Shown here: positions 1 through 54,238 of the stretch, piece after piece
Position numbering within the stretch: position 1 is the stretch's first letter
Layout of the letters: each line of letters begins with the position of its first letter
Source: a bacterium
GTDB lineage: Bacteria; ARS69
NCBI GenBank assembly: GCA_025774805.1
Contig: JALGZR010000047.1
Location: forward strand, 1-54,238
Length of the DNA stretch: 54,238 nt
Direction: 5' to 3'
Position numbers and translations under genes: made by a program
Notes under the pieces: generated by a model
Told to the model about the DNA's origin: nothing
The model's input: the letters and a program-made list of their open reading frames with translations, nothing else
Database searches by the model: none

Positions 1-969
1 TGGGATCTGCTTCGCGGGTTCCTCGGAAGTCGGCATCAGGCGACGGCCCTGACGTTCGCCCTCTACTTCGCGACTCCCCTCTGGTTCACGAGCCGAACCC
101 TCTTCACGGAGCCCTGGCTCTGGTCCCTGGCCGTGCTCGCCGTCTGGTGTCTCCGGGCCGAACGCTGGATCCTCGGCTCACTGGCGCTTGGTCTGACGTT
201 CTTCGTCAAGGAGACGGGTGCCCTGATCGTGGCGTGTGTACTCCTCGCGACGTGGGATCGGAGAGGCTTCCGGATCGCGGGGCGCGTCGCGACCCTACCA
301 TTCCTCTTCCTGCTTCTCTACCTGGCCAAGAACTGGGCGATCTACGGGGGACCATTTCACACGTTCCAACCCTACGAAGTCGGGAGACCGCTCGAGGGAA
401 TCGTCGGTCTCCTCTTCGACCCGAGCCACGGACTTCTGCCGTTCGCCCCGGTGCTCGTGCTGGGAGCGCTCGGGTGGATCGTTCGGGGGACCGAGCCGAG
501 CGGTTGGGTCCGGGCATCGAGCCATGCGGGGATCCTCTTCCTTCTCTACTTCGGGATCACGGCCGCGTGGAGGGATTGGGCCGGGGGATCCTGCTACGGA
601 CCCCGATTGATCGTACCCGTGATTCCCGTCTTCGCGCTCCCGATGGCGCTCGCCTGGAAGCGGTGGGGGACGACGGCGGTTTTCCTCGGCCCGTTCCGGG
701 TTCTCGTCCTACTCGGTTTCGCGATCCAGTGGACCGCCGCCTCTCACCCCTTCCACGCCTTCTGGTCGATCTCCGTGCCCGAGCTCATTCGACGCTTCCC
801 TTCCTACTTCGTCATCGGGGCGCTTCTGGGCGTCGGAATCGACTATCTGCTGTTCGTCCGCAGGAGGGACATTCCACCGCGGCGACCTGGCCGCCGGAGA
901 CCATTGGATCTGCGGGCGAACCTCCCCAGCCGCCGGGGTCGGGTCGTGTCCACTCCACCCGGGTATTGA
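1..969 (+). CDS. Membrane glycosyltransferase, GT-C/GT39-like, C-terminal part (5' truncated)
   Basis: The reading frame is open from the first base, so the gene starts upstream of the window. An internal GTG at 133 is not needed as a start. The visible ~322 residues contain several hydrophobic helices. They also carry motifs common in bacterial GT39/ArnT-like membrane glycosyltransferases: TLFTEPW after a helix, a KETG turn, and GGSCYGPRLIVPVIP late in the protein, which resembles the GG-xx-GPR-xxLP-xxP signature of these enzymes. Such proteins transfer sugar from a polyprenyl-phosphate donor on the outer face of the inner membrane; the acceptor is unknown. The catalytic first loop lies outside the window. 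The last ~40 residues are basic and low-complexity. Family call is moderate; exact function cannot be given. Confidence 0.6.
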   Translation, partial: WDLLRGFLGSRHQATALTFALYFATPLWFTSRTLFTEPWLWSLAVLAVWCLRAERWILGSLALGLTFFVKETGALIVACVLLATWDRRGFRIAGRVATLPFLFLLLYLAKNWAIYGGPFHTFQPYEVGRPLEGIVGLLFDPSHGLLPFAPVLVLGALGWIVRGTEPSGWVRASSHAGILFLLYFGITAAWRDWAGGSCYGPRLIVPVIPVFALPMALAWKRWGTTAVFLGPFRVLVLLGFAIQWTAASHPFHAFWSISVPELIRRFPSYFVIGALLGVGIDYLLFVRRRDIPPRRPGRRRPLDLRANLPSRRGRVVSTPPGY

Positions 970-996
970 TGGAAGCCACCGCTTCCGACAGATTGT

Positions 997-1017
997 CTAG
1001 ATTGCATCCCTCACCAG
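997..1017. repeat. Degenerate half-copy of the CTAG palindromic repeat
   Basis: The bases CTAGATTGCATCCCTCACC match the left arm of the 182-bp element at 19130 (CTAGCCTGCATCTCTCACC) with three differences. No right arm follows. It lies in the 78-bp gap before the alanine-dehydrogenase-like gene and looks like a relic. Confidence 0.5.
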
Positions 1018-1047
1018 ATTTCAGGACTCCTTCGCGGAGGTTGTTCG

Positions 1048-2181
1048 ATGGTGATCGGAACACCCCGGGAGACCCACTGGCACGAGCACCGCGTGGGTCT
1101 CACGCCGTTCGGCGTGACCCGGTTGGTCCGGACGGGCCACACGGTTCTCGTCGAAAAGGACGCGGGAACGACCGCACATTTCACCGATGAGAACTACCAG
1201 GGGGCGGGGGCTCAGATCGTTTACGAAAGCGAGGAGGTGTACGGCCGATCGGACATCGTCTGCCGGGTCGGCCCGCTCAGCCTCGAGGAGATCGCATTCC
1301 TGAAGCCCGGGATTGCGATCTGCGGGTTCCATCACCTGGCCATCATGTCCACCGAGGACGTGAAGCGCCTGATGGAGTTGGAGGCCACGCTCATCGGCTA
1401 CGAGATCGTTCGGGACGAGCGGAACGACCTTCCGGTACTGAACCCCATGAGCGAGCTGGCGGGGCAGATGGCCATCCACGCGGCGGCCCACCTGCTCCAA
1501 AACGAGTCGAGAGGGCGTGGAATCCTCCTGGGAAGCGTTCCCGGCGTCCCGCCCCCGACCGTGCTCGTCCTCGGCGCAGGGACGGTGGGCCGCGCCGCCG
1601 TCCGGCAGGCCCTCGCATCCGGAGCGCACGTAATCGTCCTGGACGAGGACCTGCGCAAGCTCCGACTCGTCAACCATGAGTTCTCGGGGAGGGCGGTCAC
1701 GGTGATGGCGGGGGTTCAACGGCTCGAGTACTACACGGCCATCGCGGACGTCGTGGTCGGCGCGGTCCTGATTCCGGGTGCGCGCGCCCCCTTCGTGGTC
1801 ACCGAGGCGATGGTTCAAACGATGAAAGAGGGCAGCGTGATCATCGACGTGTCGATCGATCAGGGAGGCTGCGTGGAGACGAGCCGTCCGACGACCCTGC
1901 TCGATCCGACGTTCATCGTCCACGGCGTCGTGCACTACTGCGTGCCCAACATGACGGCGAACGTGGCGCGGTCGGCCTCCCGGGCCTTGGCGACCGCCGC
2001 AATGCCCTACGTGATGGCGCTCGCGGCCCGGGGAGTGGACGAGGGGCTGCGCGCCGATCCCGGGCTGGCCTCGGGCGTGTACCTCTATCGGGGGAAGATG
2101 GTGAACCGACCGCTCGGGGAGACTCTCGGCATACCCGTGTCCGACCTCGCCGCCGAGATCGGGGCAGGTGGGCAGTCATGA
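1048..2181 (+). CDS. Alanine dehydrogenase/PNT-family oxidoreductase (Ald-like)
   Basis: A 377-aa protein of the alanine dehydrogenase / transhydrogenase-alpha family, close to the usual ~370 aa. Such enzymes interconvert L-alanine and pyruvate plus ammonia with NAD(H) in the cytosol. Visible features are the N-terminal GTPRE..EHRVGLTP block, a catalytic-type His at 96 (GFHHLA), a Rossmann GAGTVG at 176-181, and the VSIDQGG block with Asp271. The substrate-binding Lys (Lys75 in characterised enzymes) appears to be Arg73 (DIVCRVGPL), and the usual NMPGAVP segment reads NMTANVA, so the substrate may differ. The ATG has a GGAGG 7 nt upstream. The stop overlaps the next gene's start (ATGA), so it is probably co-translated with the CoA-transferase. 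'Alanine dehydrogenase' is therefore a family label rather than a proven activity. Confidence 0.8.
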   Translation: MVIGTPRETHWHEHRVGLTPFGVTRLVRTGHTVLVEKDAGTTAHFTDENYQGAGAQIVYESEEVYGRSDIVCRVGPLSLEEIAFLKPGIAICGFHHLAIMSTEDVKRLMELEATLIGYEIVRDERNDLPVLNPMSELAGQMAIHAAAHLLQNESRGRGILLGSVPGVPPPTVLVLGAGTVGRAAVRQALASGAHVIVLDEDLRKLRLVNHEFSGRAVTVMAGVQRLEYYTAIADVVVGAVLIPGARAPFVVTEAMVQTMKEGSVIIDVSIDQGGCVETSRPTTLLDPTFIVHGVVHYCVPNMTANVARSASRALATAAMPYVMALAARGVDEGLRADPGLASGVYLYRGKMVNRPLGETLGIPVSDLAAEIGAGGQS

Positions 2182-3476
2182 ACTGGCTTCGAGATTACGG
2201 AGTGAAGCTCCGCACCGCGGAGGAGGCGGTCGGCATCGTCGAGAGCGGAAACCGGGTCTACTACGGCGGCAACGCGGCCATCCCGCAGGCTCTCATCCGC
2301 GCCCTGGCCGCGCGGCGCGATCAGCTGACGGACGTTCAGCTCAACCACGTGCTGCTGCTGGGGGAAGATCCCCTCTCCGCGTCCGGGATGGAAGGCCACT
2401 TCCGCCACAACTCCCTGTTCGTGGGGCCGGCCGATCGCACCGCCGTCAACGACGGACGCGCCGACTACATCCCGATCTTCCTGCACCACATTCCTCGCCT
2501 CTACCGGCGGGGGGTGCTGCCGCTCGACGTCGCGATGGTCCAGGTCTCGCCTCCGGACGAGCACGGGTTCATGAGCCTCGGGGTGGAGAACCTCGCATCG
2601 AAGTCGGCCTGCGAGACCGCGAAGAAGGTGATCGTGCAGGTGAACGAGCAGATGCCCCGCGTGCTCGGGGACTCATTCCTGCACGTGGGTCGGGTCGATG
2701 CCGTCGTGGAGCACACCGAGGCGCTGCCGACACTGGAGCCCCGGGCGGCCACCGAGGTGGAGAAGGCGATTGCGGAGCACATCCTGCCGCTGATCGAGCC
2801 GGGGGCCACGCTCCAAATGGGAATCGGAGGGATTCCGGATTCCGTCTATGCGGCACTGGAAGGAAACATGGACCTCGGGATTCACACCGAGATGATCTCC
2901 GACGGGGCCATGCACGCCATCGAGCGGGGAACGGTCACCGGAAACCGAAAGAGCCTACACCCGGGCAAGACGGTGATCACCTTCGCGCTGGGGACCGAGA
3001 CCCTCTACGAGTTCCTGGACAACAACCCCTTCATCGAGAGCCATCGGGTGGAGTATACAAACGACCCGTTCGTCGTGAGTCGCAACGAGAACCTCGTCGC
3101 GATCAACTCGGCGATCGAGCTGGATCTCACGGGGCAGGTCTGCTCGGACTCGATCGGGCCTTACATCTACTCCGGTTTCGGGGGCCAGGTGGACTTCATC
3201 CGGGGCGCGGCGCGGTCGAAGGGCGGCCGCCCCATCATCGCGCTCCCCGCCACGGCCCGAGAGGGCAAGTCGTCCCGTATCGTCCCTTTCCTCCACGAGG
3301 GGTCGGGGGTCGTCACGAGCCGGGGCGACGTCCACTACGTCGTGACGGAGTTCGGCGTGGTCAACCTCTTCGGGAAGAACCTGCGGGAGAGGGCCGAGGC
3401 GCTCATCGGGATCGCCCACCCCGACTTCCGCGAGGATCTGGAGCGAGCCGCCAGGGAGCGGAAGCTCTTTCCGTGA
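2178..3476 (+). CDS. Acetyl-CoA hydrolase/transferase family CoA-transferase (4-hydroxybutyrate/butyrate type)
   Basis: A 432-aa cytosolic enzyme of the family that includes 4-hydroxybutyrate CoA-transferase (AbfT/Cat2) and butyryl-CoA:acetate CoA-transferase. It moves CoA between carboxylic acids through a glutamyl-CoA intermediate. The catalytic Glu is at residue 238 in GIHTEMISDG, the same number as in characterised AbfT-type enzymes. GFGGQVDFIRGA and the C-terminal HPDFRE block are also typical. The length is normal. The start ATG overlaps the stop of the Ald-like gene, suggesting a two-gene catabolic or fermentative operon in which an amino acid is deaminated and its carbon skeleton is handled as a CoA ester. 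The acyl substrate cannot be read from the sequence. The last codons (RERKLFP) lie in a short repeat that recurs at 4391-4437. Confidence 0.88.
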   Translation: MNWLRDYGVKLRTAEEAVGIVESGNRVYYGGNAAIPQALIRALAARRDQLTDVQLNHVLLLGEDPLSASGMEGHFRHNSLFVGPADRTAVNDGRADYIPIFLHHIPRLYRRGVLPLDVAMVQVSPPDEHGFMSLGVENLASKSACETAKKVIVQVNEQMPRVLGDSFLHVGRVDAVVEHTEALPTLEPRAATEVEKAIAEHILPLIEPGATLQMGIGGIPDSVYAALEGNMDLGIHTEMISDGAMHAIERGTVTGNRKSLHPGKTVITFALGTETLYEFLDNNPFIESHRVEYTNDPFVVSRNENLVAINSAIELDLTGQVCSDSIGPYIYSGFGGQVDFIRGAARSKGGRPIIALPATAREGKSSRIVPFLHEGSGVVTSRGDVHYVVTEFGVVNLFGKNLRERAEALIGIAHPDFREDLERAARERKLFP

Positions 3477-3515
3477 CCGGGGCGGCCCGGATCGTCGAGA
3501 GCCGGTGGGCGATCA
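3446..3515. other. Composite repeat with a fossil ABC-transporter H-loop fragment
   Basis: Bases 3446-3490 match 4391-4437 almost exactly (two substitutions, two 1-nt indels). Bases 3487-3515 match 4621-4650 with one mismatch. On the minus strand the second block encodes IAHRLSTIRAA, the H-loop segment of the neighbouring ABC exporter. The two matched blocks are adjacent here but ~185 bp apart near the intact gene. This therefore looks like a duplicated copy of the exporter's 3' region that later suffered an internal deletion. The fragment has no functional ORF. Confidence 0.6.
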
Positions 3516-3651
3516 GCGTGCTGCGAACTTCGGAGCCATCGAGGGTGCAGACCGCCAGCCGGCCGGCCACGTAGGCCAGGAGTCTCCACGAGCCCACCGG
3601 GACACCGGGCGAGCCCTGGGCGTCGGCACCACCCTAGTGTAAAGTTGCCCG

Positions 3652-4335
3652 ATGAAACCCTCTCCGGCACCCCGCCTCGCGCCTCGAGCCCTGCGCACCC
3701 TCCTGATCGCGGCCGCGCTCGTCACGTTGATCCCGGCCTCTCCGGCGTCGGCCCGGGAGGAGCTGCTCGTCTACCTGGACAGCGGTGCGGCCTGGCCCGT
3801 CCACCCGGCGGAGTTCGGAGAGTTCTGGAGCACCGGATGGGGCTTCGGGACCGGGCTCGGGATTCCATTGACCCGCGAGTGGCAGCTGAACGGGCACATC
3901 CACTACTCCCGTTACGACGCGGACGGCGGCCGACAGGCCGGGGACCTCCTGCTCAGCGGTCCGGGCGGCGTGACCGTGCCGGTCGCGCGCATCGACGGGC
4001 GCGACCTCACCGTGATGACTCTCATGGCGGAAGTCCGCTTCCTCATTCCGACGCGGACTCCGACCCGGACCTGGTTCCTGGCCTTCGGTTTCGGGGTCGG
4101 GGACACGTTCACGGGAGACGCCACCGTGAAGTCGGTAGACCCCACGATGGATCCGATCGTGATCGTCGGTGAATCCGACGCGGCGTTCGCATCGTCGATG
4201 GGCGCCGGCGTGGAGATCGACGTCTCTGAGAGCTTCCGCCTCACGATCGGCTCGATCTACACCCTCATCTTTACGGAGGGTCCCAACATGCAGTTCCTGC
4301 CGCTGCGACTCGGTCTGGCCTGGCGGGTCCGTTGA
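3652..4335 (+). CDS. Secreted, probably outer-membrane beta-barrel-like protein, unknown function
   Basis: A 227-aa protein with a clear Sec signal peptide (basic start, LLIAAALVTLI core, cleavage after SPASA near residue 34). The mature part alternates polar and aromatic residues in short strands rich in Gly, Trp and Tyr (WGFGTGLGIPL, WQLNGHIHYS, FLAFGFGVGD). It ends on a strand-like LPLRLGLAWRVR, which fits a small outer-membrane beta-barrel of the OmpA-barrel/OmpW size class. No specific family is recognised. The gene sits alone between the CoA-transferase and a convergent ABC gene. TAGTGTAAAG at about 3635-3644 could be a -10 region; the untranslated leader would then be very short. Confidence 0.6.
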   Translation: MKPSPAPRLAPRALRTLLIAAALVTLIPASPASAREELLVYLDSGAAWPVHPAEFGEFWSTGWGFGTGLGIPLTREWQLNGHIHYSRYDADGGRQAGDLLLSGPGGVTVPVARIDGRDLTVMTLMAEVRFLIPTRTPTRTWFLAFGFGVGDTFTGDATVKSVDPTMDPIVIVGESDAAFASSMGAGVEIDVSESFRLTIGSIYTLIFTEGPNMQFLPLRLGLAWRVR

Positions 4336-4390
4336 CGACATCCCGCCGGCAAGGCGAGGTGGGCCCTTCGAGCCGCCCCCATCCGGCCGA

Positions 4391-4437
4391 AGCCGCCACG
4401 GGAGCGGAAGCTCTTCACGTGACCGGGGCGGCCCCGG
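4391..4437. repeat. Partner copy of the repeat at 3446-3490
   Basis: This ~47-bp stretch overlaps the 3' end of the minus-strand ABC gene and is nearly identical to 3446-3490, which covers the last codons of the CoA-transferase. It shows that sequence was exchanged or duplicated between the two gene ends. Confidence 0.6.
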
Positions 4438-6349
4438 GACTCACCAGCGTCCCCCCGGGGGCCCGCGACCGCGTCCGCCACAGCCCCTCGGTCCGCGCCG
4501 AGTCGCGGAGGCTCTGCTGCACGTAGAGGTCGAAGTACCGTCCGCGAAGCGCGAGCAGCTCTTCGTGGCTTCCCTCCTCCGCGATCTTCCCGTCCACGAT
4601 CACGACGATGCGATCGGCCGCCCGGATGGTCGAGAGCCGGTGGGCGATCACGAAGCTCGTACGTCCCTCGAGCACGCGGGCGAGACCCCGCTGGATTCTC
4701 CGCTCCGTTTCGGTATCGATCGACGACGTCGCCTCGTCCATCACGAGGATCTTCGGCTCGGCCAGAATCGCCCGGGCGAACGACACGAGCTGCTTCTGCC
4801 CCGTGGACAGACGATTCCCGTTCTCGCCCACCTGGGTCCGATAGCCGTCCTCGAGGCCCTGGATGAACTCGTGGGCGTCGACGACTTCCGCCGCCCGCTC
4901 GATCTCCCGATCCGTCGCCTTCAGTCGCCCGTAGCGGATGTTCTCCGCCACGGTCCCGCTGAAGAGGTGCGGGGTCTGGAGCACGATGCCGAGGTTCGAC
5001 TGGAGCCAGTGGAGGCCCCGCTTCCGGTAGTCGGTGCCGTCGATCCGGACCTCTCCGGAGGTCGGCTCGTAGAACCGGCAGAGCAGGCTCACGATCGTGG
5101 ACTTGCCGCCGCCGGTCGGTCCGACGAGGGCGATCGTCTCTCCCGAATCGACGGTCAGATCGAATCCGTCCAGGACCCGTGTCCCCTCGGCGTAAGCGAA
5201 CTGCACGTCGCGGAACTCGATCGTTCCGATCGTGTCGGGGCCGCCGTCCTCCGCGACCGCGGTCGCGGCCGGCAGGGAGGGGGATTCCGTGCGATGAGCG
5301 GACAGGAGCGCTCTCACCGCCTCGGAATCCCGGATCTCCGGCTCCGCCTCCACCAGACCGAGGATGCGCTCCGCCGACGCCTGCGCCATCTGCATCTCGG
5401 TGAACCAGTACGCCATCTCCTGGATCGGGTCGAAGAAGTGCCGCGTGTACGTCAGGAACGCGACGAGAGTTCCCAGAGTGATTCTCCCCGTCGTCACCTC
5501 CAGGCCGCCCGCCGCGAGCGCGAGACCCGTGGCCAGGCTTCCCAGCGTGAGAACGAGGGGAAGGTAGAGGGCGGAGTGCAGCGCGTTCCTCACCGACGCC
5601 GCGTACATCTCGCCGGACAGGTCGCGGAAGTCCTCGAGGTCGTGCCTCTCACGCACGAACACCTTGGTCGTGCGGACGCCCATGATGGCCTCGTTGAAGA
5701 ACGCCGTGATCCTGGAGTTCGTCTTCCGGACGACCCTCGAGCTGGCGAGGATGCGTCTCTGGAAGAACACGCTCATGCCGGCGAGGACGGGAATCACCGC
5801 CAACACGATCCCCGCGAGGCGCGCGTCCAGAACGAGCATCACCACGGCGATGCCCGCCATCAACGTCACCCCCCAGAAGAAGTCGAGCACGCCCCAGGCC
5901 ATGATCATCGAGAGTCGCTCGCAGTCGGAGGTCATCCGGGCCATGAGCCAGCCCACCGGTCGATGGTCGAAGAACGAGAACGAGAGCCGCTGCAGGTTCT
6001 CGAACCCGGCCCGGCGGATGTCGTGACTCACGTGGGTGCGGATGATCCCCCCGAGATGGACGAAGATCCCCACGCAGCCGCTGAGCGCGACCGTGAGGAG
6101 CGCGTACGCGGCCGCGTAGGGGAGGATCTCGGCCTCCCGCCCCCGAGCCACGACGTCGTCGATCAGACGACGGGTCACCAGGGGGAAAGCCGTGTCGACG
6201 ATGGCGAGAGCGATCGCCGAGGCGACCAGTCCGGCCACGTGTCGCCGGTACGGACGCGTGTACCCGAACAGCTTGCGCCACAGACCGAGATCGAGACCCC
6301 GCGCGTACGTCTCTTCCGCCGGTCCCCGTGCCGGCTTCGCTTCGGTCAT
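4415..6349 (-). CDS. ABC exporter half-transporter with the consensus ATP site (TM288/BmrD-like)
   Basis: A 644-aa type IV ABC exporter subunit: N-terminal cytosolic arm, six-helix transmembrane domain (about residues 40-340), then a nucleotide-binding domain. Walker A is GPTGGGKST at ~410-418. The signature is LSTGQ rather than LSGGQ. Walker B is LVMDEATS with the catalytic Glu at 539, and the H-loop is IAHRLSTIRAA. The intact Glu makes this the catalytically competent half; its odd LSTGQ would complete the degenerate site of the partner encoded at 7446-9284. The ATG at 6349 was chosen because it overlaps the GNAT gene's stop (ATGA). Likely role: heterodimeric export of a drug, lipid or peptide from the cytosol; substrate unknown. 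Confidence 0.9.
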   Translation of the reverse strand: MTEAKPARGPAEETYARGLDLGLWRKLFGYTRPYRRHVAGLVASAIALAIVDTAFPLVTRRLIDDVVARGREAEILPYAAAYALLTVALSGCVGIFVHLGGIIRTHVSHDIRRAGFENLQRLSFSFFDHRPVGWLMARMTSDCERLSMIMAWGVLDFFWGVTLMAGIAVVMLVLDARLAGIVLAVIPVLAGMSVFFQRRILASSRVVRKTNSRITAFFNEAIMGVRTTKVFVRERHDLEDFRDLSGEMYAASVRNALHSALYLPLVLTLGSLATGLALAAGGLEVTTGRITLGTLVAFLTYTRHFFDPIQEMAYWFTEMQMAQASAERILGLVEAEPEIRDSEAVRALLSAHRTESPSLPAATAVAEDGGPDTIGTIEFRDVQFAYAEGTRVLDGFDLTVDSGETIALVGPTGGGKSTIVSLLCRFYEPTSGEVRIDGTDYRKRGLHWLQSNLGIVLQTPHLFSGTVAENIRYGRLKATDREIERAAEVVDAHEFIQGLEDGYRTQVGENGNRLSTGQKQLVSFARAILAEPKILVMDEATSSIDTETERRIQRGLARVLEGRTSFVIAHRLSTIRAADRIVVIVDGKIAEEGSHEELLALRGRYFDLYVQQSLRDSARTEGLWRTRSRAPGGTLVSPGAAPVT

Positions 6350-7449
6350 GAGATTTCCTCCCCCTCCGTCCTCACGTGATGCTCCGGAGGTGAAGACGGG
6401 ATCTCCGGGGACGCTTCCCGAAGCGTCTTCACGTACGCCTCGAGGCGCCGCGTCACCTTCATGCCCACCTTCTCGTAGAGGTCGGTCGCCCGTACTTCGC
6501 TCTCGGCGTCCACGCCGAGAGCGATCGACGGGAACCCCCGACGCCGGCACTCCTCGAACGCGTGAAGCAGAAGCGCCCGGGCGATGCCCCGCCGACGCCA
6601 GGGACCGAGCACGCCCAGCTCGGACACGTAGGCCTGATTCGGATCCGCGTCGTGGAAGGGCCACGTGAAGCAAATGCCCACGATCCGGTCTCCCTCGACG
6701 GCGGCGAAGAAGAGCGACGGGTCGAACCGCGGCTCCTCGTCGAGTCGCTGCCGGAATCGCCGGAGTCCCTCCCCGGGGGTGACCTCCGCGATTCCCCAGT
6801 GGTCGGAGAACGAGTCGCGCCGCACGGCGAAGAAGGCCGCCTCGTCCTCTCCGCGCACCAACGGCCGAACGGCGATCCCCGGAGGCCAGGACGCCGCCTC
6901 TCGCGTCCCGTCCAGGTCCATCTCCATCGAGTAGAACCGGCGCCGCATCTCGTACTTCCTCCGGCGAAGTCGACGGCGGAGGTCCTCGTCGCGCACGTCG
7001 ACGCCGGTGCGAAGACAGATCTCCCCGTCGGGAGGAGCCAGCGGGACGTGAGCCGCGGCCCGACGCTCCACCCAGGTCACGAGCGCTTCGCCCAAACCCC
7101 GTCCCCGGTGGTCGGGGTCCACGGCTCCTCCGTGGAAGGCCAGCAGCCGGTGGGCGCCGAAGTCGTAGACCTCGTCGTAACCGACGATCGCTCCGTCGGG
7201 CGACACGATGGCGATCGCCCCGTCCCGCAGATCGAACACCGGGTCCTCCCACTCCCGCCGGGTCATCTCGGGACCACTCTCCTCCCGTCCCCCGTAGGCG
7301 CGGGCGCACGCGTTCAGCAGCGGCGCGACCTCCTCCGCGTCCTCGGGACGCAGCCCCCGGAACGCGTAGCCGGCGGAAAGGCTCAGCCCCTCGACGAAGT
7401 CGGTCGCCCTCACCGGCCGATTCGCCTTCATTTCGGGATGCGGGCTCAT
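6346..7449 (-). CDS. Tandem GNAT-domain acetyltransferase (mycothiol-synthase-like architecture)
   Basis: A 367-aa cytosolic protein with two GNAT folds. The first (about 30-190) has a weak acetyl-CoA loop, DPDHRGRGLGEALV. The second (about 195-345) has a good one, LGPWRRRGIARALL, followed by the typical DAES..ATDLYEKVGM end. Two GNAT domains in one chain is the layout of mycothiol synthase MshD and of several antibiotic or small-molecule N-acetyltransferases, but mycothiol itself is not implied. The gene lies between the two halves of an ABC exporter and overlaps both by 4 bp (ATGA), so all three are translationally coupled. A plausible inference is that it acetylates the exporter's substrate, for self-resistance or maturation. 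Confidence 0.8.
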   Translation of the reverse strand: MSPHPEMKANRPVRATDFVEGLSLSAGYAFRGLRPEDAEEVAPLLNACARAYGGREESGPEMTRREWEDPVFDLRDGAIAIVSPDGAIVGYDEVYDFGAHRLLAFHGGAVDPDHRGRGLGEALVTWVERRAAAHVPLAPPDGEICLRTGVDVRDEDLRRRLRRRKYEMRRRFYSMEMDLDGTREAASWPPGIAVRPLVRGEDEAAFFAVRRDSFSDHWGIAEVTPGEGLRRFRQRLDEEPRFDPSLFFAAVEGDRIVGICFTWPFHDADPNQAYVSELGVLGPWRRRGIARALLLHAFEECRRRGFPSIALGVDAESEVRATDLYEKVGMKVTRRLEAYVKTLREASPEIPSSPPEHHVRTEGEEIS

Positions 7450-9284
7450 CGCGTCTCCTCCCCCGTGCGGAGTCCGAGGTCCTCCTCGATTTCCTCCTCG
7501 AGCGTCCCCTGGATTTGCCAAAGCCTCCGGTACGGTCCCTCCGCTCGGGTGAGCTCTTCGTGGCTCCCCGACTGGACGATCCGTCCCTCCTCGAGCACGA
7601 GAATTCGATCCGCGTGCCGGATCGAGGAGAGGCGGTGCGCGATCAGGAGCGTCGTGTGCCGCCCCTGCCGCCGGCGAAGCGCGTCGAGGATCCCTGCTTC
7701 CGTCTGCGTGTCGACGGCGCTCAGTGCGTCGTCGAGCACGAGGATCGGCGGGTCCTTGAGAAGCGCCCGAGCGAGCGCGACCCGCTGGCGTTGCCCCCCG
7801 GAGAGCGTGACTCCCCGCTCGCCGACGAGTGTCTCGTACCCCTGCTCGAACTCTTCGATCGCCTCGTGGACGCTCGCCGCCGAGGCCGACTCCACGATCT
7901 CCTCGTGACTCGCCTCCGGTCGACCCACCCGCACGTTCGCGGAGAGGGTCTTGGAGTAGAGAAACGGCTCCTGCAACACCACCCCGATCTGCGCGCGAAC
8001 CTGCTTCCGACCCAGCGTCGAGAGCTCGCGACCGTCGAGACGGATGGACCCCTCCTCGTAGTCGTAGAGTCGGAGGAGGAGCTGGATCAGCGTCGACTTC
8101 CCCGCGCCCGGCGGCCCCACGAGGGCTAGGGTCTGCCCCCTCTCCACGCGAAACGACACGTTTCGGAGAACCGGCTCCGTCTCCCCGAATCCGAACGTGA
8201 GCCCCTCGACCTCGATCTCGCCCCGCAGGCGCGGCGCGTCGCCCTCCGGGACCACGGGGGGGTCCGTCTCCTCGGGCGTGCTCAGGATCTCGCGCAGTCG
8301 GTCGAGCGCCACGAGGGCCTTGCCGGTGTCGGTCAGCAGGCGTCCCATGTGGCGCACCGGCCAGATCACGAGGTTCTCGTACAGCAGGAACGCGAAGAGG
8401 GTCCCCACCGTGATCTCGGCGCGCTGCACCGCGATCGCCCCGTAGACGAGAAGCAACCCGATCTGTCCGACGCAAAGCAGGTCGGACAAGGCCCAGTAGT
8501 TGCCCAGCAGCCGGATCAGTGCGTGGTTCCGATCGCGAAACTCACGATTTCTCTCGGCGAATCTCGCGCACTCGAATTCCTGCCGGGCGAATGCGCGGAC
8601 CACGCGGATTCCCGTCAGATTTTCCTGGAGAACCGCGGTCATCTTGCCCTCCGCCTCGTCGGTCGCCCGAAAGAGACGCTGGACTCTCCGAAAGAAGAGA
8701 ATCGCAAAGGCGATGATCACCGGGAAAAGCGCCAGCGACACGACGGTCATCCGGACGTCGAGGGCGATGAGAATCGGCAGAACGGTCAGCAAGAGCAGGA
8801 GCGCCCGACCGATCTCCACCACCTGTCCCGCGAGGAACACGCGGATCGTCTCGACGTCGGAGGTGCAGCGCTGGACGAGGTCGCCGGTCTCCGCCCGGTC
8901 GTGGAACGAGCAGGGAAGGTGCTGGAGGTGCCCGAGCACGCGGTCGCGGATTCCCCGCACGATGGCCTCGGACGCGATGGCGGCCCAGCGCCCTCGCAGA
9001 TAGAGGAGCCCTCCGCCGAGCGCGGTGAGGGTGAACCCCGCCGCCGCCGCGGTCGCCAGCACTCGGAAGGGAGTCGTGTTCCCGGCCAGAGCCAGAAGCA
9101 TCCGTCCCGCGATCCCGTCGGGATTCGGCGCCTCGCCCAGGAGGAAGTCGATGACGGTCTTCGACACCAGGGGCACCCCGAACAGGAACAGGTTCGAGAG
9201 CCCCATGGCGAGAATCGCTGCCCCGTAGCGCGCGCGCTGGCCGCGGGTCAGCGCCCAGAGGGTTTGGTATTTCGCGAGATTCAC
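7446..9284 (-). CDS. ABC exporter half-transporter with the degenerate ATP site (TM287/BmrC-like)
   Basis: A 612-aa exporter subunit with six transmembrane helices (about 15-320) and a nucleotide-binding domain. Walker A is GPPGAGKST at ~390. The signature is canonical LSGGQRQR. Walker B is ILVLDDALS, where the catalytic Glu position is Asp519, and the H-loop is IAHRLSSIR. Replacement of the Glu by Asp is the hallmark of the degenerate site in heterodimeric exporters such as TM287/288 and BmrCD. Combined with the Glu-containing partner at 4415-6349 this predicts an asymmetric heterodimer. It is the first gene of a three-gene overlapping operon, 48 nt after a terminator-like hairpin and downstream of a short leader ORF, which suggests attenuation control. 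Confidence 0.9.
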   Translation of the reverse strand: MNLAKYQTLWALTRGQRARYGAAILAMGLSNLFLFGVPLVSKTVIDFLLGEAPNPDGIAGRMLLALAGNTTPFRVLATAAAAGFTLTALGGGLLYLRGRWAAIASEAIVRGIRDRVLGHLQHLPCSFHDRAETGDLVQRCTSDVETIRVFLAGQVVEIGRALLLLLTVLPILIALDVRMTVVSLALFPVIIAFAILFFRRVQRLFRATDEAEGKMTAVLQENLTGIRVVRAFARQEFECARFAERNREFRDRNHALIRLLGNYWALSDLLCVGQIGLLLVYGAIAVQRAEITVGTLFAFLLYENLVIWPVRHMGRLLTDTGKALVALDRLREILSTPEETDPPVVPEGDAPRLRGEIEVEGLTFGFGETEPVLRNVSFRVERGQTLALVGPPGAGKSTLIQLLLRLYDYEEGSIRLDGRELSTLGRKQVRAQIGVVLQEPFLYSKTLSANVRVGRPEASHEEIVESASAASVHEAIEEFEQGYETLVGERGVTLSGGQRQRVALARALLKDPPILVLDDALSAVDTQTEAGILDALRRRQGRHTTLLIAHRLSSIRHADRILVLEEGRIVQSGSHEELTRAEGPYRRLWQIQGTLEEEIEEDLGLRTGEETR

Positions 9285-9335
9285 GGCCCGTGGCCTCCGT
9301 TTCGCCCCCGGTCCCCGAAGCGCGCTTCGACGAAA

Positions 9336-9362
9336 ACGCCCGCTCAGCGGGAGAGCGGGCGT
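9336..9362 (-). terminator. Intrinsic terminator/attenuator in the leader of the ABC operon
   Basis: On the minus strand a perfect 10-bp stem (ACGCCCGCTC / GAGCGGGCGT) with a 7-nt loop is followed by a short U run (GCGTTTTCG). It sits 52 nt before the first ABC gene and after the leader ORF. It must be read through for exporter expression. Confidence 0.7.
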
Positions 9363-9384
9363 CCTCGGATGGGGCTTGAAACGG

Positions 9385-9417
9385 AGGAAGCCCGCTCGAC
9401 TCGCGAGCGGGCTTCCT
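9385..9417 (-). promoter_or_regulatory. Upstream hairpin able to pair alternatively with the terminator
   Basis: A perfect 14-bp stem with a 5-nt loop. Its second arm contains GAGCGGGC and the next hairpin's first arm contains GCCCGCTC, so the two can form an 8-bp anti-terminator helix instead of the two local stems. A further small hairpin (CCGGCC/GGCCGG, 9427-9444) lies between it and the leader ORF stop. Confidence 0.6.
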
Positions 9418-9456
9418 GCGGTCCCCCCGGCCGCGGAAGGCCGGAGCGGACGACGA

Positions 9457-9519
9457 TCAGGCGCTCGCTCGCAAGCGGTCGACGTTGCCGACCGGATCGA
9501 GAACGATTCGCCGAATCAT
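9457..9519 (-). CDS. Candidate 20-aa leader peptide of the ABC operon
   Basis: A short ORF that starts MIRRIVLD and ends DRLRASA, read from an ATG with a strong GGGAGGT Shine-Dalgarno about 5 nt upstream. It follows a good promoter (9572-9600) by roughly 45 nt and ends 40 nt before the paired hairpins. Four Arg and three Val codons are present, but there is no long run of a single amino acid. The layout (promoter, small ORF, competing hairpins, terminator, exporter) matches translation-dependent attenuation, as known for the bmrB leader of Bacillus bmrCD. That parallel is from literature knowledge; activity here is inferred. Confidence 0.5.
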   Translation of the reverse strand: MIRRIVLDPVGNVDRLRASA

Positions 9520-9571
9520 CAAGACCTCCCGGACGAAGGGCAGCGCGGCCGTCCGCCGCACCGATCGAGAG

Positions 9572-9600
9572 AATATAGCCGATCGTTTCCGGGGGCGCAA
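9572..9600 (-). promoter_or_regulatory. Sigma-70-like promoter of the leader/ABC operon
   Basis: Reading the minus strand: TTGCGC, a 17-nt spacer, then TATATT. Five of six bases of the -10 match TATAAT. It faces the leader ORF and lies just upstream of it, beyond the end of the membrane-protein gene at 9614. Confidence 0.6.
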
Positions 9601-9613
9601 GGGGCAATCGAGG

Positions 9614-10711
9614 CTATCGCGCGTTCTCCAACTCGTGGGTCGCCCGGAGCTCCGCGACTCGCCGCCGTTCGCTGAGAGTCAGAAAGGCGATCGCTACGAG
9701 GATCAGACCGAGGGAAACCCAATCCCGCGGCCGCGGGAAGCGACCGCCGAATCCGTAGTGGAACACGAGGGTCGCCGTGGTCCCGGCGATCAGCGAGGTC
9801 AAGCGGTTCACGAGACCGGCAAACGTGGCCGTCCGCCCCTTGAACATGAAGAGGAAGACGGAGAAGAACGCCACGATCCCGAAGGCGGTGCCGGAGAGGA
9901 TCCCTCCGGTCCAATCCGGGTGCGGGGTGAGAAACGCCCCCCGGTAGAGATCGATCACCTGCCCCGACCAGCCGAAGAGGCGGGGGGAGTGGAAGACGAC
10001 CAGACCTCCGAGAATCAACGTGACGCAGGCCGCGATCTGCTCCACCCCGAAGAACATCCGGTTGTCCCGGGGAGCCCCCTTGCCCGCGGTGTTCTTGTAG
10101 TAGTTCATGATGTAGATGCGGATCGAGTAGGCGGCCACGTAGCTGCCCAGGATCGAAACCGCCGCGCGCGACCGTAGGAAGTCGAAGCCTCCCTCTCGGG
10201 CCGCAAAGACGTGCACGGAGACCGCGGCGATCGCGAACAGGACGGCGACGTTCTCCTGCCAGTACACCTTTTTCCTCAGAAGGCCCTGCGCGATCTGGAT
10301 CGCGTCGACGACACGGCTGATGACGATCACGCTTCCCCGCATGATGACCATCGCCACCATGACCGAGATCGGAAGCGTGTACATGAGAGTCGTGGTCGGA
10401 ATCACGACCGCCGTGCAAACGCCCGAGGGGATGATGTAGAGGAACTCGCTCGGGAACGTGACGCCTCCCACCGTGATCGGGCGGACGGAGCGCAGCCGGA
10501 ACCAGCGCAATACGAGGACGACGGCCACCGCGAGCGTCGATCCCCCGATCGTGCTGTAGACGAGGTACTCCACTCCGGCCATCCCGGGGAAGCCGGCCTC
10601 CGGGTCACCCAGGAAGTACTTCACCGCGAGCCCGGTCACCACGTAGAAGAGGAAGTACCCGATACAGAGTTGAATCAGGCGGCCGGTGCTACCTTCGGCG
10701 GTTCTCCACAT
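9614..10711 (-). CDS. Polytopic inner-membrane protein, DMT/EamA-like, unknown substrate
   Basis: A 365-aa protein with about ten hydrophobic helices spread along its length, short loops and a basic C-terminal tail, which fits the drug/metabolite-transporter (EamA) size and topology. It starts with ATG at 10711. Notable segments are PSGVCTAVVIPTTTLMYTLP and the MVIMRGSVIVISR turn, a Gly/Arg pattern often seen where EamA repeats meet. No substrate can be assigned. It is transcribed in the same direction as the ABC operon, but the operon's own promoter and leader separate them. It is divergent from the helicase gene. Confidence 0.6.
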   Translation of the reverse strand: MWRTAEGSTGRLIQLCIGYFLFYVVTGLAVKYFLGDPEAGFPGMAGVEYLVYSTIGGSTLAVAVVLVLRWFRLRSVRPITVGGVTFPSEFLYIIPSGVCTAVVIPTTTLMYTLPISVMVAMVIMRGSVIVISRVVDAIQIAQGLLRKKVYWQENVAVLFAIAAVSVHVFAAREGGFDFLRSRAAVSILGSYVAAYSIRIYIMNYYKNTAGKGAPRDNRMFFGVEQIAACVTLILGGLVVFHSPRLFGWSGQVIDLYRGAFLTPHPDWTGGILSGTAFGIVAFFSVFLFMFKGRTATFAGLVNRLTSLIAGTTATLVFHYGFGGRFPRPRDWVSLGLILVAIAFLTLSERRRVAELRATHELENAR

Positions 10712-10891
10712 GACCCGTCTCCCCGAGTCGAGAGCCGCTCATCCTAGCGCGGAGAGGATCGGGGAGCCAGAGGGAAGACGCCCGCGCCCGGAGCGAGCGA
10801 ACGGCGTCGTTTGACGCTTCCCGGGCGGGGACGCAGCCCTTATTCTCCGGGCGCGATTCGAAAGCCCACCGGAACCGGGGCGACCCGAACG

Positions 10892-12376
10892 ATGACGAGA
10901 GACACCCGTCCGGAAGAGGGGCACGAGCCCGACCACGTCGAGGAACCGGCCGACTCCCTGCCGGAGATCCGGCTCGAGGACCTTCCGGAGCGGCTGCAGA
11001 ACGCGGTGCGCCATGTCGGGTGGGACGCCCTGATGCCGGTCCAGGCGAAGGCGATCCCCTATCTGCGGGCGGGCCGCGATCTCATGGTCCAGTCCCGCAC
11101 CGGTTCCGGCAAGACCGCGGCGTTCGTTCTGCCGATTCTCGAGCGCGTCGATCCGGACCGCGCGGCCTGCCAGGCGCTCGTTCTCGTGCCCACCCGGGAG
11201 CTCGCCAAACAGGTTCTCGGGGACGCCGAGGCCCTGGCCGAGAACAGCGGTGTCCGGAGTGTCGCGCTCTACGGAGGTGTCAGCTACCGGCCGCAGCTCG
11301 ACGCTCTGGAACGGGGAGCCCATCTGGTCGTCGGAACTCCGGGGCGAATTCTGGATCACCTCGTCCGGGGGACGCTCTCCCTCGACGCCCTCGCGATCCT
11401 GGTCTTCGACGAGGCCGACCGAATGCTCTCCATGGGGTTCTATCCCGACATGCGGGAGCTCGCGCGCTATCTGCCCCCGCAGCGCGACGGGTTCATGTTC
11501 TCGGCCACATTTCCGGCGACCGTCCTCTCTCTCGCCCGGCAGTTCCTCGATCGACCCGGTTTCCTCAGCCTCAGCCACGGTCAGCAGCACGTCACCGAGA
11601 CCGAGAACGTCTTCTACGTGGTCCCGAAGATGGAGAAGGATCGGGCTCTCGTTCGCATCATCGAGACCGAAAACCCCGATTCCGCCATCGTCTTCTGCAA
11701 CACGAAGGCGACGGCCCGGTACGTGGCCGTGGTGTTGCAGCGGTTCGGTTACGATGCGGAGCTCCTGAGCGCGGATCTCCCCCAGGCCTCCCGCGAGAAG
11801 GTCCTCGCGCGCGCCTACGAGCGCAAGCTGCGGTTCCTCGTGGCGACCGACGTGGCGGGAAGAGGAATCGACATCGAGAGCCTCTCCCACGTCATCCTGT
11901 ACGATTTCCCGGAGGATCCCGAGTCGTACATCCACCGCACCGGTCGCACGGGGCGGGCGGGTGCGGCGGGAGAGGCGGTCTCTCTCGTGGACGTGCTCGA
12001 GAGACTCGAGCTGAAGGCGGTCGGCCGGAAATACGGCATCGAGTTCGAGCGTCGCGAGCTTCCGAGCGACGAGGATGTCCAGCGAATCGTGTCCGAGCGG
12101 GTGACGGCTCTCCTGGAACAGAAGCTGCGGGGACTCGATCGGCTCGTGGCCGAGCGGATGCAGCGAATGGTCCCGCTCGCGTCGAGCCTCGGGGAGAACG
12201 AGGACGAGCGGAAGGTCATCGCGATGCTTCTGGACGAGTTCTACCAGGAGTCGCTCCATGCCCCCCCCGATCTGCCCCCACTGGACACGACCGCCCGACC
12301 CTCCCCCCGTCCCGGGGGCGACTCCCGCGCCCGGGACGGCCGAACGCGGGGCCGGGGTCGCCGCCGCCGCCGCTGA
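10892..12376 (+). CDS. DEAD-box ATP-dependent RNA helicase
   Basis: A 494-aa cytosolic RNA helicase with all core motifs: I SRTGSGKT (~70), Ia PTRELAK, Ib TPGRILD, II DEAD (173-176), III SAT, IV IVFCNTK, V ATDVAGRGID and VI HRTGRTGRAG. The usual N-terminal Q-motif region reads MPVQAKAIP. The C-terminus carries a ~140-residue extension ending in a Pro-, Gly- and Arg-rich tail (GRTRGRGRRRRR), a common RNA-binding add-on. Likely role: ribosome assembly or RNA remodelling. The ATG at 10892 is preferred over a TTG at 10811, since the extra 27 residues are low-complexity. Confidence 0.92.
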   Translation: MTRDTRPEEGHEPDHVEEPADSLPEIRLEDLPERLQNAVRHVGWDALMPVQAKAIPYLRAGRDLMVQSRTGSGKTAAFVLPILERVDPDRAACQALVLVPTRELAKQVLGDAEALAENSGVRSVALYGGVSYRPQLDALERGAHLVVGTPGRILDHLVRGTLSLDALAILVFDEADRMLSMGFYPDMRELARYLPPQRDGFMFSATFPATVLSLARQFLDRPGFLSLSHGQQHVTETENVFYVVPKMEKDRALVRIIETENPDSAIVFCNTKATARYVAVVLQRFGYDAELLSADLPQASREKVLARAYERKLRFLVATDVAGRGIDIESLSHVILYDFPEDPESYIHRTGRTGRAGAAGEAVSLVDVLERLELKAVGRKYGIEFERRELPSDEDVQRIVSERVTALLEQKLRGLDRLVAERMQRMVPLASSLGENEDERKVIAMLLDEFYQESLHAPPDLPPLDTTARPSPRPGGDSRARDGRTRGRGRRRRR

Positions 12377-12438
12377 CTCCCGAAGCGACCGCGGGCGTTC
12401 CGATTGCGAAAAGCGCCCGCCCGGCCCACACTGGGCGA

Positions 12439-13455
12439 ATGCGCCACTCCGCAACCCGCACCCTGGTTCTCGCGCTCGCGCTGACCGTTCTCGGAGCGCC
12501 CGGCGATCGAAGCCGCGCGGCGGCCTCCTCGGAACCATCCGCGGGCGACCGGTCCGGGCTCGGGTCCGCCACCACCCCCTCCTCCCGACCCCCTCGTCCC
12601 GAAGACCTGCGACTCTTCATCGACGGAATCGATCGGCGCGCCGGACTCCGGACCCTCGTGGAAACGGAGTCTCGGCGCTCCTATGTCCGGGCCGCCGAGT
12701 GGTTCGGAGAGGAGCTCACCGGGCCGGTGACCGTTCACTGGGTCGCCGAGGAGCGGGAGCTCGAGAGGTACGGCGCCTCCCGGACCGGCTCGATCGCCGG
12801 ACTCGCGATCCCGAGTCGGGGTCGCGTGGTGCTGTCCGCTCCGGCGCTCTCCGTGAGCCCCGAGCGCATCCCGTCCGTTCTCCTGCACGAGTTCTGTCAC
12901 CTGCTCTTCGCGGCGGCCACCGACGGAGCCGAGGTCGAGCCGCCCCGCTGGCTGAACGAGGGGATCGCGATGTGGATCTCCGGAGAGTGGGATCTCGGAC
13001 TCGCCTATCGCGTCGACGAGACCCGGCTTCTCGCCGACGCGGCGGCGGCCGGAAGCCTCCTCCCGTTCCGCGACCTCGACGCCGGGTTTCCCGCGGCGCC
13101 GTTCCTCCACGTGGCGTACGCGCAGAGCCGGTCGTTGGTGGCCTGGCTGGTGAAGAGGGAGGGGGAGGAGGGACTGCGCCGTCTCCTGGGCGAGCTCGAC
13201 GCCGATCTCGAGCCCGACGCCGCGTTCGAGGCGGTCTACGGTCTTCCGTTCCCCGAGGCGGAGGACGAGTGGCGGAGGAGCGTGGAGAGGGGAGGTCCGC
13301 TGCACTTCCTGCCGAGCGCCCGCGTTCTCTTCTCCTTCGGGTCGGTGGCGATCGGAGTCCTGATGATTCTCAAGTTCATCCGCGTGCGCCGACAGCTCCG
13401 ACGGATCGAGCACGACGGGGAGCCCGAGGACCGGGGTCCGCGCCCCACCGGCTAG
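12439..13455 (+). CDS. Secreted/anchored peptidase-MA-like metallopeptidase
   Basis: A 338-aa protein with an N-terminal signal sequence (TLVLALALTVLG core). A gluzincin zinc site follows: HEFCH with His150, Glu151 and His154, then WLNEG with the third ligand Glu174 twenty residues on, as in the peptidase MA / M1-like clan. A C-terminal hydrophobic helix (about 300-320, VAIGVLMILKFI) and a charged tail suggest membrane anchoring with the catalytic domain outside. The substrate is unknown. It lies 62 bp after the helicase. Its TAG stop is part of a CTAG that begins a degenerate palindromic repeat. Confidence 0.8.
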   Translation: MRHSATRTLVLALALTVLGAPGDRSRAAASSEPSAGDRSGLGSATTPSSRPPRPEDLRLFIDGIDRRAGLRTLVETESRRSYVRAAEWFGEELTGPVTVHWVAEERELERYGASRTGSIAGLAIPSRGRVVLSAPALSVSPERIPSVLLHEFCHLLFAAATDGAEVEPPRWLNEGIAMWISGEWDLGLAYRVDETRLLADAAAAGSLLPFRDLDAGFPAAPFLHVAYAQSRSLVAWLVKREGEEGLRRLLGELDADLEPDAAFEAVYGLPFPEAEDEWRRSVERGGPLHFLPSARVLFSFGSVAIGVLMILKFIRVRRQLRRIEHDGEPEDRGPRPTG

Positions 13456-13470
13456 CCTGCGATTCCCACC
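13452..13470. repeat. Degenerate arm of the CTAG palindromic repeat at a stop codon
   Basis: CTAGCCTGCGATTCCCACC matches the left arm of the repeat at 19130. The TAG stop of the preceding peptidase gene lies inside the first four bases. Confidence 0.5.
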
Positions 13471-13566
13471 CGTACCCGTATCCGAGCTGCTTCCCGGTCG
13501 CGGATCGGTTCCGGCCGGCCACCGCCACGGGGAACCGCGGACTCCCGTCGGCCCGTCGGAGGGCGA

Positions 13567-14076
13567 TCACCGCGAGTCCGCCAGTCGGCCGAGGATCTCG
13601 GGCTCCAGGAGCCAGACGAGACGGCCGGGAGGCCGGGCGTCCAGCCCCAGATCCACGAGAGCGGCGCCGGCCTTCTTCATCCACGTGAAGGGCTGCCGGG
13701 GGGCCCCGACGAGAAGGGAGAGGAGCCCGCTCAGGTGGGGGTTGTGTCCCACGACGAGCATCTCCCGGCAGGGCATCCGATCGAGCAGCTCGAGGAATCT
13801 GCGGGGGTCCACCGTCGGGGCGACGTCCCCGGTCCTCACCACGTTCTCCTGCTCTTCGACGTGCAGGACCTCGGCGGCGATTCTCGCGGTCTGGATCGCT
13901 CGAGCGTAGTCGCTCGTGACGATGAGATCGGGCGAGATCCCGAGATCGAGAAGCCCCTCGGCGGCACGGCGCGTCTCCACTCTCCCGAGGTCGGTGAGCT
14001 CCCTCTCCGGATCGGGGGGACAGGCGGAATCCTCACGGGAGATCGCGATCCCGTGGCGAAAGAGAATGACGCGCAT
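13567..14076 (-). CDS. sixA: Phosphohistidine phosphatase SixA-like
   Basis: A 169-aa histidine-phosphatase-superfamily protein (SixA proteins are ~160 aa). The catalytic RHG is at residues 7-9 (LFRHGIA), with ERELTDLGR and the TSDYARAIQTA block following, and the second catalytic His at 111 (VVGHNPHL). SixA removes phosphate from phosphohistidine on signalling or PTS phosphotransfer proteins in the cytosol. No PTS genes are in the window. It is convergent with the peptidase and divergent from the secreted protein at 14339. Superfamily call is secure; the SixA subfamily rests on size and motif order. Confidence 0.85.
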   Translation of the reverse strand: MRVILFRHGIAISREDSACPPDPERELTDLGRVETRRAAEGLLDLGISPDLIVTSDYARAIQTARIAAEVLHVEEQENVVRTGDVAPTVDPRRFLELLDRMPCREMLVVGHNPHLSGLLSLLVGAPRQPFTWMKKAGAALVDLGLDARPPGRLVWLLEPEILGRLADSR

Positions 14077-14338
14077 CTCTCCACTCCTCGGAACGCGGCC
14101 GGCGGGGCGTCGTCCCGATCCGCGGCGCGGCCCCTCGACCGGCGCGATCGGTCGAGCTCGCGGTCATCGTCGAGGAGACCCGAAGAAGGGTCCAGGGAAA
14201 CCTCCGTGCCGGCCCCGGGACACGGAACCGCCGGGGAAGACTCCGCAACCCGGTCGGCACAAAGAGCCGCCGCTGGTGTACTCTCTTTCGAGCCCTTCCG
14301 CGGCTTTCCTTTTCTTCGTGACTCTCCCCGTGGGGTGG

Positions 14339-15076
14339 ATGATGACCCTTTACCTGCAACGGGCTCTCCCGCTGGGCGCCCTGGCGATCGCGCTTCCGGC
14401 GACCGCTCTCGCCGAGAAGATCCCGGTCGACGGGGCCGGCGACCTCCCGCACCACCGGTACCGGATCGAGGCCAAGGCGGTAGAGGTCCTGAACGACGAC
14501 GAGCTGCTCGGGAAGCTGGCCGCCGAGCTCCGGGCCGATCTTCTCTCGAATCTCGAGAAATACGAGGTCCGGGACAAGACCACGCTTCAGGAGTACTACG
14601 GAGTGCTCGGGGCGATCGCGATGCTCGAAGGGCGACCCGACGATTTCCGCCGATACCGGAACATCCAGGCCGAGCTGGAGAAGCGGGAGGGGTACGCATT
14701 GACGATGGGCCTGTTCATTCTCTCCTATTTGGATGCCGTCGAATCGGAAGCGCCCGATCTCGAGGCCGCGATCGCCGCCGAGCTGCGAGAGCGCACGTAC
14801 GCCCTTCCGTACGATGTCGTGAAGGAGGCAATTCGAGAGAAGAAGGGCCGGGCGGAAGCGTTCTCACGATCGATGATGGAGAACGGCATCGCCACCAAGC
14901 TCCAACCCTCGCTCGACCGCACGAAAGGGAAGCTCAGCCAGGGGCAGGCCCAGCTCCTGGTCGCCACCGGATTCTCTTTCCGATTCTTCGTTCCCTACCG
15001 GCCACTCATCGCCGAGGTGTACGGAGAGTACCTGTCTGCTCACGAGGCCCGGGCCGCCGAGACGGCGGCGGAGTGA
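14339..15076 (+). CDS. Secreted alpha-helical protein, unknown function
   Basis: A 245-aa protein starting at a double ATG (14339/14342). A signal peptide follows (LPLGALAIALPATALA) and the mature protein begins near EKIPVDG. The rest is rich in Glu, Leu, Arg and Ala and predicted helical, with a more hydrophobic patch around GLFILSYLDAV and another near LVATGFSFRFFVPYRP. The frame is open much further upstream, but that part is Arg/Pro-rich shadow sequence. I do not recognise a family. The gene is convergent with the HTH-SBP regulator and divergent from sixA, with no obvious partner. Confidence 0.65.
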   Translation: MMTLYLQRALPLGALAIALPATALAEKIPVDGAGDLPHHRYRIEAKAVEVLNDDELLGKLAAELRADLLSNLEKYEVRDKTTLQEYYGVLGAIAMLEGRPDDFRRYRNIQAELEKREGYALTMGLFILSYLDAVESEAPDLEAAIAAELRERTYALPYDVVKEAIREKKGRAEAFSRSMMENGIATKLQPSLDRTKGKLSQGQAQLLVATGFSFRFFVPYRPLIAEVYGEYLSAHEARAAETAAE

Positions 15077-15110
15077 GGATCACCTTCGTGCGGACCGCGC
15101 GGGCGGCGTC

Positions 15111-16808
15111 TCAGTTCCGGGACCAGGCGGGCATCGCCTCCATCAGGTGGGCGGCCCGCTTGAGCGCCTTCGGCTCGGAGAGATCCGGCTGCCACGACCG
15201 GAACCAGTCGGCGAGAATCCGGTGGACCTCCTCTCGCGACCGGAGAACGCCCCGGTCGTCCGCGCAGTAACGGCAATACCGGTCGGACGCCCCGCGGAAC
15301 TCCAGCAACGACGTGCCGCACGACTCGCAGTACCGGGGGGCTCTCTCCAGAAACTCGGCCGCCGCTCCGGTCGCGGGTTCCTGTCCGAGGAGATCGTTGA
15401 GAACGCTTCCCTGCCAGGCCACGGGCAGGAGCTCGAGCGCCCGCGCGATGAGGTCCGATTCCAGGCCGGGGGCGGAGCGGGAGGACTCGCGCTCCGGCCC
15501 TCCGAGCAATCGCCGTCCGACCTCGATCTGGAACTCCCGGGTGGCCTGCGGGAAGGGGTCGGGCCGCCACGGCGGGCGCTCCGTTCCGGAACGAGTGCGC
15601 GCCCGAGACCGGGCGCCCGCCCGAAGGACATCCGCATAGAGCCGGGCCGTGGAGAGGAGGGAGGTTCCGAAGAGATCCTCCTCGAGCGCGGTCGACACGA
15701 GCTCGCGCCACCGCGGCGAGCCGGGAGGGAAGGCGAGCCCGATCCGAAAACGGGGGGGAGGTCCCTCGATCGTCCGGACGCGAAACTCCCGGCCGTGGTC
15801 CTCGTCCCGCTCGAGCCCGTGCCGAACGCGGTCTACCGTCGACTCGTCGCTGACGAACACGACGCGTCCGGGACGCCGGCGGAGCGTCTCTTGTGTCAGA
15901 GAGCGCGCGAGACTCTCGATCCGCACGTCGCGCCGGAGAAGCATCCGCTCCGACGGGACGCCGCACGATCCGCGGGCGTGCGCCCACGCCGCCCCGCCCT
16001 CCTCGAGGAGGAGATCGATCGACGCCCCCGGGTCGGGCGCGAGGACCCGTTCCCACGGGAGGGAAGGGGCCTCCCCGTCCGGAGGCAGGAGCTCGACGGC
16101 GGCCAGGCCGAGCGAGAGCCCGGGCACCGGAAGCGGCTCGATCCCGTGGCGGTGCAGATGAGGAGACACGAGCACCCCCACTCCGAGGTCGAGCTCCGCC
16201 GGACGGGCGCGCAGTCCGGCCGCGATCCGATGGGGTCGATCCGTATCCTCGCGCACTTGCCATTCGGGATCGATCGCGCCGACGAGCCGGCGGGTCAGCT
16301 CCCGGAAGAACGTGGCACCACCCTCCTCGAGCGGGAGCGAGAACGGAACGAGATCGGCGACGCCCGCGGTCACGGGCGCGATCTCCCCGCGAGCGGCCCG
16401 GGCCGTGATCCGGGTGATCGCATCGGCGGTCTCCGCGGCCTCCCCCCGATCCCGACGGCCCCGCCTTCCTCTCGCCAGGGCGCCCAGCGTATCCTCGACC
16501 GCCGCCCGCACGCCGGCATCCCAGGGGATGCCCGCGTTCTCCACCCACCGGCGGGCGTTCCCCCCGAGGTGATGGGCGAGTCGCGCGATGGATCGGGCCC
16601 AGGCCCGGTCCCGGCGCACGTTCCGGCGGCTCCGGAAGTCGGGCAGGTCGCCGGTGACGAGAATCCTCTGGATCGTGTGAGTGGAGACCCCGAGGCGGCG
16701 GGCGAGCTCCTGGCGCGAGGGCGACCGCTCGTCCGCCTCCCGGAGCGCGGTCCAGATCTCCCCGAACCCGTCGGGGAGAGAGTCGGGGGGGGTTCGTCCA
16801 ACCTGCAT
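15111..16808 (-). CDS. Predicted one-component regulator: HTH - solute-binding fold - zinc ribbon
   Basis: A 565-aa protein without signal peptide. Residues ~28-58 form a helix-turn-helix (SRQELARRLGVSTHTIQRIL). Residues ~135-410 resemble a type 3 solute-binding domain: FFRELTRRL, an LDLGVGVLVSPH block, and the terminal GLAFPPGSPRW...ALEEDL segment typical of SBP_bac_3 lobes. Near the C-terminus a four-Cys zinc ribbon (Cys494, 497, 512, 515; CESCG...YCRYC) with a following helix resembles the Zn_ribbon_2 domain. The combination suggests a cytoplasmic transcription factor that binds a small molecule and a metal. The family as a whole is not one I know. The ATG sits inside the arm of the repeat at 16802, so either the start was taken from the repeat or the N-terminus was clipped. 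Confidence 0.7.
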   Translation of the reverse strand: MQVGRTPPDSLPDGFGEIWTALREADERSPSRQELARRLGVSTHTIQRILVTGDLPDFRSRRNVRRDRAWARSIARLAHHLGGNARRWVENAGIPWDAGVRAAVEDTLGALARGRRGRRDRGEAAETADAITRITARAARGEIAPVTAGVADLVPFSLPLEEGGATFFRELTRRLVGAIDPEWQVREDTDRPHRIAAGLRARPAELDLGVGVLVSPHLHRHGIEPLPVPGLSLGLAAVELLPPDGEAPSLPWERVLAPDPGASIDLLLEEGGAAWAHARGSCGVPSERMLLRRDVRIESLARSLTQETLRRRPGRVVFVSDESTVDRVRHGLERDEDHGREFRVRTIEGPPPRFRIGLAFPPGSPRWRELVSTALEEDLFGTSLLSTARLYADVLRAGARSRARTRSGTERPPWRPDPFPQATREFQIEVGRRLLGGPERESSRSAPGLESDLIARALELLPVAWQGSVLNDLLGQEPATGAAAEFLERAPRYCESCGTSLLEFRGASDRYCRYCADDRGVLRSREEVHRILADWFRSWQPDLSEPKALKRAAHLMEAMPAWSRN

Positions 16809-16978
16809 TCCTCACCAGCCTCTGCTGCGGTAGCGGCTCACCGCGCCTGGCTTCGTCGCTGCGTCCCCTCTTCCCTCCGACGGGGCTACGGCCCCGCCTC
16901 GGGCGAAAGGACCCCGCCTCCTCGTCAGACACGGCGATCCGCAGCCTCGCGACGGGTCTGGTGAGGAATGCGGGCCAG
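16802..16978. repeat. ~177-bp MITE-like palindromic repeat (copy A)
   Basis: The sequence is homologous along its length to the 182-bp element at 19130-19311. Its arms are CCTGCATTCCTCACC and GGTGAGGAATGCGGG. Shared internal blocks include CTCTGCTGCGG, the GGGGCTACGGCCCC hairpin and ATCCGCAGCCTCGCGAC. The CTAG ends are degenerate. No transposase is encoded. Confidence 0.75.
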
Positions 16979-17247
16979 GCTCCACGGCAGGTCTCTTCCG
17001 GAACGGTCCGGAACGGAGAATAGGGCCACCTCCCGGAGGAGTCCACCTTCTCTCTATTGCTTGCAATTAAGGATAGATCGTCTCGACTGCCTCCGCAAGC
17101 GCGATTCTGGCACTTCCTTGGTCATTGGACTTGACATTCTGCGCTTTTGCGGGCAGTGTAGTTTGAGCAACGTTGCTAGAAATTCACCATCTCACCCCGC
17201 TCGGGCGGGACCCGCCGGGCGGCTCGACCCATCTGGGAGGATGGAGG
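16979..17247. other. AT-richer intergenic region upstream of the VCBS protein
   Basis: No gene is visible. Bases ~17050-17180 are clearly AT-richer than the surroundings and carry a TTGACA at 17131 with weak -10 candidates (CAGTGT at 17 nt, TGTAGT at 20 nt). This is the likely promoter zone for 17248-19068. A direct repeat CGGAACGGTCCGGAACGG lies near 17000. Confidence 0.45.
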
Positions 17248-19068
17248 ATGTCGGTCATGACTGGAGAGCGTTGCTGGGAGCTTGTCTCGGGGGATTGGCG
17301 GCGGAAGACCTTGCGCGGCTGGAGGAAAAAGGGGGTGGGGGGGACGTTGGCGGGAGCGCTCGGGCTCTTGGCGGGCTCGGGCGAGGGCGCGGCCGTTCCG
17401 GTCTTCACAGAGATTGCGGAGTTCGGAGAGGGGTCCACGATTCCGGTCGCCTGGGGGGACTACGACCTCGACGGAGACTGGGACCTGGCCGTCGGGAACT
17501 ACTTCGGGGAACAGAACTATCTCCACACGAACGATGGCTCGGGGAGCTTCGACTCGACGGCGGCCTTCGGAAGGAAGTCGACGTTCGCGCTCGCGTGGGG
17601 CGACTACGACAACGACGGCGATCCGGACCTGGCCGTCGGCAACGGCCTGACCGGCTTTTCGAACAACAGCCGGCTCATCACGAATCTCGGCGACGGCACG
17701 TTCTCCGGAGCCGCGCAGTTCGGAGACCGAAACACGGTCGCGTTGGCGTGGGGGGACTACGATCTCGACGGCGATCTCGATCTCGCGGTGGGAAACGGCC
17801 TGCTGGGTGCCGCGGAGGCGAACTACCTCTACCGGAACGACGGGGGGGGCTCGTTCGCGGAGCTGCAGGCGTTCGGAGCGGGGCAGTCCGCGTCCCTCGT
17901 CTGGGGCGACTGCGATGGGGACGGCGATCTCGATCTCGCCGTCGGCAACGGTGGCTTCATATCGGCGGAACCGAACTCCCTCTACATCAACAACGGGGAC
18001 GGAACGTTCACCGGGCGCGCCGAGTTCGGTATGGGTGACACCTCGTGCCTCGTCTGGGGAGACGCCGATGGAGACGGCGATCTCGATCTCGCGGTCGCGA
18101 ACTGGAACGGAGGGCAGAACCGGCTCTATCTGAACGACGGCTCGGGGAACTTCTCCGGCCAGGACGCCTTCGGCGCGCGCGACCCGAACACGATGGCGTG
18201 GGCCGACTGCGATCACGACGGCGACCTCGACCTCGCCGTCGGGAACGGCGACTTCGGCAGCGCCGATCAGAACTACCTGTACGAGAACGACGGAACCGGC
18301 CAGTTCACCGAGCACGCGGTCCTGGGGCTCGGGAGCACCGACTCCTTCGCCTGGGCCGACGTGGACGGGGACGGCGACCTCGATCTCGCGGCGGGGAACG
18401 AGCACCATCCACTCCAGAACTACCTCTACCGGAACGACGGAAGCCATCCGGGATGGATCCGCCTCCACCTCGTCGGACGCTTCCACGATCAGGGCGCCGG
18501 TTGGTCGAACCGGGATGCGATTGGGGCGAAGGTCTCCGTCTACGAGACGGGGCACATCGGGGACGCAGGCCGCCGACTCGGGTTCCGGGAGGTGGAAGCC
18601 CACGGTGGGTTCGCGGCCCAGAACGCCATCGACCTCCACTTCGGCGTGGGCGCTTTCGGAACCGTCGAGGTTCGGATCGAGTGGCCCGGGTCGAACGGGT
18701 CGAGGATCGTTCAGGACGTGACGGGGCTCAGTGCGGGAACGGTCCACACCGTGGTGGAGTCGGACGGCTCGACGTCCGCGGCGAATCCGGTCCACGGAAG
18801 CGCGGCATTCGAGGCGCGCCCCAATCCCATGCGGACGGGAACGTGGATCCTCCTCGGGCGTCGTCTCGCTCGCGCGGATCGGTTCACCGTTTTCGACGTC
18901 GCCGGCCGCGCGATCCGCGAGCTGCCCGCGGCCGACTCCGGAACCGGGGTGAGGGCCTACTGGGACGGACGCGCCGAGGACGGGATCCCCGTCCCGGGGG
19001 GCGTCTACTTCGTGAAGGTCACCGGGGAATCAGGGGAGCGATCCTTACGGATCGTGGCGATCCGGTGA
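17248..19068 (+). CDS. Secreted VCBS/FG-GAP seven-repeat protein with ASPIC/UnbV and FlgD-like tail
   Basis: A 606-aa protein. A long basic N-region (to ~35) leads into a signal-like core (GGTLAGALGLLAG). Seven ~45-residue repeats follow, each with a D-x-D-x-D-G-D-x-D-L-A-V-G-N calcium-loop motif (WGDYDLDGDWDLAVGN and so on), enough for one seven-bladed propeller. Then come an ASPIC/UnbV domain (GAKVSVYE...DLHFGVGAFG) and a C-terminal FlgD-like Ig domain (FTVFDVAGR...GGVYFVKVTG) as used for secretion or surface attachment. The start is chosen at ATG 17248 with GGAGG directly upstream; ATG 17257 is a close alternative. It probably acts outside the cell in binding or adhesion. No enzyme motif is seen. 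Confidence 0.85.
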   Translation: MSVMTGERCWELVSGDWRRKTLRGWRKKGVGGTLAGALGLLAGSGEGAAVPVFTEIAEFGEGSTIPVAWGDYDLDGDWDLAVGNYFGEQNYLHTNDGSGSFDSTAAFGRKSTFALAWGDYDNDGDPDLAVGNGLTGFSNNSRLITNLGDGTFSGAAQFGDRNTVALAWGDYDLDGDLDLAVGNGLLGAAEANYLYRNDGGGSFAELQAFGAGQSASLVWGDCDGDGDLDLAVGNGGFISAEPNSLYINNGDGTFTGRAEFGMGDTSCLVWGDADGDGDLDLAVANWNGGQNRLYLNDGSGNFSGQDAFGARDPNTMAWADCDHDGDLDLAVGNGDFGSADQNYLYENDGTGQFTEHAVLGLGSTDSFAWADVDGDGDLDLAAGNEHHPLQNYLYRNDGSHPGWIRLHLVGRFHDQGAGWSNRDAIGAKVSVYETGHIGDAGRRLGFREVEAHGGFAAQNAIDLHFGVGAFGTVEVRIEWPGSNGSRIVQDVTGLSAGTVHTVVESDGSTSAANPVHGSAAFEARPNPMRTGTWILLGRRLARADRFTVFDVAGRAIRELPAADSGTGVRAYWDGRAEDGIPVPGGVYFVKVTGESGERSLRIVAIR

Positions 19069-19081
19069 CACTTCCGGTGCG

Positions 19082-19106
19082 GACGGCGGGCGCTGAGCCC
19101 GCCGTC
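19082..19106 (+). terminator. Terminator-like hairpin after the VCBS gene
   Basis: A perfect 10-bp stem (GACGGCGGGC / GCCCGCCGTC) with a 5-nt loop lies 13 nt after the stop. No U tract follows, so it may stall polymerase or protect the 3' end rather than terminate alone. Confidence 0.5.
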
Positions 19107-19129
19107 TCGCGCGGGCCTCCGGAACCAGG

Positions 19130-19311
19130 CTAGCCTGCATCTCTCACCAGGCTCTGCTGCGGCGGCGGCGAAGCCGCGCCTGGCTTCGTCGTTGTGGCAC
19201 TTCCGCCCTGCGACGGGGCTACGGCCCCGCCTCGGACGAAAGCACCCCATCTCCTCGCCAGCCACGGCTATCCGCAGCCTCGCGACGAGCCTGGTGAGAG
19301 ATGCAGGCTAG
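19130..19311. repeat. 182-bp MITE-like palindromic repeat with perfect 25-bp arms (copy B)
   Basis: The left arm (19130-19154) and right arm (19287-19311) are perfect inverted repeats starting CTAGCCTGCATCTCTCACC. Between the flanking TA dinucleotides the element is 176 bp. TA duplication at a CTAG site is typical of IS630/Tc1/mariner-type elements, so a non-autonomous derivative is likely. No ORF is present. Its right CTAG supplies the TAG stop of the minus-strand GNAT gene at 19308. Confidence 0.85.
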
Positions 19312-19841
19312 GCCGGGCCGTCTTCCTCGCGACGGCGCTCCAGGAGCACCACGTCTCGCCAGCGCCCGTTCATCGCGCCGATCCGATCGCGCACCCCGAC
19401 CCTTCGGAATCCGCACCCCGCGTGGAGCCGCAGGCTCGCCGTGTTCTCGGGGAAGATGCCGGCCTGAAGGGTCCAGACGCCGGCCGCCTCCGACTTCTCG
19501 ATCAGTTCCCGAAGGAGGGTTCGGCCGACCCCGCGTCCTCGGTACGCATCCGCCACGTAGATCGCCTCCTCGGCGACGCCCCGGTACACGGGCCGGGACG
19601 AGACGGGGGAGAGCGCCGCCCAAGCCGCCACGACCCGCCCTCCCGAGCCGACCCGCTCTCCGGTGACTCCCTCTTCGACCTCCGCGACGAGACCGGTCTC
19701 GAGGAGGTACCTCCTTTTCCACTCGTTCCAGCTCGGGACCTCGGTCTCGAACGTCGCTTGCCCGGTGGCGATTCCCTCTCGGTAGATCGCGAGCACGGCC
19801 GGTCCGTCCTCGTCGCGCATCGGGCGAACCTTCGCGCTCAC
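19308..19841 (-). CDS. GNAT acetyltransferase, phosphinothricin acetyltransferase-like
   Basis: A 177-aa GNAT protein. The N-terminus MRDEDGPAVLAIYREGI..ATFET and the acetyl-CoA loop YRGRGVGRTLLREL, then IFPENTASLRLHAGCGFRRVG, are typical of the phosphinothricin/methionine-sulfoximine acetyltransferase (Pat/MnaT) group, which acetylates amino groups of amino-acid analogues in the cytosol. The GTG start at 19841 is chosen because it overlaps the thiD stop (GTGA) as in other couplings in this window. Its own stop lies within the end of repeat copy B, so the element sits exactly at the gene's 3' boundary. Substrate is not certain. Confidence 0.8.
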   Translation of the reverse strand: MSAKVRPMRDEDGPAVLAIYREGIATGQATFETEVPSWNEWKRRYLLETGLVAEVEEGVTGERVGSGGRVVAAWAALSPVSSRPVYRGVAEEAIYVADAYRGRGVGRTLLRELIEKSEAAGVWTLQAGIFPENTASLRLHAGCGFRRVGVRDRIGAMNGRWRDVVLLERRREEDGPA

Positions 19842-20679
19842 GACCGCGACCCCGGGGCGGGAACCACCGATCCCGGACCGGCGCCGACGCGACCTCCACG
19901 CCGGATCGCGTCGGCCGTGAAGCGCTTCGCCGCCGCGATCGCCTCGGCCGGGGAGCTCCCGAGCGCAAGGTGGGCCGCGATGGCCGCCGACAGCACGCAC
20001 CCCGTTCCGTGCGTGTGGGGAGTGTCGATCCACCCTCCGGGGAAGAGGCGTGGCCCTCCCTCCGTCACGAGGACGTCGGTCCCCGGGCTCCCGCTCAGGT
20101 GTCCCCCCTTGACGAGGACGGACTCCGGTCCCCGCTTCCTGAGGGCCTCTCCCGCCCGGATCGCGTCCTCGACCGTCCGTACCTCGATGCCCGTCAGGGC
20201 CCGCGCCTCGTCCGCGTTCGGAGTGAGCAGCGTGACCAGAGGGAACAGCTCGTTCTGCAGCGCTTCGACTCCCTCTCTCTCGAACAGGTCCTCTCCGGAG
20301 CTCGCCGCGAGAACCGGATCGCACACGAACGGCCTCCGGTCCTCATCCCGCAGCTCGCGAGCGACCTCGCGCACGACCGCCGCCGTACCCAGCATTCCGC
20401 TCTTCCAGGCGGCCGGGCGAAGGTCGTCGAGACCAGCATTCCGCTCTTCCAGGCGGCCGGGCGAAGGTCGTCGAGAACCGCCCGCAGCTGTTTCCTCACG
20501 AGCACCGGATCGACGGGACTCCAATCGAGGACCCCCGCCGTGGTCTGAACCGTGATGGCGGTCACGACCGATGCGCCGTGCACTTCCAGCATGGCAAACG
20601 TCTTCAGATCGGCCTGCAGTCCCGCGCCCCCCGAGGAGTCGGAGCCGGCCATCGTGAGCGCAGTGGGTCGCACCGTCAT
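19838..20679 (-). pseudogene. thiD: thiD, HMP(-phosphate) kinase, frame broken by a 44-bp tandem duplication
   Basis: The 5' part (from ATG 20679) carries the ThiD start TALTMAGSDSSGGAGLQADL. The 3' part, in another frame, carries CDPVLAASSG, LLTPNADEA, VKGGHL and the anion-hole THGTGC. They meet at an exact 44-bp tandem duplication (20389-20476), repeated as DDLRPAAWKSGML in the two frames. Removing one copy restores a 265-aa protein, the normal ThiD length. ThiD phosphorylates hydroxymethylpyrimidine (phosphate) for thiamine synthesis. The start overlaps the ankyrin gene's stop (ATGA) and the stop overlaps the GNAT start (GTGA). All active-site blocks are intact, so an assembly or very recent mutation is more likely than decay. 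Confidence 0.88.
20389..20476. repeat. Exact 44-bp tandem duplication inside thiD
   Basis: Bases 20389-20432 and 20433-20476 are identical. The unit is not a multiple of three and therefore shifts the reading frame. Confidence 0.95.
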
Positions 20680-21797
20680 TCCCGGCCGAGGAACGGGAAG
20701 CGACGGCGCCGCCTCCCTCCTCCCCGTCGGCGAAGGGCCCTCACCACGTGCACGTGTCCCGCCGCCTCGGCGAGATCGAGCGCCCTCATTCCGTCACCGT
20801 CCGCCGCGTGCGCATCGGCCCCCTCGTCGAGCAGCTTCTCCAGGAGGAGGGCGCGGCCTCCCGCCGCCGCCCAGTGCAGCGGGGTCCTTCCGTCCCGGTC
20901 GGAGACGAGCACGCTCGCGCCCTCGGCCAGAAGGCGTTCGGCCACCTCCGATCTCCCGCGCCCCACGGCCCGGTGAAGGGGTGTGGCTCCGTCCCGGTCG
21001 GGAGCGTCGAGCGGGGCACCCGCTTCGAGAAGGAGCTCGACGATGCGGGCGTCGGAGGTCCGGTGGAGCGGGGTGACGGTGTATTCGTCCGTCACGTCGG
21101 GTCGGGCCCCGCTCTCGAGTAGGTGTCGCACCGCCCCCACGTTTCCCCGCTCGGCCGCCACGTGCAGCGGAGTGAGTCCGTGTCGATCGCCCGCGTTCAC
21201 GTCCGCCTCCTCGAGGGTCAGAACTTCCAGGACGGCGACGTCCTCGAGCCGAGCCAGGGCGGTATCGGCCCGTCGACCGCGAGTCGGGGCGGGGATCTCG
21301 CCGTCGTCGTCGAGAAGTCGGTCGGCGTCGCCTCGCGCCCCCCGGCGACACGCGACGTGAAGCGGCGTCGTTCCCGAACGATCCGCCGCCCCGGCTCCGG
21401 CCCCGCTCGCGATCACTCGCTCGACGAGCTCGGCGTCACACCAGGGCACGCAGAGATGGAGCGGGGTCACTCCTTTCTCGTCCGCGGCGTCGGGTCTCGC
21501 CCCCCGTTCGAGCAACCGGTCGATCAGGAGAACGTCCCCGGCTTCTCCGGTGATCGGGTGGGGAAGACAGGCGCGGTGGAGCGGACGGTATCCGGGGGAG
21601 GCCGCCTCCCGTGCCTCCAGATCCGCCCCCGCGTCGAGCAGGATCTCGACCGCCTCGATGCGCCGATGGGACACCGCGACGTGGAGAGGCGTTCGCCCTC
21701 TCTCGTCGTGCGATTCCAGATGCGACCCCGCCGCGATCGCGGCACGCAGGCGATCGACCTGTCCCGATTCGGCGCACCAGTGCAACTCTTCGGTCAT
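20676..21797 (-). CDS. Ankyrin-repeat protein
   Basis: A 373-aa protein made almost entirely of ~10 ankyrin repeats with the G-x-TPLH-x-A core (GRTPLHVAVS, GVTPLHLCVP, GTTPLHVACR, GLTPLHVAAE, GATPLHRAVG, GRTPLHWAAA). No signal peptide is present, so it is probably cytosolic and mediates protein binding. The last 20 residues are very Arg/Gly-rich. The ATG at 21797 is chosen at MTEELHW, where the first repeat begins; upstream codons in frame are low-complexity. The stop overlaps the thiD start, so it is the first gene of an ankyrin-thiD-GNAT operon. A functional link to thiamine is not evident. Confidence 0.88.
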   Translation of the reverse strand: MTEELHWCAESGQVDRLRAAIAAGSHLESHDERGRTPLHVAVSHRRIEAVEILLDAGADLEAREAASPGYRPLHRACLPHPITGEAGDVLLIDRLLERGARPDAADEKGVTPLHLCVPWCDAELVERVIASGAGAGAADRSGTTPLHVACRRGARGDADRLLDDDGEIPAPTRGRRADTALARLEDVAVLEVLTLEEADVNAGDRHGLTPLHVAAERGNVGAVRHLLESGARPDVTDEYTVTPLHRTSDARIVELLLEAGAPLDAPDRDGATPLHRAVGRGRSEVAERLLAEGASVLVSDRDGRTPLHWAAAGGRALLLEKLLDEGADAHAADGDGMRALDLAEAAGHVHVVRALRRRGGGRRRRRFPFLGRE

Positions 21798-22012
21798 CGG
21801 TTCTCCGGCACCGGGGAAGGGCGTCGTTCCCGCCTCGATCGACCGCGCCGCTGCCCGCCGAGCCGGCACCGGTCCGCCCGGGGAGTCTAACACCGTACCC
21901 GGCGCAGGGCTCCGGCCCCGGTGGAATCGGACTCCCCGCGAACATGGGTCGGAATGGAGTCATCGGGCGCGGCTCCGGCCGGCTCGCGCTCCCGCGACAG
22001 GGTCGTTCCCTA

Positions 22013-24259
22013 TCAGCGGAGGCGAACGCTCCGCTGGGTGAGGGTCCGGGATCCGTCGGTGACCCGCCAGAAATAGACCCCGGCGGGCACGGATCGCCCG
22101 GCGTCGTCCCGTCCGTCCCAGCGAAGTGTCGTGGTGCCGGGGGGAATCGTCTCGTCGGAGATCTCCCTCACGCGCCGGCCGACCACGTCGTGCACGGTCA
22201 CGTCGAGACGGATCGAACGGTCCGTGGCCAGGCGCACCTTCTGGTCGAAGCGCGCCGGCTGGGGCCGGGGGGGAGAGAGCGCCCAGCCGGAGCGCCGTGC
22301 CCCCGGGTCGAGGTCCGCGCCCGTGCTCGGGATGTTGTCCTCCCTGAGCGTCCAGATCCCCCGCGGGAACGGGGCGATGATATCGACACCGCCGGACGTC
22401 CACTCGATGATGAGAGAGTCGGCGAGGGTTGCCGCGCCGAGCCCGAAGTGGAGGCGCATGGGATCCTGAAAGCCGCGCCAGGAGTTCGCGGTGACGTGGC
22501 GCTCGATCCGGTCCGTTCCGACGACCACGGTCACCAGCGAGCCGATGGCGGTGGGCCCCGAGACGCGCCCGACGAGATCGATCTGAATCGAGTTCCCACG
22601 GTTTCCCTCGTTCGCCAGCAGCCAGGCCGGGCCGAGCTGCGAGAACGCGGCCGGTCCCGCCCCCTCGAGCAGGTAGAGATCGAGATCGCCGTCCCCGTCG
22701 ACGTCTCCCCACACGCCGCCGTCGCCCAGCCCCTGGGAGCTGCCCGCGACTCCTTCCGAGTTCGTCACGTCGGCGAACGTCACCCCGTCGTTGCGGAAGA
22801 GAGCATCCGGAGCGTTCGGGTCGGCGCTCGTCCCCGCATCCACGACGTGAAGGTCCAGATCGCCGTCGTTGTCGTAGTCGACCCAGGAGATGTCCCGGGG
22901 ATTCGTCATCGCCGTGGGAAGGCCGAGTGAAAAGGAGACCTCGATGAAAAACCCTCCGAGGTTGCGCCAGACGCGCGGCGCCCCGGGAGTGAATCCGGGA
23001 TGCTCGAGATCGTGTTCGGTGACGCCGGTCACCGGGGCGTCCTGGGCGAACCAGCCGTCGAAGTTGTCGTAGTTCAGGTTGGGCGTGGAGCAGCGGAGCT
23101 GCCACTTGCCGCCGGCCCCCTCCCGCCAGACGAAGATCCCCTGATCCACCCCCGGGGTGAACGTCGGAGCGCCGACGTAGTCGTCGGTCAGGGGGATCGT
23201 GGTCGCGGTCGTGTCCGGGGGATTCACCGCACCCGGACCGAGGAAGATCTTTTCGAAGTCCAGGAAGCCGCGGATTCGCAGGAACGCGAACACGGTGTCC
23301 TCGAGGGCGGGGATCGTGAGTCCGTCGACGCCGGTGTCGCCGTACCGGGAGTTGAAGAAGAAGGTGACCGTGTCTCCCTCGGCGTAGCTGTCGAAGATGC
23401 CGGTCTCTCCGGTGCACAGCGCGAGGTCGAGATCGCCGTCGACGTCGAAATCCCCCCAATCCGCGCCCGACGCCACCGGCAGGCTCGGGGTGAAGACGCC
23501 CGAGTCGTCGACGAAAGTCCCGTTGTCGTTTCGATAGAGGATGGTCGGGCGGGGGAACTCCTCGCCGCCGACGAGGAGGTCGGGATCCCCGTCGTCGTCG
23601 TAGTCGCCCCAGATGCCCCCTACGGTTCCGTGCGGCTCGTCGAGGCCCACGCCGGCGGCGACGTCGGTGAACGTGAGAGACCCGATGTTCCGGAAGAGCG
23701 AGTTCATGCTCACCGCGTCGGGCGCCTTACCCACCCAGACGTCGACCTTCCGGTCGCCGTCGTAGTCCGCCGCCGAGGCGCATCGGCTCCGCCCGATTCC
23801 ATCGGCCATGCCCCCCGCACCGAGGATGGAATGGAGGACTCCGTCGCCTTGGTTGAGATAGAGCTCGTTGTCTTCGGACCCGCCTCCCCCGCCGCCGCCG
23901 TGGGCCACGAAGATCTCGGGATCCTCGTCGAGGTCGAGGGAGAGCGTGACGATCCCGTGCCGATCGATCGGGCCGCTCCACGGCGGCGCATAGAGCGTGG
24001 AGTCGAAGTGCCCGGTCCCGTCGTTCCAGAAGAGGACGGGATCATACAGATGGTGTCCGGCGTAGATGTCCAGGTCGCCGTCCCGGTCCATGTCGACGAT
24101 CGCCGCCCCCCACGTGGTCTGGTACCAGAGGAGTCCCGACGCCGCGGTCCGGTCGACGAACTGGGATCGGGCGGGGGCGGCCAGGAGGATGAGCAGGAAG
24201 AGGACGGAGACCGGTAGGGCGATCCGTGTCGGGGTGCGCAGCAGAGAAGAAAGGAGCAA
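22013..24259 (-). CDS. Secreted VCBS/FG-GAP + ASPIC/UnbV protein with FlgD-like C-terminal domain
   Basis: A 748-aa protein with a strong signal peptide (LPVSVLFLLILLAAPARS). It has several D-x-D-x-D-G-D calcium loops (DMDRDGDLDIYAG, DYDDDGDPDLLVGG, DFDVDGDLDLALC, DYDNDGDLDLHVV, DVDGDGDLDLYLL), an ASPIC/UnbV region (GSLVTVVVGTD...LHFGLGAA) and a C-terminal FlgD-like Ig domain (VTVHDVVGRRVRE...AGVYFWRVTDG). It looks like a two-part propeller with a divergent middle section (~residues 290-420) that lacks clear repeats. Only a TTG (24259) can start the signal peptide in frame. It is divergent from the CRTAC1-like gene at 24414 with 154 bp between them. Confidence 0.82.
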   Translation of the reverse strand: MLLSSLLRTPTRIALPVSVLFLLILLAAPARSQFVDRTAASGLLWYQTTWGAAIVDMDRDGDLDIYAGHHLYDPVLFWNDGTGHFDSTLYAPPWSGPIDRHGIVTLSLDLDEDPEIFVAHGGGGGGGSEDNELYLNQGDGVLHSILGAGGMADGIGRSRCASAADYDGDRKVDVWVGKAPDAVSMNSLFRNIGSLTFTDVAAGVGLDEPHGTVGGIWGDYDDDGDPDLLVGGEEFPRPTILYRNDNGTFVDDSGVFTPSLPVASGADWGDFDVDGDLDLALCTGETGIFDSYAEGDTVTFFFNSRYGDTGVDGLTIPALEDTVFAFLRIRGFLDFEKIFLGPGAVNPPDTTATTIPLTDDYVGAPTFTPGVDQGIFVWREGAGGKWQLRCSTPNLNYDNFDGWFAQDAPVTGVTEHDLEHPGFTPGAPRVWRNLGGFFIEVSFSLGLPTAMTNPRDISWVDYDNDGDLDLHVVDAGTSADPNAPDALFRNDGVTFADVTNSEGVAGSSQGLGDGGVWGDVDGDGDLDLYLLEGAGPAAFSQLGPAWLLANEGNRGNSIQIDLVGRVSGPTAIGSLVTVVVGTDRIERHVTANSWRGFQDPMRLHFGLGAATLADSLIIEWTSGGVDIIAPFPRGIWTLREDNIPSTGADLDPGARRSGWALSPPRPQPARFDQKVRLATDRSIRLDVTVHDVVGRRVREISDETIPPGTTTLRWDGRDDAGRSVPAGVYFWRVTDGSRTLTQRSVRLR

Positions 24260-24378
24260 GGCAACCTCAACCGGAGCCGGGGCGGGCCCGAAGACACCGG
24301 TCCAGAATACCAGCTCCCGACCCCGGTCTCAAGGACGGCCCCTCCGCCGGCGGGCTCCGCCGGGAGGAGGATGGCCCC

Positions 24379-24407
24379 TTGACCCGACCGGAGCCACCCG
24401 ATACCTA
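24379..24407 (+). promoter_or_regulatory. Possible promoter of the CRTAC1-like gene
   Basis: TTGACC and TACCTA are spaced by 17 nt. The -10 match is poor, and the ATG at 24414 follows within 7 nt, so the mRNA would be nearly leaderless. Low confidence. Confidence 0.3.
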
Positions 24408-24413
24408 TCGCCC

Positions 24414-26159
24414 ATGCTCCGATTCCGCACTTGCCGGCCCTTTCACCAACGGACGCCGCCCCGGTCGCTCTCGATATCGCTCCCGCCGCTCGTCCTCTCC
24501 ACGCTTCTTCACCTCGGCCCTTCCGTCGATACGGCCGCGGCCGGGGCCTGGTTCACCGAGATCACCGAGGAGACGGGACTGGACTTCGTGCACGACTCCG
24601 GGGCGAAGGGCGGCCTGGAGATGCCGGAGAGCGTCTCCCCCGGCTGCGCCTTTCTCGACTACGACGAGGACGGCGACCTGGACCTCTACTTCACGAACGG
24701 TTCCCTGGAGTTCTCCGATCCCGGGGCGGCCGACGGCCCCCAGGCGCCGACCAACCGTCTCTACCGGCAGGATCCCGGGCCGCGCTTCGTCGAGACCACC
24801 GCGGGCAGCGGACTCGACGACCGGTCCTACGGCATGGGCATCGCCGTGGGGGACTACGACGGCGATGGTCGCGCCGATGTCTACGTCACGAATCTGGGTC
24901 GCGACCGGCTGTTCCGGAATCGGGGGGACGGAACGTTCGAGGACGTGACCGAGGCGGCGGGGATCGACGTTCCCGGATGGTCCTGCTCGGCTTCCTTCGT
25001 CGACTATGATCATGACGGAGATCTCGACATCTTCGTCGCCCGCTACGTCGACTACTCCCCGGAGCTCCGCTGCACCGATCCGACCGGCCGCCCCGAGTAC
25101 TGCGGTCCGCTGGAGTTCCCTCCCATGATCGACGTCCTCCTCCGGAACGACGGCGACGGCACGTTCACCGACATCAGCGAGTCGTCGGGCATCGCGGACG
25201 TCGCCGGGGCGGGGCTCGGAGTCGTGTGCGAGGACTTCGACGAGGACGGCCGGGTGGACATCTACGTCGCGAACGACGCCTATGCGAATCATTTGTGGAT
25301 GTACCAGGGCGACGACACGTTTCTGGACGACGCCCTGCTCCTCGGTGTGGCTTACAACATCCAGGGCATGGCGGAGGCGGGAATGGGAGTGCTGGCCGCC
25401 GACCTCGACAACGATCTCGACTTCGATCTGTTCATGACGCATCTTCGCAACGAGAGCAATACGCTCTACGTCAACGAGGGGCCGGAGATCGGGTTCGAGG
25501 ACCGGACCGCGGGCTGGGGACTCGGCTCGCCCAGCATGCCGACCACCGGCTTCGGGACGGTCGCCCTCGACGTGGAGCTCGACGGAGACCTCGATCTCTA
25601 CGTCGGCAACGGCAGCGTGAATCGAGGGGATCCGTGGCCGGGGGTCGAGGTTCCCACGCCGTGGGACCGCTACGCCGAGCCGAACCATCTCTACCTCAAC
25701 GACGGAGACGCGCGGTTCACTCTCGCCGTAGAGGAGGCGGGCACGATGGGATCACGAATCGAGTGGACCCGGGGCGTGGCGGTGGGGGACGTGGATGCGG
25801 ACGGCGATCTCGACGTGCTCCTCGTGAACGGTCACGGACCGGCGCGTCTGTATCGCAACGACGCGCCCCGCGCGGGGCGCTGGTTGATCGTGCGCGCGAT
25901 CAAGGCCCCTCCGGGCGGCGACGCGCTCGGAGCGATCGTCACCGTGACGGCGGGAGGACGGCGTATCATGCGGACCGTCCGCGCCGCCTTCAGCTATCTT
26001 TCCAGCAGTGATCCGCGGGCTCACTTCGGTCTCGGGCAGGTGGAGAGCGTCGACGAGATCCTCGTCGCCTGGCCCGACGGAACGCGGGAGCGCTTTCCCG
26101 GAGGACCGCCCGATCGGGTCGTCGAGGTCGTTCACGGCCAGGGGACGGTGGTGCCATGA
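24414..26159 (+). CDS. Secreted CRTAC1-like VCBS/ASPIC-UnbV protein
   Basis: A 581-aa protein with a signal peptide (SISLPPLVLSTLLHLG..TAAAGA). The mature start WFTEITEETGLDFVHDSG is the classic N-terminus of the CRTAC1/ASPIC-UnbV family. It carries repeated calcium-loop motifs (DYDEDGDLDLYFTNG, DYDGDGRADVYVTN, DYDHDGDLDIFVARY, DFDEDGRVDIYVAND, DVELDGDLDLYVGNG, DVDADGDLDVLLVNG) and ends in the ASPIC domain (GAIVTVTAGG...HFGLGQVESVDEILVAWPDG). There is no FlgD-like tail, unlike its two relatives here. It overlaps the TPR gene by 4 bp (ATGA), so the pair is coupled; CRTAC1-like and TPR proteins often occur together. Function outside the cell is unknown. Confidence 0.88.
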   Translation: MLRFRTCRPFHQRTPPRSLSISLPPLVLSTLLHLGPSVDTAAAGAWFTEITEETGLDFVHDSGAKGGLEMPESVSPGCAFLDYDEDGDLDLYFTNGSLEFSDPGAADGPQAPTNRLYRQDPGPRFVETTAGSGLDDRSYGMGIAVGDYDGDGRADVYVTNLGRDRLFRNRGDGTFEDVTEAAGIDVPGWSCSASFVDYDHDGDLDIFVARYVDYSPELRCTDPTGRPEYCGPLEFPPMIDVLLRNDGDGTFTDISESSGIADVAGAGLGVVCEDFDEDGRVDIYVANDAYANHLWMYQGDDTFLDDALLLGVAYNIQGMAEAGMGVLAADLDNDLDFDLFMTHLRNESNTLYVNEGPEIGFEDRTAGWGLGSPSMPTTGFGTVALDVELDGDLDLYVGNGSVNRGDPWPGVEVPTPWDRYAEPNHLYLNDGDARFTLAVEEAGTMGSRIEWTRGVAVGDVDADGDLDVLLVNGHGPARLYRNDAPRAGRWLIVRAIKAPPGGDALGAIVTVTAGGRRIMRTVRAAFSYLSSSDPRAHFGLGQVESVDEILVAWPDGTRERFPGGPPDRVVEVVHGQGTVVP

Positions 26160-27676
26160 GACCGGCGAGAGAGGACCTTCCGATTCACCGGAGACCCGGC
26201 GGCCGGGTCAAGAGCGGTCGCGCTTCGATGCCCGGGCTTCTCGCGGGAACCGCGCTTCTGGTCGCGACTCTCGGGAGGGGCTGTGCCGGAGAGGGGAGTG
26301 GAGACGCGGAACCCCCGCCGGCGATCGCTTCCGCCGAGATCGGCGGGATCCCCGCTCCCGATCTCACGGAGATGGAGCCCCGGGTCGTCGACGCGCTGAA
26401 CACCGCCCGCGAGGCGGTGGAGAGCGCCCCCGACTCGGCCGACGCGTGGGGCCGCTACGGCATCGTGTTGGACGCGCACGACCTGGACGTTCACGCCGAA
26501 GCCTGCTACCGGGCCGCCCGAAAGCTCGATCCGACCGAGTACCGCTGGGCCTACTTCCTCGGGCGAACCCGGGAGATCCTCGGCCAGCACCCCGATTCAG
26601 TGTACGCACCGCTCGCGGCCGCGATGGCCCTGAAGCCGGTTTACGTCCCCGGACTCATCCGCACAGGAGACACGCTCTCCCGCGCCGGGCGTCACGAGGA
26701 CGCGCGGGCGATGTACGAGCGGGCTCTCGAGCTCGATCCCGAGTCCGCCCGCGCGCACCGCGGCCTGGGTCTCAGTCTGCTCTCCCTCGACGATCCGGAA
26801 GGCGCCCTCGGCCATATCGAGCGTGCGGCCGAGCTCGACTCCACCGACGGGAACAACTTCGCGGCCCTCGCCCGCGCCCGCGCCCGGACGGGGAATCGCT
26901 CGGGGGCCCGTGAAGCGCAGGCGAAGGCCCGCGATCTGCCGCGAATCAAGGCGTACCCCGACTCGATTCTCGCGGAGGTGGCATGGGCGGGGATCAGCTC
27001 CGACGCCTGCGCCCGGAGAGCGAAGGATTCGATGGATCAAGGCAGGTTCCGCCAGGCTGTCCGCGATCTGCAGATCGCTCTGGAGACGAAATCCGATGAG
27101 CCGGGCCTTCACGTCCGTCTGGGCACCTCGTTCGCGTTTCTGCGTCAAATCGATCCCGCGATCCGCCATTTCCAACGCGCCCTGGAGCTCGAGGAGGCCC
27201 AGGCGGACTCCCACCTCGAGCTGGGAAACCTCCTCATGGTGAAAGCCCGCATCGACGAGGCGATCCGACACTTCCGGCGGTCGGAGGAGCTGACCGAGGG
27301 GAAGGACCCCGCCCCGGTGGCGAAGCTCGCGAGTGCGCTCGCCCAGAGGGGCGACCTGGACTCGGCGCTCGTGGAGTTCACCCGGGCGTCCGGGCTCGGG
27401 CCGCTGCCGGCGACCGACCACCTGAACTGGGGTACGGCCCTGGCGCAATCGGGAGACCCGGCGAAGGCCGCGCTCCGATTCGAGGAGGCGATCCGCCTCG
27501 CCCCTCTCTCGGCGAACGCGCACTTCAATCTCGGGGTCGCCCTCGAGGACCTGGGACGGCGAGAGGAGGCGATCGCGAGCTACCGGAGGGCGGTCGCGAT
27601 CGAGCCGAATCACCCCGCGAAGATCCGGCTCGCCGCGCTCGGCGTCCCTCTGTCCGAGGAATCCGAGGAGCGCTAG
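26156..27676 (+). CDS. TPR-repeat protein, probably exported
   Basis: A 506-aa protein with an N-terminal hydrophobic segment (PGLLAGTALLVATLGRGC) that may be a lipoprotein-like signal; the box GRGC is not canonical. At least seven TPR units follow (for example AWGRYGIVLDAH, ARAMYERALELDPESARAHRGLG, AIRHFQRALELEEAQADSHLELG, ALRFEEAIRLAPLSANAHFNLGVAL). It is translationally coupled to the CRTAC1-like protein and may assemble with it in the periplasm. Its stop codon TAG is contained in a CTAG that begins a repeat arm. No catalytic motif is present. Confidence 0.8.
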   Translation: MRPAREDLPIHRRPGGRVKSGRASMPGLLAGTALLVATLGRGCAGEGSGDAEPPPAIASAEIGGIPAPDLTEMEPRVVDALNTAREAVESAPDSADAWGRYGIVLDAHDLDVHAEACYRAARKLDPTEYRWAYFLGRTREILGQHPDSVYAPLAAAMALKPVYVPGLIRTGDTLSRAGRHEDARAMYERALELDPESARAHRGLGLSLLSLDDPEGALGHIERAAELDSTDGNNFAALARARARTGNRSGAREAQAKARDLPRIKAYPDSILAEVAWAGISSDACARRAKDSMDQGRFRQAVRDLQIALETKSDEPGLHVRLGTSFAFLRQIDPAIRHFQRALELEEAQADSHLELGNLLMVKARIDEAIRHFRRSEELTEGKDPAPVAKLASALAQRGDLDSALVEFTRASGLGPLPATDHLNWGTALAQSGDPAKAALRFEEAIRLAPLSANAHFNLGVALEDLGRREEAIASYRRAVAIEPNHPAKIRLAALGVPLSEESEER

Positions 27677-27720
27677 GCTGCATCTCTCACCGGCCTCTGC
27701 TGCGGCCGCGGCTCGCCGGG
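27673..27720. repeat. Left half of the CTAG palindromic repeat (copy C)
   Basis: CTAGGCTGCATCTCTCACC followed by the inner block CTCTGCTGCGG corresponds to the left ~48 bp of the element at 19130. The right arm is missing. The TPR gene's TAG stop lies in the CTAG. Confidence 0.6.
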
Positions 27721-27953
27721 TTCGCGGTCCCCGATCCCGAGGAGGCCGTTAGCCCTCCAAACTGCAATGCGCGATCCGCCGATTTGCGGACTCTCGGTCC
27801 TCTTCTTCGCCCATCTCGGGGCGGCGCCCGCCGCCCGTATGTTCGGGATTCCGAAGCGGATTTTCATCCAAATAAGGATGAAGCTTGGCCGCTCGAACGC
27901 CCGCGATCACCGAATCCCCATGGGAGCAACTCCGGGCTACGAATAGAAAACGT

Positions 27954-27983
27954 TTGATTCGCGACCGAACAGCGAATTAGGAT
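27954..27983 (+). promoter_or_regulatory. Likely promoter of the Cys-rich secreted protein gene
   Basis: TTGATT, an 18-nt spacer, then TAGGAT, within a distinctly AT-richer stretch (about 27850-28000) in an otherwise gene-free 400-bp gap. The mRNA leader would be ~85 nt. A small hairpin (TTCATCC/GGATGAA) lies at 27863-27882 upstream. Nothing else is recognisable in 27721-28076. Confidence 0.5.
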
Positions 27984-28076
27984 AGCAAGACCGGGAGGCC
28001 GGACGGATCCTCAAGGCTCATACGCCCCAAGCCCGGTCTCACGGTGGTAACTCCAACCCTAGGTAAGGAGTGTCTC

Positions 28077-29129
28077 GTGAAAATTGCAACCTCACTTGCA
28101 CTGGCTCTGATCCTCGCCTGTACGGGATCGGCGCTGGCCTTCGTACCCACCACGTCGAATGTGGCCGATATCGACGCGAACCAGGCGCTGAAGGACGCCC
28201 AGGTTTTCGGCGAGCCGGATCCGCAACCGAACGTCGGTGGCGACACGATCGCCGACGCCGTGCCGATTCCCGCGTGGCCCTACACGGACTCAGGGAATAC
28301 GTGCAGCTTCAACCACGACTACGACGAGGTCTGCCCGTACAGCGGCTCGCTCTCGCCCGACGTCGTCTACAGCCTCGTCCCGACCGCTGACGATGCCTTC
28401 AACATCAGCCTGTGCACGTCGCTCTACGACACGAAGGTGTACGTGTACGAGAACGTAGCGGGCAACCTGGCCGGCTGCAACGACGACGCCTGCGGCGACG
28501 ACGGCTTCAAGTCGGAGCTCAAGGTCTTCACGACGGCCGGCAACACGTACTACATCGTCATCGACGGCTACGGCAGCGACTGCGGGGAGTACATCCTCGA
28601 CATCGACAAGCAGATTCCCTGCGTGAAGGACTGCCCGCCCGGCGGCCATCTCGAAGGCGAGCCGGATTGCGAACCCAACTACAACGACGTGTTCAACGGT
28701 GGCTGCAACAGCGTACCGCATGTGTTCTCTCCGATTCCCTGCAAGTACGCGGCGACCATCTGCGGGAAGTACGGTGGATTCCTCTGGAACGGTCTGAGCT
28801 ACCGCGACACCGACTGGTACAAGTACGATGCGGGCCTGAACCAGAACGGCCTGATCATTTGCTGCAACGGCGAGTACGACACCCTCTTCGGGTACCTCGC
28901 CAAGGACTGCGGCGCCCCGGCCTTCGAGGAGTACCTGATCCTCGAGCCTTGCGTCGAGGGTTGCCTCGCTGTTCCGCCGGGAGACTGGTGGATCTTCGTG
29001 GCCACGCTGAACTTCGGCCCGGCCGCGGGAGCCTGCGGCGGCGACTACATCCTGACGGTTGAGGGACTCGACTGCCCGATCGCGGTAGAGCCCGCAACCT
29101 GGGGCGAGATCAAGAACGAGTACCGGTAA
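28077..29129 (+). CDS. Cys-rich secreted protein with two pre-peptidase-like domains and a WGEIKNEYR tail
   Basis: A 350-aa protein starting at GTG (28077) with AAGGAG 6 nt upstream and a compact signal peptide (KIATSLALALILACTGSALA). The mature part has about 20 Cys, implying disulfides. It also has two related beta-domains: the first (DVVYSLVPTADDAFNISLC...YYIVIDGYGSDCGEYILDI) has the look of a bacterial pre-peptidase C-terminal/PPC-type domain, and the second repeats the pattern (DTDWYKYDAG...WWIFVATLNFG...YILTVEG). The last ten residues TWGEIKNEYR match those of the cupredoxin at 35780. It has its own promoter-like region and a strong terminator, and its codon use is less GC-biased than its neighbours, which suggests high expression. 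Function unknown; probably surface or extracellular. Confidence 0.75.
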   Translation: MKIATSLALALILACTGSALAFVPTTSNVADIDANQALKDAQVFGEPDPQPNVGGDTIADAVPIPAWPYTDSGNTCSFNHDYDEVCPYSGSLSPDVVYSLVPTADDAFNISLCTSLYDTKVYVYENVAGNLAGCNDDACGDDGFKSELKVFTTAGNTYYIVIDGYGSDCGEYILDIDKQIPCVKDCPPGGHLEGEPDCEPNYNDVFNGGCNSVPHVFSPIPCKYAATICGKYGGFLWNGLSYRDTDWYKYDAGLNQNGLIICCNGEYDTLFGYLAKDCGAPAFEEYLILEPCVEGCLAVPPGDWWIFVATLNFGPAAGACGGDYILTVEGLDCPIAVEPATWGEIKNEYR

Positions 29130-29164
29130 CCCGGTACGTTCGCTTGATCCGCCATCGCGAAGTG

Positions 29165-29196
29165 GAGCGGGTGTCCTCCGGGGCACCCGCTCTTTT
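29165..29196 (+). terminator. Intrinsic terminator after the Cys-rich protein, overlapping the next gene's start
   Basis: Stem GAGCGGGTG / CACCCGCTC extended by two C-G pairs and a wobble around a UCCG loop, followed directly by TTTT. It begins 35 nt after the stop. The candidate starts of the downstream gene (GTG 29162 or 29171) lie in or beside the stem. Confidence 0.8.
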
Positions 29197-30655
29197 CGTC
29201 CGTCTCGTCCGTCTCGCCGCTCTGTCCCTCGCTCCGGCTCTCGTCGCTCTCGGCCCCGCCGGCTGCGCCCGAGAGGAGGCCGGCCCGGGCCCGAACGGGG
29301 CGGCGCCCGAGGCGGAGGGCCCCGGCCCCCGCAGGACGGACACCCCCCCACCCGTCGGGATCGATCCCACGTCCGTCGGCACGCGCGGAAAGCTCGTCGA
29401 TCGTCTCTTCGTCTTCGCGCTCGACGGCGCCACGTGGGACCTTCTCGATCCTCTCCTCGAGTCGGGTCGCCTCCCCCACCTGGCCGGTTTGGTCGAGCGG
29501 GGCGTGACCGCGGAGCTCCGCACGCTGGAGCCCACCGTCTCCCCCGCGATCTGGACGACGATCGCCACCGGGTTCCTCCCCCGCGATCACGGAATCCTCG
29601 GCTTCGACGGCGTGCCCGGTGCCACGATGACGACCCTTCCGAACGCGCGGATGCGCCGGCGCAAGGCGTTCTGGGAGATCCTCGCCGGGTTCGGGATTCG
29701 AGCGGGGGTCGTGGGGTGGTGGGCGAGCTGGCCGGCGGACCCGCTGAACGAGGGGAGCTTCCTCGTGAGCGACCGGGTCCCCTACAGCCGGATGGAGGCG
29801 GCGATCCGGCGGGCCTCGCTCACCCGGGAGGACGCCTGGCCTCCCGATCTGCTCGACTCGCTCGGCCCGCTCGTGGAGCGCCCCGACGAGATCGCGCCGG
29901 CGGCGGTCCGGAGGTTCCTCCACATGGATCGCGACGAGATGCAGCGGCGGCTCCTCGGCGGGGCCTATCGCATGGGCAGCTACCTTCCGGAGTTCAAGTT
30001 CGTCTACCAGTCGGACCGCTCGACGGTGAAGATGGCACGGGCGGCCCTCGCCGCGCAGCCCGTCGACGTGGCGGTCGTCTATCTCACCGGCATCGACACG
30101 GTCAGTCACCTGTACTGGCACTTCATGGAGCCGGAGGGCTTCCCGCCGCAGGCCGCACCGGAGGGGGACCGGCGGCGCTACGGAGAGGTCATTCCCGAGT
30201 ACTACGTGCTCGTCGACGGCTACCTGGGAGACCTGCTCGACACGGTCGGCGACGGGACCACCGTGATCGTCGTCTCCGACCACGGATTCGGACCGACCGG
30301 GAGACTTCCGTGGTCCGGCGGCCACGGGCGGCTCACCCCCGGCGCCCCGATCGCGCCGGCCGGTGTGCTCGTCCTCGCGGGCCCGGGGATCGCGGTGGGG
30401 CCCCGGCGGCTCGAGCGGGCGCACGTCCTCGACATCGCGCCCACGCTACTTCACCTGATGGGAGTTCCGGCGGGCGAGGACATGCTCGGACGCGTCCTGA
30501 CGGAGGCTCTGGCAAGCGACGGCCCGCCCGAGCTTCCCCGGGTGGATTCGCACGAGCGGATCGGGATCCTCCGACCCGACAGGGACATCCCCACCGATCC
30601 CGCGGGGGACTCGGAACGCCTGGAACGCCTCCGCGCCCTCGGGTACATTCAGTGA
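29171..30655 (+). CDS. Alkaline-phosphatase-superfamily phosphodiesterase/phosphotransferase lipoprotein
   Basis: About 494 aa. An N-terminal signal with a lipobox (LVALGPAGC) predicts a membrane-anchored lipoprotein. The catalytic domain has the type I phosphodiesterase/nucleotide-pyrophosphatase pattern: metal Asp ~85 in FALDGATWD, nucleophile Thr ~129 in PAIWTTIATG, YLTGIDTVSHLYW (metal Asp and His) and VSDHGFG. It would cleave or transfer phosphate esters outside the cytoplasmic membrane. The start is uncertain (GTG 29171, GTG 29162 or TTG 29144), and the terminator of the previous gene overlaps it. Its stop overlaps the next gene's GTG start (GTGA), so it is coupled to the GT-C/TPR protein. 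It probably modifies a glycan or lipid made by that enzyme; substrate unknown. Confidence 0.82.
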   Translation: MSSGAPALFVRLVRLAALSLAPALVALGPAGCAREEAGPGPNGAAPEAEGPGPRRTDTPPPVGIDPTSVGTRGKLVDRLFVFALDGATWDLLDPLLESGRLPHLAGLVERGVTAELRTLEPTVSPAIWTTIATGFLPRDHGILGFDGVPGATMTTLPNARMRRRKAFWEILAGFGIRAGVVGWWASWPADPLNEGSFLVSDRVPYSRMEAAIRRASLTREDAWPPDLLDSLGPLVERPDEIAPAAVRRFLHMDRDEMQRRLLGGAYRMGSYLPEFKFVYQSDRSTVKMARAALAAQPVDVAVVYLTGIDTVSHLYWHFMEPEGFPPQAAPEGDRRRYGEVIPEYYVLVDGYLGDLLDTVGDGTTVIVVSDHGFGPTGRLPWSGGHGRLTPGAPIAPAGVLVLAGPGIAVGPRRLERAHVLDIAPTLLHLMGVPAGEDMLGRVLTEALASDGPPELPRVDSHERIGILRPDRDIPTDPAGDSERLERLRALGYIQ

Positions 30656-33018
30656 CCGTGCAACGACTCCCCTTCCCGCCGCACGCCGTCCTCGGCCTGC
30701 TGATCGTCGCCGGCGCCCTCCTGCGCTTCGCCTATCTCGAGGATCGGACGGAGTCGCCCGACTTCGAGGCTCCCCTTGCGGACGCCGCGTTTCACGACTA
30801 CTGGGCCAACGGACTCGCGACCGGAAACTGGACCCCGCCCGCGGGGGAGTCGGACCCGAGGCTGACCGAGGTGCCGTTCCTTCGCCCGCCCGGCTATCCC
30901 TACTTCCTCGCGGCGGTCTACGCGGTGAGCGGAGGCGATCCGATCGCGACCCGGTGGATCCAGTTCGCTCTCGGGCTCCTCAACTGCGGGCTCGCGTACC
31001 GTCTGGGAGGGGTCCTCTTCCGTCCCGCGGTGGGGCTCGTCCTCGCCGCCTTCGGCGCGGTCTACTGGGCCCTGATCTACTTCGAGGGAGAGCTGCAGGC
31101 GTCGGTCCTGATCCAGACCGTGGCCCTCCTCGCGGTGCTCGCGCTCCACCGGTTCGCCGAACGGCCCTCGCTTCCGCGGGCCGCGCTCGGGGGTGCGTTG
31201 CTCGGCCTGCTCGCCCTCGTCCGCGCGAACGCTCTTCTCTTCATCCCGGTGGCCGCGCTGTGGGCGGCGTTCGCCCGACGCCGGGAGGGGGAGGGACGGG
31301 TCGCGGCGGGAGGTGCCGCGGTCGTCCTCCTCGCCGCGTTGCTGGCGGTCCTTCCCGCGACCCTCCGCAACTGGCGGGTGTCCGGCGATCCGTTCCCGGT
31401 CTCCGCCAACGGAGCGATCAACCTCTTCATCGGCAACAACGAGAGGTCCGACGGAATCTCGGCGAACGTCGCCGAGCTCGAGATGCTGACGGGACGACCG
31501 AGCTGGAGCTGGTTCTCCTACGACCGAATGGTGAACGCGCTCTCCCGTCGAGAGGGGCGGACCATGAGCTACTGGGACGTGTCGCGTTACTTTCGCCGTT
31601 GGGCGTTCGAGTTCATCCGCGAGCACCCGGACCGGTTTCTGGCGCTCAGCCTCCGGCGGGCCGCGCTCTTCTGGGGACCGCACGAGGTCTCCAACAACAA
31701 GGCGATCCGATTCGAGAAGGAGGCCAGCCGCGCGCTGAGCTGGTGTCCCGGATTTCCTTTCGTGCTGGCGATCTCGGCGGCGGGGGCGGTGCTCCTGCTG
31801 CGGGACCTCCGGAGACGACCGGGAGCGCGCGAGTCGAAGAGAAAGGACCTCGACCGGCCGGCTCCGATCCCCGAACCGGTCCGCCGCACGCTGTTTCTCG
31901 TCGCCGCGTTCGTGGCGACGTGGTTTCTCTCATTCGTGCCGTTTCTGGCCGCGGCCCGCTTCCGGGTACCGATCCTGCTGTTCGTGTTCCTGTTCGGAGC
32001 CTACGGGGTCGTGCGCGTCGTCGAGCTGATCCTCGTGCGGGCGTGGAGGTGGTCGGCCATCTGGGCGGTGGCCGCGGGTGCGGTGCTCCTGGCCGGAAGC
32101 CGTCCGCTTCTCGGCGAGGAGATCGAGCGCGCCTGGTGGCATACCGATCGCGGGGTGGCCCGCCTGCGGACGGGGGACACCGACGCCGCCATCCGGGAGT
32201 TCGAGGCCGCCCTCGCCTCGAACCCGGGCTTCGTCGACGCGCGGGTTCGACTCGGAGAGACCTATGCGCGGATCGGACGGGTCGAAGACGCCATCCGCGA
32301 GTACCAGCTCATCCTCGACCATCGCCCGAAGAAGACCCCCGTGCGCGCGCAGCTCGCCCAGCTCCTCACCGATCAGGGGCGGGACACCGAGGCCCTTCAG
32401 CACTGGCACGTCGTCACCGTGGCCATGCCGGACCTGCCCGAGGGCCACTTCCAGTACGGTCGGGCGCTCGTGGAGAGCGGGCAGTACGAGACCGCGGTCG
32501 AGTCGTTTCAGCGGAGTCTCGAGCTCGTGCCCGACGACGCCGTGTTCCGCGTCAATCTCGGCATCGCTCTCGACCTGGCGGGACGCTACGACGAGGCGAT
32601 CGAGGCCTTCCGAGAGGCGCGGGACTCGGATCCCTACCTTCCCGAGGCTCACTTCCACCTGGGAAACGCCCTCCAGAAGGCGGGAGATCTCGCGGGGGCG
32701 GAGGCGGCCTTCCGGGAGGCGGTCCGGGTCGGGTCCGAATACATCGAGGCGCACGTCCATCTGGGGAATCTGTGCACCGAACAGGGCCGCTTCTCGGAGG
32801 CGTTGGCCGCGTACGAGAAAGCGCTCGACATCGATCCGGACCACGTCACGGCCCTCTACAACTTTGCCGGCGCTCTGGGAAACACGGGACGTCTCGAGGA
32901 GGCGATCCGTCCCCTCGAGAGGGCGCTCGCGGTCGACCCCAACCACCTCCTCACCCGGCAGCGCCTGCGCATCCTCCGGGAGATGATCCAGCAGCGCGAG
33001 GCGGAGGAGGGGCGCTGA
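30652..33018 (+). CDS. GT-C membrane glycosyltransferase fused to TPR repeats (TMTC-like layout)
   Basis: A 788-aa protein. Residues 1-~480 form a polytopic GT-C fold (GT39/GT83/ArnT-like) with ~11 helices. The first outer loop contains the acidic FEAPLADAAFHDYWANGLA region where the catalytic Asp is expected, and later RPPGYPYFLAAVYAVSG. Residues ~495-785 hold about eight TPRs (AIREFEAALASNPGFVDARVRLGE, AIEAFREARDSDPYLPEAHFHLGN, ALAAYEKALDIDPDHVTALYNF). Fusion of a GT-C glycosyltransferase to TPRs resembles eukaryotic TMTC protein O-mannosyltransferases, so a protein acceptor is conceivable. The GTG start at 30652 overlaps the previous stop. Donor is probably a polyprenyl-phosphate sugar; the acceptor is inferred only. 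Confidence 0.82.
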   Translation: MTVQRLPFPPHAVLGLLIVAGALLRFAYLEDRTESPDFEAPLADAAFHDYWANGLATGNWTPPAGESDPRLTEVPFLRPPGYPYFLAAVYAVSGGDPIATRWIQFALGLLNCGLAYRLGGVLFRPAVGLVLAAFGAVYWALIYFEGELQASVLIQTVALLAVLALHRFAERPSLPRAALGGALLGLLALVRANALLFIPVAALWAAFARRREGEGRVAAGGAAVVLLAALLAVLPATLRNWRVSGDPFPVSANGAINLFIGNNERSDGISANVAELEMLTGRPSWSWFSYDRMVNALSRREGRTMSYWDVSRYFRRWAFEFIREHPDRFLALSLRRAALFWGPHEVSNNKAIRFEKEASRALSWCPGFPFVLAISAAGAVLLLRDLRRRPGARESKRKDLDRPAPIPEPVRRTLFLVAAFVATWFLSFVPFLAAARFRVPILLFVFLFGAYGVVRVVELILVRAWRWSAIWAVAAGAVLLAGSRPLLGEEIERAWWHTDRGVARLRTGDTDAAIREFEAALASNPGFVDARVRLGETYARIGRVEDAIREYQLILDHRPKKTPVRAQLAQLLTDQGRDTEALQHWHVVTVAMPDLPEGHFQYGRALVESGQYETAVESFQRSLELVPDDAVFRVNLGIALDLAGRYDEAIEAFREARDSDPYLPEAHFHLGNALQKAGDLAGAEAAFREAVRVGSEYIEAHVHLGNLCTEQGRFSEALAAYEKALDIDPDHVTALYNFAGALGNTGRLEEAIRPLERALAVDPNHLLTRQRLRILREMIQQREAEEGR

Positions 33019-33051
33019 GGCGCCCCCGGCGGGACTTCGGACGACGGGCTC

Positions 33052-33600
33052 TCAGGCGAGGAGACGGGAGAACAGGAAGCTCCCCAGCGAGACTCCGGCG
33101 CGGTAGACGAGATAGACGGCGCCGGCGGCGGTGAAGAGAGTCGCCGCGGACAGCGCCGCGGTGACCATCACCGGGGTTCCCGGTGAGAGCAGCGTTCCGA
33201 GCGAGGGGCCGGGGAAGGCTCCGGACGCGATCGCCGCGAGCAGGTCGGCCCCGGCCGCACGGAGTGAAGGCCCCCAGAGGAAGAGAACCGAAGCGAGCGC
33301 GAGAGCGCCGAGGACCGGAGGCTCGAGCAGCGCGCCGACCCACCATGGGAGCATCGGATCACCGTCGGCCAGCGTGACGATCGGATCCTCCGTCGCCCGG
33401 CGGGGAAGGCGCTCGAGGACCCGATCGGTGAAGGAGGCGGGGGCGCTGGCGAAGCGCTGCGTCAGGACGTCGTCCAGCGCCCGGGCCGCCTCGAGCTCCT
33501 CGGAGCATCGCCCGCAGGACTCCGCGTGGGCGAGCGCATCCGGGGCGACGCTCCGGGGTCGGCCCCGATCGAGCCACTCCTCGAAACGGCTACAGTCCAC
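33052..33600 (-). CDS. Anti-sigma factor with zinc-binding ZAS domain
   Basis: A 182-aa protein. The N-terminal cytosolic ZAS motif is H25-x3-C29-x2-C32 (HAESCGRC). Hydrophobic segments follow around residues 88-110 (LLEPPVLGALALASVLFLW), a weaker one near 115-130, and 145-170, so it is an inner-membrane anti-sigma factor. It overlaps the upstream ECF sigma gene by 11 bp, the usual pairing. It would hold that sigma factor until an envelope signal releases it. No periplasmic sensor domain of size is present, only a short loop. Confidence 0.85.
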   Translation of the reverse strand: MDCSRFEEWLDRGRPRSVAPDALAHAESCGRCSEELEAARALDDVLTQRFASAPASFTDRVLERLPRRATEDPIVTLADGDPMLPWWVGALLEPPVLGALALASVLFLWGPSLRAAGADLLAAIASGAFPGPSLGTLLSPGTPVMVTAALSAATLFTAAGAVYLVYRAGVSLGSFLFSRLLA

Positions 33601-34228
33601 GAGGTCCCTCCCGGCGCGTGTGCCGCAACCAGGACCGCCGGAGGATCGACCGCGAACGGTACAGGTGACTCTTCACCGTACCGGGGGGTAGATCCACGAT
33701 GCCGGCGATCTCCTCGATCGACTGATCCCGCAGATAGAAGAGCGTCACGATCGCTCTCCGCACCGGGGGCAGCTCTGCGAGGATCCGCTCCAGCCGCGTC
33801 AGATCGGTCGGCGGAAGCCCGCGGCGCGCCGGCGCCGCCAGGTTCTCCAGGGCTCCGGGGTCGCCGGCGATCATTCTCTCCGGCCGTCGGCGCAGGGTGT
33901 TCGCGACGTCGATCGCGCGGCGGGTCACGATGCGATAGAGCCACGTGGAGAAGCGCGCCTCCTCCCGGAATCCGGGAAGAGCCCGCCACGCCCGCACGAA
34001 CGCGTCCTGGGCGACCTCCTCCGCCTCTTCCCGCGACCGGACGATGCGCCGCGCGGTCTCGACCACGGCATCCCGGTGGCGATCGACCAGGCGCCGGAAC
34101 GCCTCCGGGTCGCCCCCCTGCGCCCGTCGGATCCAGACGGCCTCCTCTTCCTCGGAGCGGACGCCGGTCGAGGTCTCGAGTCCGGATCGCACGAGCGGAG
34201 CGAGCGTGGCGGCGAGAGAGGCTTCCAT
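33590..34228 (-). CDS. ECF (RpoE-type) RNA polymerase sigma factor
   Basis: About 212 aa from ATG 34228. Region 2 is clear (DPEAFRRLVDRHRDAVVETARRIVRSREEAEE...FVRAW...FSTWLYRIVTRRAID) and region 4 follows (LERILAELPPVRRAIVTLFYLRDQSIEEIAGIVDLPPGTVKSHLYRSRSIL) with its HTH. In-frame codons run upstream to a GTG at 34315, but that part is not sigma-like. It directs transcription of an envelope or stress regulon and is coupled to its anti-sigma factor. It is divergent from the membrane protein at 34389, which may be a target. No ECF promoter consensus could be assigned by eye. Confidence 0.9.
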   Translation of the reverse strand: MEASLAATLAPLVRSGLETSTGVRSEEEEAVWIRRAQGGDPEAFRRLVDRHRDAVVETARRIVRSREEAEEVAQDAFVRAWRALPGFREEARFSTWLYRIVTRRAIDVANTLRRRPERMIAGDPGALENLAAPARRGLPPTDLTRLERILAELPPVRRAIVTLFYLRDQSIEEIAGIVDLPPGTVKSHLYRSRSILRRSWLRHTRREGPRGL

Positions 34229-34388
34229 ATCGGTATGGACGGGCGAGGTCCGGGGTCCGGTTGCAGGAAAACCGCCGAGATCGAAAAAAAGGCGAAACCG
34301 GACCCGAAGCCCCACCGGTCCCAGAGGGCAGGAGCACCCACTGCGACCTCGATCGGGACGTCGGGCCCGGAAAGGAGTCTAGCACGCC

Positions 34389-34910
34389 ATGGATTCGATC
34401 TTCGACTTCGCCGCTCTGCTCGCGATGCTGCTGATCCCCCTGGTGGCGATCATCGGAGGGATCACCGCGGGGATCATCAAGTCCCACCACCGCCAGAAGC
34501 TCCTGGAGCTCGCTCAGCGCGAACGGATCGCCGCGATCGAGCGGGGCGTCGATCCGAAGGAGATCGCGCCTCCGTCGCTTCCTCCCGAGGTCCTGACCCG
34601 TTTCGGAAAGGACTTCTCCGAGGTGCGGCAGCTCCGGCGCTCGCAGCTTCTCATGATCTGGGGGCTCATCTCGGCCGGATTCGGCGCCGCGCTCTCGATC
34701 ATGCTCGTCGTGCTCGAGGACGTGCAGGAGCCGGGACAGTGGGCGGGGGGGATGATGTTCGTGCTGATCGGCCTGGCCCTCGTGATCAGCTCCCGGGTCG
34801 TCCGTCCCGACCCCGAAGACGTCCGCCGCGAGAAGGAGCGCTGGATGCGGTTCCAGAACGGCGAGACCCAGGACAGTCTCACCGCGACCGACACCGCGAC
34901 GGAAATGTGA
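34389..34910 (+). CDS. Small inner-membrane protein, DUF6249-like
   Basis: A 173-aa protein: one N-terminal helix (FAALLAMLLIPLVAIIGGITAGII), a charged cytosolic stretch (HHRQKLLELAQRERIAAIERGVDP), then a hydrophobic hairpin (LLMIWGLISAGFGAALSIMLV and GGMMFVLIGLALVISSRVV) and a charged tail. This pattern recurs in small uncharacterised proteins next to ECF sigma genes in Bacteroidetes-like genomes (DUF6249). It lies divergent to the sigma/anti-sigma pair. Its stop overlaps an in-frame GTG of the methyltransferase. Confidence 0.65.
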   Translation: MDSIFDFAALLAMLLIPLVAIIGGITAGIIKSHHRQKLLELAQRERIAAIERGVDPKEIAPPSLPPEVLTRFGKDFSEVRQLRRSQLLMIWGLISAGFGAALSIMLVVLEDVQEPGQWAGGMMFVLIGLALVISSRVVRPDPEDVRREKERWMRFQNGETQDSLTATDTATEM

Positions 34911-34912
34911 TC

Positions 34913-35632
34913 GTGACCGAAGAGCTCTACGGAGATCGCGCGGGACTCTACGACCTCATCTACTCCGGAAAGGACTACCGGGCCGAGGCCGATCGGATCG
35001 CCGCGATCTTGACGGAGGAGGGAGTGCCGCCCGGCTCCCGAGTCCTGGACGTCGCGTGCGGAACCGGCGAGCACCTCGCGACCCTCGCCCGGCGTTACGC
35101 CGTCGCCGGCCTGGACCTCAACCCGGCGATGCTCGCGATCGCCCGAAAGAAGCTCCCCACCGCACTTCTGCTCGAAGCGGACATGGAGGAGTTCTCGGTC
35201 GAGAAGTCGTTCGATGCCCTGCTCTGTCTCTTCTCCTCGATCGGCTACCTTCACGGGAAGAAGGCGTTGCGCCGCGGGGCCCGCGCGTTCGCGGGCGCCG
35301 TCCGCCCGGGGGGAGTCGTCATCCTCGAACCCTGGCTCTCGCGGGAGGCGTACCGGGAGGGGACCCCCCACCTCCACACCTACGAGAGCGAGGACCTCAA
35401 GGTCGCCCGCGCGGCGGTCTCCGGCATCCGGGACGACGTGGCGGTCATCGACTTCCGCTGGCTCGTCGCGCGGCGGGACGGCTCCATCGAGTCCTTCGGG
35501 GAGCGTCACGAGCTCTGGTTCTGCCCCTACCCGCTCCTCGAGTCGGTCTTCCGCGACGCCGGGATCCCCCTCGCCTACCGGGAGGAGGGGCTGACTCCCG
35601 GCCGGGGGCTCTTCGTCGGAAGGCGGGAGTGA
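34913..35632 (+). CDS. Class I SAM-dependent methyltransferase
   Basis: About 239 aa. It starts YGDRAGLYDLIYSGKDY and has the SAM motif I VLDVACGTGEHLATLARRY, motif II LDLNPAMLAIARKKL, and LCLFSSIGYL / VRPGGVVILEPWL blocks, typical of the Methyltransf_25/11 group that includes dTDP-sugar N-methyltransferases (DesVI/TylM1-like). Substrate is not determined. The start is GTG 34913, or GTG 34907 which overlaps the preceding stop (GTGA) and would couple the genes. Cytosolic. It is followed by 147 bp without a gene before the cupredoxin. Confidence 0.85.
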   Translation: MTEELYGDRAGLYDLIYSGKDYRAEADRIAAILTEEGVPPGSRVLDVACGTGEHLATLARRYAVAGLDLNPAMLAIARKKLPTALLLEADMEEFSVEKSFDALLCLFSSIGYLHGKKALRRGARAFAGAVRPGGVVILEPWLSREAYREGTPHLHTYESEDLKVARAAVSGIRDDVAVIDFRWLVARRDGSIESFGERHELWFCPYPLLESVFRDAGIPLAYREEGLTPGRGLFVGRRE

Positions 35633-35779
35633 ATCGAGCGTCACCGTCGGCTGTCACGTCCGGCCCCGGATCTCGAAGGAGAGGCATCGGACCGACCCGG
35701 TGAGCGTCCCCGGGCCTGTCCTCGAGCCATTTTCACCCTTCGCCCCACTCTCGATGTTCTCGACGCCGGAGTGATCCCC

Positions 35780-36202
35780 ATGCCGAAGAAGACCGTTCTC
35801 CCCGTTCTCGTATCCCTGACCGCTCTCCTCGTCACGATCCCGGCCGCCGCCCCCGCCGCCACGCACTCCGTGAACCAGGTCGGAACCTCGTTTCAGCCGG
35901 ACTCGATCGAGATCGCCGTCGGCGATACGGTGGAATGGATCTGGAGCATTGGCAGCCACACCGTGACGAACGGCGTGGACCTGGACGATCCGGAAGTCGG
36001 CACGCTCTTCGACGCACCGCTGAACTCGATGAACCCGCTGTTCTCCTTCACGTTCAACGACGCGGGGACCGTGCCCTACTTCTGCCGCCCGCACCGCCTC
36101 TTCGGCATGACCGGAGTGATCGTGGTCACCGAGCCGCCGACGAGCGCGGAGGAGCCGAACGGCCCGGTGAGCTGGGCGCGGGTCAAGACCCTCTATCGCT
36201 GA
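35780..36202 (+). CDS. Exported cupredoxin (plastocyanin/azurin-like) with a WARVKTLYR C-terminal tail
   Basis: A 140-aa protein from ATG 35780 with GGAG 8 nt upstream. A signal peptide (VLPVLVSLTALLVTIPAAAPAA) is followed by one cupredoxin domain. Type 1 copper ligands are His60 (GSHTVTNG), Cys102, His105 and Met110 in FCRPHRLFGM. It would carry electrons or bind copper in the periplasm or outside. After the domain there is a linker (SAEEPNGP) and the tail SWARVKTLYR, which matches the end of the Cys-rich protein at 28077. No oxidase gene is adjacent. It is convergent with the RND operon. Confidence 0.88.
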   Translation: MPKKTVLPVLVSLTALLVTIPAAAPAATHSVNQVGTSFQPDSIEIAVGDTVEWIWSIGSHTVTNGVDLDDPEVGTLFDAPLNSMNPLFSFTFNDAGTVPYFCRPHRLFGMTGVIVVTEPPTSAEEPNGPVSWARVKTLYR

Positions 36203-36271
36203 TCCGGTATCGCTGATCCGGGCGCGATCCGTCCGACCGACCGGCGTGCGTACGGTCCGGCCGGACCGCTC

Positions 36272-39200
36272 TCACGGCGCCTCCGGGACCTCCGGGGTGG
36301 GGCGGGTGCGCCTCGCGACCTCCATCGTCCGCACCCGTGCCGCGCGGGCGCACGCCCGGAGATTCGCGATCCACCCGTTCGCGATCCGGTAGTAGGTCGG
36401 CATGACGATCAGCGTGAGCAGGGTGCTCGAGAGCAGCCCTCCGATGATGGCGCGCGCCATGGGGTAGTACTCGGCGTCCCCGATGTGCGTGTCGCGGAAC
36501 AGGGCGAGGGGAAGCAGGCCGAGAATCGTCGTGCCGGCCGTCATGAGGATGGGACGGAGGCGCTCTGCGCCGCCGACCAGGATCGCGTCGTCCATGGACC
36601 GGCCGAGGCGCCGGTGCTGGTTGATGTGGTCGACGAGGACGATTCCGTTGTTCACGACGATGCCGATGAGGATGACCATTCCGATCATGGCGAGCAGGTT
36701 GAACGGGGTGGACGTGGCCATCATCAGCCAGAAGGTGCCCAGGAACGCGAACGGAACGCATCCCATGACGACGCCGGGATGAATGAGGGACTCGAAGAGG
36801 CTCGCCATGACGAAAAAGACGCAGAAGAGGGCGAGAATGAGGTTGATGCCCATCTCCGACTGCCGCTCGCGGGAGCGCTGGATGCGCTCGCCGAAGTTCC
36901 AGGTGTAGCCGAACGGCATGTCCATGTCGTTCAGGACCGTCTCGACCCGCTCGAGGCAGTCGTCGAGTCGCTCTCCGTCGTACGAGGCGTTGAGCGAGAT
37001 ACCGGTCTTCTGATCGACCCGGCGGATCTCCTGGGGGCTTCGCTCGAAGTAGAAGTCGGCCACCTGCCCGAGGAGGACCGGAGCGCCGTTCTCGATCGCG
37101 ATCGTCAGTGAGCGGAGATTCTCGATCGATTCCGTGTCGTCCGGAAGAAGGGAGATCGACAGGTCGATCTCCTTGTCTCCCGTATTGAGACGGGGGAGGT
37201 TCATTCCCCGGTAGGTCAACGCGAGGACCTGGCCGATCTCCTCGGCGCGAATCCCGAACTGGGCCGCCCTCTCGGGATTCACCGTGACCCGGATCTCCGG
37301 ATGACCCCGATCCGCCTCGCTCGTGACGTCGGTGACGCCCTCGAGGGAGGCGAGACGCCGGCGGGCGTCCTCGACGAGCCGATTCAACAACTCGGTGTCC
37401 TCGCCCGAGACCGTCACGCTGAATCGCTTCGCCCCCGAGTCGTTTCCCTCCTCGTCCCCGAAGACGTATTCCGCCCCCGCCTGCACCGGGAGATTCTCCC
37501 GCAGGTCCTCCCGGGTCTTGCGCAGGAACTCCGTGTCGATGACTCCCTGCTCGAACATGACCGCGATCCCGGCCACGTCCGCGGCGAAGTAGGAGTAGAT
37601 GTCGCGGATCCCGAGATCCTCCCGGCGGGTCTCGAGATACTCTTCCACGACCTCGACGTAGCGTTGCGACGTCTTCCGGTCGACCGGGCCGGTGTACTCG
37701 AGGTCGACGTAGAGTCGCTCGTGGCGCATTCCCTCGTCGCCGCTGTCGTCCGGCTTGAATCCCGTCACGACCATCAATGTCGCCGTGACCGCGAGGACCG
37801 CGGGAACGATGGCGAAACCGGTGACGTAGGGGTGGCGGATGGCCGTCCAGCCCAGAATCCGGACGTAACGGGCCCGGACGGCTCCGATCCACCCCGGCTC
37901 CCGGCTCTCCCCGTTGTCCCGGGCGAGGAAGACGGACAGGGAGGGGATGACGGTCAGGCTGATGAGGAGGGAGCAGACGATCGTCACGCTGATCGCGACC
38001 CCCACCTCGCCCAGCCAGACCGCGAGCTCGTCGGCCTTCGTGACTATGATCGGAGCGAAGACGATGATCGTCGTGAGCGTGGACGCCACGATGGCCCGGC
38101 CCACGTCTCTCGTGCCCCGCAGCGCCGCCGCCACGGGCGAGGCGCCCAGGTTGCGGCGGCGGTGGATCGACTCGAGCACGACGACGGCGTTGTCCACGAG
38201 CATCCCGATTCCGAGCATCAGTCCCATCATCGTGAGCACGTTGAGAGTGCCCCCGCTCAGGTAGAGAAAGACCCCCGTCCCCAGGATCGAGATCGGGATG
38301 GAGAGGGAGACCAGAAGCGTGAGTCCGACCTTTCGGAGGAAGACGAAGAGAATCGTCATCGCCAAGACCGAGCCGAAGAGCCCGGCCTTCCAGAGCCCGG
38401 CGAGGGAGTTCGTGATCTGGTCGGCCTGGTTGAAGAAGGTGAAGCAGTTGATGCCCCGGAGCGCGGGATCCCGGTTGATCTCCTCGAGCCTCCGCTCGAC
38501 CGCCCGGCACACCTCGACCGTGTTGTGTCCGGAGGCCTTCTGGATCCAGAAGGCGATCGCGAACTCGCCGTTCAGATGGCGCCCGTACGAGGGAGCCGGG
38601 GCCGCGTAGACGAGCTCGGCGACGTCCTTCAACCGCAGCCCCCGCTCGTCGACGGGCAGCTCGCCGAGCTCGCGCATGTTCTCGATGCCCGAGACCGCCC
38701 GGAGATCGTACCGAAGACCCCCGTCGGTGACGCGGCCGACGGTGAGGTTGACGTTCGCGGCCGCGAGATCGTCGAAGAGCCGCCCGACGTCGACCGAGTG
38801 CTCCTTGATCTTGTCCAGGCGAAGGTAGATCGCCCCCACCGTGGGGTTCACCCCCCCGATCTCGCAGCGACCCACCCCCGGGATCTGCTGGAGCGGGATC
38901 CGGATCTTCTGCTCGATGAGGTCCCAGCTCTCCGAGAGGTCCCGCCCCTTCGCCGAGATTCTCCCCTGGACGACCGGAATGTCGTTCGAGTCGAACGTGA
39001 ACAGGAAGATCTGCCGGACGTCGGAGGGAAGCTCCCCGCGAATCTGGTCGACCTTCTCCTGGACCTCCATCCGGAGCACGTTGACTTCCCGTCCCCAGTC
39101 GAACTCGACGCCGACGAAGGTGCCCTCCTCGTCACTCTCGCTGAAGAAGCTCTGAATCCCCCCGAGAGTCGCGAGGATCTCCTCCAGGGGGCGGGCGATC

Positions 39201-39385
39201 TCCCGCTCGATCTGGCTGGGGATCCCGTTGGGGTAGGGGACGTAGATGCCGATGAACGGGAACTCGACCCGGGGGAGAAAGGCGAGGGGGAGCCGCCCGA
39301 ACGAGACGAGCCCGAGGATCACGACGGTCGTCAGACCCATGACGAGCGTGACGGGCCGGCGAAGGGAGAGGCGCGTCAACCACAT
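36272..39385 (-). CDS. RND efflux permease (HAE1-like), second of two
   Basis: A 1037-aa RND pump of normal length with 12 helices and two large periplasmic loops. TM4 has GMLVDNAVVVLESI, so the second Asp of the AcrB pair is Asn. TM10 has GIVVNNGIVLVDHI without the Lys seen in AcrB. Both are common in the non-AcrB HAE1 branch. The ATG at 39385 is chosen because GGAGG lies just upstream and MWLTRLSLRRPV is the typical start; it follows the first pump's stop by one base. With the first pump and a single adaptor it may form an MdtBC-like heterotrimer. Substrate unknown (drugs, lipids or metals). Confidence 0.9.
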   Translation of the reverse strand: MWLTRLSLRRPVTLVMGLTTVVILGLVSFGRLPLAFLPRVEFPFIGIYVPYPNGIPSQIEREIARPLEEILATLGGIQSFFSESDEEGTFVGVEFDWGREVNVLRMEVQEKVDQIRGELPSDVRQIFLFTFDSNDIPVVQGRISAKGRDLSESWDLIEQKIRIPLQQIPGVGRCEIGGVNPTVGAIYLRLDKIKEHSVDVGRLFDDLAAANVNLTVGRVTDGGLRYDLRAVSGIENMRELGELPVDERGLRLKDVAELVYAAPAPSYGRHLNGEFAIAFWIQKASGHNTVEVCRAVERRLEEINRDPALRGINCFTFFNQADQITNSLAGLWKAGLFGSVLAMTILFVFLRKVGLTLLVSLSIPISILGTGVFLYLSGGTLNVLTMMGLMLGIGMLVDNAVVVLESIHRRRNLGASPVAAALRGTRDVGRAIVASTLTTIIVFAPIIVTKADELAVWLGEVGVAISVTIVCSLLISLTVIPSLSVFLARDNGESREPGWIGAVRARYVRILGWTAIRHPYVTGFAIVPAVLAVTATLMVVTGFKPDDSGDEGMRHERLYVDLEYTGPVDRKTSQRYVEVVEEYLETRREDLGIRDIYSYFAADVAGIAVMFEQGVIDTEFLRKTREDLRENLPVQAGAEYVFGDEEGNDSGAKRFSVTVSGEDTELLNRLVEDARRRLASLEGVTDVTSEADRGHPEIRVTVNPERAAQFGIRAEEIGQVLALTYRGMNLPRLNTGDKEIDLSISLLPDDTESIENLRSLTIAIENGAPVLLGQVADFYFERSPQEIRRVDQKTGISLNASYDGERLDDCLERVETVLNDMDMPFGYTWNFGERIQRSRERQSEMGINLILALFCVFFVMASLFESLIHPGVVMGCVPFAFLGTFWLMMATSTPFNLLAMIGMVILIGIVVNNGIVLVDHINQHRRLGRSMDDAILVGGAERLRPILMTAGTTILGLLPLALFRDTHIGDAEYYPMARAIIGGLLSSTLLTLIVMPTYYRIANGWIANLRACARAARVRTMEVARRTRPTPEVPEAP

Positions 39386-39386
39386 C

Positions 39387-42300
39387 TCAGCCTCCCGCGC
39401 CGGCGCCCCGGCCGGCCGGCGCCGTTCCATCCAGACCGGCCGACCCCGCCCCGCCCAGACCGGCCGACCCCGCTTCCACTCTCGGGTCCCGTGCGCGCCG
39501 TCCCGCCGGGGACCGACCGAGCGCCCCCGAGCCGGGGGTCAGGAGCGTGTACGTGACGGGAACGACGACGAGGGTGAGGACCGTCGCGAGCAGCAATCCC
39601 GAGATCACGGTGATCGCGAGCGGCGCCCGCAGCTCCGCGCCGTCCCCGATGCCGAGGGCCATGGGAAGGAGGCCGAGCACCGTCGTCGCCGTCGTCATCA
39701 GGATCGGGCGGAACCGCTCCCGTCCCGCCTGCATCACGGCGTCGTGCAGCTCGAGGCGCCGGCGGCGGAGCTGATTGATGCGGTCGACCAGGACGATCCC
39801 GTTGTTCACCACGATGCCCGCCAGCATGATCCCCCCGATCGCCGCGATCACGGAGAGCGCGGTCCCCGTGACCGCGAGCCCGATCACCGCGCCCATGAGC
39901 GCGAGCGGCACGGTGAACATGATGATGAAGGGATAGAGGAACGACTCGAACTGGGACGCCATGACGAGGTAGACGAGGAACACCGCCAGCAGGATCGCCA
40001 TCTGAAGCGACCGGAAGGATCTCTGCATCTCCTCGTTCTGGCCCCCGATCTCCGCGTGCACGTTGGCGGGGAGGACGAGCCCGCGGAGTTTTCCCTCGAG
40101 CTCCTCCGTGACGCTTCCGAGATCGCGCCCCGCGAGGTTCGCCGAGACGATCGCGACCCGTTTCCGCTCGAGCCGGTGGATCTCCGCCGGACCCTGGACG
40201 ATCTCCATCCCCGCGATCGAGCCGAGCCGGATCGGGATCCCGTTCCGCTCGGCCACGATCAGGTCGCGGATCGCGCTCATCGTGTTCCGCTGGTCGGGGT
40301 CGTTCTGGACGCGGATGTCGATGTGCTTCTCCTGATCCCGGAACTGGCTCGCCACCTGCCCCCTCACCTTGCCGCGCACGGTCCGAGCGACGTCGGAGAG
40401 ACGGAGCCCGAGACGGTTCAGCTTGTCCCGGTCGAACGTCACGCGCACCTCCGGCGATCCCGGCACCATCGCGAGACGCACGTCGCGCAGCCCCGCCACG
40501 CTCTCCATCTCCGAGGCGACGCGGTCCGCCGTCGACATCAGAGCACCGAGCTCGTAGCCGTAGACGTCGACCTCCACGGGCGTGTTGAAGGTGAGGAGAG
40601 CGGGGCGGCGAACCTTCAGAGCCACCTCGGGATGATTCGAGAAGACCTTCCGCACGTCCTCGAGAACCCGCGCCTCGAGCTCGCGGGAGGCCGAGGCGAG
40701 CCTCAGGTGCACGTCCGCCCGGCTCTCCTTCTGGCGCGCGAACGTTCCTCCGCCTTCCTGGGTGAGCCCGACGTTCGCGGAGAGAAGCTCGATCCCGTCG
40801 ATCTCTCTCAGCTCCCGGCCGATGCGGGCGACCGCGCGCTCGGTCCGGCTGAGGGGGGTGCCCTCGGGGAGCTCGAGCGCGAGCGTGAGCTGGCCCTGGG
40901 AGAGGGGCGGAATGAGCTCGGTTCCGAGGACGCCGAGGAGGAGCCCGGTCGCGACGGTCAGCGCCGCGACCCCGGCCAGGACGAGCCCGCGCCTGGCGAG
41001 CGAGCCGCGCAGGAGCCGGTCGTACGCCGTGACCGTCCGAGGGAACGTCTTCTCGAACGTCCAGATCGCCGGGTGCATCGCCCGGCCCGCGAGGCGGCCG
41101 ACGAACCGGAAGATCCGGGCGACGAACCGGTAGACCGCGACCGGAACCCCCACGAAAAGAAACGGGGCCGCTCCCCGGAGCCAGCGGGGACCGCGCCCGT
41201 CGGAGATGAGCTCCTTCCAGCTCCCCGGGAGCGTCCCGGCCTCCGCGCCTCGGCCGTCGCTCCCGTCCCGCTCCGCGCGCCGCCGGCCGATCGCCGCGAA
41301 CATGGGGGTGAAGGTCAGCGCCACGAGGAGGGACACGAGAAGGGAAAAGGTCACCGTGAGCGCCTGATCCCGGAAGATCTGGCCCGACACGCCCTCCACG
41401 ACGAAGACGATCGGCACGAAGACGGCGACGGTGGTCAGGGTGGACGCCGTCACCGCCCCCGCGACCTCGCCCGCGCCGCGGGTGATCGCCTTCTCCTCCC
41501 CCTCGGGACCTTCGCCCTCCGTGAGCTCGGTGCGGCGCCGGTGGATGGACTCGAGCACGACGATCGAGTTGTCGACGAGCATCCCGACCCCGAGAGCCAG
41601 CCCGCCCAGGGACATCACGTTGAGCGAGACCCCCCGCGTGTACATGAGGATGAACGTCGCCACGATCGAGATCGGGATCGACAGGCCGATGATGACCGTG
41701 CTTCGGAAGTTCCTCAGAAAGAGGTAGAGCACGAGAATCGCCAGGACCCCGCCGAGGAACGCGTTGTTCCTCACCTCGCGCACCGCCTGGGAGATGAAGA
41801 CGGACTGATCGAACAGGACCTCGAGCTCGATTCCCTCGGGAAGCTGATCGCCGATGCGGTCGAGGTGCCGGCGCACGCGATTCGCGATCTCGACGATGTT
41901 CTCGTCTCCCTCCTTGAAGATCGCGATCTCGACGCTCTCCCTGCCGTTGACGTGCGTGATCGTCGAGCGCTCCTTGTGTCCCCGGTGGACCTCGGCCACG
42001 TCGGCGAGCTTGATCGGCTGCCCACCGCGAACGGCGACCGAGACATCGAGGATCTCCTCGAGCTCCTCGAATCGGCTGAGCGTCCGGACGAGGTACTCGG
42101 CGTTTCGATCCCGGAGCCGGCCCCCGGACGCGTTCACGTTCTCCCGCGCGAGCGCGTCGTTGACCTCCAGGATCGAGATCCCGAGGCCGGCGAGCCGCGC
42201 CTCGTCCACCTGGACGAGGATCTCCTCCTCGAGCCCCCCGGCGACCTTCGCGGCGGCGACCCCCGCGAGCGACTCGATCTCCTTCTTGAGCACGTCCTCC

Positions 42301-42764
42301 GCGACGTTCCGGACCGATACGAGGGGGGCCCGGCCCCAGAGTCCGATGCGGAGGATCGGGTCGAGGGCCGGGTCGTACTTGAGGAGGAGGGGCGGGCGCG
42401 AGTCCTCGGGCAGAGTGACGAGGTCGATCTTCTCCCGCACGTCGAGACCCGCGAAATCCATGTCCGTCGACCAGTCGAACTCGAGGGTGACCTGGGAGAG
42501 GCCGGCCTGACTGATCGAGTGGACCTTGCGGAGTCCGGGGATGACTCCGACGGCCTCCTCGAGCGGCCGGGTCACGAGGTTCTCGACGTCGAGAGGGGCC
42601 GTGTTCGGATACTCGGTCTGGATCGTCAGGCTCGGGTAGCGGATCTCGGGGAGAAGCCGAACGTCGAGCCGGGCCAGCGCGACGAGGCCGAAGACCACCG
42701 CCGCCACGGTGGCCATCGACACCGTGACGGGATGGGAGACGGCGAAGGGGACGACCTTTCTCAT
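39387..42764 (-). CDS. RND efflux permease (HAE1-like), first of two, with an extra central insert
   Basis: A 1125-aa RND pump, ~80 residues longer than its partner. The start MRKVVPFAVSHPVTV is typical. TM4 has GMLVDNSIVVLESI, with only one Asp of the pair, and TM10 has GIVVNNGIVLVDRI. The extra length is a cytosolic insert between TM6 and TM7 (DNA ~41060-41300) with a charged stretch and a hydrophobic segment (FLFVGVPVAVYRFVARIFRFV), possibly a membrane-associated helix. The start overlaps the adaptor's stop by 4 bp (ATGA). Energy would come from the proton gradient across the inner membrane. Confidence 0.9.
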   Translation of the reverse strand: MRKVVPFAVSHPVTVSMATVAAVVFGLVALARLDVRLLPEIRYPSLTIQTEYPNTAPLDVENLVTRPLEEAVGVIPGLRKVHSISQAGLSQVTLEFDWSTDMDFAGLDVREKIDLVTLPEDSRPPLLLKYDPALDPILRIGLWGRAPLVSVRNVAEDVLKKEIESLAGVAAAKVAGGLEEEILVQVDEARLAGLGISILEVNDALARENVNASGGRLRDRNAEYLVRTLSRFEELEEILDVSVAVRGGQPIKLADVAEVHRGHKERSTITHVNGRESVEIAIFKEGDENIVEIANRVRRHLDRIGDQLPEGIELEVLFDQSVFISQAVREVRNNAFLGGVLAILVLYLFLRNFRSTVIIGLSIPISIVATFILMYTRGVSLNVMSLGGLALGVGMLVDNSIVVLESIHRRRTELTEGEGPEGEEKAITRGAGEVAGAVTASTLTTVAVFVPIVFVVEGVSGQIFRDQALTVTFSLLVSLLVALTFTPMFAAIGRRRAERDGSDGRGAEAGTLPGSWKELISDGRGPRWLRGAAPFLFVGVPVAVYRFVARIFRFVGRLAGRAMHPAIWTFEKTFPRTVTAYDRLLRGSLARRGLVLAGVAALTVATGLLLGVLGTELIPPLSQGQLTLALELPEGTPLSRTERAVARIGRELREIDGIELLSANVGLTQEGGGTFARQKESRADVHLRLASASRELEARVLEDVRKVFSNHPEVALKVRRPALLTFNTPVEVDVYGYELGALMSTADRVASEMESVAGLRDVRLAMVPGSPEVRVTFDRDKLNRLGLRLSDVARTVRGKVRGQVASQFRDQEKHIDIRVQNDPDQRNTMSAIRDLIVAERNGIPIRLGSIAGMEIVQGPAEIHRLERKRVAIVSANLAGRDLGSVTEELEGKLRGLVLPANVHAEIGGQNEEMQRSFRSLQMAILLAVFLVYLVMASQFESFLYPFIIMFTVPLALMGAVIGLAVTGTALSVIAAIGGIMLAGIVVNNGIVLVDRINQLRRRRLELHDAVMQAGRERFRPILMTTATTVLGLLPMALGIGDGAELRAPLAITVISGLLLATVLTLVVVPVTYTLLTPGSGALGRSPAGRRARDPRVEAGSAGLGGAGSAGLDGTAPAGRGAGAGG

Positions 42765-44041
42765 GAAGCGGCGCCCGCGTCCTCGTCGTCGGCCGGCTCG
42801 AGCTCTTCGGCGGAGTCGTTCTCGGCGACGAGGGCGCCGCCGTCCTCGCTCTCCTGCTCCTCGCTTCCGTCCTCACCCTCGGGAGCGGGGGAGACCCAGC
42901 CGACCGCGCGGGCGTTGAGGACGTCGATACGGCTTCCGGTGCGCAGCCCCCCCTGGCCGAGGGACACGACGTAGGCCCCCTCCTCGATCCCATCGAGGAT
43001 CTCCACGTGGCTCTCGTCCCAGAGACCGGTCCGGACCTCGATCTTCTTGACGCTGTCCGCGTCCGCCACGAACACCGACCGCAGCCCCCCCTCCTCGACG
43101 AGGGCGATCTTGGGGATCGAGAGGGCCTCCGTGTGCGTGTCCGTCGTGATCCGGACCTTGACGAACCCCCCGACCCTCAGATCCTCCGCTCCTTCCCGGA
43201 CGAGGAGCGTCAGGCGGACCGTGCTCGTCATCGGGTCGACGACGGGGGAGATGCGCTCGACCGCGGCCTCGACCGGGGCGTCGAGCGCCTCCGCCCGGAC
43301 CTGCACGCGATCGCCGACCCCGATCTTCCGGGCGATGACCTCCGGCAGATGGATCCGGATCCGCAGCGGCTCGAGGTCGACGAGCGTGAAGAGGGCCTCG
43401 GACATTTCGATGTGCTGGCCGGGCACGATCTTCCGGTCGGTGACCTGGCCGTCGAACGGCGCGCGGATGAGCGTCTCCTCGACGCGGATCTTCCCCAGAT
43501 CCTGATCGGCCACCGAGAGGTCGAACGCCGACCGCGACCCGTCGAACTCCTCCTGGGTGATGAGATTCTTCTCGAGCATCGACCGGCGGCGTTCCAGCTC
43601 CCGGCTCTGTTCGTCCCGCCGCAGCTCCGCCTGATGGAGCTGGATGCGTTCCCGGGCGTTCTCGAGCTCGGCCAGAACGTCCCCGCTCTTCACCCAGTCC
43701 CCCTCCTCGACGTTCACCTTCTGCACCCGTCCGGGGATCTTGGCCACGAGGTCGACGTGCCGGTGGGCCTCGACGAAGGAAGAGGCACGGTAGAAGGCAG
43801 AGATCCGCCGGGCCCTCGCCCGCGCCAGCTCGACCGGGACCGGGATGATCTCCTCCTCGTCGTCCTCCCCGTCGCTCTTTTCTCCGTTCTCGGATCCCTC
43901 TGCGGCCAGGGCCGCGTCGGATGCCCCCGGCCCCCAGGGGAGGGACAGGACCCCGAATTGGCCCAGCAGAAAGACGACGAGGGCGGCGAGGAGCAGGCCG
44001 CCCAGCGGGAAAAATACGAATCGCTTCCGGCGGGAACTCAT
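42761..44041 (-). CDS. Periplasmic adaptor (membrane fusion protein) of the RND pump
   Basis: A 426-aa protein: N-terminal membrane anchor (FFPLGGLLLAALVVFLLGQFG), an acidic linker, a biotinyl-lipoyl half motif (VDLVAKIPGRVQKVNVEEGDWVKSGDVLAELE), a coiled-coil hairpin (~130-190), the second lipoyl half (RAPFDGQVTDRKIVPGQHI), then beta-barrel and membrane-proximal domains. It ends in an unusually acidic ~45-residue tail. It links the two RND pumps to an outer-membrane channel; no TolC homologue is in the window, so a distant one would be used. It lies 101 bp after the DUF5916 gene, possibly in one operon. Confidence 0.9.
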   Translation of the reverse strand: MSSRRKRFVFFPLGGLLLAALVVFLLGQFGVLSLPWGPGASDAALAAEGSENGEKSDGEDDEEEIIPVPVELARARARRISAFYRASSFVEAHRHVDLVAKIPGRVQKVNVEEGDWVKSGDVLAELENARERIQLHQAELRRDEQSRELERRRSMLEKNLITQEEFDGSRSAFDLSVADQDLGKIRVEETLIRAPFDGQVTDRKIVPGQHIEMSEALFTLVDLEPLRIRIHLPEVIARKIGVGDRVQVRAEALDAPVEAAVERISPVVDPMTSTVRLTLLVREGAEDLRVGGFVKVRITTDTHTEALSIPKIALVEEGGLRSVFVADADSVKKIEVRTGLWDESHVEILDGIEEGAYVVSLGQGGLRTGSRIDVLNARAVGWVSPAPEGEDGSEEQESEDGGALVAENDSAEELEPADDEDAGAAS

Positions 44042-44142
44042 GGGGGCTCTCCTGTAGGCGGCGGAAGACGCACCGGGCGGCCGTCCCGGCAGGGGTCATG
44101 CGTATGAGGACGTAAGGCAGGGGGCGAATGTTTCACCCGACC

Positions 44143-46817
44143 TCACAGGGAGAACCAGTAGGTGACCTTGGCCAGGAGGACGTTCTCCGCCTCGGCTCGA
44201 ACCAGGTCCCGGGCGTCGAGGCGATTGTCGAACGCCGAGGCGTCTTCTCCGTCGCCGCGCTCCTCGAAATCGCTGCGGCTGTGGGTCCAGACGAGGTATA
44301 AGGTGCTGCCCGGACGGTACTCGTACCGGTAGACGAGGTTCAGGTTGGCCGAGGTAAAAAGAAAGTCGTAGTCGTGGGCCCGGAAGCCGTCCGCGTCGTA
44401 AGGGACGAGCTCGTACGAGTTCGGCGTGACCAGCTCCCGAGCGTTCGTGTAATCGCCCACGCTCAGGTACGGCTGCAGGTAGAGCTCGAGCGACTGGTTC
44501 CGGCTGAACAGAAGGTTCGAGCGCAGGGTCACGGCGAACGTCTTCTGCTCGAGGTCGCCGAAGACGTAGCTCGATCCGCCGATTCCCAGGGCGGGGTCCT
44601 CCCGGTCCATCGTGTCGAGGTAGTCGGCCTTCTCCCCCCGGGCCCAGTACTCGACCTCCAGGGAGTGGTTCGTCGAGTTGCTCGCGTTCCATTCGGCCTC
44701 CACCTGGCCTCCGACCCAATAGCCTCCGGCGGCGTCCGTAACATAGTCGCCGCCGACGTTGAAGGAGAGCGGCTTCCGGCCGTCCGTGTGCCCGCCGAAC
44801 CAGAGGCCGGTCTCGGCGGGTCGGGTCATCAGGGGTCCGCCGCGGGTGATGTACCGGTCGGTGCGCTCCGCGCTCCGGCGGATCCCCCCCCAGAACCCCC
44901 GGTAGCTCCGGAACTGGAAGTAGCCGTTGACGTTCCCCCCGAGATTCTGGGGATGTCCCCGGCCGTAGTCCCACAGAGGCGCGCCCGTCTCCTCCTCCGT
45001 GACCCGGGCGCCGCCGTAGAGCCAGCTCCGGTGAAAGTTGAAGTTCAGATTCGCGTTGTTGAGACGCGGGTTCTCGCCCGGAACGTAGCGCCAGCCGACC
45101 CAGGCTCCCGCCGTGATGTTGTCGTTCGAGGAGAGATACCCCATGTCGTTGAGGTCGAGGTGATTCCCCTCCCATCGGCCCCACGCCGCCCCTCGGATGC
45201 GTCCGCCGTTTTTCCGGAACGTCACGTCTCCGCCGGTTCCGTAGCGCGGGGAGTGCCCGACCAAGGGATCTCCGGCCACCGGGGCAGGATCGACGACCGA
45301 GCCCACGAAGGAGCCCGTGACTCCGTACGTGCGATCCCGGAACTTCAGGTCGAAGTCGACCCCGGTCGTGTAGCCGTCCCGGTAGTCGAGACCGTCGTCG
45401 TCCTCCTCTTCGCGTTCCGCGCTCCGCAGAACGGCGGTCTGCATCAGGTGGACCCGGTGGTTTCCCCCGGCGAAGTCCTTTCCGACGCGACTCACGAGGA
45501 AGTGCGCCGTGCGCTCTCCGCGCCGGAGAAAGTTGTACGCCTGGCCGGGGTTCGTGACGTCCGTCGAGGCGTAGAGCGCCGCCACCGTGGCGTTGCCGGC
45601 GGTCTTGCCCGTGATCTTTCCCGCGAAGCGGATTCGCGAGTTCTCGTCTCCGGTTCCGATGCGGCGCGAATAGAACATGTTGAAGTCGCGCTGCTGGAAG
45701 AACCGGTTTCCCTCGACGAAGAACGGCCGCTTCTCGTCGAAGAACGTCTCGAAGGGGGAGAGGTTCAACACCGCAGGATCGGCCTCGACCTGTCCGAAGT
45801 CGGGCTGGAACGTCGCGTTCAGGGTCAGATCCGGGGTGATCCCGTACTTGATGTCCGCGCCGAAGTTCTGGAAGTTGTCGACCCCGTCGTCGAGACCCTC
45901 CTCGGCGGGGTCCGTCGAGCGCTGGACGACGTACGGCAGGACCTCGAGCTGCCGCGGTGACCGGACGCCCTCGATGTCGGTCAGCTCCCCGAAGCGGCTC
46001 ACGAATCCGCTCGTCTCCTGGTCCCAGATGACCCAGGCGGTGTCCTCGCCCCGACGGTGCATGTACCGGTAGACCTGGAGCCCCCAGGTCATCGACTCGG
46101 CGGGCCGGTACCGGATCGACGAGAACGGGATTCGAATCTCGGCATACCACCCGTCCTCGTCCGCGTGGGTCTCCGCCTGCCAGACGGCGTCCCAATCCCG
46201 GTCGCGATCCTGGTCGTTCATGAGGTCGTTGACGAGATAGGATCCTGGTCGTTCATGAGGTCGTTGACGAGATAGGCGTCCTCCTGAACGCCGGCGGGAT
46301 TGACGCGGAAGTTGTAGCCCGTCGTACGGTCGTGGTACGGGTCGATGTAGATCGAGATGACGTCGGTGTCCTGGATACGGTCCCGGCGGGAGAGGCAGCT
46401 CGAGATGTTGGCCGCGTCGGTCTCCAGACACGCGACCCCGAAGTACACGGCCCGGTCGTCGTAGACGACCTTGAACGTCGTCTCCTCGGAAGGGTCCTTG
46501 CCCCGATCCGGGTGCCACGTGCGGAAGCCGTGCGCCGTCTCCGCCCGCCGCCAGCCCGGATCGTCCAGGCGACCGTCGACTCGAATCGGGGGCCCCTCGT
46601 TTCGCGCCGCCGCGAGCCGGGGCGCCTCTCCGACCTTCGCCCCGATGCTCGCGTCCCCGTGGAGGCTTCCGTCCGCGCGACGGACCGGCTCGAATCCGGC
46701 GAACCCCGCAAGCACGGAGGATGCCGGTGTGAGAAGGACGGTGGCGACGAGGGGGACGAGGGTCGAGAGAACCGAAACGCAACGCCGGCTGTACCGGATC
46801 GGGGCATGGGGGCGCAT
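44143..46817 (-). pseudogene. DUF5916 / CBM9-like outer-membrane protein, frame broken by a 35-bp duplication
   Basis: From ATG 46817 (AGGAG upstream) a signal peptide leads to a CBM9-like domain (IRVDGRLDDPGW...VVYDDRAVYFGVAC). The frame then ends early because of an exact 35-bp tandem duplication (46206-46275). The rest continues in another frame: the end of the CBM9-like domain (ADEDGWYAEIRIPFSSIRY), then a DUF5916 beta-barrel (FGADIKYGITPDLTLNATFQPDFGQVE...FFDEKRPFFVEGN) ending on a barrel-type strand (AKVTYWFSL). Removing one repeat gives an intact 879-aa protein. Members of this family are predicted outer-membrane proteins of unknown function. All parts look conserved, so the break is recent or an assembly error. 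It may be the outer-membrane partner of the adjacent efflux genes, which is inference. Confidence 0.85.
46206..46275. repeat. Exact 35-bp tandem duplication inside the DUF5916 gene
   Basis: Bases 46206-46240 and 46241-46275 are identical. The length is not a multiple of three. Confidence 0.95.
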
Positions 46818-46978
46818 CTGCGAACTCCTGGTCCCGGGGGCGGGCACCGTCTTTCGAGTGGACGAGCTCGCCGGCTCCCCGGCGGCTCCACTTCACTTCT
46901 GGGACGCCGGAGCGCGCGAAAGCGTTCGAAAGCTCCGCGCATCTTTACATTCCCTGACACGAACCCCGACACGAACCG

Positions 46979-47006
46979 GCCCGTCCCGCCGCGGGGCGGG
47001 ACGGGC
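46979..47006 (-). terminator. Terminator-like hairpin after the TPR gene
   Basis: A perfect 12-bp GC-rich stem (GCCCGTCCCGCC / GGCGGGACGGGC) with a 4-nt loop lies ~70 nt after the TPR stop. No U tract. Just beyond it, the AT-richer ATGTAAAGATG near 46940 and a tandem TTCGTGTC repeat may belong to the promoter of the DUF5916 gene. Confidence 0.45.
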
Positions 47007-47077
47007 GCGAGGGAAGATGGCGGGAAGAGCGCGTCGTGAGGGATCGACCCCGTTCCGGCGGCGCATCCGAACCGGCC

Positions 47078-48232
47078 TCAGGGCTCCACGTTCGGCGGGA
47101 CGGTCTCCTCCTCCGGTGCAGCGATCGCGATCGCTTCCGTCTCCGCCGCGGGCTCCGTCACGGACTCCGTCGCGAGCTCCGCCCCGGGGTCCGTTGCCGC
47201 CGGCTCGCCGAGACTCTCCACTCGGGCCAGGCTGATCCGGGCCTTCTCGTAGCTCTCGTCGATCGCGAGGGCCGCGGCATACGCGCGCGTCGCCCCCGGC
47301 CGATCTCCGGACCGTTCCCGGGCGATCCCGAGATTGTTGTGGAAGCAGGCGACGCCCTTCTCCGCGGCGCACGCCCGCTCGAGCCGTTCCACCGCCTCCT
47401 CGAACCGCTCCTCCTCGATGAGCACGAGACCGGAGTTGTTCAGGGACCACGCATCGGTCGAGTCGATGCCGAGGGCGAGGTCGTACGTCGCGAGCGCCTC
47501 CTCCCGGCGGCCGAGCGAATGGAGGGCCCGGGCCAGAACCCGGTGGCCGTCGACCGACGCCGGGTCGACCTCGACGGCGTGCTCGAGCCAGGGCAGCGCC
47601 TCGGCGGGACGATCGGCGTCGATCAGGACCCGCCCGAGGTTGACGAGGCTCTTGAGGTGATCCGCGTCGTCGTCCAGCACGGACCGGAACGCCTCCTCCG
47701 CCTTTTGCAGATCACCCGTGCGGCGCAGGGAGATTCCCAGCATGTACCGGCCCCAGACGTTTTCCGGACGGTCTGCCGCGTACCGGGAGAAGAGGGCGAC
47801 GGCTTTCTCGTCCTCACCCGCGAGAAACGCGGCCTCCGCCTCCGCGTACGAGACCGGGGGGAGCTCCGGACCGAGGACCGGCTCCTCCTTCGCGGAGACC
47901 GGCTCGGTGTCCGACGACACGAGAGCCGAAGTGCCCGCATCCTCGTCCGAGGCTCGGGCGGTCGGCGCGGCGGGTCCCGCGATTCCCCTCCCCGCGGGAG
48001 GGCTCGACGCGACCGGTCCACGGGTCGGCGCGCTCCGAACCGGAGGCGCCGTGGCGGCGGGGGTCGAGGTCGAGACGCGAGGACGATCCTCCTGCGCTCG
48101 ATCCGCGTCCCCGGCCCGGATCAGAACGCCGAGGCCGATGGCCGCGACCAACGCGATGCCGAAGACCGCGAGAGCGCGACGGATCGCGGGAGTGTCGTTC
48201 TCTTTGCGCAAGCGAGTGTGTCGGGATTCCAT
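47078..48232 (-). CDS. Membrane-anchored TPR protein
   Basis: A 384-aa protein from ATG 48232 with GGAGG 6 nt upstream. One transmembrane helix (ALAVFGIALVAAIGLGVLIRA, ~20-40) is followed by a Ser/Thr/Pro/Ala-rich linker (~45-120), about five TPR units (WGRYMLGISLRRTGDLQKAEEAFRSVL and following) and a Glu/Ala-rich tail. The TPR part would be periplasmic or extracellular and bind partners. It is on the same strand as the NtrC operon but ~300 bp away and probably a separate unit. Confidence 0.8.
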   Translation of the reverse strand: MESRHTRLRKENDTPAIRRALAVFGIALVAAIGLGVLIRAGDADRAQEDRPRVSTSTPAATAPPVRSAPTRGPVASSPPAGRGIAGPAAPTARASDEDAGTSALVSSDTEPVSAKEEPVLGPELPPVSYAEAEAAFLAGEDEKAVALFSRYAADRPENVWGRYMLGISLRRTGDLQKAEEAFRSVLDDDADHLKSLVNLGRVLIDADRPAEALPWLEHAVEVDPASVDGHRVLARALHSLGRREEALATYDLALGIDSTDAWSLNNSGLVLIEEERFEEAVERLERACAAEKGVACFHNNLGIARERSGDRPGATRAYAAALAIDESYEKARISLARVESLGEPAATDPGAELATESVTEPAAETEAIAIAAPEEETVPPNVEP

Positions 48233-48276
48233 GATCCACCTCCGAGAGAGAGTCGGTTTCGCGTCGCGGCTACCCC

Positions 48277-48296
48277 GGTGAGGAGTGCAGGCCAGG
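48277..48296. repeat. Degenerate right arm of the CTAG palindromic repeat
   Basis: GGTGAGGAGTGCAGGCCAGG matches the right arm of copy A (GGTGAGGAATGCGGGCCAGG) with two differences. The left arm is absent. The rest of the 299-bp gap 48233-48531 shows no gene. Confidence 0.5.
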
Positions 48297-48531
48297 GCGA
48301 CGGAAGGGAGCTCACGCAAGGAGGAGGCCACTCGGGGGTGTGATCGCGACGGCGGAGGCAACCGCCGCGCGGGAAGGCGTTTGCGCCGGGAGACGCGGGA
48401 TCGGGACCGGGGAGGGGACGGCCCGCGAGAAGGAATCGTGTTCGGGAGAACACGGCGCGTCGTGGTCACCGGGCCCGGGACGCGTCGGCGTCTCCCGCCC
48501 GCCTCGGGACGGGCCGGGGGCCGACGTGCGG

Positions 48532-49890
48532 CTACGTCCTCCGGAGGCCGAGCCGCTTCATGATCTTCGACAGGCTGGCGTGGTCGGCGAGACCGAGCTC
48601 CTCCGCGGTGCGCGTGACGTGCCAGTCGTTGCGGTCGAGAGCCTCCCGCACGATGCGGCGCTCCGCCGCCGCCTTGCGCTCCTTCAACGATCCGCGCGTG
48701 GGGAGTCCGCCGCGGCCGGCCGATCGTCCCGCGTACTCCGCGGGCACCGCGTCCTCGCCGATCGTCTCGTCCCGGGTGGCGATGACCATCCGCTCGACGA
48801 CGTTGCGGAGCTCGCGCACGTTGTTGCGTCTCCACTCGTTCGCGGCGAGTCGAGTGATCGCCTCCCGGCTCATCGCGCGCGGCCTCTCGCCGAAGCGCGC
48901 GGCGATCGACCCCAGGAAGTGTGCGATCAACGCCGGGAGGTCGTCGAGGCGATCGCGCAGCGGGGGCACGAGGACGACGTGCACGTTGAGCCGGAAGAGG
49001 AGATCCTCCCGGAATCTCCCCTCCGCCACCTCGTGGTCGAGATCCCGATTCGTCGCCGCGAGGACGCGGGCGTCGACGGGGATCGGCCGGCCGCCCCCGA
49101 CGCGCGTCGTCCGTTCCTCCTCCAGGACCCGGAGCAGCTTCGCCTGCGCGGCCGGGGGCATCTCCCCGATCTCGTCGAGCAGGAGCGTACCGCCGCTCGC
49201 CCGCTCGAACGCACCCGGGCGCGTCCGGTCGGCGCCCGTGAACGCACCCCGTTCGTGCCCGAACAGCTCGCTCTCGACGAGACCCTCGGGAAGAGCCGCG
49301 CAGTTGACGGCGTGGAAGGAGCCGTCGGCCCGCCCCCCCTGCGCGTGGAGATCGCGCGCGACCAGCTCCTTGCCCGTGCCGCTCTCTCCGACGATCAGCA
49401 CGGGGCTCGGGATCGGGGCCAGTCTCGCGATCGTCTCCCTCAGCGCCGCCATCGGCGGGCTCTCGCCGATCAGGGCGGACTCCGTGTCGAGCCGCCGGCG
49501 GAGCGTGGCCACCTCCCGCCGGAGCGAGTGGCGTTCCAGAGCGCTCGCGACCTCTTGCAGCACGCGCTCCATCGGCTCGGCCTTGTCGAGGAATCCGTAG
49601 GCGCCGAGCTTCACGGCCCGCACGCACCGCTCGTAGCTCCCCGTTCCCGTGTACACGATCACCGGCACCTCCGGACCCCTCTCCTGGAGACTCCGGAGAA
49701 GCTGAAAGCCGTCCGCTCCCGGCATCTCGAGATCGAGGATCACGCAGTCGACGGGATGCGACGCGAGCACGTCGATCGCCTCGGCGACGCTCGCGGCCTC
49801 CAGGGTCGTGTGATCGCCCAGGCGACGGAGGTCGTAGGCGTACTGCTCCCGCATCGCCGCCACGTCCTCGACGATCAGGATCCGGCTCAT
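48532..49890 (-). CDS. NtrC-family sigma-54-dependent response regulator
   Basis: A 452-aa regulator: receiver domain with phospho-acceptor Asp53 (VILDLEMPG), AAA+ domain with Walker A GESGTGKE, the sigma-54 contact loop GAFTGA (215-220), Walker B GTLLLDEIGEM, and a C-terminal Fis-type HTH (WHVTRTAEELGLADHASLSKIMKRLGL). It activates sigma-54 promoters once phosphorylated. Its start overlaps the kinase stop (ATGA), so the kinase at 49887 is its partner. No clear -24/-12 promoter was found in the window, so targets are probably elsewhere. Confidence 0.93.
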   Translation of the reverse strand: MSRILIVEDVAAMREQYAYDLRRLGDHTTLEAASVAEAIDVLASHPVDCVILDLEMPGADGFQLLRSLQERGPEVPVIVYTGTGSYERCVRAVKLGAYGFLDKAEPMERVLQEVASALERHSLRREVATLRRRLDTESALIGESPPMAALRETIARLAPIPSPVLIVGESGTGKELVARDLHAQGGRADGSFHAVNCAALPEGLVESELFGHERGAFTGADRTRPGAFERASGGTLLLDEIGEMPPAAQAKLLRVLEEERTTRVGGGRPIPVDARVLAATNRDLDHEVAEGRFREDLLFRLNVHVVLVPPLRDRLDDLPALIAHFLGSIAARFGERPRAMSREAITRLAANEWRRNNVRELRNVVERMVIATRDETIGEDAVPAEYAGRSAGRGGLPTRGSLKERKAAAERRIVREALDRNDWHVTRTAEELGLADHASLSKIMKRLGLRRT

Positions 49891-51728
49891 CCCTCCTCCT
49901 CGGGCGGAGTCCGCTCTGTCGCCGGCGGATCGGCCGGAACCGACGCGGGCTCCCCGGACGGGGTCTCGGAGCTTCGGCGGACCGAGGCCGGGATCGTCAC
50001 CGTGAACATCGCCCCCCGGCCCGGTTCGCTCTCGACCTCGACGGTTCCCTCGAAGTCGGACACGAGACGGCGCACGATCGCCAGCCCGAGTCCCGTCCCC
50101 GACTCCTTCGTCGTGTAGAACGGATCGAAGATGCGCTCCCGCACGTCCGACGACATCCCGGCTCCGTCGTCGGCGACGACGAGGCGCACGGCATCCTCGC
50201 CGTCCAGAACCGCTCGTTCCAGGATGACCCGGACCCTCCCCCGGCCACTCTCCAGGCTCTCGCAGGCGTTGGCCACGAGATTCTCCACGATCCTCCGCAG
50301 GCCTACCGGATCCACCGCGACCTCGGGAAGGCCGGGAGCGGTCACGACCTCGACCGGACCGCCGTCCGACAGCGTGCGGCCGGCGATCACCTCACGCACG
50401 ACGACCTCCGCGGCGCAAGGTCGTCGCGCGGGGTGGGAGGAGAGCCTCCGGTAGTGCGAGGCGAGCTCCTCCAGGTAGTCCAGTCCGGCGTCCAAGGTTC
50501 CCCGCCGCTCCCCGTAGACGCGCGAGAACTCCTCCGGCGACGCGTCCGCGACCGACGCGAGATGTCGTACGACGTTTCGGAGGGGAGTGATGCCGTTGCG
50601 CAGATCGTGATTCACCTGACGGGCCAGCTCCCCGAGAGTGGCGCGTCGTTCCGCATCCCGCAACCGCACGACGCTGGAACGGAGGCGACGGGTCATCTCC
50701 CCGAGGAACCGGGAGAGCGTCCCCACTTCGTCTCGACGATCCGCGGCGAACTCGACATCGAGTCGGTCCACGTCGATCGCCGCCGTCCGTGCGGCGAGAT
50801 CCTCCAGCGGACGGGAGATCCGCGTGGAGACGCGCGAGGCCACCGCGAGGGTTCCGGCCGCGACGAGGAACCAGGCCACGGCCAGGGAGAGATCGAGACC
50901 GCGGACGATCGAGCGCATCGGTTCGAGCGAGTGGACGATGACGAGATGCGCGCGATCGAAGGGAGCGGGCTCCTCCGGCCGAGACGGGACCGCGGTGAGA
51001 CGGATCATCCGGACGAGATGATCCTCGCGTGCGGTGAGGTCGGGCGAGAGGGCGGAGGAGTCGATCTCCCGGAGAAACGGAGGGACGGGACGGTCCTCCG
51101 GCGCCAGGAGTCCCCCCGGGTGGATCAGGAGCACGACGAGCTCCCGGTCGGGGGCCAGCGAGGCGAGCTTCTCCGCGCCGATCTCCAGGCCTCCGATCAG
51201 CCGGAACCCACGGCTCCCCACGCGAAGGGAATCGAGCACCGCGAAGGTCAGAAAGGGACCGGTCGGCCGCCGGGCGGGGACCAGCACCGGCTCGTCGGAG
51301 GCGAGCGAGAGGCGCGCCGGCAATACGGCGTCCACCCGGCCGTACTCGTTGCGGAAGTGCCCCGAGCTCAGGATGCGTCCCGTCTCGTCCTGGACCCGCA
51401 GAAAGTCGAGCGCGAGAAGCGTCATCGCCTCCGGCGCGTAGTCGAGGAGGACTTCGGGAATCTCGGAGGCATCCTGGGCGAGGGCGATACGGAGACGGTG
51501 GTCGTCGGCCATGCGCGCGCGCAGGGCCCGCAGACGATCTCGCAGCAACCGGGCGTCGCTCCGGACCTGCCGGTCGATCCCGTCCGCCAGGGTCTCGATC
51601 CGACGGGTGTACTGGTCGCGGAGACGATTCGCCGTCTGCTGCCGGATGAGCACGGCGAACAGTGCGAGCGGCACGAGCACGAGCAGGACCGATCCGAGCA
51701 GGAGGCGTCCGCGCAGCTTCACGGCCAT
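49887..51728 (-). CDS. Membrane sensor histidine kinase (NtrB-like catalytic core)
   Basis: A 613-aa kinase starting at ATG 51728 (MAVKLRGRLLLGS). TM1 is at ~8-28 and TM2 near 290, with a ~260-residue periplasmic sensor between them. Then come HAMP (SRVSTRISRPLEDLAARTAAI...), a dimerisation helix with His374 (QVNHDLRNGITPLRN), the N box (IVENLVANACES), and DDGAGM / GTGLGLAIVRR ATP-lid motifs. It overlaps the SBP lipoprotein gene by 10 bp and the NtrC gene by 4 bp. The order suggests that the lipoprotein presents a ligand to the sensor domain. Confidence 0.92.
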   Translation of the reverse strand: MAVKLRGRLLLGSVLLVLVPLALFAVLIRQQTANRLRDQYTRRIETLADGIDRQVRSDARLLRDRLRALRARMADDHRLRIALAQDASEIPEVLLDYAPEAMTLLALDFLRVQDETGRILSSGHFRNEYGRVDAVLPARLSLASDEPVLVPARRPTGPFLTFAVLDSLRVGSRGFRLIGGLEIGAEKLASLAPDRELVVLLIHPGGLLAPEDRPVPPFLREIDSSALSPDLTAREDHLVRMIRLTAVPSRPEEPAPFDRAHLVIVHSLEPMRSIVRGLDLSLAVAWFLVAAGTLAVASRVSTRISRPLEDLAARTAAIDVDRLDVEFAADRRDEVGTLSRFLGEMTRRLRSSVVRLRDAERRATLGELARQVNHDLRNGITPLRNVVRHLASVADASPEEFSRVYGERRGTLDAGLDYLEELASHYRRLSSHPARRPCAAEVVVREVIAGRTLSDGGPVEVVTAPGLPEVAVDPVGLRRIVENLVANACESLESGRGRVRVILERAVLDGEDAVRLVVADDGAGMSSDVRERIFDPFYTTKESGTGLGLAIVRRLVSDFEGTVEVESEPGRGAMFTVTIPASVRRSSETPSGEPASVPADPPATERTPPEEEG

Positions 51729-53137
51729 CTCCAACGGGGCTCCCAGCCCGCGTGCTCCAACCGGGGGACCGCGTCGTAGCCGCAGTCGATGCCGACCAGT
51801 CCGGGTCGGGTCGCCAGCACGGCGCGCGTCTCCACGAGAGGAATTGCGGTGCCTCCCCGCCCCACGATCCACGGCGCCGCGCTCAGGATCTCCTCCCGGA
51901 GAATGGTCTGTCGGGGGTTTCGAAGTCGGACGGGCAGGACGTAGGCGGCGTCACTGCCGGCGTGGAGCGACGAATGGAAAGCTCGGTGGCGGAGCCCGGT
52001 CACGACCGGTCCGGATCCGCCGGGGGTGAGCGCCGCGAATCGCTCCGCGATCACGCGGGCGTCCCGGTCAGGCTCGGGGTAGAGGATGCGCCGGCCGGGC
52101 TCGCCGCCGGGCGCGCCGGGGTCGCCGTCGCGCCCCGACACCCGGATGGCGGAGATCGTCTCCGCCGGCCGGCCCTCGGCGCGCACCACGCGCCGCGCGA
52201 GATCCTCGATCATGGCGTCATCGGCGAGGGCGGAGAGGTTCTCGTCCCTCGTGATCAGGAAATAGATCGGCGTGAAGGGCATCGGCGTCAGAACGAAGTC
52301 GGTCGTGCGCGCGAAGAAGTCGATCGCCTCCCGATCTCGGAGCGGGATCAGATCGACGTCGGCTCCCGCCAGATCGCGGGGGTCCGTTCCGGGAAGGACG
52401 CGGAAGTGGATCTCCTCCGGAGCGGGCGCCGCGACCCCCTTCGCCGGTGACCACCGGAGGGTCCAAGCGCCCGTCCGGTCCCCGTCCCCGGAGAACTCCC
52501 CCAGAGTCCCGAGCCCGATCCGCTCCGGTCCCATCCGGAAGACACCCCGGTGGCCGAAGGAGAGGGTCGGGTGATCGAGGAGGTAGAGGATGTCGTCCCG
52601 GGAGGAGTAGGGGTGGACGTGGAGCGATCCCGCGCCTCCCTCCGTGAGGGTGATGCGCATCGCCTTTCTCGGCCAGCGACCCGGCTCGGGACGGGGGTCC
52701 TCCTCTTCCCGAACCGGCTCCCGTTCTCCGAGGTCGCCCCGGCCGAGCCGGCCGGCGAGTCGAACCTCCCCATGGAACCGGAAGGACTCCCTCGGCAGGA
52801 ACGTCCAGGTCTCCCGTTCGCCGATCTCCCAGGATCGGGCGAGCCCCGGACGCGCCTTCCCCTCGCAGTCCACCTCGACGAGGGTCTCGTACAGAAGTCG
52901 GAACAGGATCGCCTCGGAGTCGTTCGCGGGGATCGGGGCGTGCCGGAAGTTCACCCGGTCGGTCAGACCGACCGTGAAGGTCGAGCCGTCCGAGGGCACT
53001 CCGGGGGTCCCCGGACACCCGACCGCCCCGAGCGTCGGGAATCCGGTCGAGGGACGGCCTCCACCGCAGCCCGCGGCCAGGGTGACGATCGCGGAGGCGA
53101 GCCAAAGACCGCCGCGGCGGCGGAGCGACGCTCCCAT
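51719..53137 (-). CDS. Family 5-like extracellular solute-binding lipoprotein linked to a sensor kinase
   Basis: A 472-aa lipoprotein (lipobox VTLAAGC, Cys24). After a short linker it starts like family 5 (Dpp/Opp/Nik) binding proteins (FTVGLTDRVNFRHAPIPANDSEAILFRLLYETLVEVDCEGKARPGLARSWEI...WTFLPRESFRFHGE). The middle is divergent: the usual LTAEDV region is replaced by an Arg/Glu/Pro-rich insert. No permease or ATPase gene is adjacent; instead it is the first gene of an overlapping operon with a histidine kinase and an NtrC regulator. I infer that it is a ligand receptor for signalling rather than transport. Confidence 0.75.
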   Translation of the reverse strand: MGASLRRRGGLWLASAIVTLAAGCGGGRPSTGFPTLGAVGCPGTPGVPSDGSTFTVGLTDRVNFRHAPIPANDSEAILFRLLYETLVEVDCEGKARPGLARSWEIGERETWTFLPRESFRFHGEVRLAGRLGRGDLGEREPVREEEDPRPEPGRWPRKAMRITLTEGGAGSLHVHPYSSRDDILYLLDHPTLSFGHRGVFRMGPERIGLGTLGEFSGDGDRTGAWTLRWSPAKGVAAPAPEEIHFRVLPGTDPRDLAGADVDLIPLRDREAIDFFARTTDFVLTPMPFTPIYFLITRDENLSALADDAMIEDLARRVVRAEGRPAETISAIRVSGRDGDPGAPGGEPGRRILYPEPDRDARVIAERFAALTPGGSGPVVTGLRHRAFHSSLHAGSDAAYVLPVRLRNPRQTILREEILSAAPWIVGRGGTAIPLVETRAVLATRPGLVGIDCGYDAVPRLEHAGWEPRWRWP

Positions 53138-53169
53138 CGAGACCTCTCGAAAGTGCGGCAGAACCGGTT

Positions 53170-53224
53170 CTAGCCTGCAATTCTCACCAGCCTCGTGACG
53201 AGCCTGGTGAGAATTGCAGGCTAG
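53170..53224. repeat. 55-bp near-perfect palindrome, internally deleted copy of the CTAG repeat (copy D)
   Basis: Both arms are present (CTAGCCTGCAATTCTCACC and its 21-bp perfect complement) but almost the whole interior is missing. It lies 32 bp upstream of the SBP lipoprotein start. The arms carry paired changes relative to copies A and B. Confidence 0.85.
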
Positions 53225-53593
53225 CTTGCCGACGGGCCGGCGAACGCGCCACGAGAATCGAAACCGCCCGCCCGGCCGCCCCGTACTTGAAAGAAGGGGA
53301 ACAGCCCCTTTTCGCCCGCAGGACGCCTCCGGGGCCCGTTTCCTGCGGGAGGGAGGCCGGCGAGGACGGGCGGACCCGGAGGCCCGTCCGGCGGAGGGGG
53401 GAGGCCGCCTCCCCCTCGGCCTTGACGAATGCCCGGTTCTCCCCTTCTCCTCCTACCGGGATCGGCCCGATCGGCCCTTTCGAGGAGGGACCCTCCCGTG
53501 AGTTCCCGGGATTTCCTTGAACACTTCCCCCCCCGTCCCCGTCCAAACCGGGTAGAGGAGAGAGGTTCCACCGAGGTGGATCGTTTGCACGGA
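53225..53593. other. Intergenic region upstream of the ECF sigma gene
   Basis: No gene is supported. It holds a small hairpin (53294-53310) and a GCCTCC/GGAGGC pairing near 53327-53362. Promoters for the divergent SBP operon and the sigma gene must lie here, but none is convincing by eye. Confidence 0.4.
53294..53312 (+). terminator. Terminator-like hairpin in the sigma-factor leader region
   Basis: Stem AAGGGG / CCCCTT, 5-nt loop, then TTCG. It is ~280 nt upstream of the ECF start, so it could end a short leader RNA. The stem is short and the function is uncertain. Confidence 0.35.
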
Positions 53594-54175
53594 ATGACCG
53601 ATGCGGAGCTCGTCTCCCTGACCCAGGAAGGCGACGTGAACGCCTTCAACCTGCTGGCCGGCCGCTGGGAGTCGAGCCTCTACGGGTTCGTGCGGCGGAC
53701 ACTCGGGGACGCCGAGGACGCTCGGGACGTCTGCCAGGAGGCCCTGGTCAAGGCGTTCACGAACATCCGCAAGCTCCGGGACGGAGGGAAGTTCAAGTCA
53801 TGGATCCACTACATCGCTCTCAATCTCTGCCGAGATCGCTTCCGGTCGCCCCGGAGCCGGGCGGAGATCCTGCCCTACCAGGAGGGCGGGGCGGAGGACG
53901 CCGTGGGTCTCGCGGATCGGCCCGGTCCCGTCTCCCCCGAGCAGCTGGCCGAGACCGCGGACTTGGGCGAGCTGCTGAGGGGGCTCCTGACGGAGCTGCC
54001 GTCCGAGCAGCGCACGTCCATTCTGCTGCGGGAGTACCAGGGATTCAATTCGGAGGAGATCGGGGAGATGATGGGGGTCCCCGCCGCGACGGTCCGCACC
54101 CGGATCTACTACGGGCTCCGAGGGCTCCGGAAGATGCTCCGGGAACGGGGCATCGACCGGTCCGAGCTCGGGTGA
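53594..54175 (+). CDS. ECF RNA polymerase sigma factor (second in window)
   Basis: About 193 aa from ATG 53594 (MTDAELVSLTQEGDVNAFNLL), which is where region 2 begins. Region 2: LYGFVRRTLGDAEDARDVCQEALVKAF...FKSWIHYIALNLCRDRF. Region 4: LLTELPSEQRTSILLREYQGFNSEEIGEMMGVPAATVRTRIYYGLRGLRKML, with HTH. In-frame GTG 53579 and TTG 53585 are alternative starts. It is followed by the start of another gene 13 bp later, probably its anti-sigma factor. Confidence 0.9.
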   Translation: MTDAELVSLTQEGDVNAFNLLAGRWESSLYGFVRRTLGDAEDARDVCQEALVKAFTNIRKLRDGGKFKSWIHYIALNLCRDRFRSPRSRAEILPYQEGGAEDAVGLADRPGPVSPEQLAETADLGELLRGLLTELPSEQRTSILLREYQGFNSEEIGEMMGVPAATVRTRIYYGLRGLRKMLRERGIDRSELG

Positions 54176-54188
54176 GGAGGCGAGAGCC

Positions 54189-54238
54189 ATGAGTGACGAG
54201 AAGATCGATCCGCGAATCGACCGGATGATGGCCGCCCT
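54189..54238 (+). CDS. Start of a gene after the ECF sigma factor, probable anti-sigma factor (3' truncated)
   Basis: ATG 54189 with a GAGG-rich ribosome site between it and the sigma stop. Only MSDEKIDPRIDRMMAA is visible before the window ends. The position directly after an ECF gene suggests an anti-sigma factor, but no motif can be seen. Confidence 0.45.
   Translation, partial: MSDEKIDPRIDRMMAA

Follow-up and report, generated by a model that had tools for sequence, protein, structure and literature searches.

The leader that precedes an ABC exporter operon on the minus strand of the window (the whole 54,238-nt stretch of DNA analysed here) most probably represents a ribosome-mediated transcription attenuator, in which two tandem terminators (T1 and T2) are combined with five alternating complementary strands, named A to E. 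In the sequence these strands are present, mutually complementary and recurring in relatives. The leader is well supported as a sequence element; its operation as a switch is predicted, and we infer both the response to drugs and the termination.

Reading in the direction of transcription (all features of the window are on the minus strand), the leader begins with the promoter-like site TTGCGC-17-TATATT (9572–9600), whose −35 (TTGCGC, 9600–9595) and −10 (TATATT, 9577–9572) elements are separated by a 17-nt spacer; a generic promoter scan gave this site no score because TTGCGC deviates from the E. coli consensus. A Shine-Dalgarno sequence, GGGAGGT (9524–9530), and a leader ORF of 20 codons plus stop, MIRRIVLDPVGNVDRLRASA, follow, the latter extending from the ATG at 9519 to the TGA at 9457 (9457–9519). 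The end of the ORF holds segment A, or anti-T1 (9458–9475; CUUGCGAGCGAGCGCCUG), which is complementary to the 5′ arm of T1. Enclosed between A and B, a small GC-rich hairpin (9419–9443) is indicated by folding. Hairpin T1 (9385–9417; −27.8 kcal/mol) starts 39 nt past the stop codon and consists of 14 bp closed by the loop CGAGT, its arms AGGAAGCCCGCTCG/CGAGCGGGCTTCCT being strands B (9417–9404) and C (9398–9385). Finally, T2 (9331–9362, with the hairpin at 9362–9336; −20.5 kcal/mol) has 10 bp, a 7-nt loop and a TTTTCG tail, and its arms ACGCCCGCTC/GAGCGGGCGT are strands D (9362–9353) and E (9345–9336). An intrinsic terminator with a U-tract, T2, thus lies ahead of the exporter, together with the weakly terminator-like T1, whose status as a terminator is less certain since it carries only a weak T-run (CCGTTTC). 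The promoter, the 20-codon ORF with its strong Shine-Dalgarno sequence, the small hairpin, the 14-bp and 10-bp hairpins and the TTTTCG tail had all been named in the original prediction, and each of them is found in the minus-strand sequence where it had been placed. The complementary core that it ascribed to the T1 3′ arm and the T2 5′ arm (GAGCGGGC/GCCCGCTC) is real, and the possible anti-terminator that it proposed is supported by the pairing of C with D; the more telling pairing of A with B had escaped it. The gene upstream of the leader (10711–9614) codes for a protein of 365 aa which is hydrophobic by eye and matches no Pfam or NCBIfam family.

The operon comprises the first exporter subunit (7446–9284; 612 aa, GTG start at 9284, Pfam PF00664 and PF00005), a double GNAT acetyltransferase gene which overlaps both exporter genes (6346–7449; PF00583), and the second exporter subunit (4415–6349; 644 aa from the ATG at 6349), in this order and with overlapping start and stop codons. 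The exporter had been described as asymmetric, and this is borne out: Asp replaces the catalytic Glu after Walker B in the window's first subunit and in all first subunits readable by motif search (53/53), while the window's second subunit has the canonical Walker-B Glu, which assigns the predicted proteins to the class of asymmetric heterodimers with one degenerate nucleotide site. In relatives, including those of the same phylum, the two subunits are directly adjacent, without an acetyltransferase between them; therefore, the acetyltransferase represents an insertion in the window's lineage. It may modify the exported compound.

The folding of the window leader is far stronger than that of dinucleotide shuffles (z −5.2). 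The 5.1-Mb genome contains the palindrome CCCGCTC-N3-12-GAGCGGG at just 8 sites, two of which, T1 and T2, lie 52 bp apart. The C:D duplex of the window amounts to −17.9 kcal/mol, and 21 other terminator-like hairpins from this genome all pair less well with the T1 3′ arm than does the 5′ arm of T2. This specificity extends to other loci: among 11 representatives, C:D pairing is stronger within loci (−13.9 kcal/mol) than between loci (−8.4 kcal/mol; 0/100,000 permutations), and when other terminators of the same genomes replace the locus's own D as the partner of C, only 1 of 87 is as good. Altogether, the layout of the leader ahead of the exporter does not appear to be a chance arrangement.

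The second pairing, between the end of the leader ORF and the T1 5′ arm, gives an A:B duplex of −21.3 kcal/mol in the window. Compared with shuffles, p is 0.07 for duplex energy and 0.04 for ensemble folding, so that the support from the window alone is modest; in G004, a relative from the same phylum, the corresponding values are 0.008 and 0.007. Over 17 representatives, A:B pairing exceeds that of shuffles with Fisher values of 4e-9 (duplex energy) and 1.5e-5 (ensemble folding), and in the shuffle tests of L092, L040 and L078 it is not significant. Segment A overlaps the leader stop codon in L079, L072, L078 and G004. In several Bacillota leaders it is read as Thr-Arg-Pro-Val (ACN CGN CCT GTG), and these residues recur in otherwise unlike leaders because the A segment of the RNA encodes them. 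The leader ORFs of L117, L118 and L119 are about 70 codons long, and L118, as compared with L117, lacks one base close to the 3′ end, which shifts the stop codon while the RNA segment is kept.

Conservation inside the phylum was analysed in five genomes, four of which contain the exporter. In two of these (G001 and G003) the contig ends before the exporter 5′ end, which leaves G004, belonging to another genus and having an exporter 65% identical to that of the window, as the sole relative in the phylum with a readable upstream region. A DNA search with the leader likewise gave only G004 as an informative match, the remaining matches being short and GC-rich. The G004 unit consists of a promoter-like TTGCGC-17-TATCTT at the same relative place as in the window, the Shine-Dalgarno sequence AGGAGAG, the ORF MFIRLTDKVPGNTGHD, a comparable enclosed hairpin (CUGGCGAUAGAGCCAG), and T1 and T2 sharing a CCCGCTC core, followed by the exporter. 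The leader layout is kept although the upstream neighbour gene differs between the two genomes. In the alignment of the two leaders, identity gathers in five blocks, namely GAGCGAG in the last part of the leader ORF and each arm of T1 and of T2. The leader stop codon is shifted relative to segment A between G004 and the window, in agreement with selection on the RNA rather than on the peptide.

The distribution of the element was then examined across phyla. Protein searches in about 1,440 genomes yielded 55 usable exporter upstream regions, mainly from Planctomycetota and Bacillota, to which we applied an automatic rule requiring a short ORF with a Shine-Dalgarno sequence that ends 5–70 nt before T1, two tandem terminators, and a duplex of at most −9 kcal/mol between the T1 3′ arm and the T2 5′ arm. 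The rule was passed by 19/55 exporter upstream regions, among them those of the window and G004. In contrast, it was passed by 0/260 control genes, which came from the window and from 20 genome stretches, mostly of the same genomes, and were treated identically; against the 126 controls that have an intergenic gap, the Fisher test gives 1e-11. The original prediction was to be checked through the conservation of the ORF and of the alternative helices among relatives, and such conservation is found both in these counts and in the promoter, Shine-Dalgarno sequence, ORF, hairpins and core that G004 keeps. More generally, a leader ORF followed by one or two terminators is frequent upstream of these exporters. 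Labels assigned by hand for the tree, which include cases missed by the automatic rule (n = 56), give 24 loci with tandem terminators, 7 with a single terminator, 3 unclear and 22 without, so that in about 22 of the 56 neither a leader nor a terminator is visible. In the tree, the deepest split of the family separates two clades that both contain the element: it is nearly universal in one, made up mainly of Bacillota, and patchy in the other, which consists mainly of Planctomycetota and includes the window. A single old origin followed by losses and several independent gains would both fit this distribution. The window leader, which had been suggested as a possible independent example of leader-peptide attenuation in a distant phylum, is thus upheld as a putative attenuator of this kind, but it would be one member of a type spread over the exporter family rather than a lone case.

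These comparisons also bear on two readings that we considered and dropped. According to the first, the leader is a chance look-alike produced by high GC content and common terminator motifs. Although GC-rich DNA folds readily and CCCGCTC is also used by several Planctomycetota terminators, the absence of passing control genes in mostly the same genomes, together with the rarity of the palindrome, makes such an origin extremely improbable; moreover, the two terminators of one locus mostly share one core, and while GC-rich genomes use CCCGCTC/GAGCGGG, the same logic is realised in low-GC Bacillota with the cores CCACAGG/CCTGTGG, CCATAGG or CTGCGG. The second reading holds that the leader is a stand-alone small gene or sRNA closed by an ordinary double terminator, with the exporter served by its own promoter or by low read-through. 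Indeed, T1 and T2 would work as a back-to-back terminator. On the other hand, just 46 nt separate the T2 tail from the exporter start in the window (17–57 nt in many Bacillota), and this interval holds no promoter-like site; furthermore, the association of leader and exporter persists across phyla while the neighbours change, the small ORF shows no conservation at the protein level, and the cross-pairing of T1 and T2 is specific. A stand-alone gene is consequently quite unlikely.

The arrangement of the five strands suggests how the attenuator would work. Transcription would start a few bases beyond 9572, where the −10 box ends. A ribosome reaching the leader stop codon would cover A, so that B:C (T1) and D:E (T2) could form and RNA polymerase would halt before the exporter. 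If elongation were blocked early in the leader, A would be free and, emerging before C, would pair with B; C would then take D, E and the U-tract would be left single-stranded, T2 could not form, and the exporter-acetyltransferase-exporter operon would be transcribed. The timing step, namely the formation of A:B before C is made, is a point that we infer. The leader would thus serve as a gauge of ribosome position, in which the RNA of the last codons is conserved and the peptide is not. Indeed, leader peptides are poorly conserved and differ between loci, and in leader pairs nonsynonymous codon changes outnumber synonymous ones; the peptide pattern gives no proof of translation.

The dependence on ribosome position was simulated by folding the RNA 3′ of a ribosome placed at successive leader codons. 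In the window, the T1 5′ arm is paired with A with a probability of 0.78 for early ribosomes and of 0.06–0.12 when the ribosome is at the end of the ORF; for the window, G004 and L072 taken together, A:B pairing lies at 0.8–0.9 with early ribosomes and does not exceed 0.12 once the ribosome is at the end of the ORF. For an early ribosome and a completed T2, most of the window RNA is still in the terminator state at equilibrium (B:C 0.76, C:D 0.20), and therefore read-through would have to rest on the co-transcriptional order of folding. Equilibrium folding gives no switch at all in L072, L085, L092 and L108, and C:D at every ribosome position in G004, L047, L097 and L115. An energetically favoured terminator state is shared with the bmrB leader of B. 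subtilis, whose authors found the anti-terminator less favourable than the terminator (PMC4191407).

As to the signal, a ribosome-targeting drug expelled by the exporter is the likely candidate, considering the analogy with bmrCD and the fact that no leader contains a run of a control codon. Sensing of amino-acid supply, as in attenuators of the trp, his or ilv kind, had been put forward as another option and finds no support: the general anatomy (leader ORF, alternative hairpins, terminator) is shared, but control-codon runs are absent from the window, G004 and the other leaders, the peptides vary from locus to locus, and the gene under control is an exporter. We consider this reading very improbable and dropped it as well. 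A closer variant keeps the same ribosome-controlled attenuator and differs in the trigger, which would be drug-dependent arrest at a nascent-peptide motif (e.g., the macrolide motif R/K-X-R/K) and not a general slowing. In its favour, [KR]X[KR] occurs in 17/29 leader peptides against 9.9 expected from shuffles (p = 0.001), in a count that ignores kinship and includes close kin (L108/L109, L120–L122, L043/L070), and the window peptide itself contains RLR. However, this RLR lies within segment A, where a stalled ribosome would cover A and favour termination, and the G004 leader lacks the motif. Motif-specific arrest is therefore rather unlikely as the trigger, and a general slowing of the ribosome by a drug remains the preferred reading. 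Separately, Ile is the second residue in 13/29 leader peptides, a set that includes the window, and could form with [KR]X[KR] a macrolide-arrest signature; this count, too, ignores kinship.

The closest known system is the bmrB-bmrCD operon of B. subtilis, a leader-ORF attenuator induced by chloramphenicol, erythromycin and lincomycin, for which leader translation is required (PMC4191407). Both systems place a leader ORF before a heterodimeric ABC exporter and oppose an intrinsic terminator to an alternative anti-terminator. However, bmrB is 162 nt long and carries a single terminator, located within the ORF, together with an anti-terminator and an anti-anti-terminator whose role is unclear (PMC4191407), whereas the window ORF has 20 codons, both hairpins lie past its stop codon, and the first of them also resembles a terminator and shares its core with the second. 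The exporters differ as well: among solved structures, the first subunit of the window scores 339 bits with Sav1866, 308 with TM288 and 283–286 with BmrC, so that BmrC/BmrD are not the closest. With trp-type leader-peptide attenuators the window would share the choice between mutually exclusive hairpins by ribosome position, but it has no control codons, and its two terminators and five strands contrast with the single terminator and four strands of the trp type. A study on premature terminators describes a rimP-leader with two tandem terminators, a potential anti-terminator and inverse motifs in the two hairpins (PMC2965389); the first two features resemble those of the window, while the gene is another one, the hairpin motifs are inverse, and the passage concerned mentions no leader peptide. 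In the same computational analysis, attenuators are predicted to be common ahead of ABC transporter genes (the ABC-leaders, 205 candidates), and the passages on them mention no class with leader ORF, tandem terminators and cross-pairing (PMC2965389). In the open-access papers searched, we found no prior description of tandem cross-pairing terminators with an anti-T1 segment at the leader end, or of their spread over this exporter family. That a heterodimeric ABC exporter can be controlled by leader-peptide attenuation is known from bmrB-bmrCD; what appears to be new is that the terminator is doubled, that an anti-T1 segment lies where the ORF ends, and that the arrangement is spread over phyla.

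It is fairly likely that these leaders form a previously undescribed, widespread class of attenuators, a domino switch of five near-identical alternating strands in which the last leader codons set the register of two serial terminators and one stalled ribosome disarms both. The switch would be tied to a single asymmetric ABC exporter family across Bacillota, Planctomycetota and the phylum of the window, and a gammaproteobacterial MAG gives hints of it as well. With such a compact design, the ribosome-sensed control of multidrug exporters, which experiments have demonstrated in one Bacillus operon, would extend to a family of exporters from uncultured and little-studied phyla. A further prediction is that the compounds expelled by these exporters target the ribosome, which would help to narrow down the substrates of transporters not yet characterised. 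An Rfam search with the window and the leaders of ten loci gave no relevant family at gathering score. At one locus of a Bacillota MAG (L047, 7409–7593, plus strand), a lysine riboswitch is located 3′ of the exporter operon.

Follow-up and report, generated by a model that had tools for sequence, protein, structure and literature searches.

Short C-terminal tags shared by many unrelated exported proteins are known from the PEP-CTERM, GlyGly-CTERM, and MYXO-CTERM families (associated with exosortase, rhombosortase, and myxosortase, respectively), which may number up to dozens of proteins in a genome. In these tags, the motif precedes a transmembrane helix, which a basic cluster follows. Other short C-terminal peptides are those of encapsulin cargo and comparable docking helices, which sit on a flexible linker and belong to cytoplasmic proteins. 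C-terminal signals are likewise used by the type IX secretion system (T9SS). Those described so far are the type A, type B, and type C domains (PMC10202324, PMC12618676), the shortest known signal having ~40-55 residues (PMC11969387). The type A C-terminal domain (TIGR04183/PF18962), together with its FlgD_ig-like variant, is a folded Ig-like domain of ~70-100 residues (40-55 in the short form), found on Sec-exported proteins in genomes with SprA, PorU, and PorV. Type B (TIGR04131) and type C (ChiA type) are alternative signals beside type A; they have ~100-235 residues and occur mainly in Bacteroidota, and PorP/SprF shuttle genes often accompany type B.

The window, i.e., the whole stretch of 54,238 nucleotides that was analysed, encodes two exported proteins that end in a common tag of ten residues and two that carry a larger domain in its place:

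28077..29129, plus strand: Cys-rich exported protein of 350 residues, with an N-terminal signal peptide (MKIATSLALALILACTGSALA) and the C-terminal tag
29097..29126, plus strand: tag TWGEIKNEYR, followed by the stop codon at 29127-29129
35780..36202, plus strand: cupredoxin of 140 residues (alternative start at 35771), with a signal peptide, H-C-H-M type I copper ligands, and the C-terminal tag
36170..36199, plus strand: tag SWARVKTLYR, followed by the stop codon at 36200-36202
17173..19068, plus strand: exported FG-GAP/ASPIC protein (start uncertain), with a FlgD/type-A-like C-terminal domain instead of the tag
22013..24259, minus strand: exported FG-GAP/ASPIC protein, with a FlgD_ig C-terminal domain instead of the tag

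A preliminary description of this DNA had noted the two tails at the gene ends (29129 and 36202), directly at the stop, on bodies that it considered unrelated, as well as FlgD-like tails on two further exported proteins, and each of these points holds. In profile searches, the body of the Cys-rich protein gives only a weak PPC match and the other is a plastocyanin-type cupredoxin; the FG-GAP/ASPIC pair matches FlgD_ig, once above and once just below the cut-off, with weak, sub-threshold matches to TIGR04183. Within the window, only the two tails match the exact pattern, a third match having two mismatches. An apparent RND-type efflux cluster on the minus strand (36272-46896, with the transporter at 36272-39430 and further genes at 42761-46896), recognised by eye from the translations only, is unrelated to the tag.

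The tag is retained while its surroundings change. All seven homologues found of the Cys-rich protein, from other lineages or from elsewhere in the source genome, keep it, and in the five that were aligned (35-41% identity), the preceding linker diverges. Two Eisenbacteria homologues of the cupredoxin close with the variants ATWSQVKALFQ and SWSELKQLFQ; since these tandem cupredoxins (L200:5214-6121; KALFQ, KQLFQ) show Q in place of R, the last residue of the tag may vary.

When the 5.1 Mb source genome was searched with a degenerate DNA pattern for W-[GA]-x-[IV/M]-K-x-x-[YF]-R, 44 matches were obtained versus none for the reversed control; with a stop codon added to the pattern, the counts were 29 and 0. 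The remaining 15 copies lie 1-10 residues upstream of the stop codon. Consequently, the tag is C-terminal, as the preliminary description held, but its position "exactly at the stop", true of both window genes and of 29 copies in the genome, is not obligatory, and a requirement for the tag to sit exactly at the C-terminal carboxylate was rejected. Allowing L for I/V and S for G/A adds ~15 carriers, so that exact and near-variant tags together mark ~60 exported proteins with many unrelated domains, among them parallel beta-helix-like proteins, cupredoxin, and Cys-rich proteins. In each of four relatives from the same family, the number of exact copies is 18-46, and the tag is present in 76 of 80 genomes of the phylum of genome G029. 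Other tag-bearing records are labelled Eisenbacteria, Krumholzibacteriota, Latescibacterota, UBP1, Gemmatimonadetes, Ignavibacteriae, Calditrichaeota, and Hymenobacter, although some of these labels may be outdated. Thus, dozens of otherwise unrelated exported proteins, in the source bacterium and in several other phyla, are observed to share the tag.

Among 316 tagged frames collected across genomes, the tag abuts the stop codon in 293, a signal-peptide-like start is found in 274 (by a simple hydrophobicity heuristic), and ~15 have a lipobox-like site. The tag is essentially never internal: all but two copies lie at the stop or within ~11 residues of it. The first apparent internal motif (L148) comes from a tagged lipoprotein unit that is duplicated in tandem, each unit closing with a tag-like motif; the second (L178; VEEISWGAIKALYRDGSRSG inside a 454-residue frame) is the single true exception. 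Tags or close variants are also borne by NTF2-like proteins with a lipobox-like site (L108:2014-3192, L110:1151-3047, L122:1363-3499, L124:3445-4620, and L148).

The preliminary description had read the tail as a sorting or anchoring signal, which many tagged exported proteins of diverse kinds would support and which would be refuted if only two proteins carried the tail or if it were not enriched at C-termini or in exported proteins. The supporting outcome was obtained, the refuting one was not, and the reading is well supported by the ~60 carriers, the C-terminal position, and the signal-peptide-like starts. That the tag is a C-terminal address on exported proteins can be regarded as established, with very little room for doubt. 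It lacks the architecture of a CTERM tag: behind the motif there is neither a transmembrane segment nor a trailing basic cluster, and its closeness to the stop leaves no room for such a helix. With encapsulin cargo it shares the short C-terminal peptide on a linker, whereas its carriers are exported. No name for the motif was found in Pfam or NCBIfam profiles or in the full text of open papers (subscription papers and preprints were outside the scope), and searches of open papers for C-terminal sorting in the tag-bearing phyla, also with motif strings, gave nothing that matched.

Alignment of 311 non-redundant tails from several phyla gives the consensus E-x-x-[ST]-W-G-x-[IV]-K-[AS]-[LM]-[YF]-R. 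Columns outside the search pattern are conserved as well: S/T precedes W in 94%, a small residue follows K in 85%, L/M/I precedes Y/F in 81%, and E lies three residues before S/T in 53%. Judged from sequence, this layout is that of a predicted N-capped amphipathic helix. In AlphaFold models built from six-sequence alignments, the Cys-rich protein of the window has a low-confidence detached helix whose residues, 342-349, are exactly the tag, and a second tag protein, a single-copy protein with an FN3-like domain (see below), is a beta-sandwich with an unstructured tail. The tag is therefore unpacked in both predictions and helical in one. This is weak support for a free tail, because low confidence is expected both for such a tail and for shallow alignments.

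Which machine might read the tag is suggested by its distribution. A broad sample of bacterial families (386 genomes) contains 48 genomes with the tag and 102 with SprA_N (PF14349), 47 being common to both sets. The one tag genome without a SprA match is G185, and a congeneric genome (G321) has a weak match; in another tag genome (G043), the SprA match is below the family cut-off. In the Bacteroidota-type phylum of G415 (296 genomes), the tag was observed in 69 genomes, all 69 with SprA, and in none of the 68 genomes without SprA, most of those listed belonging to one family. Neither comparison was corrected for phylogeny, and part of the correlation is shared ancestry, since SprA also marks the FCB superphylum. 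Furthermore, the tag is not required for the T9SS, because many SprA-positive genomes lack the exact tag.

In the source genome itself, SprA (TIGR04189, 553 bits; cut-off 200) and PorU (NF033707, 536 bits; equivalog cut-off 420) were identified, the latter adjoining one (219 bits; cut-off 90) of ~10 PorV-family genes. This PorU (G000:C31, L352) has 1496 residues; the genome, from a small phylum, also gives ~14 C25 peptidase matches. C25 peptidases occur in 17 of 17 multi-tag genomes tested. At three loci, a tag gene has a PorV-family gene in its vicinity, which was considered as a partner, but with ~10 PorV genes and ~45 tags in the source genome, this is no more than expected by chance. No recurrent or dedicated receptor gene was found beside the tag genes of multi-tag genomes; in this respect they differ from type B genes with their PorP/SprF partners. 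The preliminary description had also suggested looking for a co-occurring protease or translocon. A co-occurring machine was found in the T9SS, with no demonstration that it recognises the tag directly; a dedicated protease was not identified (exosortase and rhombosortase were outside the search). The PorU-type C25 peptidases of tag genomes provide no evidence on cleavage of the tag. For a T9SS-dependent signal, one would expect T9SS core genes in the carrier genomes, as is the case for SprA in 47/48 and 69/69 genomes and for SprA, PorU, and PorV in the source genome, and a place at the C-terminus of proteins that have a Sec signal peptide, which is also found, within the limits of the simple heuristic. 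A link between the tag and the T9SS is likely.

A second line of evidence comes from the proteins that carry a FlgD/type-A-like domain. The bodies of tag proteins match parts of such proteins (~30-44% identity over 150-320 residues), so the larger domain is found on homologous bodies in the place of the tag, and the two were never observed together in 177 tag proteins (regular expression). Tag proteins are shorter, with a median of 262 versus 715 residues. The tag resembles the type A domain in being C-terminal, on Sec-exported proteins, and in genomes with SprA, PorU, and PorV, and differs from it in being a linear, putatively helical peptide of ~10 residues. No NCBIfam or Pfam match to TIGR04183/PF18962 or TIGR04131 was found on the tag proteins scanned (the scan had no separate model for type C), and the tag has no sequence relation to type B or type C.

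Genomes of Bacteroidota, Ignavibacteria, Calditrichota, and the like usually have a single copy of the tag. In most cases examined, the lone carrier is a protein of ~140 residues with a signal peptide, an FN3-like domain, and a tail that reads TWGSIKA[ML]FR or differs only slightly from it (RTWGSIKA[ML]FR for T9SS-positive Bacteroidota and their relatives). The bodies are ~30% identical, whereas the tail is nearly invariant and is the most conserved part of the protein; near variants of it occur in SprA-positive genomes without a match to the exact pattern. A fold search returned only generic FN3/Ig-like sandwiches with weak E-values. In multi-tag genomes, the FN3-like domain was matched only within larger frames, and in the source genome (L339), it directly precedes a FlgD/type-A-like domain. 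Thus, this domain precedes a type-A-like domain in large cargo, and the single-copy protein has the tag there. In L034/L203, L035, L125, and L132, a DUF4835 gene, identified by profile or similarity, lies directly upstream of the single-copy gene (in L203, the pair is at 8118-8972 and 9034-9438), and the two may form a conserved T9SS operon. DUF4835 is listed as a hypothetical T9SS component (PMC9722745) and is inferred to be the T9SS protein PorD (PMC8754138, PMC10994853).

Taken together, these results have led to the hypothesis that the tag is a short linear C-terminal export signal of the T9SS, to which we assign a probability of roughly 0.55. In this model, carriers would reach the periplasm through the Sec pathway by means of their signal peptide, and an acidic or Pro-rich linker would then present a free amphipathic helix, capped by S/T at its N-terminus, one face of which bears W, I/V, L/M, and Y/F and the opposite face K and R. 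An outer-membrane component of the T9SS, most likely a shuttle barrel of the PorV/PorQ type or SprA with accessories, would recognise this helix and pass the protein to the cell surface, the tag replacing the larger type A C-terminal domain. The reading of the tag by the T9SS, outer-membrane translocation by means of it, the identity of the receptor, and the necessity or sufficiency of the tag for transport through SprA are all inferred. Besides the shared ancestry, the SprA-positive genomes without the exact tag, the two exceptional tag genomes, and the lack of a dedicated receptor gene beside tag genes, two further points stand against the model: known T9SS signals are domains of ~40-235 residues rather than a ten-residue helix, and the lipoprotein-like carriers (~15/316) are unusual for T9SS cargo.

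It is possible, though rather unlikely, that the tag is no export signal and serves as a dock or anchor. It would then hold proteins, whether exported by the T9SS or otherwise, at some component of the T9SS or of the outer membrane (e.g., a PorV-like barrel, PorD/SprE, or the SprA complex), and the single-copy protein would be an accessory part of the T9SS. A free helix on a linker is compatible with such docking, lipoprotein-like carriers occur, and genomes full of type A cargo have one near-invariant carrier, in some lineages beside DUF4835. However, the ~60 unrelated carriers of the source genome and the 18-46 exact copies in its relatives resemble a set of cargo, and their bodies are interchangeable with those of FlgD/type-A-domain proteins. 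It is unlikely that the tag is part of some other envelope pathway, merely co-inherited with the T9SS in FCB lineages (e.g., outer-membrane or surface-lipoprotein sorting, peptidoglycan docking, or periplasmic retention). No physical link of the tag to the T9SS has been shown, some carriers are lipoprotein-like, and both SprA and the tag are concentrated in FCB-type phyla, where their association is uncorrected for phylogeny; yet the tag is absent from all 68 SprA-negative genomes of a phylum in which it is common among SprA-positive ones, and neither the synteny with DUF4835 nor the swaps with FlgD/type-A-like domains would be expected. Finally, two proteins may share ten residues by chance, but an accidental match, like the relic of a C-terminal domain once shared by homologous proteins, is already refuted by the genome counts (44 versus 0 control matches), the relatives, and the G029 phylum, and by a tag that stays on unrelated bodies while linkers and trailing residues vary.

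There is an even chance that the tag represents a fourth class of T9SS sorting signal, and a minimal one, in which a helical peptide of ten residues replaces the folded C-terminal domain. Dozens of cargo proteins would use it in Eisenbacteria, Krumholzibacteriota, Latescibacterota, and the source phylum, and it was perhaps ancestral on one conserved protein with an FN3 domain and this tail, in T9SS bacteria from Bacteroidota to Calditrichota. The T9SS would then read a linear peptide besides folded domains, providing a tractable handle on the question of how cargo is recognised, and the tag would be of use in listing the surface proteome of several uncultured phyla. Should the link to the T9SS fail, a near-invariant decapeptide found across phyla still points to an unknown receptor in the cell envelope.
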